Origin: Chloroflexota bacterium
Lineage (GTDB): Bacteria; Chloroflexota; UBA11872
Reading direction: 5' to 3'
DNA length: 64,000 nucleotides
Assembly (NCBI GenBank): GCA_026708035.1
Contig: JAPOVQ010000010.1
Span: forward strand, 1-64,000
Shown here: positions 1 to 64,000 of the stretch, piece after piece
How the letters are laid out: each line of letters opens with the position of its first letter
Numbering within the stretch: position 1 is the first letter of the stretch
Notes under the pieces: model-generated
What the model was told of the DNA's origin: nothing
The model's database searches: none
What the model saw: the letters and a program-made list of their open reading frames with translations, nothing else
Translations under genes and position numbers: made by a program

Positions 1-555
1 ATCCTGGGGCAGGGATTGGTTGGAAGTCTGATGCTCCAGGTTCACAAGGCGGCGGGCCACGGTCCGGTGGTGGCGGTGGACGCCCTGGAGCGGCGTTGCG
101 AGCTGGCCGACCGCCTGGGCGCGGACGTGGTGATCAACGCGGCCCGTGAAGACCCGGTCGAAGCGGTGCGGAGCATCACGGCCGGCGTCGGGGCGGACAT
201 CGTCATCTATGCCGTCGGCGGCAGGGAGGGCGCCAAAGCTTTCCTCCAAGCACTGGACATGCTGGCAGTCGGCGGACTCCTCCATCTCATCGGACTTTGT
301 GAGCCCGATCCCCTGCCGCTGCCGTCCTCGAAGATTCAAGGCCGGCGCCTGCTCGGGGGCTACTACGGGCGCCCCAACGATGCCTGGACGGCGCGGACGG
401 GGATGGAGTTGCTCGCGTCCGGCGCGATAGACGCCGCGGCCATGACCACGCACCGCTTTCCCGCCGACCGCGCCGGCGACGCCTTTGCACTGCTGCAAGA
501 ACGACCGGGCGACGCTCTCGGCGTGATCCTGGAGTGGGACGCGGACCCGGCCTGA
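1..555 (+). CDS. Zinc-type alcohol dehydrogenase family protein, C-terminal part (cut by window edge)
   Basis: The reading frame is open from base 1, so the N-terminus lies outside the window. The visible 184 residues start at the nucleotide-binding glycine motif (GQGLVG) and an acidic strand end (VVAVDALERR), followed by the usual second half of a Rossmann domain and an MDR-type C-terminus. This is the cofactor domain of medium-chain NAD(P)-dependent dehydrogenases (threonine, sorbitol or alcohol type). The catalytic zinc domain would lie upstream. The substrate cannot be told. It ends 7 bp from the convergent transglutaminase-like gene. Confidence 0.85.
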   Translation: MLGQGLVGSLMLQVHKAAGHGPVVAVDALERRCELADRLGADVVINAAREDPVEAVRSITAGVGADIVIYAVGGREGAKAFLQALDMLAVGGLLHLIGLCEPDPLPLPSSKIQGRRLLGGYYGRPNDAWTARTGMELLASGAIDAAAMTTHRFPADRAGDAFALLQERPGDALGVILEWDADPA

Positions 556-562
556 GCGCCGC

Positions 563-1474
563 TTAGCCGAAGCCCGTGACCTCCACGCCAAAGACCGCTT
601 CAATCAGCGCCCGGTATTCCTTGTTGATGGTCCACAGGCCGGCGACCGTCGCCTGCTCCGAGGTCGTCTGGGCATAGTCGAAGCGCGGCGCGTCGGCGAG
701 GCGGTAGTTGATGAAGCCATTCACCTCGTGAGGGTGAAAGAAGAGGTCTCGGCAGCGCGCCACGCGCTCCTGCCATGTCGATTGGTAGCTCACGTCGCGC
801 TTCACTGCGTCGCCCTGTCGATCCATGATCGCGGGGTCGTTCATCAGGTCCCACGCCGAGGCGAAGCCGCCCTCAGGCTTGTGGAAATACACCCCCATGC
901 GGGGATCGACGTAGGCCCAGCTCCCGACGAAGACCTCCGCCGTCACGTGCCCGCCGATCACGTGGTAAATGATCCGCCCCGGAATACCCGCGACCTCGCA
1001 CAGCGGCACGTAAAGCCGCGAAAGTCCCTCGCAGAGCCACTCGCCCTTGGCGATCAGCTCCTCCTCGGTGCCGCCGTAGACGTAGACGTCGTGCGACGGC
1101 TCGCGGCCGGCCTCCTGGTGCACGTCGCGGCAGAACCGCATTAGCGCCAGCGCCTTGTCCGCCGGCGTTTCGGCCCCAGTCGTGGCACGGCGCACGACGT
1201 CCTCCAGTTCGGGTCGCGAGCCGGCGACGTAGGTCGTGCGTTCGGGCGTATAGGAGCGATAGAGGAATTCGGCGGTCTGCGGGCAGAGCAGCACGAGGTC
1301 GCGGCGCAGTTGGAAGTCGACCGTCCCGGTGTAGTTCACGTCCAGCTGGTTGTAGTTGACGATGTAGGCGGCGCGCCGCAGCTCACCTACGATCCGCTCG
1401 GCCGCCGCGAGCCCCGTATAGGGCCGCAGGTCGTCCCACGAGCCGGCAATCGGACCGTTGAACATCTCGCCCAT
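563..1474 (-). CDS. Transglutaminase-like superfamily protein
   Basis: A 303-residue protein with the Cys-His-Asp layout of transglutaminase-like (papain-fold) enzymes: Cys148 in WLCEGLSRLY, His176 in GGHVTAEVFV and Asp190 in WAYVDPRMG. The spacing matches the family. Members act as proteases, amidases or peptide N-glycanases; the substrate here is unknown. No signal peptide is seen. The start at 1474 is chosen because GGGGAG lies 7 nt upstream. An in-frame ATG at 1570 has no ribosome site and adds 32 unremarkable residues. It is divergent from the ThDP gene, so 1475-1605 should hold both promoters. Confidence 0.75.
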   Translation of the reverse strand: MGEMFNGPIAGSWDDLRPYTGLAAAERIVGELRRAAYIVNYNQLDVNYTGTVDFQLRRDLVLLCPQTAEFLYRSYTPERTTYVAGSRPELEDVVRRATTGAETPADKALALMRFCRDVHQEAGREPSHDVYVYGGTEEELIAKGEWLCEGLSRLYVPLCEVAGIPGRIIYHVIGGHVTAEVFVGSWAYVDPRMGVYFHKPEGGFASAWDLMNDPAIMDRQGDAVKRDVSYQSTWQERVARCRDLFFHPHEVNGFINYRLADAPRFDYAQTTSEQATVAGLWTINKEYRALIEAVFGVEVTGFG

Positions 1475-1605
1475 CCGAGCGCTCCCCGCTGCGACGGCGT
1501 CGCCGATGTCGCAGGATAGACCGAAAGGGTCTTGCGGTCGGCGTCCAGGGTTCGCGTCCGCGGGTACCATCGCCAGCCCAACTGCTGACTCGGGAGGGCC
1601 GCTCG

Positions 1606-3252
1606 ATGTCCAGTCGCTCTTCCAATACGGGCTCGTCTCACCTGGTGGCGGCGCTGATCGAATCGGGCGTCGAGCGCCTGTTCTCGCTGTCGGGCAACCA
1701 GATTCTCTCGATCTACGACGCGTGCCTCGATGCGGGGCTCGAGATCATCCACGTGCGCCACGAGGCCGCGGCGGTGCACATGGCCGACGCCTGGGGCCGG
1801 TTGACCGGCCGACCGGGCGTGGCGCTGCTGACCGCGGGTCCCGGTCACGCAAACGGGCTGTCGGCGCTGTTCGTCGCGCGGCAGTCCGAGTCGCCGCTGG
1901 TGGTGCTCAGCGGCCAGAGCGCGCGTGCGGACGACGGCCGCGGCGCCTTTCAGGAAATGCCCCAGGCGGAGCTTGCACAACCGCTCGCCAAGGCCGCCTG
2001 GACGGCGGAAGACTCGGCATCGCTCGGCGGCGACGTGCGCCGCGCGTTGGACCTTGCCGTGCGCGGTCGACCCGGTCCGGTGGCGGTCAGCCTTCCCAGC
2101 GACGTGCTCGAAGCGCAAGTCCCACGAAGCGATGATGCATTTGCAAACTCAGAGCTACCGACACTGACCGAGGCCGGTCAGCATCGCATCGGCGAGCTAC
2201 TCGACACCGCCCAACGCCCCATGATTCTGGCCGGTCCGGCCATGATGCGGCCGCCGGCGAGTGACTACCTCGAGCAGCTCGAATCGACGGCGGGCGTCCC
2301 GGTCGTGGCAACCGAGAGCCCGCGTGGCGTGAACGATCCCAGCTTGGGAGCGTTCGCCGAGGTGCTGGCGCAAGCCGACGTCGTCTTGCTGCTGGGTAAG
2401 CGCCTGGATCACTCGCTGCAGTTTGGCGCGCCGCCACTCTTCGCCGCCGACGCTTGCTTCGCGCAGGTCGACGCCGATGTCGCCGAGCTCGACCGCACGA
2501 CTAGCAACGTGCGCCCGCCGCAGCAACTCGCAATTGCCGTACAGGCGCATCCAGGACAGGCGGCAGGCCAAATCGCGGCGGCCGCCGGAAGCGCACGCCA
2601 CGAAAGCTGGCGCGACGCCGTGAGAGCCGCCGTGGCCCACCGTCCGGCGGCCTGGGACTCCTGGCAGTCCCCACCTCAGGGCCCGCTGCATCCGATCGAG
2701 GTTTGCCAATCGATCGGGCCGTGGGTGGATGACGGCATCGTCGTGATCGACGGCGGCGAGTTCGGCCAATGGGCCCAGGCGCTGCTGAGCGGCCGGCGGC
2801 GGGTCGTCAACGGCCCGGCTGGATCCATCGGCACCTCGATTCCCTTCGCGCTCACAGCCCGTCTGTTCGACCCAGATGCGCCGGTCGTCGCGATCCAGGG
2901 CGACGGCACGATCGGATTCCACCTGCTGGAGTTCGACACGGCGGTGCGCCACAACCTGCCGTTCGTCGCGATCGTCGGCAACGACGCCGGGTGGAACGCC
3001 GAGCGCCGCCTGCAGGCGCGAACGTACGGCGAAGACCGGATCTTCGCCTGCGACCTGCTCCCGACGCGCTACGACCTCGCGGTCGCGGCGCTGGGCGGCC
3101 ACGGCGAGCACGTGACGAAGCGGTCAGAACTGGACACCGCGCTCGAGCGCGCCTTTGCCTCGGGGCTGCCCAGCCTGGTCAACGTCGCCATCGAGCCCAC
3201 CGAGGCGCCGATCGTGCGCCGCAACGGGGCTCCGGCGCCCACTGGGCACTAG
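1606..3252 (+). CDS. Thiamine diphosphate-dependent enzyme (acetolactate synthase large subunit-like)
   Basis: A 548-residue protein with the three-domain layout of the acetolactate synthase/oxalyl-CoA decarboxylase/benzaldehyde lyase family. The N-terminal PYR domain carries the cofactor-activating Glu in RHEAAAVHMADAWG and the GPGHANGLSAL loop. A central domain follows, then a C-terminal PP domain with the GDGTIGFHLLEF...N metal/ThDP motif. GGGAGGG sits about 7 nt before the ATG. True acetolactate synthases are usually encoded beside ilvN or ilvC, which are absent, so a catabolic 2-oxo-acid decarboxylase or lyase is more likely. Its stop overlaps the convergent OYE gene by 4 bp. Confidence 0.85.
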   Translation: MSSRSSNTGSSHLVAALIESGVERLFSLSGNQILSIYDACLDAGLEIIHVRHEAAAVHMADAWGRLTGRPGVALLTAGPGHANGLSALFVARQSESPLVVLSGQSARADDGRGAFQEMPQAELAQPLAKAAWTAEDSASLGGDVRRALDLAVRGRPGPVAVSLPSDVLEAQVPRSDDAFANSELPTLTEAGQHRIGELLDTAQRPMILAGPAMMRPPASDYLEQLESTAGVPVVATESPRGVNDPSLGAFAEVLAQADVVLLLGKRLDHSLQFGAPPLFAADACFAQVDADVAELDRTTSNVRPPQQLAIAVQAHPGQAAGQIAAAAGSARHESWRDAVRAAVAHRPAAWDSWQSPPQGPLHPIEVCQSIGPWVDDGIVVIDGGEFGQWAQALLSGRRRVVNGPAGSIGTSIPFALTARLFDPDAPVVAIQGDGTIGFHLLEFDTAVRHNLPFVAIVGNDAGWNAERRLQARTYGEDRIFACDLLPTRYDLAVAALGGHGEHVTKRSELDTALERAFASGLPSLVNVAIEPTEAPIVRRNGAPAPTGH

Positions 3253-4301
3253 CCCGCCGTCGGCTTGGGCTTCGCCTGGACGTAAGTGCCCGGCCACGGC
3301 ACGTCGACGCCGAGCTCCGCGGCGGCGTGGAGCGCCCAGTAGGGGTTGCGCAGCAGCTCGCGGCCGAGGGCGACCAAGTCCGCACGACCACTTTGCACGA
3401 CCTCGTCGGCCATCCGGGCGTTCTCGATCAGCCCCACCGCGATGACCGGCCCTCCGGCCACGCGGCGGATGGTCTCGGCCGCCGGCAACAGGTAGCCGGG
3501 ATAGACCTTGGGAACGCTGGGCGTGACGCCGCCGGCGCTGACGTGGATCAGGTCGGCGCCCGCCTCCCGCAGACACCGCGAGCCAATGGCCATGTCGTCG
3601 GCGGTGTTGCCGCCGTCCACGAAGTCGGTGCCGGAGATGCGCACCGAGATCGGCATCCAGTCCGGAATCGCTTCTCGCACGGCGGCGACGACCTCGCACG
3701 GCATGCGAGCGCGATGCTCGATTCCGCCGCCGTATTCGTCGTCGCGCTGGTTGGTGAGCGGCGAGAAAAACTCGCTGAGCAGATATCCGTGCGCGGAGTG
3801 AATCTCGATCGCCTGGAATCCGGCCTCAACCGCGCGGCGCGCGGCGGCTGCAAAGGCCGCAACGACGCCTTGGATTTCTGAAACGGAGAGACTCATCGGC
3901 ACGCGCCAGCCGGCATCGAACCGTAACCGGCTCGGCGCCACGAGGCGGTGCCCGGAGTGCCCGCGCTCGTCGTAGTAGGCCTTGCGCCCGGCGTGGCCGA
4001 GCTGGATGCCGATCACAGCGCCCTGCGAGGCGCAAAAGGCCGCGATGCGACGCAGCGGCTCGATCTGGGCGTCGTCCCAGAGGCCCAGATTGACCGGATA
4101 GATCACGCCCCGGGGTTCGACGGCCGTGACCTCGGTGAAGATCAGCCCCACGCCCCCGACCGCGCGCGAGCCGTAGTGCACCACGTGCCAGTCGCCGGCA
4201 GCACCGCCGTCCACGGCCGCCAGCTGGTCCATTGGGGCCATCACCACGCGGTTGCGCAGCGTGACGCCGCGGACGCGCAACGGATCGAACAATCCGGGCA
4301 T
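3249..4301 (-). CDS. Old Yellow Enzyme family NADH:flavin oxidoreductase (YqjM/NamA-like)
   Basis: A 350-residue FMN TIM-barrel that follows Bacillus YqjM along its whole length: FDPLRVRGVTLRNRVVMAPM start, IQLGHAGRK, the substrate-binding HSAHGYLLSEFFSPLTN segment, EYGG, and the phosphate-binding VGLIENARMADEVVQSGRADLVALGRELLRNP end (given here only as landmarks GLIE and GRELLRNP). It would reduce activated C=C bonds using NAD(P)H. The Cys and Tyr of the YqjM SPMCMYS motif are replaced (APMDQLA), which should alter flavin redox tuning. The start at 4301 matches the homologue; an upstream ATG at 4394 only adds Arg-rich sequence. Confidence 0.85.
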   Translation of the reverse strand: MPGLFDPLRVRGVTLRNRVVMAPMDQLAAVDGGAAGDWHVVHYGSRAVGGVGLIFTEVTAVEPRGVIYPVNLGLWDDAQIEPLRRIAAFCASQGAVIGIQLGHAGRKAYYDERGHSGHRLVAPSRLRFDAGWRVPMSLSVSEIQGVVAAFAAAARRAVEAGFQAIEIHSAHGYLLSEFFSPLTNQRDDEYGGGIEHRARMPCEVVAAVREAIPDWMPISVRISGTDFVDGGNTADDMAIGSRCLREAGADLIHVSAGGVTPSVPKVYPGYLLPAAETIRRVAGGPVIAVGLIENARMADEVVQSGRADLVALGRELLRNPYWALHAAAELGVDVPWPGTYVQAKPKPTAG

Positions 4302-4332
4302 TGGTTGCTCACAGAGAGAGGGGCGGCGGATT

Positions 4333-4397
4333 CTAGTGGGCGGGCCGCGCCAAAGCGTCGCGACGCTCGCTGGTCGCCGCCGCCGGGCGCCCACTAG
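4333..4397. promoter_or_regulatory. Nested inverted repeats between divergent OYE and ABC genes
   Basis: A 10-bp perfect inverted repeat (CTAGTGGGCG at 4333-4342, CGCCCACTAG at 4388-4397) encloses a 14-bp palindrome AGCGTCGCGACGCT at 4354-4367. It lies between the OYE start (4301) and the ABC ATPase start (4503), where both genes must have their promoters. It could be an operator or an RNA hairpin in the 5' leader. No binding protein can be named. Confidence 0.4.
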
Positions 4398-4502
4398 GGG
4401 CGCCCCCTACACGGAGGACCCTCGCGACGCCCGCGGGCACCGGCCGGATACCATTGCGCCGCGTGGCGCAGCGGGAGAAGTGACACGGACAACAGCCAGC
4501 CG

Positions 4503-5432
4503 GTGCTCGAGTGCCGCGACCTGCGCAAGAGCTTTGGCGAACTCACGGCGGTGGATGGTGTGAGCTTTCACATCGCCGCCGGCGAGACCTACGGCCTGCT
4601 GGGCCCCAACGGCGCGGGCAAGACCACCAGCATCTCCATGGCGGTGGGCCTGATGCGCCGTGACGGCGGCCAGGTGCTGGTGGACGGCGAGCCCCTCGAT
4701 CCCGGCACCACGAGCCTCAAGGCCAAGATCGGATTGGTTCCGCAAGACATCGCCGTCTATCCGGACCTGACGGCGCGGGAGAACCTGCGGTTCTTCGGCC
4801 GCCTCTACGACATGCCGCGCGCGGAGCTGCGTCGCCGCGTGGACGAGGTGCTCGAGATCATCGGGCTCAGCGACCGTGCAGACGATCGCGCCGACACCTT
4901 CTCCGGCGGGATGAAGCGCCGGCTCAACATCGGCATCGGGCTCTTGCACGCCCCGCGCCTCCTGGTGCTCGACGAGCCGACCGTCGGCGTGGATCCGCAG
5001 AGCCGCAATGCCATTCTCGAGAGCATTGAGCAGCTGGGCCGCCAGGGTCTGGCGGTGCTCTACACGACGCACTACATGGAAGAAGCCGAGCGGCTCTGCG
5101 ACCGCATCGGCATCATCGATCGTGGGCAGATCAAGGCCGAGGGCACGCGCCGGGAGCTGGCCCAGATCGTGCGCGAGCACGACCGCGTGCGCCTGAGCGC
5201 CAGCGGTTCGCTGCACGCCGGCGCGGAGGCCATTGGGTGCATCGCCGGAGTGCAACAGGTCGACGTGGTCGACGGCGGCATCGACGTGCTGGTCGAGCAA
5301 GCCGGCAACTCGCTGACGGCGATGCTGTCGGCGCTGGACGAGGCCGGCGTGTCGATCACGGGCGTTGAGATCGACGAGCCGAATCTCGAAGCCGTATTCC
5401 TGCATCTCACCGGGCGCTCGCTGCGGGACTAG
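4503..5432 (+). CDS. ABC transporter ATP-binding protein (DrrA/ABC-2 type)
   Basis: A 309-residue ATPase with Walker A GPNGAGKTTS, Q-loop VPQD, signature FSGGMKRRLNIG, Walker B LLVLDEPTVGVD and switch His in TTHYMEEAE. After the nucleotide domain comes the roughly 80-residue C-terminal extension typical of the DrrA/NatA/YhaQ group. It would power the two membrane proteins encoded directly downstream, making an exporter. The GTG start at 4503 has no good ribosome site and no better in-frame start is visible, so the exact N-terminus is uncertain. Confidence 0.9.
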   Translation: MLECRDLRKSFGELTAVDGVSFHIAAGETYGLLGPNGAGKTTSISMAVGLMRRDGGQVLVDGEPLDPGTTSLKAKIGLVPQDIAVYPDLTARENLRFFGRLYDMPRAELRRRVDEVLEIIGLSDRADDRADTFSGGMKRRLNIGIGLLHAPRLLVLDEPTVGVDPQSRNAILESIEQLGRQGLAVLYTTHYMEEAERLCDRIGIIDRGQIKAEGTRRELAQIVREHDRVRLSASGSLHAGAEAIGCIAGVQQVDVVDGGIDVLVEQAGNSLTAMLSALDEAGVSITGVEIDEPNLEAVFLHLTGRSLRD

Positions 5433-5434
5433 GC

Positions 5435-6628
5435 ATGCGGTCCGCCCTGGTCATCGCGGCGAAGGATCTGCGGCAGCGCGCCCGGGACCGCTCGGTGTAC
5501 GTGTTCGCCATCGCCGCCCCTCTCGGCCTGGCGGCCATCTTCGGCTTCGTCTTCAACCCCATCAGCGACGCCGACTTCACGGCGACGTTCGCCGTGGCCG
5601 ACATCGATCAGGGGCCGCTCGCGGCCCCGCTGGTGGACGGCGTGCTCGGTGGTCTCGCGGAAGACGGAAACGTCAACCTGGTGCGCACCGCGAGCGCGGA
5701 AGAGGCCACGCGCCTGGTTGAGGGCGACGGCGAACGCGCCGACCAGGACGTGGACGCGGCCATCATCATTCCGGCTGAGTTCTCCGCCCGCGTGCAGACC
5801 GGCCGGCCGTCGGAGCTCCGCGTCATCCAGAACGTGAACTCGACCCTCGCGTCGACCCTGGCCCTGGCGATCGTCCAGGAATACGCCCGGCAGCTCGACT
5901 ACGTGCAGGGAGCGGTGGTAACCGTGGTTTCGTCGGATCCCGCGCGCCTGGCCGACGCGGCGGCGATCGCGCAGCGTGCCGGGGACACACCTAGCCCGGT
6001 TTCGGTGCGGGACGTCTCCGCGACCATCAAGCAGCTGGACAACACGACGTTCTATGCCGCCGGGCTCGCCACGTTTTTCTTGTTCTTCACGGTGACGTTC
6101 GGCGTCAACAGCCTGCTGGAAGAGCGCCACGCGGGCACGCTGAGCCGCTTGCTGGCGGCGCCCCTGCCGCAGTGGTCGATCATCCTCGGCAAGGCGATCA
6201 CGGCGTTTGGCCTGGGCCTGGTGAGCATGCTGATCCTGATCGTGGGCACCAGTTTCATTCTGGGCGCCGATTGGGGCAATCCCGTCGGCGTGGCGCTGCT
6301 GGTCGTGGCGGCCACGGCGTCGGCCATCGGCGTGATGGCCATGGTGAGCGCATTGGCGCGAACGTCGGAGCAGGGCGCGGTGTTCTCGTCCATCGCCGCC
6401 GTTGTGCTGGGAATCCTCGGCGGGACGTTCTTCCCGATCAATCAGGCCGGCGGTGTGCTCGCAGGCCTTCGCTATGCCGCGCCGCACGCCTGGTTCCTCC
6501 AGGGGCTGGGCGATCTGGCCGGCGGCTCGATCGGCGTCATCGTGCCCGCGATCGCGGCGCTGCTCGTGTTCACCGCCGTGACTTCGGGGATCGCGCTGGC
6601 GCTGCTCCGGCGGAGGCTCAATCCATGA
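5435..6628 (+). CDS. ABC-2 type transport permease, first subunit
   Basis: A 397-residue membrane protein starting 2 nt after the ATPase stop. The layout is the YhaP/NatB type: one N-terminal membrane helix, a long extracytoplasmic domain (about residues 45-200), then five C-terminal helices starting near FYAAGLATFFLFFTVTFG and containing the LLEERHAGTLSRLLAAP coupling segment that docks on the ATPase. Together with the next gene it should form a heterodimeric exporter. The substrate (drug, lipid or Na+) cannot be read from sequence. Its stop overlaps the next start as ATGA. Confidence 0.88.
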   Translation: MRSALVIAAKDLRQRARDRSVYVFAIAAPLGLAAIFGFVFNPISDADFTATFAVADIDQGPLAAPLVDGVLGGLAEDGNVNLVRTASAEEATRLVEGDGERADQDVDAAIIIPAEFSARVQTGRPSELRVIQNVNSTLASTLALAIVQEYARQLDYVQGAVVTVVSSDPARLADAAAIAQRAGDTPSPVSVRDVSATIKQLDNTTFYAAGLATFFLFFTVTFGVNSLLEERHAGTLSRLLAAPLPQWSIILGKAITAFGLGLVSMLILIVGTSFILGADWGNPVGVALLVVAATASAIGVMAMVSALARTSEQGAVFSSIAAVVLGILGGTFFPINQAGGVLAGLRYAAPHAWFLQGLGDLAGGSIGVIVPAIAALLVFTAVTSGIALALLRRRLNP

Positions 6629-7797
6629 AGGCGCTCGCGATCGCCGGCTCGAATCTGCGTCGCTTCGCGCGCGAGCGCAGCAACGTGTTCTTCGTCCTCA
6701 TCCTCCCCATGCTGCTCATCCTGGTGCTGGGCTCGGTGTTCGGACGCGGATTCGAGCCGCGCGTGGGCCTGGTGGCTCCGGGAACCGGCGACCTGACGAG
6801 TGCCTTGGTCGAAGGCCTCGAGGCGCACGAGGGATTCGAGGTGAATAGGCACGACGATCGCGACGCCGTGGTTCGCGCCGTCGAGCGCGGCGAGTTGGAG
6901 GCCGGCCTGATCCTTCCGTCCGACTACGACGACGCCATTCGCACCGGCAACGCGGTCGAGGTCGACTTCATCGCGCGCCCGGGACAGGATTCGCTGAGCA
7001 TCCGCCGCACCATCGACGCGCTGCTGGCGGAGCAGATGGCGCTGCCGCGCATTGCCGGATTCGTCGCCAAGGAGGCCGGGATTCCCTATGACCAAGCGGT
7101 GGCCCAGGCGTCCGCCGTGACCGGCGAAACCGCCGGCGTGCAGGTCGAGTCGACGGTTGCCGGAGAGTCGTTCATCGGCCGCCGCAGCTGGGGGCAATTC
7201 GATCTCGGCGCCCAACAGCAGCTCATGCTCTTCATGTTTCTCACCTCGCTTGCGGGGTCGGCCGCGCTGGTGCAGACGCGGCGATTGGGCATCGCGCGCC
7301 GCATGTTCGCCACGCCCACGACCGTGCGCACCATCCTGCTCGGCGAGGGCCTGGGACGATTCGGGGTCGCGTTAGTGCAGGGCGTCTACATCATGCTGGG
7401 CACGATGCTGATCTTCGGCGTGCGCTGGGGCGATCCGCTCAGCGCCGTTCTGATCGTGCTCGCGTTCGGCCTCGTCGGCAGCGGGGCCGCCATGCTCATG
7501 GGCGCGCTGTTCAGCAACGACCAACAGGCGGCGCCGGTGGGCGTGTTCCTGGGACTGGGCACCGCGGCCCTCGGCGGCTGCATGATGCCGCTCTATGTGA
7601 TGGAGCTATTTGCCCCCGCCGTGTGGACCGTGGCGCACGTGATGCCGCACGCCTGGGCGCTGGAGGCATTCGAGGTCCTGGCGATCCAAGACGGCGGCGT
7701 GGGCGACGTGCTGCCGTTCCTCGGCATCCTGCTCGGCTACGCGGCAGCGTTCTACGTGCTGGCCATCTGGCGACTGCGGGTGGTCCTCACCCGCTAG
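6625..7797 (+). CDS. ABC-2 type transport permease, second subunit
   Basis: A 390-residue paralogue of the preceding gene with the same topology: N-terminal helix (VFFVLILPMLLILVLGSVFG), a soluble extracytoplasmic domain to about residue 195, then helices from LMLFMFLTSLAGSAAL onward, with the TRRLGIARRMFATP coupling element. The start at 6625 is fixed by the ATGA overlap with the upstream stop. It is the last gene of the three-gene exporter operon; no terminator is apparent before the convergent gene. Confidence 0.88.
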   Translation: MKALAIAGSNLRRFARERSNVFFVLILPMLLILVLGSVFGRGFEPRVGLVAPGTGDLTSALVEGLEAHEGFEVNRHDDRDAVVRAVERGELEAGLILPSDYDDAIRTGNAVEVDFIARPGQDSLSIRRTIDALLAEQMALPRIAGFVAKEAGIPYDQAVAQASAVTGETAGVQVESTVAGESFIGRRSWGQFDLGAQQQLMLFMFLTSLAGSAALVQTRRLGIARRMFATPTTVRTILLGEGLGRFGVALVQGVYIMLGTMLIFGVRWGDPLSAVLIVLAFGLVGSGAAMLMGALFSNDQQAAPVGVFLGLGTAALGGCMMPLYVMELFAPAVWTVAHVMPHAWALEAFEVLAIQDGGVGDVLPFLGILLGYAAAFYVLAIWRLRVVLTR

Positions 7798-7815
7798 GCG
7801 CCAGCCTCGGCGCGG

Positions 7816-8577
7816 CTACCGCCCGATGCTCCGCAGGTATTCGCGCGAGATGCGCGCCCGTTCGCGCGGCGGCTGATCCACCAGGCGTCCGCCGTGGCAG
7901 ACGACCCAGCCGTCGAACTGAATGTCGTCGAGGGTGTCGAAGATCGCCGGAATACTGGGAAACAGGTCGCCGCCACCGACGTTGACGTAGCGCCAGCCGC
8001 GGTAGTCCTGCAGGTGGACGTAGGACAGCCGCTGGGCGAACTCGCGCAGGCACTCGCACGCGTCCCAGCCGATGAGCTGCGCGTGCGACACGTCGATGCA
8101 CAGCTCGAGGTCGGGGGCCGCGTCCAGGACCTGACGAATCTCCGGCTCGGTCTGAACGAGCTGCCCGGTGTGAAAGTGAAATACGACGGTTGCGCCCCGG
8201 TCGGCGCCGAACTTCCGCAACGCTTCCGCCGCCGCCGCGAAGCGGTTGATCTCATCGGTGGACGGCGGACGATTCTCGGGCCGCTCCGGCGCCATGATCA
8301 CGAAGGCGTCCGCGCCGACGTCCGCCGTGAACTCGATGCGCCGGCAGTTGGCTTCGAAGACCGCCGGATCATCGGCGAAATTCCAGTCCCGCCCGCACAC
8401 GCCGGCCACCGGCAGTCCGGCTGCAGAGGAGACTTCGGACACGCGCTTCGCCGAGCCGAGCCAGTCGAGCGACTGCCGCACCTCCCAGCTGTCCCAGCCG
8501 GTCTGCTTGATCTCGGCGAGCATGCGCTCGAGGTCCGGCGTGGATCCAAACTCCAGCGTGTTGTAGGCAAGCTTCAT
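7816..8577 (-). CDS. Sugar phosphate isomerase/epimerase-like TIM-barrel protein
   Basis: A 253-residue xylose isomerase-like TIM barrel. Landmarks are the MKLAYNTLEFG first strand, a VVFHFHTGQLVQ strand, ELCIDVSHAQLIG with a metal-ligand Asp and His, and LSYVHLQDYRG. The family (IolE/IolI/Hyi-like) isomerises or epimerises sugars, inositols or hydroxypyruvate using a divalent metal. The substrate is unknown. The ATG at 8577 begins a canonical N-terminus. It lies 23 bp downstream of the M20 peptidase gene, so the two are probably co-transcribed. Confidence 0.8.
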   Translation of the reverse strand: MKLAYNTLEFGSTPDLERMLAEIKQTGWDSWEVRQSLDWLGSAKRVSEVSSAAGLPVAGVCGRDWNFADDPAVFEANCRRIEFTADVGADAFVIMAPERPENRPPSTDEINRFAAAAEALRKFGADRGATVVFHFHTGQLVQTEPEIRQVLDAAPDLELCIDVSHAQLIGWDACECLREFAQRLSYVHLQDYRGWRYVNVGGGDLFPSIPAIFDTLDDIQFDGWVVCHGGRLVDQPPRERARISREYLRSIGR

Positions 8578-8600
8578 GGCAATCTCAGCTCCGCGGATTG

Positions 8601-9713
8601 CTATGCATTCAGAATGAGCTGCACGGTCACGTCGGTGAGGCGCCGGAGCTCGTCGTGCGGCATCGACTCGGCGACCGAGTGCACGTCGAGATACCCGACT
8701 GACAAGATCGCCGTCGCAATGCCCTTTTCGTTGAAGTTCTGCGCGTCGCTGCCGCCGTAGGTCGAGATATGACGCGGCGTTAGCCCGGCGGCGGCGATGG
8801 CGGTGTCGGCAAGCTGAATGGCCGGGTGGTCGTCGGCAAAGCTCGTGGCCTTGAAGCGGCCCCGCTGGGTGTAGTCCACGCGACCTCCGAGGTCCGCCGC
8901 GGCGTCCTCGCAGGCCTTGCGCATGGCCGCCATCTGCCGTTCGAGGGCGTCCTGGTCGAGGCTGCGCGCCTGCCCGACGAGCTTGCACTCCGGCGGCACG
9001 ATATTTGCGGCCTGGCCGCCCGAAACCACGCCCACGTTGGCGACCGTGACGTCGTCCACCTGCCCCAACGGCATGTTGTCCACCGCGCGCGCCTGCATGG
9101 CGATGGCATTGATCCCGTCACCCGCGGCGATGCCCGCGTGCGCGGCCCTGCCGTGAAAGACCGCCTCGAAGCCAAACGAGCCGGCCTGGTGGGTGACGAG
9201 ATCGCCGACGGGACCGCCCGCATCGAGGACGAATGCCACGCGCGACTCGATGTCGTTCGGGTCAAAGGCATCGGCCCCAAACTGCCCCACGTCTTCGCCC
9301 ACCGTAAGGACCACTTCGATCGGGCCGTGGTCCGCTCCGGCGTCATGGACCGCCAGCACCGCCTCGATGATGGCGGCCACGCCGGCCTTGTCGTCGGCTC
9401 CGAGCACGCTCGAACCGTCGGAGTAGACGGCGTCGTCCTTGACCACCGGACGCATATCGGGCGTGGGCTGCACCGTGTCCATGTGGGCGTTGAGCATGAT
9501 CGGCGCCGACGGCTTGCCCTTGGCCGGCCACTTGCCGATGAGGTTGCCGATCTCGTCCTGCGAGCAGATCACGCCAACGTCCTCCAGCAGCGGCTGCAGG
9601 ATCGCCACCACCCGGTTCTCGTTGCCCCAATAGCTGTCGACGCTGAGGATGTCGACGAAAATCTTGAGCAAGCGGTCAGGGTCGATGGCGACCGGGCCGG
9701 TTGGCGTTGTCAT
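8601..9713 (-). CDS. M20 family metallopeptidase (peptidase T/CPG2-like)
   Basis: A 370-residue zinc peptidase. It has the M20 metal motifs in order: LNAHMDTVQP (His and catalytic Asp), LGADDKAGVA (bridging Asp), VGEDVGQFGA (catalytic Glu pair region), a later Asp in VLDAGG and a C-terminal metal His in the DVHSVAES segment. A dimerisation domain (HGRAAHAG onward) interrupts the catalytic domain. It probably hydrolyses small peptides or acylated amino acids in the cytoplasm; no signal peptide is seen. It appears to head an operon with the TIM-barrel gene. Confidence 0.85.
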   Translation of the reverse strand: MTTPTGPVAIDPDRLLKIFVDILSVDSYWGNENRVVAILQPLLEDVGVICSQDEIGNLIGKWPAKGKPSAPIMLNAHMDTVQPTPDMRPVVKDDAVYSDGSSVLGADDKAGVAAIIEAVLAVHDAGADHGPIEVVLTVGEDVGQFGADAFDPNDIESRVAFVLDAGGPVGDLVTHQAGSFGFEAVFHGRAAHAGIAAGDGINAIAMQARAVDNMPLGQVDDVTVANVGVVSGGQAANIVPPECKLVGQARSLDQDALERQMAAMRKACEDAAADLGGRVDYTQRGRFKATSFADDHPAIQLADTAIAAAGLTPRHISTYGGSDAQNFNEKGIATAILSVGYLDVHSVAESMPHDELRRLTDVTVQLILNA

Positions 9714-9776
9714 GGCGAGGGTTGTCTCCAGGCGTGCGCGTGCCGCAGCTTGCCGCGTAGTGTGGCATTCAACTGG

Positions 9777-9929
9777 CTACGGCGTGCGCAGCTCACGGTC
9801 GTGAGCCGCAGGCGTCAGAATCCTGGTGCGAGGCCGGCGGCGGGCCTCGTCGATCAGCGACAAGACCCATTCAGCGCCATTCGGGCCGAAGCTCTCAAAT
9901 CTTCGCCGGATTGAGTCATCGCGCCACAC
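9777..9929 (-). CDS. Possible 50-residue protein downstream of the VapC-like toxin
   Basis: A short frame in the same direction as the toxin, beginning 13 nt after the toxin stop. The GTG at 9929 follows GGAGG at close spacing. The product is charged (RRRFESFGPNGAEWVLSLID, then Arg-rich). A perfect 7-bp hairpin (GCTCACG/CGTGAGC) lies near its 3' end. I do not recognise it, and it may be chance or the tail of a decayed gene. Confidence 0.22.
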   Translation of the reverse strand: MWRDDSIRRRFESFGPNGAEWVLSLIDEARRRPRTRILTPAAHDRELRTP

Positions 9930-9942
9930 CAGGGCCTCCAGT

Positions 9943-10347
9943 TCACTCAACGACCGGAACCGTTGCCGCGGCGGCCGCCTCTACGAGGCCAACATCGAGG
10001 GTCCCGAGAGTCGCGCGATGCCTTCGCGCCAGCTCCAGGTAAGTGGCGTCGTAGATCGATATGTGATGTGAACGTGCAAGCGCCACCACCGCGTCCAAAT
10101 CGGGCTCGGCGTCGGTGACAACCGACAACTGTCGCAGGGCGTTCAGCCGGTCGCTCATCCCGTTCGCCGTCAGGCGGCCGCAGCGCTCGGCGGTGACGAG
10201 CGCGTTTCGCACTTCAAGATGCCAAAGCTGCGGCACGAGCGCTCCGTCGCGCGATACACGCTCTGCCACGCGCAGGGCGCGTGGATCGAGCTCATCGTCC
10301 AGAAGCCAATCGCAGGCCACGGACGCATCGAGAACGAGTGTGCTCAC
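9943..10347 (-). CDS. PIN-domain ribonuclease toxin (VapC-like)
   Basis: A 134-residue PIN-domain protein. The N-terminal strand STLVLDASVACDWLL carries the first acidic residue, EVRNAL the second, and SIYDATYLELARR the third, followed by a short C-terminal strand LGTLD. These acidic residues bind Mg2+ in VapC-type RNases, which cleave tRNA or other RNAs when the antitoxin is lost. The GTG start at 10347 overlaps the antitoxin stop by 4 nt (ATGTGAGC context), the usual translational coupling of such pairs. Confidence 0.85.
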   Translation of the reverse strand: MSTLVLDASVACDWLLDDELDPRALRVAERVSRDGALVPQLWHLEVRNALVTAERCGRLTANGMSDRLNALRQLSVVTDAEPDLDAVVALARSHHISIYDATYLELARRHRATLGTLDVGLVEAAAAATVPVVE

Positions 10348-10595
10348 ATGCGATGCCCGGCATGACGTGCAGCCTGGATCTCGGCCCTCGACATTCCAGT
10401 CGGTTGCCATTGCGAGCGGGCCTGCATGAGCCGATCCATGGACTCCCGCCAGCGGGCGCGTTGCCCGATGGGCACTGGAGTGAGATGAGCAACCGCCGTG
10501 CCATGACGAGTGATCGCGATGGTTTCGCCGCTCTCCACCTGCCGCAGAAGCTCGGCCAGATGCGCCTTGGCATCGGTTGCTCGCACCTCGCGCAC
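10344..10595 (-). CDS. Phd/YefM-family antitoxin
   Basis: An 83-residue protein with the Phd/YefM signature: VRATDAKAHLAELLRQVESGETIAITRHGTAVAHLTPV (shown only as landmark; conserved core is AKAHLAELL and ITRHG). The N-terminal half should bind the operator DNA and repress the pair, and the C-terminal half should wrap the PIN toxin. The GTG start at 10595 is the only plausible one, because stop codons lie just upstream in frame. It overlaps the toxin start by 4 nt. Confidence 0.85.
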   Translation of the reverse strand: MREVRATDAKAHLAELLRQVESGETIAITRHGTAVAHLTPVPIGQRARWRESMDRLMQARSQWQPTGMSRAEIQAARHAGHRM

Positions 10596-11087
10596 GACGA
10601 ACTCACCAACTGGTTATTATGACCATTCCAAGCTATCACACCGGGGCGCCATGAATCACTGCGGCAATCCGATGATGGGGATGGACTAGGCAGCGACTGC
10701 AATGCAATCGTAGGAGAAGGCCGTGACACTTCCGCCAGGTGATCCGAGAGGCCAGCGTGAGCAAAGACGGTCGTGACGAAGGATTGAAGCAGCATCAGCG
10801 CATCGGAGCCGCTGAAAATCAGAGGCCCGACAAGCAAGCGCCCCGGAACACGCTGCGGTCCTTGCCGGACGATGCGACCTCGGCGAATCCGGACCTCGGC
10901 AGTTCCATTCGCGCCCGATTTGCGCCTCTCGGTGGCATCGAACTGGAGTTGCCGCCGCGTGAGCTCATTCGCAATCCGCCTCATTTCAACTGATCGTCCG
11001 GTGGCCACGCCAGCGGGCAAAGTCCTCCAAGGTTGCGGCGTCGACGTGATCGGCCCCTGGGCCGCGGACGGCTGACCGGTGCCGACC
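10596..11087. other. Intergenic region without a recognisable gene
   Basis: About 490 bp between the leftward toxin-antitoxin pair and the rightward flavoprotein. Frames are open on both strands, but the translations lack motifs and have Arg/Ser-rich shadow composition. It should hold the promoters of both flanking units; I see no convincing -35/-10 pair. Confidence 0.4.
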
Positions 11088-12230
11088 ATGTACGACGTCG
11101 TGATTGTCGGCGCTGGCGTGATGGGCAGCGCGACGGCCTATTGGCTCAGCCGGGCGGGCAAGCGCGTGGCGCTGCTGGACAAGTACAGCCCCGGCCACGT
11201 GCGGGCGTCGTCCGCCGACGAGTCCCGCATGGTGCGCTACCAGTACCGCGGGCAGACGCTCTACACCGAAATGGTCGCCGCGGCGGTGGAGCTGTGGAAG
11301 GAGTTCGACCGCCGGATGGGCACCGGCTTCTACCGCGAGCAGGGCGCCCTCGCCTTGCAGGCCCAGCCCGACAATCCGCCGTTCATGGAGGGCTACGAGG
11401 GGCTGCTCGAGCTCGGCTACGAGCCGCAGTGGCTCGACGGGGACGACGTGCGGCGGCGGTATCCCCACTTCACGAACATCGACTCCGGGTACCTGCTGGA
11501 GGGCCTGGGCGGCTATGTGGCCGCGAGATCCGCGACGCAGGCGCTTGCCGAAGCGGCCGCGGAGCTTGGCGCCGACCTGCGGACCGGCGCCGAGGTTGCG
11601 GAGTTGCGCGAGTCAGGCGGCCGCGTCACGCGGGCGATCACCCGAGACGGGCGCGCGTTCGAAGCCGAGGTCTTCGTGATTGCCGCGGGACCGTGGACTC
11701 CGAAGCTGCTGCCCGAGCTTTCGATTCCCATTCGGTCCACCGCCGAGCGGCTCCACTTCCTCACGCCCCCCGACCGCGACGCCTACTCGTATCCCCGACT
11801 GCCGCCATTTTTTGTAATGGACACGAACTTCTACGGGTTTCCGGTGCACTGGCGCGGCTGCGTGAAGGTGGCCGACGACACCATCGGCGCGACGTTCGAT
11901 CCCGACCGCGACCGCGAGCACGACGACCCCGAAGCACTGGCGAAGCTGCGGGACTTCCTGCGCCGCCACATGCCCGACCTCGGTGAGGCGGAGGTGGTCT
12001 ACAGCAAGACCTGCACCTATTCCATGACACCCGACTCCGACTTTGTGATCGACTTCTTGCCGGATCGAGAAAACGCCATCGTGGCGGCGGGATTCTCGGG
12101 ACACGGATTCAAGTTCGGCATCCTGATCGGCCAGACATTGGCGGACCTCGCCGTTCGCGGCGCCACGCGCTGGGACCTGACGCGTTTTCGCTTGGACCGC
12201 GAACCGGTTTCCATGAACGGGCACTGGTAG
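11088..12230 (+). CDS. FAD-dependent amine oxidoreductase, monomeric sarcosine oxidase/N-methyltryptophan oxidase-like
   Basis: A 380-residue DAO-family flavoprotein. It opens with the dinucleotide-binding motif DVVIVGAGVMGSATAYWLS and an acidic strand end LLDKYSPGH. The end matches monomeric sarcosine oxidase closely: a Lys in GCVKVADD (the O2-activating Lys position), Cys in KTCTYSMTPDSDFVID (position of covalent 8-S-cysteinyl FAD), and AAGFSGHGFKFG. It should oxidatively demethylate an N-methyl amino acid. A GTG three codons upstream (11079) is an alternative start. It is convergent with the M19 homologue. Confidence 0.85.
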   Translation: MYDVVIVGAGVMGSATAYWLSRAGKRVALLDKYSPGHVRASSADESRMVRYQYRGQTLYTEMVAAAVELWKEFDRRMGTGFYREQGALALQAQPDNPPFMEGYEGLLELGYEPQWLDGDDVRRRYPHFTNIDSGYLLEGLGGYVAARSATQALAEAAAELGADLRTGAEVAELRESGGRVTRAITRDGRAFEAEVFVIAAGPWTPKLLPELSIPIRSTAERLHFLTPPDRDAYSYPRLPPFFVMDTNFYGFPVHWRGCVKVADDTIGATFDPDRDREHDDPEALAKLRDFLRRHMPDLGEAEVVYSKTCTYSMTPDSDFVIDFLPDRENAIVAAGFSGHGFKFGILIGQTLADLAVRGATRWDLTRFRLDREPVSMNGHW

Positions 12231-12252
12231 CGCCGGCACTCCTCACCGGCGA

Positions 12253-13275
12253 TCAGTCGTCGCGCCAGACCTCGCCGAAGAGCCGCAGCCAATTCCCGCC
12301 CAGGATCTTGCGCGCCGCGTCTTCGCTGTAGCCCCGCCGCAGCAGGCCCTCGGCCACGTTCACGAATTCCAGCGGATTGGCGAAGCCCTGCAGGAGACGG
12401 AAGGGTTGCGGCACGTCGCCTGAATCGAGATAGGGCTCGCGGCCATGCGACGCCCCGATCCAGTCGAACCACTCGAGCGATCGTCCCATGCAGAAGTCCG
12501 TGCCGATGGCCACCTGGTCGTCGCCGACCATGTCCACCAGGTAGTCGACGGCATCCAGGTAGTCGTCCAGCGTCGAGTCGTAGCCATGGCGGTGGTGCGC
12601 CGGAAACGCATTGGCGCCGACGATGCCGCCGCAGCTGGTGAGAGCGCGAATCGCCTCGTCGGTCTTGTTGCGGGGATAGTCGGTCTGAGAGCGCGCGTTG
12701 GCGTGCGTGAACGCCACGGGCTGCTCCGAGTGCTCGATTGTCTCCAGCACCGTGCGGTCGCCCACGTGCGAGAGATCGATGAGGATGCCCAGCCGGTTCA
12801 TCTCGCGAATCGCCGCCAGGCCGATGACGCTCAAGCCGTCGTCATGGCGCTCCCAGCAGCCGTTGCCGAAGAGGTTCCGCTCGTTGTACGTGAGTTGGAC
12901 GATGCGCACCCCGAGCGCGTGGAATAGGCGGAAGCGCCGCACGTCATTGCCCACCGGCGCGGCGTTTTGCCAACCCAGAATGATGCCGGCGCGCCCTTCA
13001 GCCTTGGCGGCGTGAATGTCGGCCACGCAGCGCACCGGGCGGATGTAGTCCGCAGAGTCGTCGAACCAGCGCAGCCAGGCGGTGATGTTGGCGAGGGTTT
13101 CCTCGAATCCCTCCCAAATCGCACAGGTGGCGTTGACGGCCGTCACTCCTCCGTCGCGCAGATCGCGGAAGACCTGCTCGTCGCCCCAGTTGCTGGTGTC
13201 GAGACCGTCGATCACGACGGCTTCGCCGAAGAGGCGGCGGGCCGCGGCGCTTGCGACCCATGGTTCAGTCGTCAT
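12253..13275 (-). CDS. Peptidase M19 (membrane dipeptidase) homologue with an incomplete metal site
   Basis: A 340-residue TIM-barrel of the M19 renal dipeptidase family. Conserved parts are LGVRIVQLTYNERNLFGNGC, the two metal His residues in DLSHVGDRT and FTHANARS, and IGTDFCMG. The first-strand ligands are missing: the family DGHND is DGLDT here, and the bridging Glu strand reads ILGWQNAAP. This resembles a bacterial subfamily of M19-like proteins with altered ligands, so dipeptidase activity should not be assumed. The ATG at 13275 follows a GAGAA ribosome site; the upstream in-frame ATG at 13302 is less likely. Confidence 0.8.
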   Translation of the reverse strand: MTTEPWVASAAARRLFGEAVVIDGLDTSNWGDEQVFRDLRDGGVTAVNATCAIWEGFEETLANITAWLRWFDDSADYIRPVRCVADIHAAKAEGRAGIILGWQNAAPVGNDVRRFRLFHALGVRIVQLTYNERNLFGNGCWERHDDGLSVIGLAAIREMNRLGILIDLSHVGDRTVLETIEHSEQPVAFTHANARSQTDYPRNKTDEAIRALTSCGGIVGANAFPAHHRHGYDSTLDDYLDAVDYLVDMVGDDQVAIGTDFCMGRSLEWFDWIGASHGREPYLDSGDVPQPFRLLQGFANPLEFVNVAEGLLRRGYSEDAARKILGGNWLRLFGEVWRDD

Positions 13276-13556
13276 GGCGTTCTCTTTCTCGGTCGGCCTC
13301 ATCGGTTCACTCGCCGTGGGCGAGGATAGCGGGCTTCCGACGGGCCGGACGATTGCGAGGTGCGCGCCTGGTTTCCAGCTTCGGCTGGTCTGGCAAGGCC
13401 GGCAGAAGTCCAGAATCAAGCCGAGGCATTGACCCAGTCGGCATCGGCCGCACGCCGAAGTACGCCTTTCGAGACCTCATTTCTGTAGTACTCTGGCGCC
13501 CGCATCCGCCGCGGGCGAGAGCAGCCTTACGACGGCTGCTCAGAGGGGATTCGAAC

Positions 13557-13850
13557 ATGGTGCCGACGAAGGGGTCTGTCGCCGAAGTACTCACGCCAGC
13601 AAGCGCCCAGACGGCGCTTCGCTTGATGTCAATGGCAGCCGTCGCGGCGTTGCTCGCCATGGCGTTCACGATGTTTGGCGCCGGACGGGTCTCGGCGGGC
13701 CACCCGGATTGCCAGTTCGTGCTTGGCTTCGAGGCGCTTCAGGCCGCCATTCCGGACGCCGTTGGCGACTGCCTGGAGAACGAGAATCACGATCCGAGCG
13801 ACCGGATTACGCGCCAGCAAACCACCCGCGGGGTCTGCAGCAGCGGCTGA
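13557..13850 (+). pseudogene. Secreted-protein N-terminus, cut by an internal deletion with frameshift
   Basis: A 97-residue frame with GGGGA 7 nt before the ATG and a signal peptide (LRLMSMAAVAALLAMAFTMFGAGRVSAG). After it comes CQFVLGFEALQAAIPDAVGDC and ...QQTTRG, which I recognise as the start of a secreted domain that normally continues QQTTGGLLVWRKADN...GLQQRLNTQRFPWE. The middle is absent, and GLQQRLSIERFPWE reappears in the next frame at about 13836-13877, just before the Cache-like protein. This looks like one secreted sensor gene broken by a deletion that changed frame. A genuine short protein is possible. Confidence 0.55.
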
Positions 13851-13882
13851 GCATCGAGCGGTTCCCCTGGGAGCCGGCATCG

Positions 13883-15427
13883 ATGGCCGTTGGCGCCGAC
13901 GCCGAGGCAGACGCGCAGACGATGGCGTATGTTTCGGCGGCCATTGCCAAGTACGACGAGGACGGCCTGGCGGCCACCGTCGAGTTCTACAACAGCGAGG
14001 CGAGCATCGAGGGCGATCGCTCGCTGCTCATGGTCGACCGATCAAGCTTGACCGTCTTAGTCGCGCCAATCTTCGGCAACCTGGTTGGGGTGACGCTGCC
14101 ACCCGCTCACTCACTGACCCGGCTTGTCCGCGGCGTGGCCGATAGCGGGTGGGTCAATCACTTGCAGACGAATCCCGCGACCGGCCAGCGCGATTCCAAG
14201 CGAAGCTACTTCGTGCTCCACGACGGCGTCGTCTTTGGATCTGGACACTTCTCGGTCCGGGCGAACCTCGCGGGAATCATTCGCGAGTACGTGAGCAACG
14301 CCATCGGGCACTACCAGACGGAAGGCCTGGACGCGACCATCGACTTCTACAACAGCCGCGAGAGCGTTGACGGCGAGCTGTACCTGTTCCTGATGGATGC
14401 CGACGACATCTATCTCGCCCATCCGATCTTTCCCCACCTGATCGGCACGGACGTGAAGGACGTCGTGGGATCCAACGGCTATGAGCTCGGGATCGAGATC
14501 GCCAAAGCCACTGCCGAGGGGCACTGGGTCGAGTACTTGTGGCCCAACCCGGTGACGGGTCGGGAAGAGCCCAAGACCACCTGGGTGGTTCGGCACGAGG
14601 GTCTGATCTTTGCCTCCGGCTACTACACGCCGGATCCCATGGCAGAGCCACCGGCTTGGCTCAACGCGGATCCGCGCGAATACACGGTCGAGTACGTGCA
14701 GCGGGCCATCGCGCGTTACGAGCGCGACGGCCTGGAGTCGATGACGAACTTCTACAACAGCACGGCGGCCTTCGAAGGGCAGTTCTACCTGTTCGCGATG
14801 GATGCGAACGACATCTACTTCATCCATCCGCTCTTCCCGCGTCTGATCGGCACCGACATCAAGGACGTTGTCGGGTCTGACGGGTTTGAGCTCGGGAAGG
14901 CGATCGCGGAGGCGACGGAGGAAGGCATCTGGGTCGAATACCTGTGGCCGCACCCGGTGACGCTGCAGGAAGCCCCCAAGGTCACCTTTGCCATCCGACA
15001 CGACGGACGGATCTTCGCCTCGGGCTACTACCCGGCGGCCGAGGACCCGGAGGCGCACACGATGGCCTACGTGCAGGCGGCGATCGATCGCTACGAGGCC
15101 GACGGCCTGGAGGCAACGGTTGCCCACTACAACACCTCGGAGAGCTTTGACGGCGCCTCGTTCCTGTTCCTCGTCGACGAGAACGACCTCTACCTGGTGC
15201 ACCCGTTGCTGCCGCAGCGGATCGGCACCGACGTGAAGCTGCTGCGGGCGCGCGGGCTCGACGGCGTGGTGTTCAACTACGGCGAACAGATTGCCGGCGT
15301 GACCGAGGAGGGACGCTGGTTCCACATCTTGCGTCCGTCGGCGCAGGGCACGGGCAGCGCGGCGCACGCGTGGGTAATTCGACACGACGGCCTGATCTTC
15401 GGGTCGGCGTACTTCGACGATGAGTAG
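13883..15427 (+). CDS. Four-repeat Cache-like ligand-binding protein
   Basis: About 514 residues made of four tandem units of 110-130 residues, starting near 13919, 14271, 14681 and 15055. Each has an amphipathic helix (YVQRAIARYERDGLE-type), FYNS, a strand with LFLMDADDIYLAHP, LIGTD(V/I)KD, a WVEYLWPNP strand and a final IRHDG(L/R)IFASGYY. This is the pattern of single Cache/PAS-like extracellular sensor domains. There is no membrane anchor or output domain, so it probably binds small molecules outside the cell. It lacks its own signal peptide; the one at 13557 is in another frame. The frame stays open back to 13709. Confidence 0.7.
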   Translation: MAVGADAEADAQTMAYVSAAIAKYDEDGLAATVEFYNSEASIEGDRSLLMVDRSSLTVLVAPIFGNLVGVTLPPAHSLTRLVRGVADSGWVNHLQTNPATGQRDSKRSYFVLHDGVVFGSGHFSVRANLAGIIREYVSNAIGHYQTEGLDATIDFYNSRESVDGELYLFLMDADDIYLAHPIFPHLIGTDVKDVVGSNGYELGIEIAKATAEGHWVEYLWPNPVTGREEPKTTWVVRHEGLIFASGYYTPDPMAEPPAWLNADPREYTVEYVQRAIARYERDGLESMTNFYNSTAAFEGQFYLFAMDANDIYFIHPLFPRLIGTDIKDVVGSDGFELGKAIAEATEEGIWVEYLWPHPVTLQEAPKVTFAIRHDGRIFASGYYPAAEDPEAHTMAYVQAAIDRYEADGLEATVAHYNTSESFDGASFLFLVDENDLYLVHPLLPQRIGTDVKLLRARGLDGVVFNYGEQIAGVTEEGRWFHILRPSAQGTGSAAHAWVIRHDGLIFGSAYFDDE

Positions 15428-15435
15428 CGCCTAGG

Positions 15436-15462
15436 CGGACGCTCGGCGCGGTCGAGCGTCCG
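15436..15462. other. 10-bp perfect hairpin after the Cache-repeat gene
   Basis: CGGACGCTCG (15436-15445) pairs exactly with CGAGCGTCCG (15453-15462) across a 7-nt loop. It sits just upstream of the larger terminator hairpin; the two probably act together. Confidence 0.5.
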
Positions 15463-15467
15463 ATTGA

Positions 15468-15507
15468 GCACCGGGCCGGCGGTCGACACCGCCGGCCCGG
15501 TGCTTTC
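15468..15507 (+). terminator. Strong intrinsic terminator of the Cache-repeat gene
   Basis: A 16-bp perfect GC-rich stem (15468-15483 with 15488-15503) with a CGAC tetraloop is followed by TTTCTCG, 40 bp after the stop codon. The short T-run is typical of high-GC genomes. It should end transcription of the secreted/Cache locus. Confidence 0.8.
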
Positions 15508-15841
15508 TCGTGCAATGGAGACCTGTGCATCGTTGGTCATCAACCCTTGCCCAAGCCTCGAATCACCCTGGCCCCCGAATCAAGTACGGGCAAGCTCCGA
15601 CCCTTTCCCATCAAGAAGCCTTTGCGAAATCCGGTAGGGGCGAGCTTTAGACCCTCCGACGCCAAACATCCGGCGCTCCTTCAGACTCGACCGGACTGGA
15701 TTCCGGCTTTCGCCGGAACGACGAATGGGACTAGCCAAGGTCTCCTAGGTGGGGCAGACACGCGTCGGGGGACTTGCCGAAGGCCGAGTCCCGAGGAGGC
15801 CGATCGCTATCCGCGGTGTTTGCGGCCGCGGCGGCAGGCGC
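15508..15841. repeat. Intergenic repeat-like sequence
   Basis: No gene is seen. The segment holds short elements of the dispersed-repeat type: GTACGGGCAAGCTCCGACCC near 15580, GTAGGGGCGAGCTTTAGACC near 15633, and a GGATTCCGGCTTTCGCCGG hairpin near 15700. Such elements are common intergenic mobile-like repeats in many genomes; I see only single copies in this window, so the call is tentative. Confidence 0.3.
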
Positions 15842-17554
15842 CTATTGCTCGACGCGGCAGGTGGTCACGTCGACGCCATGGTATTTGCGATGGTGGACCG
15901 AGGACGCAAAGTGCCGCAGCAGCCTTGTCGACAGCTGCTGCGCGTCGTCAAATCCCGCGTGGTCGCTCACCAGGGCAAGCTGATCTTCGATGTTGCCGTC
16001 GATGTCTTCCCGCGAATAGACCACCAGCTCGACCTCGGCGGCGTTGCCGTCCGCGTGCACCGAGGCCACCAGTCGGCGCCCGTGATCGGTCTCACCGTCG
16101 TCGCCTTGCTCCAGCAGAGTGAGCACCGCCTCCTCAACCGCCAGGTTGAGGCGCGTCGTTGCCGAATCGCTCCATTTGTTCTGTGACGCAAAGCGACCCA
16201 AGAACGCGCCAATGTCCGCCAAGGCCGCATGGGACAAGTCCGCGTGCAGCTTGCGTGGCCAGAGCCCACGAAACTCCGTGACCGCAGTCATGACGATCGC
16301 CGTTACCGCGCCGAGGATCACCGTATTTCCGACGAGTTCACTCCAAATGCCTTCGCTCAGCTGGCCGATGCTGCCTGCCGAGAGGCCGAGCACCAGCGAC
16401 ACGCCCGTGATAACGGACTTCCTATTGTTCAAGGGACCAGAAAACACCCACTTCGCGCCCTCGATAAAGAGCAGCCCGAACACCATGATGTAGACGGCGC
16501 TCACGACTGAGTTCGGCGTTGCGGCGAGAGCGGCAATCACCTTCCCAAACGGTGCGATCAGGAGCGTGAGCACGCCGAGATAGATTCCGACGGTCCTGGC
16601 GGCAATGCCGGTGAATCCGATGTACACGGCAGTGGACGACCATGGCGCCGACACGGGCAACGTGGCCAGGAGCCCGGTAAGCAGCGTCGTGCCCCCATAG
16701 ACGTTCAGGCCGCTTTGGATCGTCCTGAAGTCCAGCGCACGCGGCTCACGAAATGAGGCGCGCTTGATGACTGAAAGATCGCCGACGACCTTGAGGAACG
16801 CCGTGAGCTTTACGATCAAGAACGCCGGTAACATTGACCAAAACCTTGCTCCGAAGTCGAACTCCCACTGTGGCCATTCAAGGTCCCCAAAGCTCAACCA
16901 GGAAGCTTCCTCCAACGGCCCGCTGTCATACAGTCCCATGGGAATGGCCACGGCCAACCCCGCAGCAACCGCGATTGGCAGCGTCCACACACGCCGCGCG
17001 GCCGAGACCTGCACGGCGCCCCACAGGCCGGCGCCTAGCGCGACAACTCCCGGAATGACGACAACCGCCGTCTGATCTTGGGATTGAGCGATCGTCCGGT
17101 CCACGATAAATGGAACAGCGGAAACGGCCACGAGCATGATGATGATTCCGCTGACCGTGGGCGTGAATATTCGTCGCAGCGACGAGAGGCGCGAAACAAG
17201 GACGAATTGCAAGAGCGTCGACGCGATGACCAGGGTTGCCAGCAGGCCCGGACCGCCTTCGGCGAGCGCCAAGACCGACATCGCCAGCAGCGGGACGTTC
17301 AAATTCGTGACAACCAGCCCCCCCGAGCCCATATGGCGATACGGGAAGGCATGCAGAACCATGCTCAAGCCGGAGATTGCCAGCCCGGTAAACGTGACCC
17401 AGGCCAGATAGCTATCCGATTCGCCGGAAGCTCGAACGACGAATGTCGTAAGCAGGATGATGCTGATCGTATTGGGTACGAATATAAGGAGCGCCGCACC
17501 AAGGGCCTGCCGGAAGGGAGGCTTTTCGGCCGGCTCGTATCGCATATTCTTCAC
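15842..17554 (-). CDS. NCS2-type nucleobase permease fused to a degenerate ATPase-like C-terminal domain
   Basis: A 570-residue protein. Residues about 15-435 form a multi-helix permease resembling nucleobase:cation symporter-2 proteins, including the FTPTVSGIIIMLVAVSA segment at the family's conserved TPxVxG motif. Residues about 445-570 are soluble: LNLAVEEAVLTLLEQ resembles the N-box helix of RsbW/HATPase_c_2 anti-sigma kinases, but the Asn is lost, and the later Gly boxes are also absent. It may sense or gate transport rather than bind ATP. The GTG at 17554 is taken as start; ATG at 17545 is possible. No neighbour suggests a purine pathway. Confidence 0.7.
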   Translation of the reverse strand: MKNMRYEPAEKPPFRQALGAALLIFVPNTISIILLTTFVVRASGESDSYLAWVTFTGLAISGLSMVLHAFPYRHMGSGGLVVTNLNVPLLAMSVLALAEGGPGLLATLVIASTLLQFVLVSRLSSLRRIFTPTVSGIIIMLVAVSAVPFIVDRTIAQSQDQTAVVVIPGVVALGAGLWGAVQVSAARRVWTLPIAVAAGLAVAIPMGLYDSGPLEEASWLSFGDLEWPQWEFDFGARFWSMLPAFLIVKLTAFLKVVGDLSVIKRASFREPRALDFRTIQSGLNVYGGTTLLTGLLATLPVSAPWSSTAVYIGFTGIAARTVGIYLGVLTLLIAPFGKVIAALAATPNSVVSAVYIMVFGLLFIEGAKWVFSGPLNNRKSVITGVSLVLGLSAGSIGQLSEGIWSELVGNTVILGAVTAIVMTAVTEFRGLWPRKLHADLSHAALADIGAFLGRFASQNKWSDSATTRLNLAVEEAVLTLLEQGDDGETDHGRRLVASVHADGNAAEVELVVYSREDIDGNIEDQLALVSDHAGFDDAQQLSTRLLRHFASSVHHRKYHGVDVTTCRVEQ

Positions 17555-17766
17555 CCAGCTCGATGCATCGGGCGTGATTCGGAGGCTACGAGGCTAGTCG
17601 ACGCTTCCTGAGCTCCGGCGAATCGTATCAGCAGCATTTGGACCTGCGCGCCGCACAGGCTCGACTTGCCGCATCCATTCCGCCGGCCGAAACGACCGCA
17701 CGGATGCGCGGCTGTTCGCAACCGCGGCCAATCGCCACAACAGTCAAGGTCTGCGTTTCAGCGGAT

Positions 17767-18936
17767 CTAACGGGCAGAGTCCTCCAGCGCGTTCGCGGCG
17801 GCCTCGATGTCCGAGGCGTCGTTGAAGGCGTGGAAGGAAAATCGCACGGCGGTAAAGCCATAGGCAGCCCGGCACAGGATGCGGTGGGTCTTGAGGCAGT
17901 GCTCGGCTAGCGGCATTCCTGGCACGCCCTCAAGGCCGACCGTGAAGATCCCCGATCGAGCGGCGCCCTGGTCGGGCGTCTTGATTTGCGCGCCCGGCAC
18001 GTCGCCAAATGCACGCCGGGCATCGGCGGCGAGCACGGCGCTGCGCTGCTGAATGGCCTCCAAACCCAGGTCATTCACCAGCTGAATCGAGGAACGCCAG
18101 GCGGCATACAGCGCATACGGCCGCGCACCAAACTCATAGCGCTCTGCCGTCGGGTGAAAACCAAAGCTGCCCGGAGGGAATTCGGCCTCGGTGACCGCTC
18201 CGCCGCCGCTTCCCGATGGGTGGAGACGTTCCTGAACATCGCGCCGCACGTACATGGCGCCGATGCCGTATGGACCCATGCTCCACTTGAAGGCCGGGAA
18301 GGCCATGACGTCGCAATCAAGCTGGCGCACGTCGGTGGGACGGGCGCCGAAGGACTGCGCGGCATCCACCACGGTCACGATTCCACGTTCCCGGGCCAGG
18401 GCGGACACGGCGTCAACCGGCAGCACGACGCCGCGCTCGGTGGTGACGTGGCTCAGGCAGATCGCGCGCGTGTTGGCCGTCAGCACCGCCTCCAGGTCTC
18501 GCAGGAACGAGTCGTCGTCGCCGTCGACTTCGATCGCGACCAGCTCCAGACCCAGGCGATCCCGCAGCGTGAGCCAAGGCAGATAGCCGCTCGGGTGCTC
18601 CTCGGCGGTGAGGATCACGCGGTCGCCTCGCTGCAACTCGAGCGCGGCGGCGACCCATGAGATGGCCTCGGAGATTGCGCGGATAAGCGCGATCTCGTCC
18701 GAATCCGCGCCGATCAGCGCGGCAATCTCACCGCGCAGCGCGGCCAGCTCCGCCGTGTAGACCTGATACAGCTCGGGATTCGTGGTCGTCATGACCGCTT
18801 CGCGGTCGTAGAAAGCCTGCTGCAAGTCGAGCGTGACCCGAGGCGTGGGCGCCACGCCGCCGGAATTCAGGCAACGGTAGTGGCGCAGGGCAGGCAGCGC
18901 CTCGCGCAGTTCGACGAAGGCGTTGATGTCAGTCAT
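17767..18936 (-). CDS. Class V aminotransferase (PLP enzyme, isopenicillin N epimerase/cysteine desulfurase-like)
   Basis: A 389-residue fold-type I PLP enzyme. Landmarks are LNSGGVAPTPR at the start, SEAISWVAAAL, EHPSGYLPW, LSHVTTERGVVLPV, the cofactor-binding Asp in VVDAAQSFGA and the Schiff-base Lys in FPAFKWSMGPYGIGAMYV. The C-terminal domain ends with VRFSFHAFNDASDIE. Members desulfurate, epimerise or transaminate amino acids; without neighbours of a known pathway the substrate is open. It stands alone, with about 370 bp upstream and about 200 bp of gene-free sequence downstream. Confidence 0.85.
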   Translation of the reverse strand: MTDINAFVELREALPALRHYRCLNSGGVAPTPRVTLDLQQAFYDREAVMTTTNPELYQVYTAELAALRGEIAALIGADSDEIALIRAISEAISWVAAALELQRGDRVILTAEEHPSGYLPWLTLRDRLGLELVAIEVDGDDDSFLRDLEAVLTANTRAICLSHVTTERGVVLPVDAVSALARERGIVTVVDAAQSFGARPTDVRQLDCDVMAFPAFKWSMGPYGIGAMYVRRDVQERLHPSGSGGGAVTEAEFPPGSFGFHPTAERYEFGARPYALYAAWRSSIQLVNDLGLEAIQQRSAVLAADARRAFGDVPGAQIKTPDQGAARSGIFTVGLEGVPGMPLAEHCLKTHRILCRAAYGFTAVRFSFHAFNDASDIEAAANALEDSAR

Positions 18937-19310
18937 TGGCTTCGATTATGTCAACCATCGGCTCGCGCCCTGCGACTCACGAATTCAACCACTGCGCGAA
19001 ACCTCCGGCGAAATGCCCACAGTAGAGTAGGCGGCGCTTCGACGATTCCCCAAATTGAGACCGCACGCCGTCATCCGGGGGCATTGCACGCGCCTCGGGA
19101 GTTCAGTCGCAAAGACGCGGTAGCGCCGGTTGGATTCGCGCCGGAGCCGGCACCGGGGATCGCGGCTATCCGCCGCCACGACCAGACCTCTCTGGTCTGA
19201 CCCGATTGACTCTCCGCATCGGCCGGTCACGTCGATCGATGACATATTCCTGCGACATTTCGCCCCTATCGTCATCAGCGTGAAGGATGATTCACGAAGG
19301 GAGCGAGGAG
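18937..19310. promoter_or_regulatory. Divergent intergenic region with a hairpin, upstream of the lipoprotein gene
   Basis: No gene is seen. GACCAGA (19180-19186) and TCTGGTC (19191-19197) form a perfect 7-bp hairpin or operator-like repeat. The lipoprotein's ribosome site GGGAG lies 7-8 nt before its ATG at 19311. The promoters of the aminotransferase (leftward) and lipoprotein (rightward) should lie here. Confidence 0.4.
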
Positions 19311-20786
19311 ATGCGCTTCAAAGAGTTGATGACGAAGTTTGTTCCGGCTGGGGCGATCCTGGGCACCCTGCTCGGCGCAGGGGTCCTGATCAGCTGTGGT
19401 GGCGCCGGCGCCGCCAACGGCCCGGCGACCGGCAGCGTGGCCGCAGGTCAAGTGGCCGGGCCGTCGGGCGGCGAAGCCGCCGGCGAGCATGGCGCCGGTG
19501 GCGAATGGGGCGGTGGCGCCGAGGGCGGCGGTGAGGGCGGTGAGGAAAGCAGCGGCGCGAACACGCTGGCGCCGAACGAGACCTTCGACGCCATCCGCGG
19601 CGGCGCTCGGCTGATCCTCAGCTACGACGCTGCCAGCAATGCCTTCAAGGGCACGATCGAGAACACGACCGGCAACGTCCTGGACCAGGTGAGGATCGAA
19701 GTGCACCTGTCCAGCGGCACCGAGCTGGGCCCGACGACGCCGATCAACCTGGCGCCGGGCGAGGTGGCGACGGTCAACCTGCCGTCGACGCCGGAATCGT
19801 TCACCGGCTGGGTGGCGCACGCCGAGGTCGGCAGCGGAGCCGAGGGCGGCCCGTCGGGCGGCGAAGGCGCCGGTGAAGGCGGTGCGGAAGGCGCCGGCGG
19901 CGAGGGTCACGGTCCCGGCGGCGAGGGTGGCGGCGCCGGCAATGAAGCGGCTATGGAAGCCGCGATGTCGAGCCCGATCACGCCGCTCGACCAGCCGTGG
20001 ACCGGTGTTCTTGGCGGGCTGGCGGTTTCCGCCCGCTACGACCCGGCGACCCAGTCGGTCCAGTTCACGGTGCAGAACACGCTGTCGCAGGTTCAGTGCT
20101 ACGTGCAGTCGGAACCGCACCTGAAGCAGGGGACGACGACCGTGGGCGAGCTTGGTCCTGATGTGATCGGGCATCTGAGCCCCGGTCAGCAGGCAACGTC
20201 CAGCGTTTCGGTGGCCAGCGAGCCAAGCCTCGCGGGCGTCGCCTTCGACGGCTACGTGGTTCACCTCGAGGTGTTCGACTGCGGCGGCGCCGGCCCTGTG
20301 CCTCACACCGGGGGCGAGGGCGGTGAAGGCGCCGGCGGCGAGGGTCACGGTCCCGGCGGCGAAGGCGGTGGCGAAGAAGGCAGCGGGGCCAATACCCTGA
20401 CGCCGGACCAGACCTTCGACGCCATCCGCGGCGGCGCCCGGCTGATCCTCAACTACGACGCGGCAAGCAACGCCTTCAAGGGCACGGTCGAGAACACGAC
20501 CACCAACGTCTTGACGCGAGTGAGGATCGAAGTGCACCTGTCCAACGGCACCGAGCTGGGTCCGACGACCCCGATCGACCTGGTGCCAGGCCAGGTGGCA
20601 ACGGTCAACCTGCCGTCAACGCCGGCATCGTTCACCGGCTGGATCGCGCACGCCGAGGTCGGCAGCGGAAGCGAGGGCGTGCAACAGGCTGGCGGCTCGA
20701 GCGGCGAGGGCGGCGGCGAGCACGGTGGCCGCGGAGAGTCCGGCGGCGAGCACGGCTCGGGCGGTGAAGGGAGCCGAGGCGGCTAG
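19311..20786 (+). CDS. Lipoprotein with three FxLYD-like domains joined by Gly/Glu-rich linkers
   Basis: A 491-residue protein. A signal peptide ends in a lipobox (GAGVLISC), so it should be lipidated and outside the cell. Three beta-sandwich units of about 80 residues follow (near residues 95-175, 225-325 and 370-450). Units 1 and 3 are nearly the same (FDAIRGGARLILSYDAAS, ELGPTTPI, STPESFTGWVAHAEVG); unit 2 is divergent and contains Cys. Linkers are low-complexity GGEGAGGEGHGPGGEGG-type. The start is set by GGGAG spacing rather than the in-frame ATG at 19287. The function is unknown; its place just before the two-component genes suggests a sensory or envelope role. Confidence 0.7.
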   Translation: MRFKELMTKFVPAGAILGTLLGAGVLISCGGAGAANGPATGSVAAGQVAGPSGGEAAGEHGAGGEWGGGAEGGGEGGEESSGANTLAPNETFDAIRGGARLILSYDAASNAFKGTIENTTGNVLDQVRIEVHLSSGTELGPTTPINLAPGEVATVNLPSTPESFTGWVAHAEVGSGAEGGPSGGEGAGEGGAEGAGGEGHGPGGEGGGAGNEAAMEAAMSSPITPLDQPWTGVLGGLAVSARYDPATQSVQFTVQNTLSQVQCYVQSEPHLKQGTTTVGELGPDVIGHLSPGQQATSSVSVASEPSLAGVAFDGYVVHLEVFDCGGAGPVPHTGGEGGEGAGGEGHGPGGEGGGEEGSGANTLTPDQTFDAIRGGARLILNYDAASNAFKGTVENTTTNVLTRVRIEVHLSNGTELGPTTPIDLVPGQVATVNLPSTPASFTGWIAHAEVGSGSEGVQQAGGSSGEGGGEHGGRGESGGEHGSGGEGSRGG

Positions 20787-20851
20787 CGTCCATCCGAGTC
20801 GGCCCACGGAAGATGCCGAGGTCTGGCGGAACCTAGGGAGTCTTCCACAAA

Positions 20852-20886
20852 ATGGAGGCGGTGCCCGTGCATGGCACCGCCTCCAT
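20852..20886 (+). terminator. Terminator-like hairpin between lipoprotein and response regulator genes
   Basis: A 14-bp perfect stem (20852-20865 with 20873-20886) with a 7-nt loop, 65 bp after the lipoprotein stop and 40 bp before the regulator start. No T-run follows, so it may attenuate or process the message rather than stop it fully. Confidence 0.6.
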
Positions 20887-20926
20887 CTAGGCTGCGATGG
20901 AAAGACGGCGCCCCAGAGGATTGGTG

Positions 20927-21604
20927 ATGAACGGCACAGTCTTGATCATCGAAGACGATGCCAGGATCGCGCGCTGGGTCAAGGTGTATTTCGAGCGTGC
21001 CGGATTCGCCGCTGAGGTGGCGCATGACGGCCGGGCCGGTCTGGACCTGGCCCGAAATCTGGCTCCGGAGCTGATCATCCTCGATCTCATGCTTCCCCAC
21101 CTCGACGGCGTGGAACTGTGCAACATTCTGCGACGAGAGTCGGACGTGCCCATCATCATGCTGACGGCACGAGAAGCCCCTGCCGACCGAATTGCCGGGT
21201 TGGAGACTGGAGCCGACGACTACATTGTCAAGCCCTTCGATCCCGAGGAAGTCATCGCGCGCGCCGAGGCCGTGCTGCGACGCGCCAAGGGCCGGGTGCA
21301 GCGAGTTCTGACATGCGGCCACATCACCCTGAACGAGTCAACCCGCAGCGTGACGGTCGATGAACATCCCGTGACGCTGAGCCAGGCGCAGTTTGCGCTG
21401 CTCGCAACGTTCATGCGTCACCCCAACCAGGTGCTCACACGCGATCAGCTGATCGCCTTGGCATTCAACGACGGTTTTCAGGGATTCAACCGGGCCATCG
21501 ATAGCCAGATCTCGCGCCTCCGGCAGAGGATCAGCCGAGACGGCGCCCAGCCGATTCAGACCGTCTACGGCGCCGGATACCGATTCGTGGTGGAGGACGA
21601 CTAG
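20927..21604 (+). CDS. OmpR-family response regulator
   Basis: A 225-residue regulator. The receiver domain has the acidic pair in IIEDDARIAR, phospho-acceptor Asp53 in LIILDLMLPHLDG, Thr in MLTA and Lys in IVKPFDPEE. The C-terminal winged helix (about residues 130-222) has the usual LSQAQFALLATFMRHPNQVL, IDSQISRLRQRI and VYGAGYRFV elements. AGAGGA 6-7 nt upstream supports the ATG at 20927; the in-frame ATG at 20897 is unlikely. Its stop overlaps the kinase GTG by one base, so the pair is translationally coupled. Confidence 0.92.
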   Translation: MNGTVLIIEDDARIARWVKVYFERAGFAAEVAHDGRAGLDLARNLAPELIILDLMLPHLDGVELCNILRRESDVPIIMLTAREAPADRIAGLETGADDYIVKPFDPEEVIARAEAVLRRAKGRVQRVLTCGHITLNESTRSVTVDEHPVTLSQAQFALLATFMRHPNQVLTRDQLIALAFNDGFQGFNRAIDSQISRLRQRISRDGAQPIQTVYGAGYRFVVEDD

Positions 21605-23010
21605 TGTCGCTGCGTTGGCGAATCATGGGGGCCATGGTCGCTGTGATCATCCTTGCCATCCTGACCAACATTGGCGTGGCGTATTTCGCAACACAGGCTC
21701 GACTGGGAGTCTTCGTAGACGAGATTGGCGATGATGAGGCGCGGCAACTCGCCCAGAATCTGAGCCGGGAATTCACCGCCGCCGGAGACTGGGAAACGGT
21801 GGACCGGCCGCTGATCGAGGCCGGGTTTCTCTACCTGGACACTACGCAACAGGCGCGATCGCGAGTGGGCAGAGGGGAGCACGTCGAGCCTTCCGATCAC
21901 GACCGGATTCGAATTGTCGTCGCCGACGTCGATGGCCGGGTGGTGAAGGACACCTCAGCCGAGTTGTCGCCTGGAACCTTCGCCCCAAACCTGGGCGGAC
22001 GTCGTGAAACGGTATTCGATGTAGCGACAAATGAGATCGTCGGCTACGTCAATGTGGATGTTGATCGCGAGTTCTTATCGACCGAGTCACATGGGTTTCT
22101 CACTACGCTCCTCTCCATCTCTCTCATCGGAGGCACGCTGACTGCCGGCGCTGCCATTCTGCTGGCCGCCTGGTGGTCCAAGCGAGTCACGGCGCCGGTG
22201 ACGGCGTTGACCGAGGCAACGCAGGGCATTGCCCATGGGAATACGGCGCAGCTGCCCGTCACCTCCTCGGACGAGTTGGGTCGGATGAGCGCGGCTTTCA
22301 ATCGGATGGCCGCCGCCCTGGAATCGCAACGCGAGCTCCGCCGGCGACTGATCAACGATGTTTCCCATGAGCTGAACACGCCGCTGAGCGTTATCCAGCT
22401 GGAGGCGAAGGGGCTCCGCGACGGACTGCAGACGCCGGAGCGCGCGTCCGACCAGATCATCCAGGAAGTCGACCGGCTGCGCGGACTGGCCACCGACCTG
22501 AGTTGGCTGGCTGAAACCGACTACGGGGAGTTGAGGCTTTTGCTCGAGGAAAGTTCGACTCTCGAGCTGCTCATCGCGGAGGTGGAGCGCTGGCAGCCGC
22601 AATCGCAGGCTCGGCAGGTGAAGCTCTCGCTGCAAATGCCCGGCGGCCTCCCAGACCTGAACCTCGATCGAATGCGCATGAGCCAGGCACTGGGAAACGT
22701 CCTGGCCAATGCGCTGCATGCCACCGACGCCGGCGGAAGCATCGTGCTCGGGGCGGAGCTCGATGGCGACGAGTCGCTGGTGATCTCGATCGCCGATGAC
22801 GGGATCGGCATCGAGGCGGCGGACCTGCCCCATGTCTTCGACCGCTTCTTCCGCACCGATCAGGCTCGAAGTCGTGGGGCGGGTGGCACGGGTTTGGGAT
22901 TGGCCATCGCCCGAGCCATCGTGGAAGCGCATGGAGGCGAAATTGCCCTGGCAAGCGACGGGCCCGGACACGGTGCAACCGCGACGATTCGCTTACCTCT
23001 GAACTCGTGA
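21604..23010 (+). CDS. Membrane sensor histidine kinase (BaeS-like), partner of the OmpR regulator
   Basis: A 468-residue kinase. Helix 1 (about residues 9-28), an extracytoplasmic sensor region (30-160), helix 2 (about 163-188) and a HAMP linker are followed by the dimerisation/phospho-acceptor helix with His255 in NDVSHELNTPLSVIQ. The catalytic domain has N-box LGNVLANALHA, DDGIGI and the G-box GAGGTGLGLAIARAIV. It should phosphorylate the regulator encoded immediately upstream. Its last 58 codons are duplicated as a fragment at 39356-39530. Confidence 0.92.
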   Translation: MSLRWRIMGAMVAVIILAILTNIGVAYFATQARLGVFVDEIGDDEARQLAQNLSREFTAAGDWETVDRPLIEAGFLYLDTTQQARSRVGRGEHVEPSDHDRIRIVVADVDGRVVKDTSAELSPGTFAPNLGGRRETVFDVATNEIVGYVNVDVDREFLSTESHGFLTTLLSISLIGGTLTAGAAILLAAWWSKRVTAPVTALTEATQGIAHGNTAQLPVTSSDELGRMSAAFNRMAAALESQRELRRRLINDVSHELNTPLSVIQLEAKGLRDGLQTPERASDQIIQEVDRLRGLATDLSWLAETDYGELRLLLEESSTLELLIAEVERWQPQSQARQVKLSLQMPGGLPDLNLDRMRMSQALGNVLANALHATDAGGSIVLGAELDGDESLVISIADDGIGIEAADLPHVFDRFFRTDQARSRGAGGTGLGLAIARAIVEAHGGEIALASDGPGHGATATIRLPLNS

Positions 23011-25630
23011 GCGGCAGCCTCGACCGCGAGTCGTGGATAGTTGACCCACGACACGGCATCGTCCGATTGACAGGCCGTGACGAAGCCCGGGGATTCAATC
23101 GCACCGCACCGACGGCGGGTTGCACCGGTACGCGCGGACCTCTTCACGCGGCTCGCGGAGACGGCAAACACTGTGCGGGCCATCACGCTGCGAGAACCAT
23201 TTGGCGTGTTCACCCACAGGCGACATGGCAGACTGTCGCTGACGAAGTGGACAGCGTCCGGAGGAAAAACCTTGCAGGATCGCGAAGACCTACGGTCCGA
23301 AAACGAGCGCCTACGATCTCGGATTTCGCGGCTCACGGACGCAATTCTCCGGATCAGTCAGCACCTGGAGCTCGAGACGGTGCTGCAGAAGATCGCCGAT
23401 AGCGCGCGATCGCTTACCGACGCGCGCTTCGCCGCGATCACCACCCAGGACGACGCCGGCGAAGCTCAGGACTTGGTCTTTTCGGGTCTGACCGCAATCG
23501 AAATCCAAGAATTCTCGGCGATTCCGAATGGCCCGGCCTTGTTTCATTACCTCAGCGGATTGCAAGAGCCACTGCGCACCCGGGATTTCGTCGCCCACAT
23601 CAGCCTGGCCGGGTTTCCCGACCTCAAGCTGCCGATTGGCACGTTTCTCGGCGCTCAGATCCGTGATCGGGGCAACCAGATCGGCAACATCTACATCGGC
23701 GAGAAGAAACGTGGCCAGGATTTTACGCTTGAAGACGAGGAGACCCTTGAGGTGTTCGCCGCCCAGGCGGCGACCGCCATCACAAACGCCCGGCGCTACG
23801 GCGACGAACAGCGGGCCAAGGCCGACCAAGCGGCCCTCGTCGACACTTCGCCCGTAGGGGTGCTGGTCGTCGACGCCAATACGCGGGACATCGTGCAGTT
23901 CAATGAGGAAGCGCGCCGCATCGGCGGTGGCTTGCTCGGGCGGGGCCGTTCACTCGAACAGGCCCTTTCGCTGTTCACCTTTCGACGCCTGGACGGGCGA
24001 GAGATTCCGCGCGCTGAACTGCCCGTGGAGCGAGCGCTCGGCGGCGAGACTGTGCGCACCGAAGAGATGGTCATCCACCGCCCGGATGGTGAGACGGTGA
24101 CGACGCTCGTGAACGCAACCCCAATCCATTCGGAGGACGGGGAGATTGTGTCGGTCGTGGCCACCATTCAGGACATCACGCCGCTGGAGGAGCTGGAGCG
24201 CCTGCGCGCCGAGTTCCTCGGCATGGTGAGTCACGAGCTGCGCACGCCCTTGACCTCCATCAAGGGATCGGCCGCAACCGCTCGGAGCGCCTCGGTCCCA
24301 CTCGACCCCGCGGAGACGCGGCAGTTCTTTCGCATCATCGAGGAACAAGCCGACCACATGCGGGACCTCATCAACAACCTGCTCGATCTGGCCAGGATCG
24401 AAGCCGGCACCCTGTCGGTCGCGCCCGAACCCACGGACGTCGCCGACGTCATTCACGGCGCGCGCGACGCCTTCCTCAGCAGCGGCTACCGGAACAGCGT
24501 CGCAGTGTCTGTCGAACCGGACCTCCCCCGGATCCCGCTGGATCGCCAGCGAGCGAGCCAAGTCCTCTACAACCTCTTCTCCAATGCATCGAAATACTCG
24601 CGCGAGTGGTCCGCGATACGCGTCACCGCCTCGCTTCAGGACCCGTACGTGGCCGTGAGAGTCGCGGACGAGGGACGGGGAATCTCAGCCGAGCAACTCC
24701 CCCGCCTGTTCAGCAAGTTCTCGCGGATCGACTTCGAGCATGGTCCGGAAGTCGAGGGGGCCGGCCTCGGCCTGGCGATCTGCCGCGGCATCGTGGAGGC
24801 GCACGGCGGGCGCATCTGGGCCGAGAGCGACGGCGAGGGCCGGGGCACCCGCTTCACGTTTACGCTGCCCGCGGTCGACACGATGGCCGAACCGTCCGCG
24901 AGCCCCGCCACGGCGACCGCGCCCGGAGCGTCCGCCGGGTGGGAACGCGTCCTCGCCGTCGACGACGATCCCCAGGTGTTGCGCTACGTGCGCAATGTTC
25001 TCTCGGAAGCCGGCTACTCGGTCACCGTCACCAGCGAACCGGATGAATTCGACCGCCTCATCGAGGCCGAGCAGCCGCACCTGGTCCTGCTGAACCTGAT
25101 GCTGCCCGGCACCAGCGGATTCGAGCTGATCACGCGCATTCCCAACGTGTTCGAAGTTCCGGTCATCTTCCTGTCCGGTCGCGGCCGGGAACAGGACTTT
25201 GCCCAAGCCTTCGAAATGGGCGCCGCCGACTATCTGGTCAAGCCGTTTGCGCCAACCGAGCTCGTGGCACGCATCCGGGCGGCGCTGCACAAGCGGTCCG
25301 TCTACCGCCAGGCCCAGGCGGTAGAGCCCTTCCGCATTGGCAACCTCACCATCAACTATCTGGAACGCACCGTCACAGAGGCGGGCCGTCCAATCACGCT
25401 CACGCCCACCCAATTCAAGCTGCTGGCGGAGCTTTCCAACAATGCCGGACGGGTCCTCTCGCACGACGAGTTGCTCCGAAGTGTCTGGGGGCCGGGCCAT
25501 TCGGCCGATCAGCCGCTGCTGCGGTCGTTCGTCAAGAGCCTGCGCAGCAAGCTCGGGGACAACGCGAGAGACCCCGTCTACATCTTCACCGAGTCGGGAG
25601 TCGGCTACCGCCTGGCAAAGCCGTAGCGGC
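22838..25630 (+). repeat. Large duplicated segment, copy A
   Basis: Matches 39356-42152 in the same orientation. It covers the last 58 codons of the BaeS-like kinase, the 260-bp spacer and the whole single-chain kinase gene. The first part is clearly diverged. From 24129 to 25630 (1,502 bp) I read no difference from 40651-42152. Similarity stops at the GGC after the shared TAG stop codon. Confidence 0.85.
23272..25626 (+). CDS. Single-chain GAF-PAS-histidine kinase-receiver-winged helix protein, copy A
   Basis: A 784-residue cytoplasmic protein with sensor, kinase and DNA-binding output in one chain: coiled start and GAF (about 10-170), PAS (185-300), phospho-acceptor helix with His321 in GMVSHELRTPLTS, ATPase domain ending in GAGLGLAICRGIVEAHGG, receiver (560-672) and OmpR-type winged helix (690-784). 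The receiver has VDDDP, Ser and LVKPF, but Asn608 replaces the phospho-acceptor Asp (LVLLNLMLPG). The TTG start follows GGAGG by 7 nt. The frame is open to a GTG at 23077, but that stretch differs from copy B like non-coding DNA. A paralogue lies at 39791. Confidence 0.85.
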   Translation: MQDREDLRSENERLRSRISRLTDAILRISQHLELETVLQKIADSARSLTDARFAAITTQDDAGEAQDLVFSGLTAIEIQEFSAIPNGPALFHYLSGLQEPLRTRDFVAHISLAGFPDLKLPIGTFLGAQIRDRGNQIGNIYIGEKKRGQDFTLEDEETLEVFAAQAATAITNARRYGDEQRAKADQAALVDTSPVGVLVVDANTRDIVQFNEEARRIGGGLLGRGRSLEQALSLFTFRRLDGREIPRAELPVERALGGETVRTEEMVIHRPDGETVTTLVNATPIHSEDGEIVSVVATIQDITPLEELERLRAEFLGMVSHELRTPLTSIKGSAATARSASVPLDPAETRQFFRIIEEQADHMRDLINNLLDLARIEAGTLSVAPEPTDVADVIHGARDAFLSSGYRNSVAVSVEPDLPRIPLDRQRASQVLYNLFSNASKYSREWSAIRVTASLQDPYVAVRVADEGRGISAEQLPRLFSKFSRIDFEHGPEVEGAGLGLAICRGIVEAHGGRIWAESDGEGRGTRFTFTLPAVDTMAEPSASPATATAPGASAGWERVLAVDDDPQVLRYVRNVLSEAGYSVTVTSEPDEFDRLIEAEQPHLVLLNLMLPGTSGFELITRIPNVFEVPVIFLSGRGREQDFAQAFEMGAADYLVKPFAPTELVARIRAALHKRSVYRQAQAVEPFRIGNLTINYLERTVTEAGRPITLTPTQFKLLAELSNNAGRVLSHDELLRSVWGPGHSADQPLLRSFVKSLRSKLGDNARDPVYIFTESGVGYRLAKP

Positions 25631-25802
25631 CGGCGGCGCATCGCCTGACCACGCGGCACCGGCCGCGCGCTCGCGTCCCACCACTGTGCTCCCCTTCACC
25701 CGCACCTGACGGATGTCTGAAATGATCGATACGCTCACCACCGCCAAATCCAGTTCCCCCGGGACACCCGGCCTCTCGATCCACCGACGCCGGGATCCCT
25801 AG

Positions 25803-25817
25803 GTGTAGTGACTACAC
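25803..25817. promoter_or_regulatory. 15-bp palindrome
   Basis: GTGTAGT-G-ACTACAC is a perfect 7-bp inverted repeat about one base. It lies in the 270-bp gap between copy A and the PhyH remnant, where I see no gene. It is of operator size; no regulator can be assigned. Confidence 0.35.
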
Positions 25818-25896
25818 TCCTGACAGTAGCGGAACCTCCGGCGAGCCGTGTTGAAGGACTCCCAGCGTAGGGCCACTCCGACCCGCGGCAATAAGG

Positions 25897-26250
25897 TCAT
25901 TCCCATTCATCCAAGCCGAGCAGTTTCCTGCCCAGATCGGTCGAAACGGCAGGCGATTGGGTCCGATGTTCCCAGTCACAAGGATCGCGGGGCCAACCGG
26001 GCCCACCGCCTGACGATTCTGCTGGCCTGCGCTCCCGCCACGACTCGATGCGCAATCGCCGCAGCTCCTCATCGTCTTCTTCCGCCCGCCGCGGGATGAT
26101 GTATCGAGCCAGGCGTGGCTTGTCCGACGTGTTGTGGCCGTTTCCGTGCGCCAGCAGGCGGTCCCAGACCTTCAGGTCGCCGGCTTTGCCGGCTATTGGC
26201 TTGACATCAAGTCCATCAAGGGCCGGGGGCCAGGGATCGCGGTCGGCGCG
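25897..26250 (-). pseudogene. Phytanoyl-CoA dioxygenase (PhyH) family remnant, C-terminal part only
   Basis: The translation keeps the C-terminal third of a PhyH-type Fe(II)/2-oxoglutarate oxygenase: KPIAGKAGDLKVWDRLLAHG, NGHNTSDKPRLARYI, and a natural-looking end LGRKLLGLDEWE. The HGN..S.KPR stretch holds the distal His and the 2-oxoglutarate-binding Arg. The N-terminal double-stranded beta-helix with the first His/Asp ligands is missing. Homology stops near 26250, exactly where a different gene's remnant begins on the other strand. The protein cannot be functional as an oxygenase. Confidence 0.6.
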
Positions 26251-26556
26251 GTGCTGAATTTCACACCCACCGTGTGCGTTCGCGATGGGGAGGTTCACCC
26301 CGTTGATCGTCCCCGCACGCGCAAGCGCGCGGTCGCACGGCTCACGTCAATAGTTCGTGAATTGGCTCCAATTCGAATGCTCCATCTCGGCTACACAACG
26401 GGTCGAGACGGAGCAACGCCCATCCGCAACGAACTGAGCCGCCTCGTCCCTCGGTACCAGATCATTGATTCCCGCTTGGGACCAGTGCCAGGTACCCACC
26501 TGGGACCAAACGCCCTCTCGGTCGCGCTCACTCGAAGCCTTTCAACCCCCACCTAG
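26251..26556 (+). pseudogene. DegV family fatty-acid-binding protein remnant, C-terminal part only
   Basis: From 26251 the plus-strand frame reads like the second domain of a DegV (FakB-like) protein: NFTPTVCVRDGEVHPVDRPR, TRKRAVARLTSIVRELAP, and IIDSRLGPVPGTHLGPNALS. The conserved VGTHxGPGALGV-type end is recognisable. The N-terminal EDD domain is absent, and the upstream frame belongs to the antisense of the PhyH remnant. The two remnants meet head to head near 26250. Confidence 0.55.
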
Positions 26557-26612
26557 CCAGCGGCAGAATCAGACGATCACGACGCCCAATTCGAACCGCC
26601 GGGTCTTCCTCG

Positions 26613-27305
26613 TCAGTTCCTATGGGGAACGTCCGCACGACTCGTATCCGGTTCATCGAGCAATCCGTTCCGCACAGCCCAGACGACGATCTCCTGTTTC
26701 GAGCTATAGCCCAGCTTCTCCTGTATCCGATACATGGCGTTCCTGATGGTCAGCGGACTATTGCCTCGAGCCTTGGCAATCTCGGCATACGCCTTGCCGT
26801 GCGCGAACATGGTGAGTATTTCACGCTCGCGCGCCGTGAGCTCCTGCGATTGCACCGGGCTGGCCGGTGGCGACGGACTGCGCAGATCGGCAAATACCCG
26901 GCGAACGATTTCGATCGGCAACCGCGAGCCGCCTTCAGCAACTTCGCGAACGGCGGACAGGAAGTCTTCCTTCCCCGTGAACTTCTGTAGATATCCGGTA
27001 GCACCGGCGGCAACAGCGTTGATCACCGCCTCCTCCTCCGTCGAAGCCGTCAGGATCAGTACACGAGTATCGGGTAGAGCGCTCATGATCTCCCGACATG
27101 CTTCGGCGCCATCCATGTTCGGCATGAGCACGTCCATGATGACGACATCGGGAACCAGCTCGACCGCCGCTTTCACCGACTCCGAACCGTCCCCGACTTC
27201 TCCAACGACCCTGAAACCGGATGAGTGCTCCAGGATTTCGCGCAGTCCCTGTCGGACGATCGGATGATCGTCAACAAGCAGCACCGTGATCTCTTTCGCT
27301 TGCAA
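26613..27305 (-). CDS. NarL/LuxR-family response regulator
   Basis: About 230 residues. The receiver has VLLVDDHPIVRQGL, the phospho-acceptor Asp in VVIMDVLMPNMDG, Thr in ILTAS and the Lys position in YLQKFTGKED. The C-terminal LuxR-type helix-turn-helix is ELTAREREILTMFAHGKAYA...SPLTIRNAMYRIQEKL. It lies 4 bp after the sensor kinase stop, so it is the second gene of an operon. The likely start is the TTG at 27305 behind AGGGGG; an ATG at 27377 would overlap the kinase by 68 bp. Confidence 0.88.
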   Translation of the reverse strand: MQAKEITVLLVDDHPIVRQGLREILEHSSGFRVVGEVGDGSESVKAAVELVPDVVIMDVLMPNMDGAEACREIMSALPDTRVLILTASTEEEAVINAVAAGATGYLQKFTGKEDFLSAVREVAEGGSRLPIEIVRRVFADLRSPSPPASPVQSQELTAREREILTMFAHGKAYAEIAKARGNSPLTIRNAMYRIQEKLGYSSKQEIVVWAVRNGLLDEPDTSRADVPHRN

Positions 27306-27309
27306 CTTG

Positions 27310-28536
27310 TCAATCCCCCTCCATAGCACGCTCTCTCGGAACGCGACAGATGACGGACGTACCGCCACCAGCTTCACCAGATTTCACTGAAAGCGCCCCG
27401 CCAATGCGTTCAGCATCCAGGCGCATATTCGAGATTCCATGCCCACGCTCCTCAAAGTCGTCCGGAAGCCCCTTGCCATCATCGACCACCATCAGCTGAA
27501 CTCGCCCGCGCGAAAACTCCAGATCGACCGTCACATTCGATGCTTCGGCATGACGAAATGCATTCGTCAACGCATTGTGCGCAATCAGAAATAGAACGGA
27601 GCGAGTCTCAACATCCAACGACGGTTCTTCCCCATCCTGTTCAAGCTTGGCAGGTACAGACGTGATGGCTGTGAACGTGCGAATATGCGTAGCCAACACA
27701 TCACTGATCATCTTGCCCTCGAATATTCCTCCCATGTTTAGTGGCCGCCGCAACTCCCACATGGCAGATTTGGCGAGAGCCAACGTCGCCTCCAGCGTAG
27801 ACATCAACCTCTCGTTTGATTTATCAGCGAGATCAAGAGCCGTCTCGATCCCCAGGCTCACCATATACGCCGACTGCGCTGTCGTATCGTGGATCGTTCG
27901 TGAGACGTCCATACGCTCTTCAAAGAGAATACGTTCGCTCCTCACTGCCGCGCGCCTGCGCATTCGTTCGATCCGGCTGATCAGATTCACTGTGATCACT
28001 ACGATATACATTGCCAATATCCGAGCGAATAGCACCTTCTCATCACCCAAGTTTAGATTGAGACCATCTCCTGCATAAACACTGATCACTGAATACAATA
28101 TCGCCACGAGGGTCGTCCAAATGACCCATACCACAATCGATGTCGACGCCACCGCAATGAGCGCCAGAGCCGGATAGTAAGCTACAAAGAAGAAGTGCTG
28201 GAATCCTCCTCCCACGAAAATTACACTCGAGATCAAGATCGCGTCAATCGCGCTTGCCGCAAACATCCAGCGCCACGTAATTGTCCTTCGCAAGAGGATC
28301 CCACCGTGCAACCCGGCATTGAACCCCACAAACACGGTCAGAAGTCCTGCAAGAAGCGCGTACGGATAGGTCTCGTGAGAAGGCCGATATGCAAGCAGCA
28401 CAACGCAACCAAGCGCGAACGTCCACCTCGCCCAAACCGCTATTGTTGCGGCATGCCTGATTTCATCTGGGTGAGTTCGCGCATTGCCTTCAAGCCACGA
28501 TCGAATATGGACAGGATATTCCTTCAGCTTAACCAC
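27310..28536 (-). CDS. Membrane sensor histidine kinase (NarX/DegS-type, HisKA_3)
   Basis: A 408-residue kinase. About six N-terminal membrane helices (residues 35-185) carry no large external domain, pointing to sensing in or at the membrane. The phospho-acceptor helix has His216 in MDVSRTIHDTTAQSAYMVSLG, typical of HisKA_3 kinases. The ATPase domain has N-box IAHNALTNAFRHA, DDGKGLP and a RGHGISNMRLDAERIGG box. It should phosphorylate the NarL-type regulator encoded immediately downstream. GTG start. Codon use is less GC-rich than its neighbours, as is the following 1 kb upstream, which hints at transfer. Confidence 0.9.
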   Translation of the reverse strand: MVKLKEYPVHIRSWLEGNARTHPDEIRHAATIAVWARWTFALGCVVLLAYRPSHETYPYALLAGLLTVFVGFNAGLHGGILLRRTITWRWMFAASAIDAILISSVIFVGGGFQHFFFVAYYPALALIAVASTSIVVWVIWTTLVAILYSVISVYAGDGLNLNLGDEKVLFARILAMYIVVITVNLISRIERMRRRAAVRSERILFEERMDVSRTIHDTTAQSAYMVSLGIETALDLADKSNERLMSTLEATLALAKSAMWELRRPLNMGGIFEGKMISDVLATHIRTFTAITSVPAKLEQDGEEPSLDVETRSVLFLIAHNALTNAFRHAEASNVTVDLEFSRGRVQLMVVDDGKGLPDDFEERGHGISNMRLDAERIGGALSVKSGEAGGGTSVICRVPRERAMEGD

Positions 28537-29379
28537 CGCTGCGCTCGGTATTATTCGCGGTTTTGACCGGTGCTTCGCGAGTCACTGATAAAGTAGACGT
28601 TCGACTCACGCCACAAATCCAACTCGCGGACAAGGCAACGTGCCCAGACCTAACTTGCGGCGCGGTACGATTCCCCCGGCCAGACTAGACAGTCCTATTC
28701 TACTGCGCTCGTCTATATGAGAAAAGGTCTGAACATACCTATCGAAAAAGGTACCCAAAGACCCTGCAGCTAAGGCAAGAAGCCGCAACCGCCGGTTGAG
28801 CACGATGCACTCTGCATAGACTTCAACGACCATGGCAATGGAGTACGAGAATCGCGACGCATCGATTGTCCAGGACCAGATTCGAACTCCGAATTGCAGC
28901 TATCTTTCCAATTTGAGACTCGGCCACCGTTGGCAAATCTTCAGTAGTAAACTCAACGTTCTCGTCAGTTACCCGAAGCGCAACAGTAGCAATCGATACC
29001 GAGCAGGTGAAGGACGCGAGGCCGGGGCAATCGGGACTAGGCGGTCGCTGCAAGCGCTCCTGCACGGCACGCGCAGTCAACGCCAGACGCGACCACTTCT
29101 AGTTCACAAAGCGAACGGAGCCGCCTGAATTCGGGCGGGTGGTCTGCGGTCCGACCGGGCCGTGTCGATGCGCCGGGGTGCGTGTTGGATGCCGAGTCTG
29201 CAGCGTAGCGCTGGCTGCGGGCAATACAGTGTCGGCCAACCCAGGATGCTGAAGAGTCCGTCGACACGGTTGATCCAGACATCCTGATCGTGGACGCACG
29301 GCGACGACCCGCGACCGTCGCGCCGCCACCGCTGATCTTCGGCCGCTGCAACGTCGCCCGGCCCCTTCGCTTCGAATTC
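28537..29379. other. Gene-free, locally AT-richer region
   Basis: About 840 bp between the sensor kinase and the tRNA-Thr remnant. No frame has a recognisable motif or ribosome site. The first 450 bp are visibly richer in A/T than the rest of the window. It probably contains the kinase promoter and decayed sequence. Confidence 0.4.
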
Positions 29380-29427
29380 TGGAGCCCGCACCCGGAATTG
29401 AACCGGGGACCTCGTCGTTACCAAGGA
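29380..29427 (-). other. tRNA-Thr(GGT) 3'-half remnant, copy 1 (attachment-site-like)
   Basis: On the minus strand this reads as a tRNA-Thr from inside the anticodon stem to CCA: anticodon loop TTGGTAA, variable loop, T-arm CCCGG-TTCAATT-CCGGG, acceptor strand and encoded CCA. The 5' half does not fold: the D-arm is shortened and the acceptor and anticodon stems mispair. Tyrosine recombinases commonly integrate at this part of tRNA genes and leave such 3' halves behind. This copy is more decayed than that at 38707. Confidence 0.6.
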
Positions 29428-29637
29428 TTTCGCTCCCAGCGCTGTGGAAAGGACCTGTGGCCCCCGAGCGAAACGCGTCAAATAGTGGTGTGGAGCGGTT
29501 CGGACAGTCACTCTTCTGGCGCCCGGTTAGCCCGGATTGACGTGCAGCGGACTCCCGGAGGCCGGATGTCGCGCGCAGTGATTTCCGCGTGATCGGAATC
29601 TCGCCGCAACCGGATATTCCAACTCCATGGGGCGCGC
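29380..29637 (+). repeat. 255-bp imperfect direct repeat, copy 1
   Basis: Colinear with 38707-38962. Shared landmarks include the tRNA-Thr 3' half, CTCCCAGCGCTGTGG, AGCGAAACGC.TCAAAT and TCGCGCGCAG at offsets 189 and 188. Similarity starts exactly at the tRNA CCA end and continues rightward only. The two copies bracket the 9 kb ABC transporter module. Confidence 0.7.
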
Positions 29638-30053
29638 CATCCGGTGTGCAATGGCGCCAGCACCGGCCCTGATTGCGGTCCGGCACCCGACGCCTGGCAC
29701 CGCGTCCGCAGCGCAGCCACGTGCGCCCCAGCCTGGATGGCAGGCGGGTAGCGGTCCGCTTGGGATCGAGGCCAAGAGGGTCGGCCGGACCTCTGCGCAG
29801 CAGTCACGATTGGACGTGTCGCGCGGAACCGAGGAATGAAAACACCGGCGGTCTATGCGCCTCACGCCACCCCCGCGTCGGCATGCTCCGCCAGCCCGCC
29901 CTCCGTTGACGGGTCAGAACGTTTGGCCTGATACTTATTCGGCCTGTGGTAAATCGACGTGGAATTGTTCATTTGGCGGTGAAATGCCGCGTGCCGCGGG
30001 CGCCTGCTGGGGCAGGGGCCCAATCCGCAAATGGGTGCATAGGGGGGATTCGA
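29638..30053. other. Leader region of the first peptide ABC operon
   Basis: No gene is recognisable in about 410 bp between the direct repeat and the binding-protein gene. The ribosome site is GGGGGGATTCGA directly before the ATG at 30054. I see no clear -35/-10 pair, but the operon promoter must lie here. Confidence 0.35.
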
Positions 30054-31979
30054 ATGGGACGTGCAGTTGAATCTGGGATGACGCGTCGGCAACTGCTTCG
30101 CGCAGCCATGCTGGGCGGCGGATCCGCCACGTTGGCCGCCATTCTTGCGGCGTGCGGCGAGGCCGAGGTCGTTGAGAAGACCGTGACGGTGACGGTCACC
30201 GAAGTCAAAGAGGTGGTGAAGGAAGTCCCGGTCGAAACAGTCGTCACCAAAGAGGTGATCAAGGAAGTCCCGGTCGAGACGGTCGTCACCAGGGAGGTGA
30301 TCAAGGAAGTCCCGGTCGAGACCATCAAAGAGGTCGAGGTCGAGAAAGTCGTCGAGAAGGAAGTCATCCGCGAGGTCGAAGTCCAGAAGGTCGTCACTCG
30401 CGAGGTCGAGCGGCCCGTTGACGTACGTCGCGGCGGCACCCTGATATTGCGCCATACGCGAGACCCGCAGGTAGGCGGAATTGAGGGGCCGCAGGCGCTC
30501 GCCGAAGTCGACAAGAGCATCGCCTTCATGATTTCCGAGACGATGCTCAAATTCGACTTCGAGAAGGTCGAGCCAGTCCCCTGGCTGGCCGAGGCCTTCG
30601 AGATCTCGCCCGACGGCACGTTCATCGACCTGACGATCCGCAGCGGCATCAAGTTTCAAGACGGCACCGACTTCGACGCGGATGCCGCGGTCTTCAACTT
30701 GAACCGCGTCTTCGACGCCGAACATCCATTTCACGCGACGGGCGTGTATCCCTACACCAACTGGGCTTTGCTCAGCCACGCCGAGAAGGTGAGCAGCGAT
30801 GTCGTGCGGGTGTTCTCCGGCCTCGACGCCGACCCGATTCTCCACTGGCGGCTGACGACCGAGGCCACCTACATGACGAGCCCGGCCGCCATCGAGCAGT
30901 TTGGGGAAGACATCGATCTCAACCCCGTGGGTACCGGGCCGTTCAAGTTCGACGCCTTTGAGCCGGGCGTTCAACTCAGCCTGGTCCGCAACGAGGACTA
31001 CTGGAACCCTGACAACGCCCCGTTTCTCGACAAGGTCATCTACCGCATCATTCCGGACGCCCAGGCGGCGGCCGCCGAGTTCCGGGCCGGAAATCTCGAT
31101 GTGTTCCCGTTTGCGTTGACGCCGGACATCCTGGAACTCAGGGACGACGCCAAGTTCCGGCTGCAGCTGTTCGCCACGAACACCTACTTCTACCTGTCGG
31201 CCAACAACGCCATCGATCCGTTCGACAACCCTGAATTTCGCAAGGCGCTGGCCCATGCGTACGACTGGAAGACCCGGATCAAGGAGCTGGAGCCATTCAA
31301 CGACTACCTGCCCACTCCCTGGTACCCGCACGGGTTTGCCTATAACGGGGACGTGCCGACCTACGAGTACGACCCGGAGAAGTCCCGGCAGATCCTGGAG
31401 GACCTTGGCTGGAAGCTGGGCCCCGATGGCGTACGCGTGCGCGAGAGCGACGGCAAGCGCGCCAGCTTCACCATTGCCGCCTGGCTGGCGGCCGGCACTC
31501 CGGTGGACGACAACCGCCTCTTCATGCAGCAGAACCTGAAGGACATCGGGATCGAGACGGAATTCTGGATCATGGACCCGTCGGTGGTGTTCGACGACGT
31601 GGAAGGCATTCGCAACCCCGACAAGCTCGAACTCTATCCGCTGGGCTGGAATACGGCGCTGCCGGACCCGAGCTTCCTGCTTGACCCGACCTACCTGTGC
31701 GAGGAACGCCCGCCGGCCGAAAAAGCGGGCGCAGGCTGGAACTTCGCGCAGTTCTGCGACGCGCGGGTGGACGAACTCTTGACGCAAGCTCGCAAGGACA
31801 TGAACCCAGAGACCCGCGCCGCCGCCTACCGGGAGGTACAGCAGATCATTGCCGAGGGAGCGATCATGCAATGGGGCGTGCTAAGCCGATTCCCGGTGCT
31901 GATCAAGTCCGATGTCCACGGTCTCTTCTACCGACCCTATCGGGTCAACGAGCTCGAGCGCGTCTGGCTCGATCGGTAG
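30054..31979 (+). CDS. ABC transporter solute-binding lipoprotein, family 5 (peptide/nickel type), operon 1
   Basis: A 641-residue protein. It begins with a twin-arginine lipoprotein signal (MTRRQLLRAAMLGGGSATL, lipobox LAAC), so it should be exported folded and lipid-anchored. A spacer of about 90 residues built from KEVPVETVVT-type repeats lifts the binding domain from the membrane. The rest is a full DppA/OppA-like fold: GGTLILRHTRDPQ, LNPVGTGPFKFDAF, LSLVRNEDYW and FRKALAHAYDW. The start at 30054 follows a GGGGGG ribosome site. Permease, peptidase and ATPase genes follow in the same direction. Confidence 0.9.
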   Translation: MGRAVESGMTRRQLLRAAMLGGGSATLAAILAACGEAEVVEKTVTVTVTEVKEVVKEVPVETVVTKEVIKEVPVETVVTREVIKEVPVETIKEVEVEKVVEKEVIREVEVQKVVTREVERPVDVRRGGTLILRHTRDPQVGGIEGPQALAEVDKSIAFMISETMLKFDFEKVEPVPWLAEAFEISPDGTFIDLTIRSGIKFQDGTDFDADAAVFNLNRVFDAEHPFHATGVYPYTNWALLSHAEKVSSDVVRVFSGLDADPILHWRLTTEATYMTSPAAIEQFGEDIDLNPVGTGPFKFDAFEPGVQLSLVRNEDYWNPDNAPFLDKVIYRIIPDAQAAAAEFRAGNLDVFPFALTPDILELRDDAKFRLQLFATNTYFYLSANNAIDPFDNPEFRKALAHAYDWKTRIKELEPFNDYLPTPWYPHGFAYNGDVPTYEYDPEKSRQILEDLGWKLGPDGVRVRESDGKRASFTIAAWLAAGTPVDDNRLFMQQNLKDIGIETEFWIMDPSVVFDDVEGIRNPDKLELYPLGWNTALPDPSFLLDPTYLCEERPPAEKAGAGWNFAQFCDARVDELLTQARKDMNPETRAAAYREVQQIIAEGAIMQWGVLSRFPVLIKSDVHGLFYRPYRVNELERVWLDR

Positions 31980-32019
31980 GCATCCCCGTCTTCGTTGGGG
32001 AGGTCCATCTCCCTACGCG

Positions 32020-32054
32020 ACCCTCCCAGGGCCCTTCGAGGGTCCCCGGAGGGT
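32020..32054 (+). promoter_or_regulatory. Stem-loop between binding protein and permease genes
   Basis: ACCCTCC (32020-32026) pairs with GGAGGGT (32048-32054), with a further GGGCCCT/AGGGTCCC stem inside. It lies in the 180-bp gap after the binding-protein stop. Such structures often stabilise or attenuate messages so that binding protein exceeds permease. Confidence 0.45.
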
Positions 32055-32159
32055 GCGAGGACGCACCGCTGGGACTCGTCTAGGGTGGGATATGGTTCGC
32101 TCGCGACATCCGGGACCCATGCGCCCATCGCCGTGCGGCGGGCGGGACGCTGACGGTCG

Positions 32160-33128
32160 ATGACCGGTTTTCTCCTGCGACGCCTCGGAGCCTCGCTGCT
32201 GGTGATTGTCGGCGGAAGCATCCTGGTCTTCGGCGCCCTGCGAGCGATTCCCGGAGATCCCATCCAGTTAATGCTGGGGACTCAGGGCGTGACCAATCCC
32301 GAGTTGGTTGCCAGGTATACCGAGCGATTCGGCCTCGATTTGCCGGCGCCCGTTCAGTATCTGTACTGGGTCGGGCAGTTGATCCGCGGCGACCTGGGAG
32401 ACTCAATCGTCCAACCGCAATCCGTCGGTGAATTCATGCGGATGCGGGCGATCAATACAGCGGTCCTGGGCGCAACGGCCTGGATCATCGCCGTCCTGGC
32501 CGGAACTGGGATCGGCATCGTCGCCGCCCTGCTCGTGCATCGCCGCATGTGGGTGGCTGACTATGCGCTGTCCGGCTTCTCGGTGGTCATGATCAGCATC
32601 CCCTCGTTCTCGCTCGCGCTGATCTTGATGATCATCTTCGGGGTCAATCTCGGTTGGCTGCCCGTCTTGGGTATGCAATCGGTTGAGGATTCCGGCCTAC
32701 TCGACCGGCTGCGCCACCTGGTGCTGCCGGCGGTGACGCTGGCCACAGTGCCCGGCTTCGTGCTCGGGCGCATCGTCAAAGCGGCGATCACCGACGCCCT
32801 CCTCGGCGACTATGCGCGCACCGCCTATGCCAAGGGGCTGTCCGAGCGCCGCGTGTTTCTGGTCCACGTGCTGCGCAACGCGATGGTTCCAATCGTCACC
32901 AACACCGGACTGATGTTTGGCGGGTTCCTCTCCGGATCGGTGCTGGTGGAGTTCATGTTCGCTTGGCCGGGTCTCGGGCGCGGGCTGGTAAACGCCATCC
33001 TCGCGAGGGACTTCCCAATCGTGCAGGGCATCACGCTGCTCATCCTCGTGATCTTTACCGTCGTCAATCTCCTCGTCGATCTTTCCTACGGCCTCATCGA
33101 TCCGAGGATTCGCTATGCGCGGGCCTGA
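32160..33128 (+). CDS. ABC transporter permease, DppB-like, operon 1
   Basis: A 322-residue permease with six predicted helices: N-terminal helix (LLVIVGGSILVFGALRAIPG), the GDPIQLMLG and long first extracytoplasmic loop typical of DppB/OppB, and a C-terminal EAA-type loop (YARTAYAKGLSERRVFLVHVLRNAMVP, landmark AKGLSERR). It forms the transmembrane pore with the DppC-like protein, whose gene overlaps its end by 14 bp. Confidence 0.92.
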   Translation: MTGFLLRRLGASLLVIVGGSILVFGALRAIPGDPIQLMLGTQGVTNPELVARYTERFGLDLPAPVQYLYWVGQLIRGDLGDSIVQPQSVGEFMRMRAINTAVLGATAWIIAVLAGTGIGIVAALLVHRRMWVADYALSGFSVVMISIPSFSLALILMIIFGVNLGWLPVLGMQSVEDSGLLDRLRHLVLPAVTLATVPGFVLGRIVKAAITDALLGDYARTAYAKGLSERRVFLVHVLRNAMVPIVTNTGLMFGGFLSGSVLVEFMFAWPGLGRGLVNAILARDFPIVQGITLLILVIFTVVNLLVDLSYGLIDPRIRYARA

Positions 33129-34020
33129 TCCGGTGGATTCGGCGGTGCACGGCGGCAACCGCGTCAGGTTGCCCGGAGCCGGTCACACCGCCGCCCTTGC
33201 CGCGTGGGTCGGTGCGAATCGATGGATCTCGGTCCTGTTGGCCGTTGCCGCGGCGATGATGGTGTTCGCCATCATTGCTCCGTGGATCGCGCCGGGCGAT
33301 CCAACGGAGGTCGTGCTGTCGCAGCGATACCTGCCGCTATGGTCGAATGGGCATGCGCTGGGAACCGATCATCTGGGCCGCGACTACCTCAGCCGGCTGA
33401 TCGTCGGCGGCCGGCTCTCGATCATGGCGGGGCTCATCCCGGCCTTCGGAGCGATGGTCGCCGGCCTTGTCATCGGCATGACGAGTGGCTACTTCGGGGG
33501 CTGGGTGGATTCGGTGCTCATGCGGATCATCGACGTGCTGCTCGCGTTCCCGTTCCTTTTGCTGGTAATCCTCATGGTCGCCGTGCTGGGAACGGATATT
33601 CGGAATGCCATGATCGCCCTGATGATCGGCGGCACTCCGGGGACGGCCCGGACCCTGCGCAGCCTGGTGCTCTCGATCAAGCAGCGCCCCTTTGTCGAGG
33701 CGGCAGAGGTTTCCGGGCTCGGCGGCTGGCGGATCATCCGGTACGAGATATTTCCAAACGTGCTGCCGCTGGCAGTAGCGCTCATGACCATCCAGATGAG
33801 CTGGATGATTGTGGCAATCGCCGGGCTCAGCTTTCTCGGTCTGGGCGTCAGACCGCCGGATGCGGACTGGGGCACGCTCATCGCCGAAGCGCGCGGCCAC
33901 ATTTTTCGGGCCCCCTTCCTCGCATTGATTCCGAGTGTCTTGGTGGCGTTGGTTTCGTTTGTGTTCTTCGTGCTGGGGGACGCCCTGCAACGGACGCTGG
34001 GCGAGGAACGAGTTCGGTAG
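33115..34020 (+). CDS. ABC transporter permease, DppC-like, operon 1
   Basis: A 301-residue permease. It has the DppC/OppC N-terminal helix, the HALGTDHLGRDYLSRLIVGG segment that precedes the core in this family, LAFPFLLLVILMVAVLG, and the EAA loop (FVEAAEVSGLGGWRIIRYEIFPN, landmark AAEVSGLGG). It ends with GLSFLGLGVRPPDADWG, the usual C-terminal motif. It partners the DppB-like permease and the two ATPases encoded after the peptidase and amidohydrolase genes. Confidence 0.92.
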   Translation: MRGPDPVDSAVHGGNRVRLPGAGHTAALAAWVGANRWISVLLAVAAAMMVFAIIAPWIAPGDPTEVVLSQRYLPLWSNGHALGTDHLGRDYLSRLIVGGRLSIMAGLIPAFGAMVAGLVIGMTSGYFGGWVDSVLMRIIDVLLAFPFLLLVILMVAVLGTDIRNAMIALMIGGTPGTARTLRSLVLSIKQRPFVEAAEVSGLGGWRIIRYEIFPNVLPLAVALMTIQMSWMIVAIAGLSFLGLGVRPPDADWGTLIAEARGHIFRAPFLALIPSVLVALVSFVFFVLGDALQRTLGEERVR

Positions 34021-34098
34021 GCCTCGAATGGGCGATTGCGAGCGCGCGGGGAGGATGCCGGCGAAGATGAACCGGTTGGTGGGAGGAGGCGTCGGGAA

Positions 34099-35394
34099 AT
34101 GAGAGACCGATCGCGCGCGGCGGTGCGTCAGGCGGCTCTCGAGCGCGTTGAGGCCCTGCATCCCGAAACTATCGGCCTGCTCGGCGAGTTGCTTTCCATC
34201 CCAAGCCCGACGGGCTCGGAGGCGGCCGCGCAAGCCTGGGTGGCCGAGCAGTTTGCGGAGCTCGGCCTCGACGTCGACGTGTTCGACTGCGACCCGGAGG
34301 CTCTAGCGTCGCTGCCGGGCTGGACGCCCTCCAAGTGGTCCTACGAGAACCGTCCCAACGTGGTGGGGGTGTGGAAGGGCGCCGGGGGCGGCCGCTCGCT
34401 GATCCTCAATGCGCACATCGACACCGTCCCGGTCGAACCCGTCGAGCTTTGGACCCACGATCCGTGGGGGGCGACGGTCGTGGGCGACCGCATGTATGCG
34501 CGCGGCGCCATCGACGACAAGGGCGGGATCGTTGACATCCTGGCCGCCGTGCGCGCGTTGCAGGAGGCGGGATTCGAGCCGGCCGGCGACATCATTCTGC
34601 AGAGCGCCATCGACGAAGAGGCGGCCGCCAATGGCACGTTGGCTTGCATGGCGCGCGGATACACGGCGGACGCGGCCTGGATGGTCGACGGTTCCCCGCT
34701 GGGCCGGGCTTACACCAACCATTCGGGGCAGGTGCAATTCGTCATTCGCGTCTATGGCAGCGGCGGGTCGCCAGTGCGGTGGGATCGTGAGACCGACGCC
34801 ATCCACCTGGCCATGCAGGTTGCCGAATCGCTTCGCGGACTGCGGGATCGGAAACGCGCCGCGCCGCTTCCTGGCGGCTGGAACGCGATCGAGAACGAGC
34901 TTCACTTCTCCGTCGGTCGCATCCGCGGCGGGGAGTGGTACTCCAACATCCCGGCCAAATGCGAGATTGAGTGCTGCATGGCATTCAACCCCCCGGACTC
35001 GCTCGCGTCGACTCGGCAGGAGATTCGGCAAACAATCGACGAGTTCGCTCAGCAAGATCCGTGGCTGCGCGACCACCCGCCCGAGATCGAGTTCGAGGGG
35101 CTGGCGACCGAACCGGTCTGGCTGCTGCGCGAGGACGACCCCTTCTACCAGACCTTCGCCCGCGTCCATGAGGAGGTCGCCGGAATCCCCGTGCGCTGGA
35201 TCACGGTCAATGCCTGGTGCGACATCCGGCATTTCAGCTTCGACAAGTACACGCCGGCGCTGATTCTCGGCCCCGGCAGCGGCGGCGGGGCCCATGCTCC
35301 GGACGAATACATCGAGCTGCCGAGCATGGTGCCCGTGATCCAGTTCGTGGCGGCCATGGCCATCGAATGGTGCGGAAGCGAGTTGCAAGCATGA
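34099..35394 (+). CDS. M20 family metallopeptidase (ArgE/DapE-like) in the ABC operon
   Basis: A 431-residue cytoplasmic zinc hydrolase. Motifs in order: NAHIDTVPVEP (His, catalytic Asp), RGAIDDKGGIV (bridging Asp), SAIDEEAAANG (catalytic and metal Glu), a dimerisation domain (GQVQFVIRVYG onward) and the C-terminal metal His in GGGAHAPDEYIEL. It probably deacylates or cleaves the imported solute. The start at 34099 follows GGGAGGAGG; a GTG-free upstream extension to 34036 is unlikely. Its stop overlaps the amidohydrolase start (ATGA). Confidence 0.88.
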   Translation: MRDRSRAAVRQAALERVEALHPETIGLLGELLSIPSPTGSEAAAQAWVAEQFAELGLDVDVFDCDPEALASLPGWTPSKWSYENRPNVVGVWKGAGGGRSLILNAHIDTVPVEPVELWTHDPWGATVVGDRMYARGAIDDKGGIVDILAAVRALQEAGFEPAGDIILQSAIDEEAAANGTLACMARGYTADAAWMVDGSPLGRAYTNHSGQVQFVIRVYGSGGSPVRWDRETDAIHLAMQVAESLRGLRDRKRAAPLPGGWNAIENELHFSVGRIRGGEWYSNIPAKCEIECCMAFNPPDSLASTRQEIRQTIDEFAQQDPWLRDHPPEIEFEGLATEPVWLLREDDPFYQTFARVHEEVAGIPVRWITVNAWCDIRHFSFDKYTPALILGPGSGGGAHAPDEYIELPSMVPVIQFVAAMAIEWCGSELQA

Positions 35395-36425
35395 CTCCAG
35401 TCATCGACACCCACGCCCATCTCATCGACCGGCAGGAACCCGGCTACGAAGGGGTGGCGCATAAATGGGGCGGCGCCCGCTGGGGCGGGGGCGTTGACGA
35501 CCTGATCGCGCAGATGGACCAGGCCGGCATCGACTACGCCTGCCTGCTCACGTCCACGATCATCGACGTGATGGAGCACTTTCACCCTGACGTCCGTGAC
35601 GACATCCTGATCAGCTTCGATCCCTTCATCAACAAGGCCTGCTACTGGCGCGACTGGGCAGCGCACAAAGATCGATTCTTCCTATTTGCCGACTCCATCG
35701 ATCCGCGCGTGCCGGGCTACGTGGAACGGGCGGCGCGCGATCTCGACAACGGCGCGACGGGACTCAAAATACTGCCCGCCTTCACCAACTCGACCATCGA
35801 CGAGCCGGGGTGGCGGCCGATCTTCGAGCTGATGTCGGACCGGAAGGTGCCGTGCATCATCGATCTTTCCTATTGGTATCTGCACTTCCCGTGGTTTGCG
35901 CCGCGGCTTGTCGGAAAGTACCGCTCATTCGCGGAATTCGCCGAAACCGTCCATACGGTGGCGGAGGCATATCCCGACGTGCGCATGGAAATCACGCACT
36001 ACGGGACTCCAATTCTCAGACCGAACGAGCTCAAGAGCATTCAATATGGCGAGGCCGAGCCCAAATCACTCGCCGAAGCCGGAATCGACTACGAGCTGTT
36101 GCAAGGGCCGATCGACATGATCGCGCCGCACCCCAACCTGTTCTGCGGACTGTCGGCCTATCAACACGTCATCCCGGCAAGCGAGGAGTATCCCTATCGC
36201 AGCGCGCTGCGGATCGTTGAAGTCTTGACGCAAGGACTCGGCGCCGACCGGATCATCTTTGGCACCGATTGGCCGTATTTGGGGCATGTGGGATACCCGG
36301 AGCTCATCAGGTCCATTCGCGAGGCGCCGTTTCTCAGCCCCGAGGAGTCGGCCATGATCCTGGGTGGGACCGCGTGCCGGTTCCTGTGGGGAGATGACTC
36401 GGATGCATACCCGGCGGGACGATGA
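35391..36425 (+). CDS. Amidohydrolase-related TIM-barrel protein (amidohydrolase 2 family)
   Basis: A 344-residue metal-dependent hydrolase or decarboxylase of the ACMSD-like group. The HxH metal motif is VIDTHAHLID, a strand Lys sits in GATGLKILPAF, a His in MEITHYGTP and another in MIAPHPNLFCG, and the late catalytic Asp in IIFGTDWPYLGHVG. It starts on the ATGA overlap with the M20 gene, so the two are coupled. It may hydrolyse a cyclic amide or decarboxylate a product of the imported compound; the substrate is unknown. Confidence 0.85.
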   Translation: MTPVIDTHAHLIDRQEPGYEGVAHKWGGARWGGGVDDLIAQMDQAGIDYACLLTSTIIDVMEHFHPDVRDDILISFDPFINKACYWRDWAAHKDRFFLFADSIDPRVPGYVERAARDLDNGATGLKILPAFTNSTIDEPGWRPIFELMSDRKVPCIIDLSYWYLHFPWFAPRLVGKYRSFAEFAETVHTVAEAYPDVRMEITHYGTPILRPNELKSIQYGEAEPKSLAEAGIDYELLQGPIDMIAPHPNLFCGLSAYQHVIPASEEYPYRSALRIVEVLTQGLGADRIIFGTDWPYLGHVGYPELIRSIREAPFLSPEESAMILGGTACRFLWGDDSDAYPAGR

Positions 36426-36448
36426 GGCGATAGGCGCGGCGGGCTAGC

Positions 36449-37492
36449 GTGATGCCAGTGGTTGGAACAGTGGCCGGGACAGACTCGGCATTGAGTCCCA
36501 CGGCGGCCCATTCCGCCGAGCGTGCCGACAACGATTCAGTGCTGCTGCGCGTCCAGAACCTTCGCACGCAATTCCACACCAAGAATGGACTCGTGCGTGC
36601 GGTTAACGGCGTGTCGTTCTCCATCCGTCGCGGTGAAGTCGTGGGCATTGTCGGCGAGTCGGGCTGCGGCAAGAGCGTCACCGCGCTTTCGATTCTTGGC
36701 CTCATCCGGCCGCCGGGCGAGATCGTGGCCGGACGGGTGCTGATCGAGGGACACGACCTGGTCGGTGCGCCCATCGGGACGCTGCGCCGGATTCGAGGCA
36801 AGGAGATCGCCATGATCTTCCAGAATCCGCTGAGCTCGCTCAATCCCGTGCTCACCATCGGTTTCCAGATCCAGGAAGCGATCCTCGAACACGATCGCAT
36901 CGGTCGCCGCGCGGCCCGAGAGCGCGCCCTGGACCTGCTGCAGCGCGTCGGGATTCCGGATGCCGAGCGGCGACTGCATCAGTATCCCCACCAATTCAGC
37001 GGCGGGATGGCCCAGCGCGCCATGATCGCCATGGCGCTGGCCAATCGACCCAAGCTCCTCATCGCCGACGAACCGACAACCGCGCTCGACGTCACGATTC
37101 AGGCCCAGATCATCCGACTGCTCCATCGCCTGAGCGGCGAGCTCGGGATGGCCGTCTTGTTCATTACTCACAACATGGGCCTCGTGGCGGAGAACTGCCA
37201 CCAAACACTGGTGATGTACGCGGGCAAGATTGCCGAATCTAGCGCCACCGACAATTTATTCGCGAGGCCCCTCCACCCGTATACGCAGGCGCTCCTGGCC
37301 TGTGTGCCCGAAGTCAAGGGCGAGCGCCACGATCTCATTCCGCTCGAGGGGTTCCCGCCCGACCTGACGGTCGAAAGCCGCGGCTGTGCGTTCGAGCCCC
37401 GCTGCGCCCAGCGCTTCGACCGATGCCCGATCGAGGATCCTGAGCCTCGTAACGTGGAGCCCGGACACGCCGTTCGCTGCCACCTGTACTGA
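36449..37492 (+). CDS. ABC transporter ATP-binding protein, DppD-like, operon 1
   Basis: A 347-residue ATPase: Walker A GESGCGKSV, Q-loop MIFQNPLSSLNPV, signature FSGGMAQRAMIA, Walker B LLIADEPTTALD, switch His in FITHNMG. The C-terminal oligopeptide-transporter domain has the Cys cluster (GCAFEPRCAQRFDRCP) typical of DppD/OppD, which can bind an iron-sulfur cluster. GTG at 36449 or ATG at 36452 starts it. Its stop overlaps the next start by one base. Confidence 0.92.
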   Translation: MMPVVGTVAGTDSALSPTAAHSAERADNDSVLLRVQNLRTQFHTKNGLVRAVNGVSFSIRRGEVVGIVGESGCGKSVTALSILGLIRPPGEIVAGRVLIEGHDLVGAPIGTLRRIRGKEIAMIFQNPLSSLNPVLTIGFQIQEAILEHDRIGRRAARERALDLLQRVGIPDAERRLHQYPHQFSGGMAQRAMIAMALANRPKLLIADEPTTALDVTIQAQIIRLLHRLSGELGMAVLFITHNMGLVAENCHQTLVMYAGKIAESSATDNLFARPLHPYTQALLACVPEVKGERHDLIPLEGFPPDLTVESRGCAFEPRCAQRFDRCPIEDPEPRNVEPGHAVRCHLY

Positions 37493-38463
37493 TGGCCGTG
37501 AGTCCGGAGCCTTTGCTCCAAGTTCAAGACGTGGTCAAGGTCTTCGACCTGCCGCATCGGGGCTTCTTCGGGGCGGCGCGGCGACTTCGCGCCTTGGCGG
37601 GGGTCAGCCTCGACATCCACGCCGAAGAGACCCTGGGCTTGGTCGGCGAGAGCGGCTGCGGCAAGACCACGCTGGGCCGCATCATCGTTAGACTCGAGAC
37701 GGCTACCGAAGGCCGCGTGCTGTTTCGCGGTCGCGACGTGCGCGCTCGCTCCGGAACCGCCAACCACGAGCACCGGCGGTCGATCCAGATGGTGTTCCAG
37801 GACGCGACCGGATCGCTCAACCCGCGGCGCCGTGTGCGTGACATCGTGAGTCTGCCGGTTAAGGCCGGCGGGGTGGTGGCTCCCCGCTTGGTCAATGACC
37901 ACGTCGGCCGGGTGCTCGAAGAAGTCGGGCTGCCGAGTGATCTCGGCGACCGCTATCCGGGACAGCTGAGCGGCGGTCAGCAGCAGCGGGTGGCCCTGGC
38001 GCGCGCCATTGCCCTGGAGCCCGCCGTTCTCGTCGCCGACGAGCCCCTTTCCGCTCTCGATGTCTCGGTGCAGGCGCAAATCCTGCGGCTGCTGGAGCGA
38101 ATCCGCGAGCGCCGGCATCTCGCAATGCTATTCGTTTCGCACGACTTGGCGGTCGTGCGCTACTTGTGCGATCGCGTCGCGGTCATGTACCTGGGCCGGA
38201 TCGTCGAATCGGGCCCGGTCGACGAGGTATTCGAGCATCCGCGGCACCCTTACACGGTCGCGCTGCTTTCGGCGGTTCCCAGCACCCGCCAGCGGACCGA
38301 CGTCCCCATAGAGCTAGCAGGCGAAGTGCCCAGTGCGGCGGACATTCCGCCCGGATGCCCATTTCATCCGCGTTGCTGGAAGGCACAGGACAAATGCCGC
38401 ACCGTGCTTCCCCAGCTCGATCCGGTCGACGGTGCGCGCGTCGCGTGCCACTTCCCGGAATAG
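37492..38463 (+). CDS. ABC transporter ATP-binding protein, DppF-like, operon 1
   Basis: A 323-residue ATPase with the DppF/OppF insertion after the first strand (FDLPHRGFFGAARRLRALAG), Walker A GESGCGKTTLG, MVFQDATGSLNPRR, signature LSGGQQQRVALA, Walker B VLVADEPLSALD and switch His in FVSHDLAV. The C-terminal Cys-containing tail (GCPFHPRCWKAQDKC) is present. It ends the operon; no clear terminator is seen before the direct repeat at 38707. Confidence 0.92.
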   Translation: MAVSPEPLLQVQDVVKVFDLPHRGFFGAARRLRALAGVSLDIHAEETLGLVGESGCGKTTLGRIIVRLETATEGRVLFRGRDVRARSGTANHEHRRSIQMVFQDATGSLNPRRRVRDIVSLPVKAGGVVAPRLVNDHVGRVLEEVGLPSDLGDRYPGQLSGGQQQRVALARAIALEPAVLVADEPLSALDVSVQAQILRLLERIRERRHLAMLFVSHDLAVVRYLCDRVAVMYLGRIVESGPVDEVFEHPRHPYTVALLSAVPSTRQRTDVPIELAGEVPSAADIPPGCPFHPRCWKAQDKCRTVLPQLDPVDGARVACHFPE

Positions 38464-38706
38464 GCCAGTCGGGGCCTCAAAACCAGAGTCACGATCGTCA
38501 CCCACCCGGGCCACATGATCGCGACCGCCCGCCCCTGCGAAGGCTGGCGGAGGCCACATGGCGTGCCCTCAGTGACCTGGCAGGCGCGGGTCTAGCGAAT
38601 CGGCGAAAAGACACTCAACGGTTAAGGTGTCTACATGCGCTGTGAAAGGGCAGGCTGGCCCGCCGCAGGCGACGAGCATCGGTCTCCCAAACCTGTAAAC
38701 GTGTGC
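38464..38706. other. Region after ABC operon 1
   Basis: About 240 bp with no recognisable gene, between the DppF-like stop and the second tRNA-Thr remnant. Confidence 0.4.
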
Positions 38707-38754
38707 TGGAGCCCACACCCGGAATTGAACCGGGGACCTCGTCCTAACCAAGGA
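38707..38754 (-). other. tRNA-Thr(GGT) 3'-half remnant, copy 2 (attachment-site-like)
   Basis: Minus-strand tRNA-Thr from the inner three pairs of the anticodon stem to CCA: TCC-TTGGTTA-GGA, variable loop, T-arm CCCGG-TTCAATT-CCGGG, acceptor TGTGGGC, discriminator T and CCA. Upstream, 5 of 7 acceptor pairs can still form, but the D-arm is collapsed and the outer anticodon stem is broken. It is therefore not an intact tRNA gene. It matches the remnant at 29380. Confidence 0.65.
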
Positions 38755-38962
38755 TTTCGCTCCCAGCGCTGTGGCACCCACCTGGGGACCCCAAGCGAAA
38801 CGCATCAAATTATGGTGTGGAGGGTTTCCGGCGGTCACTTTGGTCGGCTCCGCGGGCCCGGAAACACATTCACCCGACCCGCATGAGCCAGAAATCGCGC
38901 GCAGCGATCATCGCGTGACCGGTGCTTGCCGCAATGGGAATTCCCGACTCCATCGCGCGCTC
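38707..38962 (+). repeat. 255-bp imperfect direct repeat, copy 2
   Basis: Second copy of the block at 29380-29637, same orientation, 9,327 bp away. Similarity begins at the tRNA CCA end and extends about 255 bp rightward with almost no length change. Together the copies could be the ends of an integrated module or two related insertions at tRNA-Thr-derived sites. Confidence 0.7.
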
Positions 38963-38966
38963 TTGC

Positions 38967-38988
38967 CAACTCCGCTTCGTCGGAGTTG
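38967..38988. other. 8-bp hairpin
   Basis: CAACTCCG and CGGAGTTG form a perfect stem with a CTTCGT loop, just upstream of the tRNA-Pro remnant. It may be a terminator of decayed sequence or a recombinase arm site. Confidence 0.35.
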
Positions 38989-39019
38989 CGCTGGATGTCC
39001 CCCGGGTGGTGTGCGCAGG

Positions 39020-39064
39020 TGACTCGGGTTCAGGAGGTCGCGAGTTCGAATCTCGCCATCCCGA
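39020..39064 (+). other. tRNA-Pro(CGG) 3'-half remnant (attachment-site-like)
   Basis: Reads TGA-CTCGGGT-TCA: the inner three pairs of an anticodon stem around a loop with U33, anticodon CGG and G37, as in tRNA-Pro. Then come variable loop AGGTC, T-arm GCGAG-TTCGAAT-CTCGC, acceptor CATCCCG and A73. The sequence 5' of stem position 29 does not pair, and no matching CGGGATG acceptor strand lies upstream. This is a 3' half from the anticodon stem onward, the usual footprint of tRNA-targeting integrases. A recombinase-like remnant follows at 39143. Confidence 0.65.
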
Positions 39065-39142
39065 TCAACGACTACCTGACACGGGTTTTTCAGTTGTCAT
39101 TTGTTCGGGGACTCTCATTCGTGCTCGCCGATCCCCGATCAG

Positions 39143-39355
39143 ATGACAACTCCGGACGCCCCACCCGCCGAAGCCGCCCTCCGCGTGGCCATCCGGCCCT
39201 TCCTGCGCCACTGCCGCGCCACCCGCGCCCCGTCCACCGCGCCGTACTGCCAGGAGCGCCTGGACACCTTCGACCGCTGGCTCGACGCCGCCGGCCTGCC
39301 CCCTCGGATCGCCGCCGCTCAACGCCTCCCTCTACCAGGCCTTGCGCCCCGGCAC
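39143..39355 (+). pseudogene. Possible tyrosine recombinase N-terminal remnant
   Basis: A plus-strand frame starting ATGACAACTCCG encodes FLRHCRATRAPSTAPYCQERL and TFDRWLDAAGLP. This resembles the helical core-binding domain of phage-type integrases (many helices, xxTxxxYxxxLxxFxxWL pattern). The frame is lost near 39315, and LYQALRPGTIDRFY continues in another frame into the kinase fragment. There is no catalytic domain. The position next to a tRNA 3' half fits an integrase, but similarity is weak. Confidence 0.35.
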
Positions 39356-39530
39356 CATCGACCGCTTCTACTGCACTGATCAGGCTCGAACTCGTGGGGC
39401 GGGTGGCACGGGTTTGGGATCGGCCATCGCCCGAGCTATCGTCGAAGCCCATGGAGGCGAAATCGCCTTGGCAAGCGACGGGCCCGGACACGGCGTCACC
39501 GCCACGATCCGCCTTCCCCTGAATTCGTGA
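39356..39530 (+). pseudogene. 3' fragment of a histidine kinase gene (copy of 22838-23010)
   Basis: Encodes the last 58 residues of the BaeS-like kinase at 21604: DRFYCTDQARTRGAGGTGLG, SAIARAIVEAHGGEIALASD and RLPLNS before the stop. It differs at a few positions from the parent. The rest of the kinase is absent. It marks the left end of the duplicated segment, which cut into the middle of the kinase's ATPase domain. Confidence 0.8.
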
Positions 39531-39790
39531 GCGACAGCTTCAATCGCTGTCGCGGATAGGTGGTCGACGCCGAGACGTCGTCCGAGTGGCAGGCCGTAAT
39601 GAAGCGCGTGCGGTCAATCGCACCGCACCAACGGCGGATTGCACCGGTACACGCGGACCTCTTCGCGCAGCTTGCGGCGACGGTGAATTCTGTGCGGTTC
39701 ATCACACCGCGAGAACCATATGGCGTGTTCATCCACGGACGGCATGGCAGACTGTCGCTGGCGAGGTGGCAAGCGTCCCGAGGTGCAGCC

Positions 39791-42148
39791 TTGCAGGATG
39801 GCGAAGACTTAAGGTCCGAAAACGAGCGCTTACGATCTCGGATTTCCCGGCTTACCGAGGCAATCCTTCGGATCAGTCAACACCTGGAGCTTGAGGCGGT
39901 GCTGCAGGATGTCGCCGATAGCGCGCGATCGCTCACGGAGGCGCGCTACGCCGCAATCACCACCATGGACGACTCGGGCGAGTTCCAGGACCTGGTCTTC
40001 TCGGGTATGACCGCCGACGAAATTGAGCAGACGCTGGCGTTCGCGGATGGCCCGGCGCTCTTGCAATACCTCAGCGGACTGCAGAAGCCCCTGCGCACGC
40101 GGGACTTCGTGGCCCACGTCAAGCTGGCCGGATTTCCCGATTTCACTCCGCACATTGGCACGTTCTTGAGCGCTCAGATCGGTGAGGGGGGCAACCAGGT
40201 CGGCACGATATTCATCGGCGAGAAGAATCACGGCCTGGACTTCACCCTCGAGGACGAAGAGACCCTCGAGATGTTCGCCGCCCAGGCGGCAACGGCCATC
40301 ACGAACGCCCGGCGCTACGGCGACGAGCAGCGGGCGAAGGCCGACCAGGCAGCCCTGGTCGACACCTCGCCCGTGGGGGTGCTGGTCGTCGACGCGACGA
40401 CGCGGGAGATCGTGCAGTTCAACGAAGAAGCGCGCCGCATGGCCGGCGGGATGAACTTACAGAACCAGAACTATGAGCAGATGGTTTCGCTGCTGAGCGC
40501 TCGGCGTATCGATGGACGGGAGATTCCCCGCGGTGAAGTGCCCGTGGTTCGGGCCCTCAGCAGCGGCGAAACCGTGCGCGCCGAGGAGATCGTCATTCAC
40601 CGCCCGGATGGCCAAACGGTGACGACGCTCGTGAACGCGACCCCAATCCGTTCGGAGGACGGGGAGATTGTGTCGGTCGTGGCCACCATTCAGGACATCA
40701 CGCCGCTGGAGGAGCTGGAGCGCCTGCGCGCCGAGTTCCTCGGCATGGTGAGTCACGAGCTGCGCACGCCCTTGACCTCCATCAAGGGATCGGCCGCAAC
40801 CGCTCGGAGCGCCTCGGTCCCACTCGACCCCGCGGAGACGCGGCAGTTCTTTCGCATCATCGAGGAACAAGCCGACCACATGCGGGACCTCATCAACAAC
40901 CTGCTCGATCTGGCCAGGATCGAAGCCGGCACCCTGTCGGTCGCGCCCGAACCCACGGACGTCGCCGACGTCATTCACGGCGCGCGCGACGCCTTCCTCA
41001 GCAGCGGCTACCGGAACAGCGTCGCAGTGTCTGTCGAACCGGACCTCCCCCGGATCCCGCTGGATCGCCAGCGAGCGAGCCAAGTCCTCTACAACCTCTT
41101 CTCCAATGCATCGAAATACTCGCGCGAGTGGTCCGCGATACGCGTCACCGCCTCGCTTCAGGACCCGTACGTGGCCGTGAGAGTCGCGGACGAGGGACGG
41201 GGAATCTCAGCCGAGCAACTCCCCCGCCTGTTCAGCAAGTTCTCGCGGATCGACTTCGAGCATGGTCCGGAAGTCGAGGGGGCCGGCCTCGGCCTGGCGA
41301 TCTGCCGCGGCATCGTGGAGGCGCACGGCGGGCGCATCTGGGCCGAGAGCGACGGCGAGGGCCGGGGCACCCGCTTCACGTTTACGCTGCCCGCGGTCGA
41401 CACGATGGCCGAACCGTCCGCGAGCCCCGCCACGGCGACCGCGCCCGGAGCGTCCGCCGGGTGGGAACGCGTCCTCGCCGTCGACGACGATCCCCAGGTG
41501 TTGCGCTACGTGCGCAATGTTCTCTCGGAAGCCGGCTACTCGGTCACCGTCACCAGCGAACCGGATGAATTCGACCGCCTCATCGAGGCCGAGCAGCCGC
41601 ACCTGGTCCTGCTGAACCTGATGCTGCCCGGCACCAGCGGATTCGAGCTGATCACGCGCATTCCCAACGTGTTCGAAGTTCCGGTCATCTTCCTGTCCGG
41701 TCGCGGCCGGGAACAGGACTTTGCCCAAGCCTTCGAAATGGGCGCCGCCGACTATCTGGTCAAGCCGTTTGCGCCAACCGAGCTCGTGGCACGCATCCGG
41801 GCGGCGCTGCACAAGCGGTCCGTCTACCGCCAGGCCCAGGCGGTAGAGCCCTTCCGCATTGGCAACCTCACCATCAACTATCTGGAACGCACCGTCACAG
41901 AGGCGGGCCGTCCAATCACGCTCACGCCCACCCAATTCAAGCTGCTGGCGGAGCTTTCCAACAATGCCGGACGGGTCCTCTCGCACGACGAGTTGCTCCG
42001 AAGTGTCTGGGGGCCGGGCCATTCGGCCGATCAGCCGCTGCTGCGGTCGTTCGTCAAGAGCCTGCGCAGCAAGCTCGGGGACAACGCGAGAGACCCCGTC
42101 TACATCTTCACCGAGTCGGGAGTCGGCTACCGCCTGGCAAAGCCGTAG
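39791..42148 (+). CDS. Single-chain GAF-PAS-histidine kinase-receiver-winged helix protein, copy B
   Basis: A 785-residue paralogue of the protein at 23272 with the same domain order and one extra codon in the PAS region. The GAF and PAS sensor parts differ at many residues (for example GMNLQNQNYEQMVSLLSARR against GGLLGRGRSLEQALSLFTFR), so the two probably sense different ligands. From residue about 287 onward the proteins are the same, including His322 and the receiver Asn609 that replaces Asp. The TTG start follows GAGG by 7 nt; the frame is open upstream to 39560. The two would recognise the same DNA sites. Confidence 0.85.
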   Translation: MQDGEDLRSENERLRSRISRLTEAILRISQHLELEAVLQDVADSARSLTEARYAAITTMDDSGEFQDLVFSGMTADEIEQTLAFADGPALLQYLSGLQKPLRTRDFVAHVKLAGFPDFTPHIGTFLSAQIGEGGNQVGTIFIGEKNHGLDFTLEDEETLEMFAAQAATAITNARRYGDEQRAKADQAALVDTSPVGVLVVDATTREIVQFNEEARRMAGGMNLQNQNYEQMVSLLSARRIDGREIPRGEVPVVRALSSGETVRAEEIVIHRPDGQTVTTLVNATPIRSEDGEIVSVVATIQDITPLEELERLRAEFLGMVSHELRTPLTSIKGSAATARSASVPLDPAETRQFFRIIEEQADHMRDLINNLLDLARIEAGTLSVAPEPTDVADVIHGARDAFLSSGYRNSVAVSVEPDLPRIPLDRQRASQVLYNLFSNASKYSREWSAIRVTASLQDPYVAVRVADEGRGISAEQLPRLFSKFSRIDFEHGPEVEGAGLGLAICRGIVEAHGGRIWAESDGEGRGTRFTFTLPAVDTMAEPSASPATATAPGASAGWERVLAVDDDPQVLRYVRNVLSEAGYSVTVTSEPDEFDRLIEAEQPHLVLLNLMLPGTSGFELITRIPNVFEVPVIFLSGRGREQDFAQAFEMGAADYLVKPFAPTELVARIRAALHKRSVYRQAQAVEPFRIGNLTINYLERTVTEAGRPITLTPTQFKLLAELSNNAGRVLSHDELLRSVWGPGHSADQPLLRSFVKSLRSKLGDNARDPVYIFTESGVGYRLAKP

Positions 42149-42281
42149 CGGCTCTCGACACGCCGGCCGATCAGACCGTGCCGGAGCGCCTAGACCGCGG
42201 GCAGGCGGGCGAACTGCTCGGCCGGGACACCCGGAGTCTTGGCCGTCGTGGTCCCGTGGGCAAGCCCACACCATGTGAAAC

Positions 42282-42313
42282 GCGGGGGCGCGGGAAGACT
42301 CCCGCGCCCCCGC
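42282..42313. terminator. Bidirectional terminator hairpin
   Basis: A 14-bp perfect GC stem (42282-42295 with 42300-42313) and an AGAC loop lie between the convergent kinase B and giant-protein genes. On the minus strand GTTTCA follows the stem, so it best serves the giant gene; it may also stop the kinase transcript. Confidence 0.7.
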
Positions 42314-42373
42314 GCCCGCTGAGCGCTAACTCGGACTTTCGCGCTCACCAAGGTCACGATCCCTTGGCGACCG

Positions 42374-45300
42374 CTACATGGCCGGTCGAAGCGTCCCCAC
42401 CGTCCCGGACGCTTCGTCGTCGTCGTCCTTCTTCCTGCGTCGCAGGACGAACAGGAATACTGCCGCCAGGGCACCCAGCATCGCCGCCCAAAGGGACATC
42501 TGGTACTTCCACTTCAGCACCGACGCAAGGAGCCCCAGCACCGAGAGAAATCCCGTCCAGGTGACGCTGACGAGCAGGGTCGTTTCGGGCGTCCACGCCA
42601 CGACGCCCGGCAGCACGCCTACGTTCGCATTGGCCACCGCGAATCCCGCATTCGGCGCCGCGCCTCGCTCGGGCGCGTACACGCCAAAGCCGGCTCGCGT
42701 TTGTCCCTCGGCGTTGGATGCGGCGCGTGATTGCAGCGTGGTCACCGTGGGGCTATCGCCGGAACCGTCCGGCGGGCTCGCCGGTCCCGGATTGCCCGGA
42801 TCGCCACCGGGGTTGCCGGGGTTCCCAGGGCCATTCGGGCTGGTGGGGTCGTCCGGATCGCCGGCGGGCGGCGCGGTGGGTGTGGGCCCAGGCGTGGGCG
42901 AAAGGTCCGGCTGCGGGGTGGGCGTTGGCTCAGGCGTGGCCGTCGGCTGCGGCCCAGGCGTAGGCGTCGGCTGTGGCCCGGGCGTGGGAGTCGGCTGCGG
43001 CCCGGGCGTCGGTGTCGGTTCAGGCGTGGGCGTGGGCTGAGGCCCAGGAGTCGGCGTCGGGCCAGGCGTGGGTGTCGGCGTCGGCCCAGGCGTGGGCGCA
43101 GGCGTCGGGCCGGGCACGGTCTGACCAGGCTCCGCCAAAGACGTGCGACCGAAGCCGACGTCCGACCAGGGGCCCAGACCCTCCACGTTGGCCGCCGCCA
43201 CCTGAACGACGTAGGAAGTCTCTGGCTCCAGACCTTGGAGCGTGGCCGAGTAGCCGACGCCAACGAAGGTGTGGGAGATCCACTGCGCCGCGCCCACCGC
43301 CCGATAGCGGAGGTCGTAGTCCGTGATGTCCGGTCGGCCCTGGTTGGCCGGGGCCGTCCACGTCACGTCCAGCACGCTCGTCGGCTGGGCAGTCGACGGC
43401 GCCACCGCCGGCGCGGCCGGCTTGGCCGGCGGCAGCTGGTCAAGCACGTTGATCGTCACGTCCACCGTGGCGTCGATCGACGGGTCCGCCTCGCCCGCCG
43501 CGTCCTTGCCGTCGGTCACGCTGACCATGACCTTGTAGGAGGCCGTGGTCTCGTAGTCCAGCACCGCGCCGTCCGCCACGCGAATCTGGCCGGTGGCGGC
43601 ATCGATGACGAAGGCGTCCGCGCCGGACAGTGCGTAGGTCAGCGCGTCACCGTCGGCATCGGTCGCCGTGACCGGGGCGCCCACGAGCGTGCCGACCGGC
43701 GCGTTCTCCGCCACCTTGCGGATCGTCCCGGGGTCGCCGGGTTGGCCTCCGAAGTCTGGCGGGACATTGGATTCTGAGGGCGGGATATCTACCGCAACCA
43801 CGTCGATGACCACGGTGATGATGGCGTTGACGATGTGATCATCAGACGGACCCGGCTGGGTGTGGCTCGCCCGCACCGTCAGGGTGTGCTGATGCGCGAC
43901 CGAGTGGTTCAAGCGCGTGCCTTCGGCCACCCGGATCTGCCCGGTGGCGCCGTCGATGGTGAACTCGGCGTGCTCATCACTCGACTGGCGCGCCCTGTCT
44001 TGCACGATGGCATAGGCGAGCGTGTGGCCCTGCGCGTCGGTGGTCGTGACGGGGGCGCCCACCGGGGCGCCTGCCGGCGCATCCTCGGACACTTCCCGGC
44101 TGGCGGTCAGCAGCGCGGGCCCGGTGATGCCGGTGCCGCTTTCCGACCAGGGGCTCTCACCCTCATCGTTTCTGGCCAGCACCTGCACCTCGTAGACCGT
44201 GCCCGGCGCGAGGCCGCTGATGACGGTCCCAGGCTTCGCGCCGTCGAAGGGGTGGTCTATCCAGTCATTGGGCCCCCTGGCGCGGTAGCGAACGTCGTAG
44301 TCGGTCGTGGCCGGCACCCCTTGCACGGCGATGTCCGACCAATCCACGTCCAGTGACGTTGCGGGGGCCGTGGCGGTCGGCTCCGCCCGCGGCGCGTCCG
44401 GTCGGTGCGGCGGCTCGGCCACGTCGACCACGGTGATGGTCACCGTCACTTCGGCGTCGACGCTGTGGTCGTCGTCCGCCCACGTGATGTCCAGGCCGTC
44501 GCTGACCTCGATGACCACGGTGTAGGAATCACCGGCCTCGTGGTCCAGGAGCGCCCCCGTGGCCACGCTGAGCTGCCCGGTGCCCGCGTCCAGGGCGAAG
44601 AGGGACGACGCCTCCCGCAGGGTGTAGGTGAGCGCGTGCCCGTCGCGGTCGATGGCCGTTATCGGATTGCCCAGCAGGGTTCCCGCCGGCGAGTTCTCCG
44701 GCACCGAGCGCTCTCGGGTCAGGGCGACGAATTGGGGCGGACTGTTGTTTCCGATCGTGGATCCTCTACCGGGCGCCGACCAGTCGCCGGCGCTGTCGGC
44801 GTTGCGCGCCCGCACCCGGACCTCGTAGGCCGTCTCGGACGTCAGGCCGGTGAGCGTCGTGTAGGTCCCCGCGCTGGTGAAGGGGCGGTCCGTCCAGCTG
44901 TCGTCACCCTGCTTCCGATACTCCACGTCGTAGTCGACGATGGGCAGGCCGGTGCCGGTGTCCGGCGCCGTCCAGGCCACGTCGAGCACGGTCATGGCAT
45001 TGGCCAAAGGCGACGTCACCGACGGACGATCCGGCGCCGGCGGCGAGAGATCGACGTTCACCGACCACTGCCGCGCCGCCCTGTTGTCCCATCCGGCGTA
45101 GTCTTCGAACTCGCCGGAGGCAATATTCACGGTCAACCGTCCGCTGCGTGTGGGGGTAATGTCCGCCTCGTAACGCCACTGGCCCACCTGCCGGAATTCG
45201 GTCACCCGTCCGTTGACGACGGTCAGGTCATCCGCAGCGAAATCGACAATGTTTTCGGTTACCAGAATGTGTATGCCGAAGGGCCCACGCTGAGTCGTCG

Positions 45301-48300
45301 TCGGACCGGTGATGCGATGCACGCGCGGTCGATCGGCGTCCGAGTAGACCTCGAAGTACGCCCCGAGCCCGCGCCAGTTGACCCAAATCCGGGTTCGGTA
45401 GGGCCAGGTGCCCCATCGATATCCGTAGTACTCGGGCGTCAGGGTGAAGGTCGCGGTGTTTCCCTCGACGCTGACGGGTACGGGGGTCTCCGAGTTCCAA
45501 GGCCTGAAGCTGAAGTCGTCGCCGGGCGGCTGGGAGAACGTGGCCACGACCTCGAATGAGTCCCAGCTCAAGCGGGTCCCAGAGGGGCCTTCGAGCCTGA
45601 GCCACAGATACGTCGAAGTCTTGGAGGTGTCCGTTCGCGGGGCGAGATCGCCGTTGCCGGCGACGGCCGCGTCCGCCGCTACCGTGACCGTGACATCGCC
45701 CTCGCCGTCGGGCGTCACCTTGGCGGTGTAGACCGCGCCGCTGCCCGACAAGTCCCCCAGCGTGCCGTTTTCAACGGTGACGTCTGAGGCGTCGAAGCCG
45801 GTCACATCCGTCCCGAATGTGAAGGTCACGTTGAGCGGTTGCAGCTTTATGAACCTCTCCGGCAGGTCGATCGCGACCGTATACGCGAGCGTCAGCTCGA
45901 TCGTGACGTCAATCACGGCCGGCCGGCCCTGCACGGTGTAGTTCACCTGGCCCGTGTAGGAGCTCTTGGTCGCGTAGTCCAACGTGGCGCCTTCCGCCAC
46001 GCTGATCTGGCCGCTGGCCGTGTCGATGACGAAGTTGCCGGAGTCCGCCGCCTCGCCCGTCAGCGTGTAAGTCAGCGCATCGTCGGTCTGATCGTCGCCG
46101 TCGTCGTAGGGCGTCCCGGTTATCGGGTCGCCCACCGGCGTGCCGGCCGGGGAGTTCTCACCGACGTACCGGCGCACGGAGTCGGTGACCGTGACCGTCA
46201 CCGTGCGGGAGACATACCCGCCGTACCCGTCATGCGCCCCGTAGGTAAGCGTCGACGAGCCGGGATTGATGCCTTCGACGTTGAGCGTGGCCGCCTCTTC
46301 GCCAGAGCCGATGTCCGTATCGGAGATTCCGACGCCGAGCACGCCCGGGTACTCCGCAGAGGCGGCGAAACTCAGCGCGTCACCGTCGGGGTCGAGGAAA
46401 TAGCCGGTCTCGATCGGCTCGTTGAATTCGGTGGCCCGCACGATCTCGCGATCCTGCAGAGCGTCCGCGGTTGTCGTCGGCGGTCGATTGGCCTGCCCTT
46501 CCCCGGTGTCCGACCAGGGGCCTTCGCCTTCGAGAGCCGTGAGCGCGCGCACCTGGAATCCGTAAGTCGCGCCCGCCTCCAAGTCCGGCAGGTTGATGCT
46601 CAGCGTCGCTGCCGACAGCTTGCTGGTGACAGCCTCGTTGACGTCGGTGTACGTGTACGCCGTCCACGCCTCGGGGGTCTCGCCGTCGGCGACCTGCTTG
46701 CGGTATTGGACCTCGTAACCGGTGATGGTGGCGCCATTGGCGTCGGGCGCCGTCCAGGTCACATCGAGGGCCGGGGCCGTCGGCTCGTCGAATTGCGTGC
46801 GCGTCACCGTGGGCGCGTCCGGCTTGCCGGCCTCGGCGTCGGTCACGTTGATGGTCAGGTTGATGGCCGTCGCATACCCGTTGACCGTGTACTCGACCTT
46901 GCCCGTGTAGGAACTCTTGGTCTCGTGGTCCAGGTTGGCGTCTTCTTGGACGCTGATCTGGCCGGTTGCGGAGTCGATGACGAAAGCCCCGGACGTGGCC
47001 GCCTCGCCGGTCAGCGTGTAGGTCAGCGCATCGTTGGTCGCATCGTCGCCGTCGTCGTAGGGCGTCCCGGCCACCGGGTCGCCCACCGCCGTGCCGGCGG
47101 CGGAGTTCTCGGCGACGCTCCGGGTTTCATTCGCGGTTCCGGTCAATTTGAAGGTGCGCGACGCGTATCCGCCGTAGGCGTCATGCGCGCCGTAGGTGAT
47201 GGTGGTCGTACCCGGATTGCGGATGAGTGAGTAGATGTCTGCCCCGTCCATGCGAACGCTGACTACGCCGGGGAGGTTTGACGAGGCGGAGTAGCTCAGC
47301 GTGTCGCCATCGGCGTCTTGGAAGACGTTGCCGATACTCCCAGCAACCTCGCGGCCCCACGTCCCGGTGTAGTCGGTGAGGAACCAGGCGGTGAGATTCG
47401 GCAGGCGGTTGGCCCGCCCCTCGCCGCTGGCCGACCAGGGACCGTGGCCTTCCTTGGCAGTGGTCGCGCGCACCTGGAATTCATAGGTCGCGCCGGCTTC
47501 CAGGTCCGGCACGGTGACGCTCAGCGTCGATGCCGGCAGTATGACGATGACACGCTCGTTGGCGTCGGTATAGGTGTACGCCGTCCAGGCGTTGGGGGTC
47601 TCGCCGTCAGCGACCTGCTTGCGGTACTGGACTTTGTAGCCGTCGATGGTGGTGCCGTTGGCATCGGGAGCGGTCCAGGCCACGTCCAGCCCCGGGTTGG
47701 TCGGCTCGCTGTACTCCGTGCGCGCCAGCGTGGGCGCGTCGGGTTGGCCGGCCTCGACGTCGGTCACGTTGATGGTGACGTTCGCGACGGCCTCCTGGCC
47801 CTGCACGGTCCACTTCACCTTGCCGGTGTAGGAGCTCTTGGTTTCGTAGTCCAGGTTGGCGTCTTCCTGGACGCTGATCTGGCCGGTGGCGGAGTCGATG
47901 ACGAAAGCCCCGGAGGTCGCCGCCTCACCCGTCAGCGTGTAGGTCAGCGCATCGTCGGTTTCATCGTCGCCGTCGTCGTAGGGCGTTCCGGTGACCGGAG
48001 CGCCCACCGCCGTGCCGGCGGGGGAGTTCTCGGCAACCGACCGCGCCACATTCAGAATGGCCGTCATTGTTACGGTGCGAACGAGGTGGCCCCCATATCC
48101 GTCGTGTGCTTCGTAGTAGAAGATGGACGTACCTGGATTATTGAAGCCGCCTACCATGCACTGTTGTCCACCTTTAGTCTCCAGCCACACGCGAGCTATG
48201 CCGGAATACTCCACGGACACCGCATAGCTCAACGAATCCCCTTCTGGATCGCTGAAAAAAGCGGGCATGCAGCGCTTGGGGGCGAAATAGAGCTTCGCGT

Positions 48301-51300
48301 TCAATCCAGTTTGATCTGCTATGTAGATCCCAGTGGCAGCCGGCGGACGGTTGGCCCGTCCCGATCCGATGTCCGACCAGGGGCTGGGGCCTTCCTTGGA
48401 CGTGAGCGCCCGCACCTGCACCTCGTAGGTCGCGCCGGCCTCCCGATCGGTTAGGGCAAGGCTGGCCCGCTTCAGCACCACTACCTTTCCGGATATGGGC
48501 TCGGTGTAGGCCGTCCACTCCTCGGGAGTTTCACCGTCGGCGACCTGCTTGCGGTACTGCGCCTCGTAGCCAACGATGCTCGCGCCGTTGGCGTCCGACG
48601 CCGTCCAGGTGACGTCCAGCGCCGGGTTGGACTCTTCCTCGAACCTCGTGCGCGTCACCGTGGGCGTTCCGGGTGTGCCGGCTTCGATGTCGATCACCTG
48701 GATGGTGACGTCGGCGTAGGCTTCCTGCTCCTGCACGGTCCAGCTCACGCGCCCCGTGTAGGAGCTCTTGGCCTCGTAGTTGATGGTGGCGCCCTGCTTG
48801 ACGCTGATCTGCCCGCTAGCCGAGTCGATCGTGAAGGCGTTCGACGTCGCCGCCTCACCCGTCAGTGAGTAGGTCAGCGCATCGTCGGTCTGATCGTCGC
48901 CGTCGTCGTAGGGCGTCCCGGTCACCGGGTCGCCCACCGCCGTCCCGGCGGCGGAGTTCTCGGCCACGCTTCGGCGCACATCCGCGCCGTTGAAGGCGTC
49001 AGCGGAGCCGCTGACGTCGATGGTCTTCGAGGCGTAGCCGCCGTACCCGTCAGACACCCCGTAGGTGACCGTTGACGTCGACGGATTGAGGACGTGGATC
49101 CGCAGCTTGTCGGAGTTTTCGCCCTCGATACCGACCCTGAGCACGCCGGGATACTGGGCCGAGGCCGAGTAGGTCAGCGTGTCGCTGTCGTCGTCCGCGA
49201 ATTTGTCGTTGAGCGTTCTGACGGAGTCGGCTCCGCCCCACAACAGGGTGTAGCTCGGTTGGAGATTGGGCGCTTCCGTGGACCGCGGGGGCCGGTTGGC
49301 ATGGCCCGACCCGGTGTCCGACCAGGGGCTGGGACCTTCCATGTTGGTGAGCGCGCGCACCTGGATCTCATAGGTCGCGCCCGCGTCGAGGTCGGGCAGC
49401 GTCACGCTGGTGGCCGTCGCGGGCAGCGAGCTCGTGACGTCGCCGCCGGAGTTGGTGTAGGTGTAGGTCGTCCACGCATTGGGCGTCGCGCCATCGACGA
49501 CCTTCGTGCGGTACTGAACCTCGTAACCGGTGATGGTGGCGCCGTTGGCGTCCGACGCCGTCCAGGTGACGTCCAGCGCCGGATTGCTGGGCTCGCTGAA
49601 AGCCGTCCGCGTCACCGTGGGCGTGCCGGGGGCCCCGGCCTCGATGTCAATCACCTCAATGGTGACGTCGGCGAAGGCTTCCTGCTCTTGGACGGTCCAA
49701 TTCACCCGCCCCGTGTAGGAGCTCTTGGCCTCGTAGTCGATGGTTGCGCCCTGCTTGACGCTGATCTGGCCGGTGGCCGAGTCAATGGTGAAGGCGTTCG
49801 ACGTTTCCGCCTCGCCGGTCAGCGTGTAGGTCAGCGCATCGTCGGTCTGATCGTCACCGTCGTCGTAGGGCGTCCCGGTCACCGGGTCGCCAACCGCCGT
49901 TCCGGCGGCGGAGTTTTCGGGCACGCTTCGGCTTAGATCCGCGCCGTTGATGGCCTCGGCGGAGCCGCTGACGTCGATGGTCTTCGAGGCGTAGCCGCCG
50001 TACCCGTCGGTCACCCCGTAGGAGACCGTTGACGTCGACGGATTGAGGACGTGGATCCGCAGCTTGTCGGAGTTTTCGCCCTCGATACCGACCCTGAGCA
50101 CGCCGGGATACTGGGCCGAGGCCGAGTAGGTCAGCGTGTCGCTGTCGTCGTCCGCGAACTTGTCGTTGAGCGTCCTGACGGAGTCGGCTCCGCCCCACAG
50201 AAGGACATAGCTAGGTTGGAGGTTGGGCGCTTCCGTGGAGCGCGGCGGCCGGTTGGCCCGGCCGGAGCCGGTGTCCGACCAGGGGCCCTCGCCCTCCCCG
50301 CTGGTGACCGCGCGTACCTGCGCCTCGTAGGTCGCGCCGGCCTCGAGGTTGGACAGGGTGAGGCTCGTCGCCGCGGCGCCCAGCGCGCCGCTGTACGCCG
50401 TCCAATCGGCGGCTTCCTCACCGTCGGCGGCCTTCTTCCGGTACTGCGCCTCGTAGCCGGTGATGGTCAGTCCGTTGGCCGCAGGCGCCGTCCAACTCAC
50501 GTCCAGCCCCGGGTTGGTCGGCTCGCTGTACTCCGTGCGCGCCAGCGTGGGCGCGTCGGGCTTGCCGGCCTCCACGTCCGTCACCTTGATGTTGACGGTG
50601 ATGACGGCGGCGTTGCCATCCACGGTGTAGTGCACCTCGCCCCGGTAGAACTTGGCGATCACCTGGCCGTTGAATGTTTCGGTCTCCCGGCTGGAATCGT
50701 CGGTCTCGTAGTCCAGCGTCGCGCCCTGCGCCACGCTGATCTGGCCGCTCGCGGAGTCGATGACGAACCTTCCGGAGTCCTTCGCCTTACCCTTCAGCGT
50801 GTAGCTCAGCGCCACGCCGTTGTACGGCGTCCCCGTCACCGGGTTCCCCACCGCCGTGCCGGCGGCGGAGTTCTCGGCGATCTCCCGACTGGTCTTCGCG
50901 GTGATGCCGATGGTCGCGGTGCGAGTCACGGACCCGCCGTATGGGTCGGTGGCGGTGTAGGTCACCTTCGACGAGCCCTGATTGAGCAGCGTCACTCGCA
51001 ATTGGGCCTGCCCCGCGTCACCGGACAGGCTGACCCCGAGCAAGGCCGGATGCTGTGCGGCGGCCGCATAGGTCAGCGCATCGCCATCCGCGTCGGCGAA
51101 CATGACCCCCAGCGCGCCGTTCCCAGTCTCGTTGTAATCGGCAGTTGAGCCCACCGAGAACGTGCCGCCATTGAAGAGTGCGCTGGTCGCGGTCGGCGGG
51201 CGGTTGGACTGGCCGGTCCCGGTGTCCGACCAGGGGCCGGCGCCCTCGTTGCTCTGCACCCGCACCTGCACCTCGTAGGTCGCCCCCGCCTCGAGGTCCG

Positions 51301-53119
51301 CCAGGGTCAGATTCGTCGCCGTGGCGTCCAGCGCGCCGCTGTACGCCGTCCAATCGGCGGGGTCCTCACCCTGCGCGGCCTGCTTGCGGTACTGCGCCTG
51401 ATAGCCGCTGATCGTCACCCCGGCAACCGACGACGGCGCCGTCCAGCTCACGTCCAGCCCCGGGTTCGAAGGCTCGCTGTACTCGGTTCGACTCACCGTC
51501 GGTGCGCCGGGCTTGCCGGCCTCGACATCCGTCACCTTGATGTCGACCTTGATGACGGCAGCGTGGCCGTCGACCGTGTAATGCACCTCGCCCCGGTAGA
51601 ACTTGGCGATCACCTGGCCGTTCCAGGTCTCGGTCTCCCGGTGGGAATCGTCGGTCTCGTAGTCCAGCGTCGCGCCCTGCGCCACGCTGATCTGGCCGCT
51701 GGCCGAGTCGATCACGAACTTTCCGGAGTCCTTGGCGTTGCCCTTCAGGGTGTAGCTAAGTGCCACACCGTTGTAGGGCGTCCCCGTCACCGGGTTCCCG
51801 ACCGCCGCGCCGGCGGCGGAATTCTCGGCAATCTCCCGGCTTTCCTCCGCGGTGATGCCGATGGTCGCGGTGCGGGTCACCGACCCGCCGTAAGGGTCGG
51901 TGGCCGTGTAGGTCACGTTCGACGAGCCCTGATTGAGCAGGGTGGCCCGTAAATGGGCCTGCCCGGCGGCGCCGGACAGGCTGATCCCGACCAAGGCCGG
52001 ATGCTGCGCCGCGGCGGAATAGGTCAGCGCGTCGCCGTCGGCGTCGGCGAACATGACCCCCAGCGCGCCGTTTCCGGTCTCGCGGTAGTCAACTTTGGTG
52101 CCGACCGAGAAGGTGCCGCCATTGAAGAACGCGCTGGTCGCGGCCGGCGCCCGGTTGGACCGGCCCGAGCCGGTGTCCGACCAGGGGCCGCGCGCTTCGT
52201 TGTTCAGCGCGAGCACCTGCACCTCGTAGGTCGCGCCCGCCTCCAGGTCCGACAGCGTCAGGCTCGTCGCCGTGGCGCCCAGCGTGCCGCTGTACGCCGT
52301 CCACTCCGCGGGATCGTCGCCTTCCGCGGCCTTCTTGCGGTACTGCGCCTCGTAGCCGGTAGGAGTCGCGCCGCTGGCCGGGGCGGTCCAGGTCACGTCC
52401 AGCGCCGGGTCGGTGGGCTCGCTGAACGTCTTCCGTGTCAGAGTCGGCGTGCCGGGCTTCTCCGGAGCGGAGGCGCCCTGCACCTGGAGCGCCGTCGCAC
52501 GGATGACGATCCGGAACGACACAGCGACCTGGGCGCCGTTCGCGTCCGTGGCGGTGTAGATCATGGAGTGCTCGCCGCGCTCGCTCGGGGTTCCGGTGAG
52601 GCCGCGGCTGGCCGGGTCGAAGGACAATCCCGCGGGCGGGTCCGGCGACAGGGCGTAAGTGAAGCCACCGGCCCCGCCGGCGGCTTCGGGCAGCGTCTGC
52701 GTGCCGATGTCCTCGCCCTTGTCGAAGTCGTATCGGCTCAAAGCGACCGGGAAGTAGGGCGGCTGCTCAGTCTTGGCCGTGGACTCAGGCGTCGACTTCG
52801 TCGTGGGTGTGGCTGTCGGCTCGGGCGTCGGCTCGGGCGTCGGTTCGGGAGTCGGCTCGGGAGTCGGTTCGGGCGTGGGCTCGGGGGTGGGCTCGGGCGT
52901 TGGTTCGGGGGTGGGCTCGGGCGTTGGTTCGGGGGTCGGTTCAGGCGTTGGTTCGGGCGTGGGCTCGGGTGTGGGAGTCGTGTTCGATTCGGTCGTTGTC
53001 TCTTGCGCGGCGACTGCGGGCGGGGCGAAGGACACCAGAAGCGCCCAGGCCACCGCGGCTAGAATGCAGGCGATCACCGCCACGTGAAGGGCTCGGCCCC
53101 CCAGACTCCGTCCACTCAT
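42374..53119 (-). CDS. Giant multidomain surface protein: ten FN3 and about ten cadherin-like domains, C-terminal membrane anchor
   Basis: A 3,581-residue protein. A signal peptide (residues 1-38, [20 protein letters not shown]) precedes a (PEPT)n stalk (about 44-120) and an Ig/putative-sugar-binding-like domain. A repeating unit of about 318 residues follows: FN3 ([12 protein letters not shown], [15 protein letters not shown]), a beta-sandwich with DPYGG or DGYGG, and a cadherin-like domain ([16 protein letters not shown]...[11 protein letters not shown]). Two Big-like Ig domains lie near residues 2410-2690. The end has a second proline-rich stalk (about 3336-3410), two hydrophobic helices and RRRKKDDDD. 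It is probably a cell-surface adhesin with the C-terminus inside. It is flanked by its own terminator. Confidence 0.9.
42870..43115 (-). repeat. Proline-rich tandem repeat region (C-terminal stalk)
   Basis: In-frame repeats encoding [10 protein letters not shown]- and TPTPEPTP-type units, about 75 residues. They form an extended spacer between the last FN3 domain and the membrane-proximal segment. Low-complexity DNA such as this often varies in length between strains. Confidence 0.8.
48650..50560 (-). repeat. Two nearly identical ~957-bp modules in the giant gene
   Basis: GGTCTTCGAGGCG occurs at 49022 and again at 49979, an offset of 957 bp, and the flanking 200 bp read almost identically. 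Each module encodes one FN3, one DGYGG sandwich and one cadherin-like domain. The likeness at synonymous sites suggests recent duplication or conversion. Confidence 0.75.
50560..52450 (-). repeat. Second pair of similar ~951-bp modules in the giant gene
   Basis: CCCCGGTAGAACTTGG recurs at 50640 and 51591, an offset of 951 bp. These modules have the [14 protein letters not shown] cadherin variant and the [19 protein letters not shown] sandwich, so they form a subgroup distinct from the pair at 48650-50560. Confidence 0.7.
52805..52985 (-). repeat. PEPT hexapeptide-type tandem repeat (N-terminal stalk)
   Basis: Short direct repeats of 12 bp encode (PEPT)n, about 15 units, directly after the signal peptide. 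It should be an extended, possibly wall-spanning spacer. It is coding repeat DNA, not a CRISPR array. Confidence 0.85.
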
Positions 53120-53216
53120 ACGCTCGCTCGCCCCCCTGCGTCACCGGTTTCCATTGCCGATCGGCAACGGATGACCTGATCAACGATTGCTCGCCGCAAT
53201 CGGTGTGAAAAGCAAT

Positions 53217-53269
53217 ACATGCGGGAGACAGTGCATGTGTTACACAGTATTTGTCAAATGCAAATACTG
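53217..53269. promoter_or_regulatory. Two inverted repeats between the giant gene and the MarR gene (operator candidates)
   Basis: CAGTATTTG (53245-53253) and CAAATACTG (53261-53269) are a perfect 9-bp inverted repeat with a 7-bp spacer. ACATGC/GCATGT (53217-53222, 53233-53238) is a second one. They lie 100-150 bp upstream of the giant gene in an AT-rich island. MarR-family dimers bind sites of this size and symmetry, and a MarR gene is encoded next door. Confidence 0.5.
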
Positions 53270-53573
53270 AGAAAGGCATCCATTGCAAGCGCAACATCGT
53301 CGTTGGCGCACAGCGTTGGCCCAGCGGCCAGGTGATGGCGGAAGCAGTCGCCGCCAACAGCGGACGGCAACCGAATGCGGGCAGCTCGAGGTGGAGGCGC
53401 CTGGACTTTCCGTCGGTCAGGCGCGGGAGATGCTCGGGCGCTCCGTGAGTCGGGCGATGCCGCCGACGTCGAGCAGAATTTCGATTCCGAGCCTTCTGGC
53501 CGGCCGCCGCCCGACGGCTACGCCCCTAGGCGTCCACGGTCGCCGGCCGTCGGGGCCGGCATGCTCAACGTTC
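53270..53573. other. Gap upstream of the MarR gene
   Basis: About 300 bp with no recognisable gene; open frames here have shadow composition. It ends in the -10 element of the MarR gene. Confidence 0.35.
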
Positions 53574-53579
53574 TATAAT
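53574..53579 (+). promoter_or_regulatory. Consensus -10 element of the MarR gene
   Basis: A perfect TATAAT lies 20 bp before the ATG at 53600. No good -35 hexamer is found 16-18 bp upstream, so it may need an activator. Confidence 0.5.
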
Positions 53580-53599
53580 CTCGCGCGGTTGACTAGAGG

Positions 53600-54082
53600 A
53601 TGACAGACCTGCAGCAACCCGCACCCGGCGGTCATGACCACCGGCCGGGCGAGCCGCCGTCCTTGGGATTGCGGACGATTCGCCTGAGCACCGCGATCAT
53701 GAAGGCCTTGGCCGATGAGGCGGCGCCGCACGATCTTCAACCCGTGGAGTTCAACCTCTTGCAGTACTGCGCGGAAACTGGAGAGTGCACCGCGACGCAG
53801 TTGGCGCAAGTGCTGCCCGTCGACGCGTCGCGGATCAGCCGCATCGTGACGCGGTTGGTTGAGAAGGATCTCCTGATCAGGCGTCGGCTGCCCCATGACC
53901 GGCGCACGGTCATGCTCAGTCTGACCAAGGAGGGAAGGCGCTTGGTTGTGGAGCTCGCCGGGCGCATCCAGACTTACCTGCTCAGGCTCTTGGAGGGATG
54001 CGACGAGGGAGAGTTGCTCATGGTCGAGGCCCTCACCGCCCAAATGCAGACCAACTATGTGGCCATGCTCGAGTCCCAGTAG
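53600..54082 (+). CDS. MarR-family transcriptional regulator
   Basis: A 160-residue winged-helix regulator: dimer helix (LRTIRLSTAIMKALADE), HTH (CTATQLAQVLPVDASRISRI with recognition helix), wing DRRTVMLSLTKEG, and a long C-terminal dimer helix. MarR proteins usually repress neighbouring genes until a phenolic or other ligand binds. The giant gene is divergent from it and the methyltransferases are convergent, so the inverted repeats at 53217-53269 are the obvious candidate sites. The message leader may be as short as about 13 nt. Confidence 0.88.
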   Translation: MTDLQQPAPGGHDHRPGEPPSLGLRTIRLSTAIMKALADEAAPHDLQPVEFNLLQYCAETGECTATQLAQVLPVDASRISRIVTRLVEKDLLIRRRLPHDRRTVMLSLTKEGRRLVVELAGRIQTYLLRLLEGCDEGELLMVEALTAQMQTNYVAMLESQ

Positions 54083-54280
54083 CGCCAACAGGCGCCGTCC
54101 CAAGAACATCGCAGTCCTGGGTGCGGCCGAGCCCTCCTCGGGCCGCCGTTAGGTCCGTTAGGTCGAGCACCGCGACCGTCGCCGACACTTCGCGCCGATT
54201 CCCTGAGGAGTCCCGCGCGACCTGACAGTGCCGCCGCCCGGATCACGGCCTCCGTCGGTTCGCGTTCGGCCTGGTCGCGG

Positions 54281-55105
54281 CTACGGCTTGCTGGCGACGG
54301 CCTCGCCGAACGCAAGATTGCAAAGAGCCCCGGGATGGTCCTTCCAACGGATATAGGCCTCGCGAATCCGCTCGACCAGCTCGGGGGTCGACGCCCCGTA
54401 CTTAATGGCCGCCTCCGTGATTTCGGGCGACAGGAACCACTGATTGGCGAAACCGAAGATGAACTCGACGTCCGCCGGCGTGCTGTAGACGTCCCACGAT
54501 CCGGTGATCTGGATGTGCGCGAACCCGGCCTCGACGAAGTGGGTCTTGAGCTCCTTCCCTATCTGGGGATGCCCGTCGTCGGCCGCGAGCAGGTCTTCGA
54601 ACATGTCCCACGAACTCCGGAGCACGCCGAAATTTGGCTGGTTGAAGCAGGACGCGCAGATCATCTCCCGGCAGGCAATGAGGCCGCCGGGTTTCAGCAC
54701 CCGCATTACCTCGGTCAGCACGGCGCCCGTGTCCGGAATGTGCATGAGCACGTTGTGGCAGTGGGCGACATCGAAAGAGTCGTCATCGAAGGGAAGGTTG
54801 GTCACGTCGCCAACGTGGAAGATCGCGTTCTCCCGCCCCTGTGATGCGGCGACGGCCCGGGCCAACTCGATCTGCGACGCTTCCATGTCGACGCCGTGCA
54901 GCTCACCGGGATCGATGGCCTTGGCCAGACCCACCGAGATGGTGCCCGGTCCGCAGCCGAAGTCGAGCACGCGCAGGCCGGGCCGGAGATATGGCAGCAA
55001 ATACGCGGCGCTGGCCTCCGCCGTATAGCGCCGCAGGGACTCCAGCATTTCCTGGCTGAATCCCATGGTGTAGTCGGGTGTCGCAGATGTCCCATCGGTC
55101 ATCAT
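54281..55105 (-). CDS. SAM-dependent methyltransferase (class I), paralogue 1
   Basis: A 274-residue class I methyltransferase. SAM motif I is VLDFGCGPGTIS; the acidic end of the next strand is HGVDMEASQI; then VGDVTNLPFDDDSFDVAHCH and LKPGGLIACREMI. The C-terminal 90 residues are helical and may bind the acceptor. The family includes UbiE-like and small-molecule methylases; the acceptor is unknown. Either of two adjacent ATGs could start it. It is the downstream member of a tandem pair separated by 98 bp. Confidence 0.87.
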   Translation of the reverse strand: MMTDGTSATPDYTMGFSQEMLESLRRYTAEASAAYLLPYLRPGLRVLDFGCGPGTISVGLAKAIDPGELHGVDMEASQIELARAVAASQGRENAIFHVGDVTNLPFDDDSFDVAHCHNVLMHIPDTGAVLTEVMRVLKPGGLIACREMICASCFNQPNFGVLRSSWDMFEDLLAADDGHPQIGKELKTHFVEAGFAHIQITGSWDVYSTPADVEFIFGFANQWFLSPEITEAAIKYGASTPELVERIREAYIRWKDHPGALCNLAFGEAVASKP

Positions 55106-55203
55106 CGTGTAACGGTCCCCTCTTGTTGTCGGCTATCCGCCCTGACGCGCTGCCGGCGGCGGCGCACTCCACGCACTTGGCGTCAGCGAGACGGATGCGC
55201 TGC

Positions 55204-56040
55204 TCATCGCAATGGTTTGTTGGCGATCGCTTCCCCGTAGGCGAGGCCGCAGAAGGCTGCGGGATGGCTCTTCAACTTGCCGTAGGAGGACCGGATGTCG
55301 CTGTAGAGCCCCCGCGAGAAGGCGCCGTACTTGATGGCCGCTTCGACGATCTCCTCGGAGAGGAGGAATCGGTCGATGAGGTCATAGATGACGGCGATCT
55401 CTTTGGGCGTGCTGTAGGTGCTGAACGACGCGGACATGCGGACGTTCTCGAATCCGGCCTCCACGATGTGGCCCTTCATCTCCTTGCCCATCTGGGGATG
55501 CCCGTCGTCGGCGGCGACGAGGTCTTCAAACAGATCCCACGATCGCCGCGTGCCACCGAAATCGGGATACATGAAGCTCGATTCACAGATCATCTCCCGG
55601 CACGAAATGATCCCGCCGGGCTTCAGGACGCGCTTCACCTCGGCGAGCACCGCGTGCGTGTCCGGGACATGAATGAGCAGGCGATGGCAGTGGGCCACAT
55701 CGAAGTAGCCATCCTCGAAGGGAAGGTCGGTCGCATCCCCAACCTGGAATATCGCGTTCTCCACTTTCTTCACCCGCGCTGTCGATCTCGCCAGGGCGAC
55801 CTGGGACTCTTCCATGTCGACGCCATGCAGCTCGCCGGGCGCCACCGCCTCGGCCAGGCCCACCGAAATGGTGCCCGGCCCGCACCCGAAATCCAGCACG
55901 CGAAGGCCTGGCCGGAGATAGGGCAACAGATGCCGGGCGTGGGACTCCGCCGTCGCGCGACCCAGGGCGTCAACGGCTCCCGCGCCGTAGCCCATCGTGT
56001 AGTCAGGCGTTGCGGACGTCAGCGTCGCCACCGCGGTCAT
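55204..56040 (-). CDS. SAM-dependent methyltransferase (class I), paralogue 2
   Basis: A 278-residue protein that aligns end to end with its downstream neighbour: SATPDYTMGY, LLPYLRPGLRVLDFGCGPGT, GELHGVDMEESQ, FDVAHCHRLLIHVPDT and AADDGHPQMGKEMK. It clearly arose by tandem duplication. Motif I and the post-I acidic residue are intact, so both copies should be active. The start at 56040 gives the same N-terminus as the paralogue; an upstream ATG at 56166 is not supported. Confidence 0.87.
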   Translation of the reverse strand: MTAVATLTSATPDYTMGYGAGAVDALGRATAESHARHLLPYLRPGLRVLDFGCGPGTISVGLAEAVAPGELHGVDMEESQVALARSTARVKKVENAIFQVGDATDLPFEDGYFDVAHCHRLLIHVPDTHAVLAEVKRVLKPGGIISCREMICESSFMYPDFGGTRRSWDLFEDLVAADDGHPQMGKEMKGHIVEAGFENVRMSASFSTYSTPKEIAVIYDLIDRFLLSEEIVEAAIKYGAFSRGLYSDIRSSYGKLKSHPAAFCGLAYGEAIANKPLR

Positions 56041-56620
56041 CGCGTCATCGAGACCCCAATCTCGTATCAAGAAGTATACATAGCTTCCAATCTTTATGAA
56101 CGGATCACATCGAGAGCGAGGGCGGCAAGAATCGCCAGCGGGCGGCCCTTCACTGAGCCCAACCACGCCTGGTGGCGCTATCGGTCGCAGCCCCGATCTC
56201 GTCGACCTGTCGTCTCGGGGACGACCGGCCGTTTCACATTGGCCGGTTGCTTGACCGCGTTGACACCTCGAACATGAATACCTAACAATAGTATAGTGTC
56301 AACTGTAAATGCCGATTAACAGATTACCTCGTGCGGAGCAGCAAACAACTGGTCTCGGGAGATCTAAGACAGGTCCCTGAATCAAGCACTCGCAGACGCG
56401 GTGCAACGCAGATTATGAACTCCGAAGGCTTGCGACGGGCGGTTCGAATCGGCCTCCGCGGCATCCGTGGGGTCCGCACGACTCTCCCGCATTCGCGGAG
56501 ACGAAGTGCCGACATCGATCCGACGCCGCCAGCCAATGGGCGGCCGGCGGCAAACAACCCCCATTCACCCGCAGTCCGAAGCTTTGCCGTCGGTCGCCTC
56601 ACTCCTTGCTCGACGGGGCA
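56041..56620. other. Gap upstream of the methyltransferase pair
   Basis: About 580 bp. The stretch around 56265-56330 is AT-rich (CTAACAATAGTATAGTGTCAA) and is a likely promoter zone for the leftward methyltransferases. No gene is recognised in the remainder. Confidence 0.35.
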
Positions 56621-56767
56621 ATGGAGGGCCTAAGCGCCGTCAACATCGCCACCGTGGCCTTTATCGTTTGCTCCCTCGCGGCCCTCGTCGTCAATCTCGT
56701 CTACCGCTGGCGCCAACCCGACCCCATCGATGACATGCTGCACCGGGTCAGGAAGCACGATCGCTGA
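56621..56767 (+). CDS. 48-residue single-helix membrane protein
   Basis: A short frame with convincing protein character: a 20-residue hydrophobic helix (VNIATVAFIVCSLAALVVNL), then YRWRQPDPIDDML and a basic end HRVRKHDR. By the positive-inside rule the N-terminus would be outside. Only a weak GGGG lies before the ATG. No homologue is recognised. It is the same direction as the GntR gene 300 bp downstream. Confidence 0.5.
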   Translation: MEGLSAVNIATVAFIVCSLAALVVNLVYRWRQPDPIDDMLHRVRKHDR

Positions 56768-57019
56768 CAGGCGTCGTTTCGCCCCAACCCATGCTTTCCG
56801 TTCGGCGTGGGATCCGCGCGCGAACTCCCTGGAATCAGCGCGTGGAGCGTTCCCGGGCCCTCGGGTAGTCGCCGCGTTCGCGACGCGCAAGGGCGTGCCG
56901 GCGACCCGGCGGCAACTGGCCGCGACCTCAGCGACCGTGGATTCAACCCAACAGCTGCCACGAATGGACGCTCTACGCGACCCTGGCTGGTGGGAGCTAT
57001 TGCCTCGTACCCGAAATAA
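56768..57019. other. Gap between the small membrane protein and the GntR promoter
   Basis: About 250 bp with no recognisable gene. Confidence 0.3.
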
Positions 57020-57068
57020 TTGACAGGCGAATAGTTCTGAGACTATATTCCGCATGTCATCTGATGAC
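57020..57068 (+). promoter_or_regulatory. Promoter and operator of the GntR gene
   Basis: TTGACA at 57020-57025 and TATATT at 57044-57049, spaced 18 bp, form a near-consensus housekeeping promoter. The palindrome GTCATC-T-GATGAC at 57056-57068 covers the expected start of transcription. FadR-type GntR regulators bind short palindromes of this type (often TGGTnnnACCA), so autoregulation is likely. Confidence 0.65.
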
Positions 57069-57082
57069 CTAATGACCTCGAG

Positions 57083-57907
57083 ATGGCGCGGCCAATTCGA
57101 TCCCGTCTGCATGACGAAGTGGTTGTGGCGTATACCGGCCGCATCGTGCGGGAAGAGTTGGCCCCCGGCGACTTCCTGCCCCCCGAACCCATCATGGGGG
57201 ACGAGTTCGGAATCAGCCGTGCGGTCGTCCGAGAGGCTCTTCGGGTCCTCGCCGCGCGCGGCCTGGTGGGAGTTCACCACGGCATAGGCACGATCGTGCG
57301 CGAGGCGCACGACTGGAACGTTCTGGACCCTGGGGTCACCGGGGCGTTTCACGAGAGTCCGCAGTTTCCCGCGCTGGTGGACGAGATGCTCGAAGCACGA
57401 CGCGCGGTTGAGGTCCAGGCGGCGGCGCTTGCCGCGCGTCACGCCGTGCCGGAACACAAGCGCAGAATCGATGAGGCGCTGGCGGCAATCCCCACGGCGA
57501 TCGGCGACGATCCCGCGCTCTTTAACCAGCGAGACATCGAGCTGCACGCGGCAATCCTCGAGGCCACGGAGAATCGCTTCCTGCATCGCGCGCTCTCACC
57601 GCTGTTTCCGCTGCTACGGACCGTAATCCGGCTGTCGACCCTGGGCAGCGAATCGGACCCAGTGGCCTACGCGACCCACGCTCACGGTGAAATCGTCGCC
57701 GCCATCATCCGCGAGGACGCCGACGCGGCCGCGGATGCGATGTCGCGACACCTTTTGCGCACCGAGTCCGACATTCGCCGCGCGATGGATCGGCTCCAAA
57801 AGGAGTCGGGACGCGGCGTGCCGGACCGCGCCGGCCGGCGGACTGACTCGACCAAATCAACGGAGCAGTCGCTAGTGCTGGAAGGAGGCGCCCATAGCGA
57901 ATCCTGA
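57083..57907 (+). CDS. GntR-family regulator, FadR/FCD subfamily
   Basis: A 274-residue regulator. The N-terminal winged helix has LAPGDFLPPEPIMGDEFGIS, RAVVREALRVLAARGLVGVHHGIGTIV (landmark VVREALRVL). The all-helical FCD effector domain (about residues 95-235) has the metal-ligand pattern RRAVEVQAAALAARH, the Asp/His in RDIELHAAI and a His in ATHAHGEIVAAI. Such domains bind metal plus an organic acid. It lies just upstream of, and in the same direction as, the second ABC operon, so it probably controls uptake or catabolism of that solute. Confidence 0.88.
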   Translation: MARPIRSRLHDEVVVAYTGRIVREELAPGDFLPPEPIMGDEFGISRAVVREALRVLAARGLVGVHHGIGTIVREAHDWNVLDPGVTGAFHESPQFPALVDEMLEARRAVEVQAAALAARHAVPEHKRRIDEALAAIPTAIGDDPALFNQRDIELHAAILEATENRFLHRALSPLFPLLRTVIRLSTLGSESDPVAYATHAHGEIVAAIIREDADAAADAMSRHLLRTESDIRRAMDRLQKESGRGVPDRAGRRTDSTKSTEQSLVLEGGAHSES

Positions 57908-58135
57908 GAGGTAAATGGCCGATGTTCGGGATTGTGCCAACGACCAATGCCTGAGGTTCGACGACTCTCGGCAAGATCGAGGGAGTGCCAGGGGGCAAAC
58001 TCGGTCGCTCTGCCAGCCGCCCGCCGGCGGATAGAACGAGCATTTTCATGCGCACCAAGAATCATGGCGCAGCGAGAGTTTCCTACCCCTGATGCGGGTC
58101 GGGCACACCCGACGGCGTTGATTGGGAGGTTGGAG

Positions 58136-59893
58136 ATGCACGCGAAATTGATGTCACGACGACAGGCCCTTCGAGCCGCGATTCTCGGAACGGCTGGGAT
58201 GGGAGCGGCTGCCGCCTTGGCTGCCTGCGGCGAAGAAAAAATCGTCGAGAAGGTCGTAACGCAGGAAGTGATCAAGGAAGTCGAGGTCATCAAGGAAGTT
58301 CCGGTTGAAGTCATGGTCCCCGGAGGCGCCGAGGAGCAGGTCCTGCGATTCGGCACTTCGGCGGAGATGGGCTCCCTGGACAACCAGGCCGACCCGAACT
58401 CGGAGCCGAGCCGAGCGGTGATCGCCAACATTCTCGAGAACCTGACGCGCTACGGCTACAAGGCCACGAGCAAGGGAACTCGCACGAAGGACCACAACTC
58501 CGTGGTTCCGTGGCTGGCCGAGGGCTACGAGATTGCCGACGACGCCAGGTCGGTCACGTACCGGCTACGTCAGGGAATCACCTTCGGTGACGGTACGCCG
58601 CTGACGGCACAGGACGTGGCCTACAGCATGGAGCGGTCGCTCACGATTCCCGGAATCCCGGCCTTCATTCTGGGCGTGATCGGCAACTTCACCGCAGAGA
58701 CCAAGCCCGAAGTCATTGACGAAATGACCGTGAAGATGCACCTCAACCCCGGGGCGAATTCGTTCACGATTCTGTCGGCGACCGAGATGGGCCCCTATGC
58801 GCCGATCATGAACAGCAAGGCGCTGCAGGCCCACGCGACCAGCAACGACCCCTGGGCGCAGGAGTGGGCGGCGACCGTGGAGGGCGCTGCGTCGATCGGC
58901 ACCGGCCCCTGGATTGTCGAGGAGTTCGAGTCGACGCGCTTCCTCTTGCGCGGCCGGCAGGACTACTGGGGCGGTTCCGACTACTCGGCCCGGCCCGCCG
59001 TCGGGGCGATCGAGGGCACCGTCATCACCGATGCCACCCAGCGGGCGCTGCTGCTGCGCGAGGGGGCCATCGACATGACGGAGCAACTGCTGCTGAAGGA
59101 CTTGAAGGAGTTTGACGACGATCCGGCCTTCACCGTGCACCACGCACCGGGCAGCGAGCATCACTACTTGGCGCTGAACATGAGCGAGCCGCCCTTCGAC
59201 GATGTGCGCGTGCGTCAGGCGCTCAACCACGCCCTGCCGCGGCAGCAACTCGTCGACCAGTTGACCTTTGGTTTCGCCCGCGCCGCCGAGGGTCCGGTGC
59301 CGTCCATCTGCTTTGGCTACCAGCCGTACTACCAGCAGTATGAGTACAACCTGGACAAGGCCAGACAGCTGATCCAGGACGCCGGCCACTCGGACGGCTT
59401 CAGCTTCACCGTGAGCCAGGACGAAAGTTCGGCCATCCAGGGGCAGGCGCTGCAAGTGCTGGCGGGCGAGTTGAGCAAGATCAACGTCAACATGGAGATC
59501 CAGAGGCTCTCATCGGCGGCGGTCTTGGAAGGCTGCGACCTGCGCGAGGACGGGACCCAGCAAGCCCAGTGCGTCGCGGCGACGATGAACTGGCCGCCCC
59601 TGATTTTCGACGCGGCCTACTTCATGATCTTCGGCTACAAGTCCGACTCGCGGTCCAACTGGAGCCGGTGGGGCACGTCCGAGACCGACGACCTGATCAC
59701 GGCTGCCGTGGCGGAGTTGGATGCGTCGAGCAAGTTCGAGCAAGTCGCCGAGATCCAGCAGCGCATCGCCGACCAATCGCCGCGCGTGCCGTTCCTGGAT
59801 GTCGATTCACACGTGGTCAGCACGAACAGCGTCGAGGACGTCCGCATCATGGATGTCTGGCCGCGGTTCGAGGACATCCGAGTGACGAGCTGA
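58136..59893 (+). CDS. ABC transporter solute-binding lipoprotein, family 5, operon 2
   Basis: A 585-residue protein. A twin-arginine-like signal (SRRQALRAAILGTAGMG, lipobox LAAC) is followed by a short VEKVVTQEVIKEVEVIKEV spacer, shorter than that of operon 1. The rest is a family 5 peptide-binding fold: RLRQGITFGDGTPLTAQDVAYS, SIGTGPWIVEEF, VRQALNHALPRQQLV. Cys residues in the C-terminal lobe may form disulfides. The start at 58136 follows GGGAGG. The 228-bp upstream gap to the GntR gene should hold the operon promoter. Confidence 0.9.
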   Translation: MHAKLMSRRQALRAAILGTAGMGAAAALAACGEEKIVEKVVTQEVIKEVEVIKEVPVEVMVPGGAEEQVLRFGTSAEMGSLDNQADPNSEPSRAVIANILENLTRYGYKATSKGTRTKDHNSVVPWLAEGYEIADDARSVTYRLRQGITFGDGTPLTAQDVAYSMERSLTIPGIPAFILGVIGNFTAETKPEVIDEMTVKMHLNPGANSFTILSATEMGPYAPIMNSKALQAHATSNDPWAQEWAATVEGAASIGTGPWIVEEFESTRFLLRGRQDYWGGSDYSARPAVGAIEGTVITDATQRALLLREGAIDMTEQLLLKDLKEFDDDPAFTVHHAPGSEHHYLALNMSEPPFDDVRVRQALNHALPRQQLVDQLTFGFARAAEGPVPSICFGYQPYYQQYEYNLDKARQLIQDAGHSDGFSFTVSQDESSAIQGQALQVLAGELSKINVNMEIQRLSSAAVLEGCDLREDGTQQAQCVAATMNWPPLIFDAAYFMIFGYKSDSRSNWSRWGTSETDDLITAAVAELDASSKFEQVAEIQQRIADQSPRVPFLDVDSHVVSTNSVEDVRIMDVWPRFEDIRVTS

Positions 59894-59917
59894 GGCGCGA
59901 TTCGGGGAAGTCATCCA

Positions 59918-59954
59918 GGCGAGGGTCTTGCCAATTCGGGGGAAGGCCCTCGCC
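59918..59954 (+). promoter_or_regulatory. Stem-loop between binding protein and permease genes, operon 2
   Basis: GGCGAGGG (59918-59925) pairs exactly with CCCTCGCC (59947-59954), extended by CTT/AAG across one mismatch. It occupies the same place as the hairpin in operon 1 and may likewise set the ratio of binding protein to permease. Confidence 0.45.
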
Positions 59955-60053
59955 CGTCCCCGGCGTTGCCGGCAGCGCCGTGTAGCGACGCGGCTTGAAC
60001 AGATTGGCTGACTGCGGTCGTGGAAGGGTGCGAGATCAGGAGATGCGAGCGCG

Positions 60054-61070
60054 ATGACGCGACGACGATATTTGGCGCGACGGCTGGCGCTGCTGGTGCT
60101 GGTCGTCTTCGGCATCTCGATCGTCGCATTCCTCCTGGTGCACGTGCTCCCCGGCGACCCTGCCCGTTCGCGGCTGGGGGTCTTCGCCACGGAGGAGCTC
60201 GTGCAGCTGAAGCGGGCCGAGATGGGTCTCGACAAGTCCCTGCCGGAGCAATACGTCACCTACATGGGCAACGTGTTTCGGGGGGATCTCGGAGATTCGT
60301 GGCGCACCCACAATCCGGTGGCCGAGGACTTCGTCGAACGGTTTCCGGCGACCATCGAGCTGGCCCTCGCGGCGTTGCTCCTGGCGGTGGTGCTCGGCGT
60401 TTCTCTCGGGGTCGCGGCCGCGTTGCGGCGCAACGGCCCGTTCGATCACCTGGCGACCTTGCTCGGGATCCTGGGCATCTCCGCGCCGGTGTTCTGGATC
60501 GGCTTGCTGCTGATCATCGCGTTCGTGACGCAACTGCATGTCCTGCCGGCGCCGCTGGGTCGGCTGGCTTCGGACGTGGATGCGCCCGCGCAGATCACGG
60601 GTCTTTACGTGGTCGACAGTCTGCTGACAGCCAATTGGGAGGCCCTGAGATCCAGCCTGCTCTACCTGGTGCTGCCGGCCGTCACGTTGGGCATCCTGCC
60701 GTTGGCGCCGATCACGCGCATGACGCGCGCCGCCATGATCGAGGCCTTGGATTCGGACTTCGTGCGGGCGGCGCGGGCGTTGGGCCTCTCCCGCACGCAG
60801 GTCGTGCTCAAGATCGCGCTGCGCAACGCGCTGATCCCCGTGGTGTCCATGGTGGGCCTGCAACTGGGATATCTGGTTGGGGGCGCGGTGCTGGTTGAGA
60901 TCGTCTTCACCTGGAGCGGTATTGGGCTCTATCTGTACCGCAGCGTGATTGGGCTCGACTTCGCGCCCATCCAGAGCCTGGTCCTCATCGTCGGAGTGTT
61001 GTTCGCACTGATCAACCTCGCCGTTGACATGCTCTATTTCGCCATCGACCCGCGGATCCGGGTGCGCTGA
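60054..61070 (+). CDS. ABC transporter permease, DppB-like, operon 2
   Basis: A 338-residue permease with six helices: YLARRLALLVLVVFGISIVAF start, LPGDPARSRLG, a first extracytoplasmic loop, ISAPVFWIGLLLIIAF, the EAA loop (FVRAARALGLSRTQVVLKIALRNALIP, landmark RAARALGLS), and a final VNLAVDMLY.AIDPRIR-type end. AGGAG lies 11 nt upstream of the ATG. It pairs with the next gene. Confidence 0.92.
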   Translation: MTRRRYLARRLALLVLVVFGISIVAFLLVHVLPGDPARSRLGVFATEELVQLKRAEMGLDKSLPEQYVTYMGNVFRGDLGDSWRTHNPVAEDFVERFPATIELALAALLLAVVLGVSLGVAAALRRNGPFDHLATLLGILGISAPVFWIGLLLIIAFVTQLHVLPAPLGRLASDVDAPAQITGLYVVDSLLTANWEALRSSLLYLVLPAVTLGILPLAPITRMTRAAMIEALDSDFVRAARALGLSRTQVVLKIALRNALIPVVSMVGLQLGYLVGGAVLVEIVFTWSGIGLYLYRSVIGLDFAPIQSLVLIVGVLFALINLAVDMLYFAIDPRIRVR

Positions 61071-61071
61071 C

Positions 61072-61974
61072 GTGGCCATCGCCGAACTCTCCCCGAGCCG
61101 ACGACGCGGTGCTCTCGGTGTGTCGGGCCGGCGCATTGCCACCGTGTGGTACCAGGTGAGCCAGAACACGCTCACGGTCGTCGGTCTCACGTTGATCGCG
61201 ATCGTGGTGGTGTTCGCCATCTTCGCGCCCTTGATCGCGCCGGCCAATCCAGTGAGCGGCGACCTGCTCAACACCACGCAGCCACCGTCGGCGCAGCACC
61301 TGATGGGCACGGATCAGTTTGGCCGGGACATCTTTTCGCGGGTGGTGCATGGGGCGCGGGTCGACCTGGCAGTGGCGGGCATTGTGGTGTCCGTCGCCTT
61401 CGTGATGAGCGTGGTGCTGGGCGCCCTGGCCGGGTTCGCCGGTCGGGTGGCGGACGAACTGGTCATGCGAGCCATGGACGTGGTGTTTTCCTTCCCGCCG
61501 TTGATCCTGGCCATCGGCATCGCGGTGACGATCCAGCAAGGCGGCATGCTCAGCCTGGTGGTGGCGCTGACGGTCATTGCCATTCCCCCGATGGTGCGGA
61601 TCACGCGGGCCGAGATTCTCCACCGCAAGGAGAGTCTCTATGTGGAAGCTGCCCGCGCCATCGGCAGCTCACCGTTGCGTGTCCTGGCGGTTCACCTGGT
61701 GCCCAACTCCCTGCCGCCGCTGGTGGTGCAAGCCACGTTGACATTTGGCTACGTGATCCTGGAAACGGCTGGACTGAGCTTCATCGGCGTCGGCGTCAAA
61801 CCGCCGGCGCCCGAGTGGGGAATCATGGTGAGTGAGGGTTCGCCCTACGTCCGCACGGGCGAGTGGTGGATCTCCCTCTTTCCCGGGCTCATGATCTTCG
61901 TCACCGTGCTCGGGTTCAACCTGGTGGGCAACGGCTTGCTGGACGTGCTCAACCCCCGGCGGCGCCGCCAATGA
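61072..61974 (+). CDS. ABC transporter permease, DppC-like, operon 2
   Basis: A 300-residue permease: N-terminal helix (LTVVGLTLIAIVVVFAIFAP), HLMGTDQFGRDIFSRVVHG, FSFPPLILAIGIAVTI, EAA loop with YVEAARAIGSSPLRVL, and the end GLSFIGVGVKPPAPEWG and NGLLDVLNPRRRR. The GTG start one base after the DppB-like stop is chosen over an upstream ATG that overlaps the preceding gene. Confidence 0.92.
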   Translation: MAIAELSPSRRRGALGVSGRRIATVWYQVSQNTLTVVGLTLIAIVVVFAIFAPLIAPANPVSGDLLNTTQPPSAQHLMGTDQFGRDIFSRVVHGARVDLAVAGIVVSVAFVMSVVLGALAGFAGRVADELVMRAMDVVFSFPPLILAIGIAVTIQQGGMLSLVVALTVIAIPPMVRITRAEILHRKESLYVEAARAIGSSPLRVLAVHLVPNSLPPLVVQATLTFGYVILETAGLSFIGVGVKPPAPEWGIMVSEGSPYVRTGEWWISLFPGLMIFVTVLGFNLVGNGLLDVLNPRRRRQ

Positions 61975-62969
61975 GTGCCAACGGCCCCCTGCTCCGAGTC
62001 TCCGAGCTGCAGGTGCACTTCAGCACCCGCGAAGGCACGCTCGAGGCCGTGGACCGCATCAGCTTCGAGATCGGGTCCAACGAGATCTTCGGTCTGGTCG
62101 GCGAAAGCGGTTCCGGCAAGTCGATCACCGCGCTTTCGATCCTGGGGCTGGTGCCATCCCCCGGGCGCATCGTCGGCGGCGACATCGCATTCGGCGGTCG
62201 CAATCTGCGTGAGCTCCCGGAGCGCGTGGTACGCACCATCCGTGGACGCGAGATCGGCATGATCTTCCAGAGCCCGCGGGCTTCCCTCGATCCGGTGCGC
62301 ACGGTGGCGGTGCAGCTCTCCCGCGCCTTGCGCACCCATCACGATATTGGCCGCGGTGAAGTCCGTCGCCGGTCGGTGCAGATGTTGCGCGACCTCGGTA
62401 TGCCCGACCCGGAGGCGGCGCTCACAAGATACCCGCATCAGCTCTCCGGGGGCATGTGCCAGCGCGTGATGGTCGCGATGATGCTGTCGTCGCGTCCGCG
62501 GCTGTTGATCGCCGATGAGCCGACCACGGCGCTGGACGAGACCGTGGGCGCGCAGCTCCTGGAGCACCTGCGGCGATTCAAGGAGGAGCACGCCGCCTCG
62601 ATCCTGTTGATCACCCACGACATGGGCGTGATTGCCGAGATGTGCGATCGCGTAGGCGTCATGCACGCCGGGCACATCGTCGAGGTGGGGCCGGTCGGCG
62701 CCGTCTTTCGCGATCCCCGCCACCCCTACACGCGCGCCCTCCTGGATTCGACCCTGCGCGTCGATCGCGACAGCCCCCTGTCGGACATTGAACGCATACC
62801 CGGGGTCGTGCCCAACCTGCTGCACCCGCCGCCGGGCTGCCGATTCGCCGACCGCTGCGCGTACGTGCTGCCGGCCTGCCGGCCGGCGAAACCCCCGAGA
62901 CTCGAGGTGGCGCCGGGTCACCACGTCCTCTGTCAGGAGACGGTTATCCGTGAATTCGCCGCTCCTTAG
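61971..62969 (+). CDS. ABC transporter ATP-binding protein, DppD-like, operon 2
   Basis: A 332-residue ATPase: Walker A GESGSGKSI, MIFQSPRASLDPV, signature LSGGMCQRVMVA, Walker B LLIADEPTTALD, switch His in LITHDMG. The C-terminal extension keeps the Cys cluster GCRFADRCAYVLPAC. It starts on ATGA overlap with the permease stop. Its end overlaps the next gene by 20 bp. Confidence 0.92.
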   Translation: MSANGPLLRVSELQVHFSTREGTLEAVDRISFEIGSNEIFGLVGESGSGKSITALSILGLVPSPGRIVGGDIAFGGRNLRELPERVVRTIRGREIGMIFQSPRASLDPVRTVAVQLSRALRTHHDIGRGEVRRRSVQMLRDLGMPDPEAALTRYPHQLSGGMCQRVMVAMMLSSRPRLLIADEPTTALDETVGAQLLEHLRRFKEEHAASILLITHDMGVIAEMCDRVGVMHAGHIVEVGPVGAVFRDPRHPYTRALLDSTLRVDRDSPLSDIERIPGVVPNLLHPPPGCRFADRCAYVLPACRPAKPPRLEVAPGHHVLCQETVIREFAAP

Positions 62970-63966
62970 CGTCACCAAGCTGTTCAAGTATTTCTCGTCG
63001 CACGGGCAGCGCGAGCTCCGAGGCGCGCCCGATCAGCTCCGACGCGACGGCCCGGTCCGCGCGGTGGACGGGGTGACGTTCGAGGTTCGCGCCCACGAGA
63101 CCTTTGGGCTGGTGGGGGAGAGCGGCTGCGGCAAGTCCACCCTGGGCAGGTGCATCCTGCGGTTGCTCGAGCCCACCGCCGGATCGGTGGCGTTCGGGGA
63201 CGAGGACGTGACCCAGGCGACCGGCCAACGGTTGCGCGAGCTGCGTCGGCGGATGCAGATCGTCTTCCAGGACGCGGGCCAATCGCTGAGCCCGATGCGC
63301 ACGGTGCGAGCCACCCTGGCCGAGCCGCTGCGCGTCCACGCCCTGGCCCGCGGCGAGGACGCGGCGCGTCGCGTGCTCGAACTCCTGGGCCAAGTGGGGC
63401 TCGAGCCGATGCACCGCAGCAGGTATCCCCATCAACTCAGCGGGGGGCAGCAGCAGCGGGTGGCGATCGCGCGGGCGCTCGCGACCGAGCCCGACTTCAT
63501 CGTGCTGGATGAACCGACCTCGGCCCTGGACTCATCCTTGAAGCTCACCGTGGTCGATCTGCTCCAGCAGGTCCAGGATGAAACCGGGGTTTCGTACCTG
63601 TTGATCTCCCACGACCTCACCATCGTGCGGCACACCTGCGACCGCGTGGCGGTGATGTACCTCGGGGCGATCGTAGAAACCGGAGCCACGGCGCAGATCT
63701 TTGACGACGCCCTTCACCCGTACACGCAGGCGCTGATCGCGTCGATCCCGATCCCGGACCCGTTCACCAAACGCGAGCGTATTCTGCTGCCGGGCGAACC
63801 GCCCAGCCCCGCCAACATTCCCAGCGGGTGCCGCTTCCAGACGCGATGCTCGTTCGTGATGGACCGTTGCCGGCACGAGGAGCCTTCGCTGCTGGAAACC
63901 AGGCCGGGCCACCGGGTCGCCTGCTTCCTCTACGCCGAGGCCGAGCGCGAGGCGGCGCCAACATGA
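62950..63966 (+). CDS. ABC transporter ATP-binding protein, DppF-like, operon 2
   Basis: A 338-residue ATPase with the DppF-type insertion after the first strands (FSSHGQRELRGAPDQLRRDG), Walker A GESGCGKSTLG, IVFQDAGQSLSPMR, signature LSGGQQQRVAIA, Walker B FIVLDEPTSALD and switch His in LISHDLT. The Cys tail GCRFQTRCSFVMDRC is present. The GTG at 62950 is the probable start. The stop overlaps the hydantoinase-like start (ATGA). Confidence 0.92.
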   Translation: MNSPLLSVTKLFKYFSSHGQRELRGAPDQLRRDGPVRAVDGVTFEVRAHETFGLVGESGCGKSTLGRCILRLLEPTAGSVAFGDEDVTQATGQRLRELRRRMQIVFQDAGQSLSPMRTVRATLAEPLRVHALARGEDAARRVLELLGQVGLEPMHRSRYPHQLSGGQQQRVAIARALATEPDFIVLDEPTSALDSSLKLTVVDLLQQVQDETGVSYLLISHDLTIVRHTCDRVAVMYLGAIVETGATAQIFDDALHPYTQALIASIPIPDPFTKRERILLPGEPPSPANIPSGCRFQTRCSFVMDRCRHEEPSLLETRPGHRVACFLYAEAEREAAPT

Positions 63967-64000
63967 GACGCAGGCTGGCGGTCGACATCGGGGGCACCTT
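63963..64000 (+). CDS. Start of a hydantoinase A/5-oxoprolinase-like gene (cut by window edge)
   Basis: Only 12 full codons are visible: MRRRLAVDIGGT, with F probable next. This is the phosphate-binding first strand of the ASKHA-fold hydantoinase/oxoprolinase N-terminal domain (xxxVDIGGTFTD). Because it overlaps the ABC ATPase stop, it belongs to the same operon. That would suit uptake and ATP-driven hydrolysis of a cyclic amide such as a hydantoin or 5-oxoproline. Confidence 0.55.
   Translation, partial: MRRRLAVDIGGT

Follow-up and report, generated by a model that had tools for sequence, protein, structure and literature searches.

The window, that is, the whole 64,000-nucleotide stretch of Chloroflexota DNA analysed here, carries on its minus strand a single ATG-started frame of 3,581 amino acids, which makes up 16.8% of the window, in agreement with the original prediction of one gene occupying a sixth of it. 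GC at codon positions 1, 2 and 3 of the frame is 0.63, 0.55 and 0.86, respectively, a coding-like pattern, and the frame is real and not due to chance. In the encoded protein, a signal peptide and a PEPT stalk precede some 30 beta-sandwich domains, which are followed by a second stalk and, at the C-terminus, a helix pair. A scan for promoters and terminators gave nothing exceeding shuffles. The gene and its surroundings comprise the following features.

39013..56768, no strand: 17.8-kb block common to the window and the G004 island; additional DNA compared with G005, within 38530-56880
39027..39057, plus: 31 bp identical to the 3' half of tRNA-Pro, left block end
39560..42148, plus: hybrid histidine kinase/response regulator with a DNA-binding output, convergent neighbour
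42374..53119, minus: whole giant surface-protein gene
42374..42754, minus: C-terminal anchor specific to the family, comprising two hydrophobic helices and an RRRKK-acidic tail ending in LRPAM
about 42515-42583 and 42437-42499, minus: hydrophobic helices of the anchor
42755..43132, minus: second stalk, P/T/G-rich
43142..45040, minus: FN3-CAD-FN3-CAD-CAD-FN3
45041..45880, minus: two Big_12 domains (Pfam)
45881..46828, minus: unit 7, MID type C
46832..47749, minus: unit 6, MID type D
47753..48679, minus: unit 5, MID type K
48683..49636, minus: unit 4, MID type B, modelled with AlphaFold2
49640..50566, minus: unit 3, MID type B
50570..51517, minus: unit 2, MID type A
51521..52462, minus: unit 1 (FN3-MID-CAD), MID type A
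52475..52762 (approximate limits), minus: He_PIG-like domain (Pfam, residues 150-206 matched)
52790..52990, minus: N-terminal PEPT stalk, from the sequence
53006..53119, minus: signal peptide, residues 1-38, with a hydrophobic peak and a cleavage site placed by eye
53600..54082, plus: MarR-family regulator
54281..55105, minus: methyltransferase 1
55204..56166, minus: methyltransferase 2

The expected N-terminal (PEPT)n stalk is present, and modules of about 318 residues, as proposed, agree with a period of 307–319 residues across the first seven units. The repeat had been described as an alternation of FN3 and cadherin-like domains, and Pfam recovers both families, fn3 with an E-value of 3.7e-106 (348 bits against a gathering cut-off of 25; 10 stretches) and Cadherin with 6.6e-63 (209.6 bits against 28.8; 8 stretches), but each unit consists of three domains and not two, namely FN3, a Big_9-like domain termed MID, which the original prediction lacked and which is the variable one, and a cadherin-like domain (CAD). 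Seven such units are followed by two Big_12 domains, corresponding to the two Big-like domains foreseen, and by six single FN3 or cadherin domains; the other Pfam matches are to Big_9 (7 stretches), Big_12 (2) and He_PIG (1). All three domains of unit 4 are modelled confidently by AlphaFold2 (pLDDT 92.8), and the Foldseek list is headed by cadherin ectodomains, with TM-scores of only 0.23–0.27 for the three-domain chain. Across 68 units, the cadherin-like domains carry an early EN/ENS motif in 57 and [LI]D[YFHW]E in 56. Classical Ca2+-dependent cadherins bind calcium between domains through ligands that include a DxNDN linker, whereas an NDN/NDH calcium linker occurs in 0 of these 68 domains.

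At the C-terminus, hydrophobic peaks start at residues 3513 and 3539, and the AlphaFold2 model of the last 130 residues has helices at 60–84 and 91–119, with a mean pLDDT of only 53.5, consistent with the helix pair and charged tail that had been proposed; a ten-residue segment follows the helix pair. The proposed absence of an LPXTG signal also holds: no LPXTG-type model reached its cut-off, the best being TIGR01167 at 15.6 against 15.9 bits, and sortase was matched in 0 of 19 family genomes, with a control search positive in 3 of 14 named genomes. Nor is there an autotransporter signal, as no such Pfam family was matched and the C-terminus is made of hydrophobic helices and not of a beta-barrel. 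Proteins anchored by LPXTG and sortase have a signal peptide, repeats, a proline-rich stalk, a terminal hydrophobic helix and an R/K cluster. The giant protein has the same elements but differs in lacking both LPXTG and, in all 19 genomes, sortase, in having two helices, and in having a conserved tail past the charged cluster. Judged from its sequence, the surface location of the giant protein is well supported by the signal peptide, the stalks, the extracellular-type domains and the terminal hydrophobic helices, as the original prediction had it.

The anchor of about 130 residues is found in 12 of the 19 family genomes and in none of the rest of the 41-genome class set. It is missing from seven family genomes, four of which are congeners that are 92–97% complete, and therefore the gene is accessory. 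The ending (R/S)PA(T/M) is shared by 14 of 14 family sequences, a set not selected by its ending. The possibility that the anchor is a sorting signal shared with other kinds of protein was rejected, since all 14 anchored ends in the 41 class genomes terminate FN3/cadherin arrays. Three weak anchor matches outside the family (E 0.004–0.009) were also discarded: L037 looks like another type of protein, and neither of the remaining two has a tblastn match. An alignment search of the class for the anchor recovered none of the three, two of which belong to other classes, outside that search.

The unit statistics cover 68 units in 12 arrays, with the 2,503-residue frame of G010, L096 and L101-L107 left out. 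Mean identity is 65% for FN3, 41% for MID and 64% for CAD; clustering at 60% identity gives 3, 19 and 2 clusters, and columns of more than 2.5 bits number 5 of 113, 35 of 101 and 3 of 98, respectively. MID types differ from each other at about 35–40% identity, and types A, B and D are each conserved between genomes. Type B MIDs are 88–95% identical in the pairs OWN_4/G004_1, G013_1/OWN_4 and G013_1/G004_1, two of which cross genera, so MID is not simply fast-evolving. The type K MID of unit 5 has at most 42% identity to any MID outside the 3,581-residue protein among the 68 units. In one clear case, unit 2 of G013 and unit 2 of G004 differ in MID alone, with protein identities of 89% in FN3, 34% in MID and 87% in CAD, and their DNA identity falls to 23–61% in MID only, with flanks mostly at 84–95%. 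A type C MID stands last in 11 of 12 arrays, and the internal units vary. With thresholds of 80% and 50%, the 2,278 unit pairs include six in which only MID is low, which draw on a small number of units and are not mutually independent, four in which only FN3 is low and none in which only CAD is low, so MID is not the only domain exchanged. In single-ratio codon models, omega is 0.10–0.21 for MID types A–D (the four largest types, all sequences), so that these types are under purifying selection on average; only in type C does the MID (0.21) clearly exceed its FN3 (0.08), the type C CAD being at 0.16. Diversifying selection on MID, considered because the last-unit pair OWN_7 and G004_4 looked high (pN 0.18, pS 0.25), was dropped as a claim in view of these omega values.

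The giant gene travels with the kinase/regulator, the MarR regulator and the two methyltransferases on a block of about 18 kb. In G004, a congener, this block lies at tRNA-Pro (L041 2460-2536) between 3'-tRNA repeats, the copy of the 3' half of the tRNA being at L154 13742 and the two ends on two contigs. The tRNA-Pro sites are empty in the window's own genome and in G005, and in the window's genome the block lies elsewhere, carrying a tRNA-Pro fragment. Genomic islands associated with tRNA genes are flanked by direct repeats of the tRNA 3' end, with an empty site in relatives, and carry an integrase gene. With 3'-tRNA direct repeats at both ends in G004 and empty tRNA-Pro sites in congeners, the block is a tRNA-associated island; the window's copy differs in sitting away from tRNA-Pro. 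No integrase is found among the window genes examined (38.9–56.2 kb), and part of the G004 block falls in an assembly gap. A repeat of about 220 bp near the left edge was considered as a tRNA and dropped, with no ARAGORN or Rfam call. Relatives of the repeat unit were found neither in viral contigs nor in plasmids, and a phage or plasmid origin of the unit was accordingly rejected. The island and the middle domain had both been missed by the original prediction, and the variability of MID and the mobile block go beyond it.

All 13 named loci with the same C-terminus are Chloroflexi/Chloroflexota MAGs. GC and source would be compatible with the class UBA2235 or UBA11872 as portrayed in PMC10608941. 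The jk18x bin series consists of bins from Caribbean Ircinia sponges (PMC9531527), and the COS and RHO labels match, by name and not by accession, Coscinoderma and Rhopaloeides, both among the sponges that PMC8163846 sampled. The sponge lead of the original prediction is supported by names only, and going by these names the relatives of the bacterium look like sponge symbionts. Enrichment of FN3 and cadherin domains in sponge symbionts is already published (PMC8163846, PMC9531527), and PMC8163846 also reports lateral transfer.

On balance, the giant protein is probably a modular adhesin or receptor with a MID slot that is exported by the Sec pathway and anchored in the membrane, and its gene lies on a mobile island. 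Its sequence shows an export signal, a stalk at either end, some 30 beta-sandwich domains in tandem and a C-terminal hydrophobic hairpin that relatives conserve, and the array, roughly 100 nm long when stretched out, would reach past the cell envelope. FN3 and the cadherin-like domains would form a constant scaffold and the MID slot would decide the binding partner of each unit, and specificity could then change between strains as MID cassettes are exchanged and duplicated; adhesion is the role we infer. The gene appears to move among chromosomal sites, and probably among strains, as part of the tRNA-Pro-associated island that also carries the kinase/regulator, the MarR regulator and the methyltransferases. 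That the linked kinase regulates the giant gene is a guess based solely on their linkage. Candidate ligands are the sponge matrix, other symbionts and phages. A more specific reading is less likely than not: the protein would be a recognition receptor with one main exchange slot in a constant FN3/cadherin scaffold, its MID taken from a shared pool of at least 19 cassette types, spreading among symbionts on a relocating tRNA-Pro island and conferring partner specificity in the sponge.

It is rather doubtful that the array is a passive spacer or envelope scaffold giving only length or an outer coat, with MID as loosely constrained filler. Its great length and repetitiveness, a stalk at each end, the average purifying selection on MID with no sign of positive selection, and the lack of any known ligand-binding domain in Pfam besides FN3, cadherin and Big are consistent with such a role, but conservation of types A, B and D between genomes, with the types so far apart, is not what loose drift would predict, and the MID-only boundaries are abrupt. 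A generic matrix protein of biofilms, or one that binds polysaccharides, lacking partner specificity and using its FN3 and cadherin-like domains to contact carbohydrates or one another, is unlikely: for both families PMC8163846 describes bacterial roles in biofilms or with carbohydrates, and the accessory distribution fits, but diversification of one domain position is left unexplained. That MID diversity reflects phage escape by an exposed surface protein, and not host or partner recognition, is quite improbable; cassette exchange and the accessory, mobile distribution fit this as well, but the unit has no phage or plasmid relative, an absence that says little about receptors. Misassembled repeats or several fused genes are hardly credible, since the MAG source, the arrays of several relatives that run off contig edges and a frameshift in G004 are outweighed by five complete homologous frames of 3,280–4,416 residues with the same layout and by internal repeats that are exact over no more than 135 bp, which also argue against the frame being an assembly of separate genes.

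The favoured reading, an anchored modular adhesin or receptor, places the protein beside other giant surface proteins. RTX and other Ca-stiffened giant adhesins project from the cell by a tandem beta-sandwich extender. The giant protein shares this extender but has no RTX family among 16 Pfam rows and ends in C-terminal membrane helices and not in a type I secretion signal. Giant1-5 of Apilactobacillus kunkeei are likewise surface proteins of an animal symbiont, with 3,000–8,000 residues and diversified through intragenic recombination, but as described in the cited sections they have solenoid and helical repeats and no exchange at one slot, and the main text mentions neither fibronectin nor cadherin (PMC12863079). 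The FN3/cadherin proteins of sponge symbionts share domain families, phylum and kind of source with the giant protein, whereas the cited parts of those reports give domain counts per genome or lineage and describe no such unit, MID slot, anchor or tRNA-Pro island (PMC8163846, PMC9531527). Where the cited parts give domain counts, the locus offers a specific protein whose variable slot, anchor and mobile block are all defined, so that single MID domains can be used to ask what the FN3 and cadherin domains bind and whether the MID slot determines this.

The giant gene at 42374-53119 on the reverse strand is an unbroken frame of 3,581 codons with an ATG start, and Pfam places 10 fn3, 8 Cadherin, 7 Big_9, 2 Big_12 and 1 He_PIG stretches in its product. 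Domain limits drawn from the sequence and from profiles made from the giant protein itself give the order signal peptide, PEPT stalk, He_PIG, seven FN3–MID–CAD units, two Big_12 domains, FN3–CAD–FN3–CAD–CAD–FN3, a second P/T/G-rich stalk and the C-terminal anchor, where CAD is cadherin-like and MID is the name coined here for the Big_9-like domain in the middle of the unit. Given 68 aligned units, AlphaFold2 models unit 4 as all-beta with high confidence (pLDDT 92.8). Cadherin ectodomains rank first and contactin FN3 arrays lower in a Foldseek search with this model, and the low whole-chain TM-scores are ascribed to the joint comparison of three flexibly linked domains. The FN3 and cadherin parts of the unit were each matched in a profile search of solved-structure sequences. 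Elsewhere in the window, a family 5 solute-binding protein gene (29946-31979) encodes an extended N-terminal region and carries tandem repeats (30206-30409).

Clustering of 68 units from 12 arrays at 60% identity yields 3 FN3, 2 cadherin-like and 19 MID clusters, and high-entropy columns amount to 35 of 101 in MID, 5 of 113 in FN3 and 3 of 98 in CAD. Three features are present in all 68 MIDs: the motif D.(D/E)(G/S/N/D)D and the turns N(P/Q) and (Y/F)GG. MID types A (18 of 68 units) and B (12 of 68) are the commonest, the final unit is of type C in 11 of the 12 arrays, with array G008a as the exception, and rare types are frequent in the units between. The clearest exchange is found in unit 2 of genome G013 compared with unit 2 of the congener G004, where DNA identity per 20 codons is high in FN3 (70, 91, 95, 95, 93 and 78%), low in MID (35, 46, 52, 23, 61 and 48%) and high in CAD (85, 88, 95, 88 and 84%). 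Between unit 7 of the window and its G004 counterpart, DNA identity in MID falls no lower than 70–83%. Two results count against a reading confined to the MID slot: among 2,278 pairs, at thresholds of 80% and 50%, the odd domain out is MID in 6 and FN3 in 4, and average codon ratios are below 0.22.

Strong matches to the last 142 residues occur in 12 of 121 genomes, every one in the family of the window's genome, and an alignment of 14 ends used as query finds the anchor in 12 genomes of the 41 in the class, all 12 belonging to the 19 of the family. The 14 ends all have WTPE, a pair of hydrophobic stretches, a cluster of R/K, acidic residues and, at the very end, (L/F)(R/S)PA(T/M). Within the window's genome the anchor was found once only. 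The three-domain unit is present in 14 of the 41 class genomes and, in a phylum sample of 400 genomes, in those same 14 (E 1e-40 or better). Three of these lie outside the family and have differing C-termini, namely a long single hydrophobic stretch at locus L103, a hairpin with a long tail at L101 and, at L104, an array frame (3940-9255) in which the hydrophobic hairpin is followed by six arginines and an FN3-like domain. The L104 frame is a useful case for topology: if FN3 domains are always outside, the position of this last one suggests that the tail beyond a hairpin can be outside too.

Further long FN3/cadherin frames of 1,225–2,788 residues lie in the window's genome (G000) on contigs C25 (97-114 kb), C14 (126-130 kb) and C36 (4-7 kb) (loci L018-L021), and four tandem paralogues of ~360–390 residues with FN3 matches occupy L022 4952-10019. 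Giant arrays are paired in tandem at L044/L045 in genome G008 and at L046/L105 in genome G007. The array of the G004 copy (L107) is in a different frame from its signal peptide and stalk, either because of an error in sequencing or because the gene is broken.

A hybrid kinase gene is convergent with and adjoins the array in 10 of 13 fetched anchor loci, as in the window; the exceptions are L044 and L046, where a second array is next, and L048, with no match on the remaining contig. Methyltransferase and MarR-like genes stand on the other side of the array in the loci long enough to include it (L042, L043, L044, L046, L102, L106 and L107). A second hybrid histidine kinase/regulator copy in the window (23077-25626), whose surroundings are kept in the congeners G005 and G004, is 89% identical to that at 39560-42148.

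The sequences that flank the block in the window, ending at 38530 and resuming at 56880, lie 141 bp apart in G005, and a different ~5-kb stretch occupies this insertion site in G004. G004's own block copy, which lies across two contigs, is sited at a tRNA-Pro(GGG) gene. The flanks of this copy adjoin each other on contig C14 of the window's genome, with 88 bp between them, and in G005, with 85 bp. The tRNA gene is intact in all three genomes:

L041 2460-2536, intact tRNA-Pro(GGG) of G004
L157 10417-10493, intact tRNA-Pro(GGG) of the window's genome
L158 12201-12277, intact tRNA-Pro(GGG) of G005

A copy of the tRNA-Pro 3' half lies at the far end of G004's block (L154 13742), and another lies in the window at 39027, 14 bases inside the start of homology with G004's block. 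These occupied and empty sites and 3'-half copies mark the block out as behaving like a tRNA-Pro island, being at tRNA-Pro in G004, missing from that gene in G005 and the window's genome, and located elsewhere in the latter. The kinase gene and end piece found beside the same outer flank in genomes G001 and G003, where the array is absent, may be remnants. A ~220-bp intergenic repeat (38690-38920 and 29379-29592) has a tRNA-T-arm-like stretch by eye, gave no tRNA or Rfam call, and matches the genome at 7 places, in full or in part; it is also present at the G005 empty site.

All 13 loci from the scan of named genomes come from Chloroflexi/Chloroflexota MAGs. The jk18x bin names are those of Caribbean Ircinia bins (PMC9531527), and the COS and RHO prefixes agree with the names of sponges from which PMC8163846 took samples. 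Both papers report FN3 and cadherin genes as enriched in sponge symbionts, and PMC8163846 reports them as laterally transferred. Giant surface proteins that recombine have already been published for an animal symbiont in bees (PMC12863079). In searches of open-licence papers, no description of the FN3–MID–CAD unit, the anchor or the tRNA-Pro island was found.

The steps of the proposed working that have the best support are Sec-dependent export, attachment by way of the helices at the C-terminus, and the projection of some thirty domains in a chain. Since the scaffold is constant and the slot varied, the MIDs may bind, and their exchange may alter specificity. Most of the probability not given to this reading falls to either a passive spacer or a biofilm protein without partner specificity. 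Taken as a whole, we consider it somewhat better than an even chance that the protein is a Sec-exported, helix-anchored, projecting array with putative binding by MIDs, the specificity of which would be changed by exchange.
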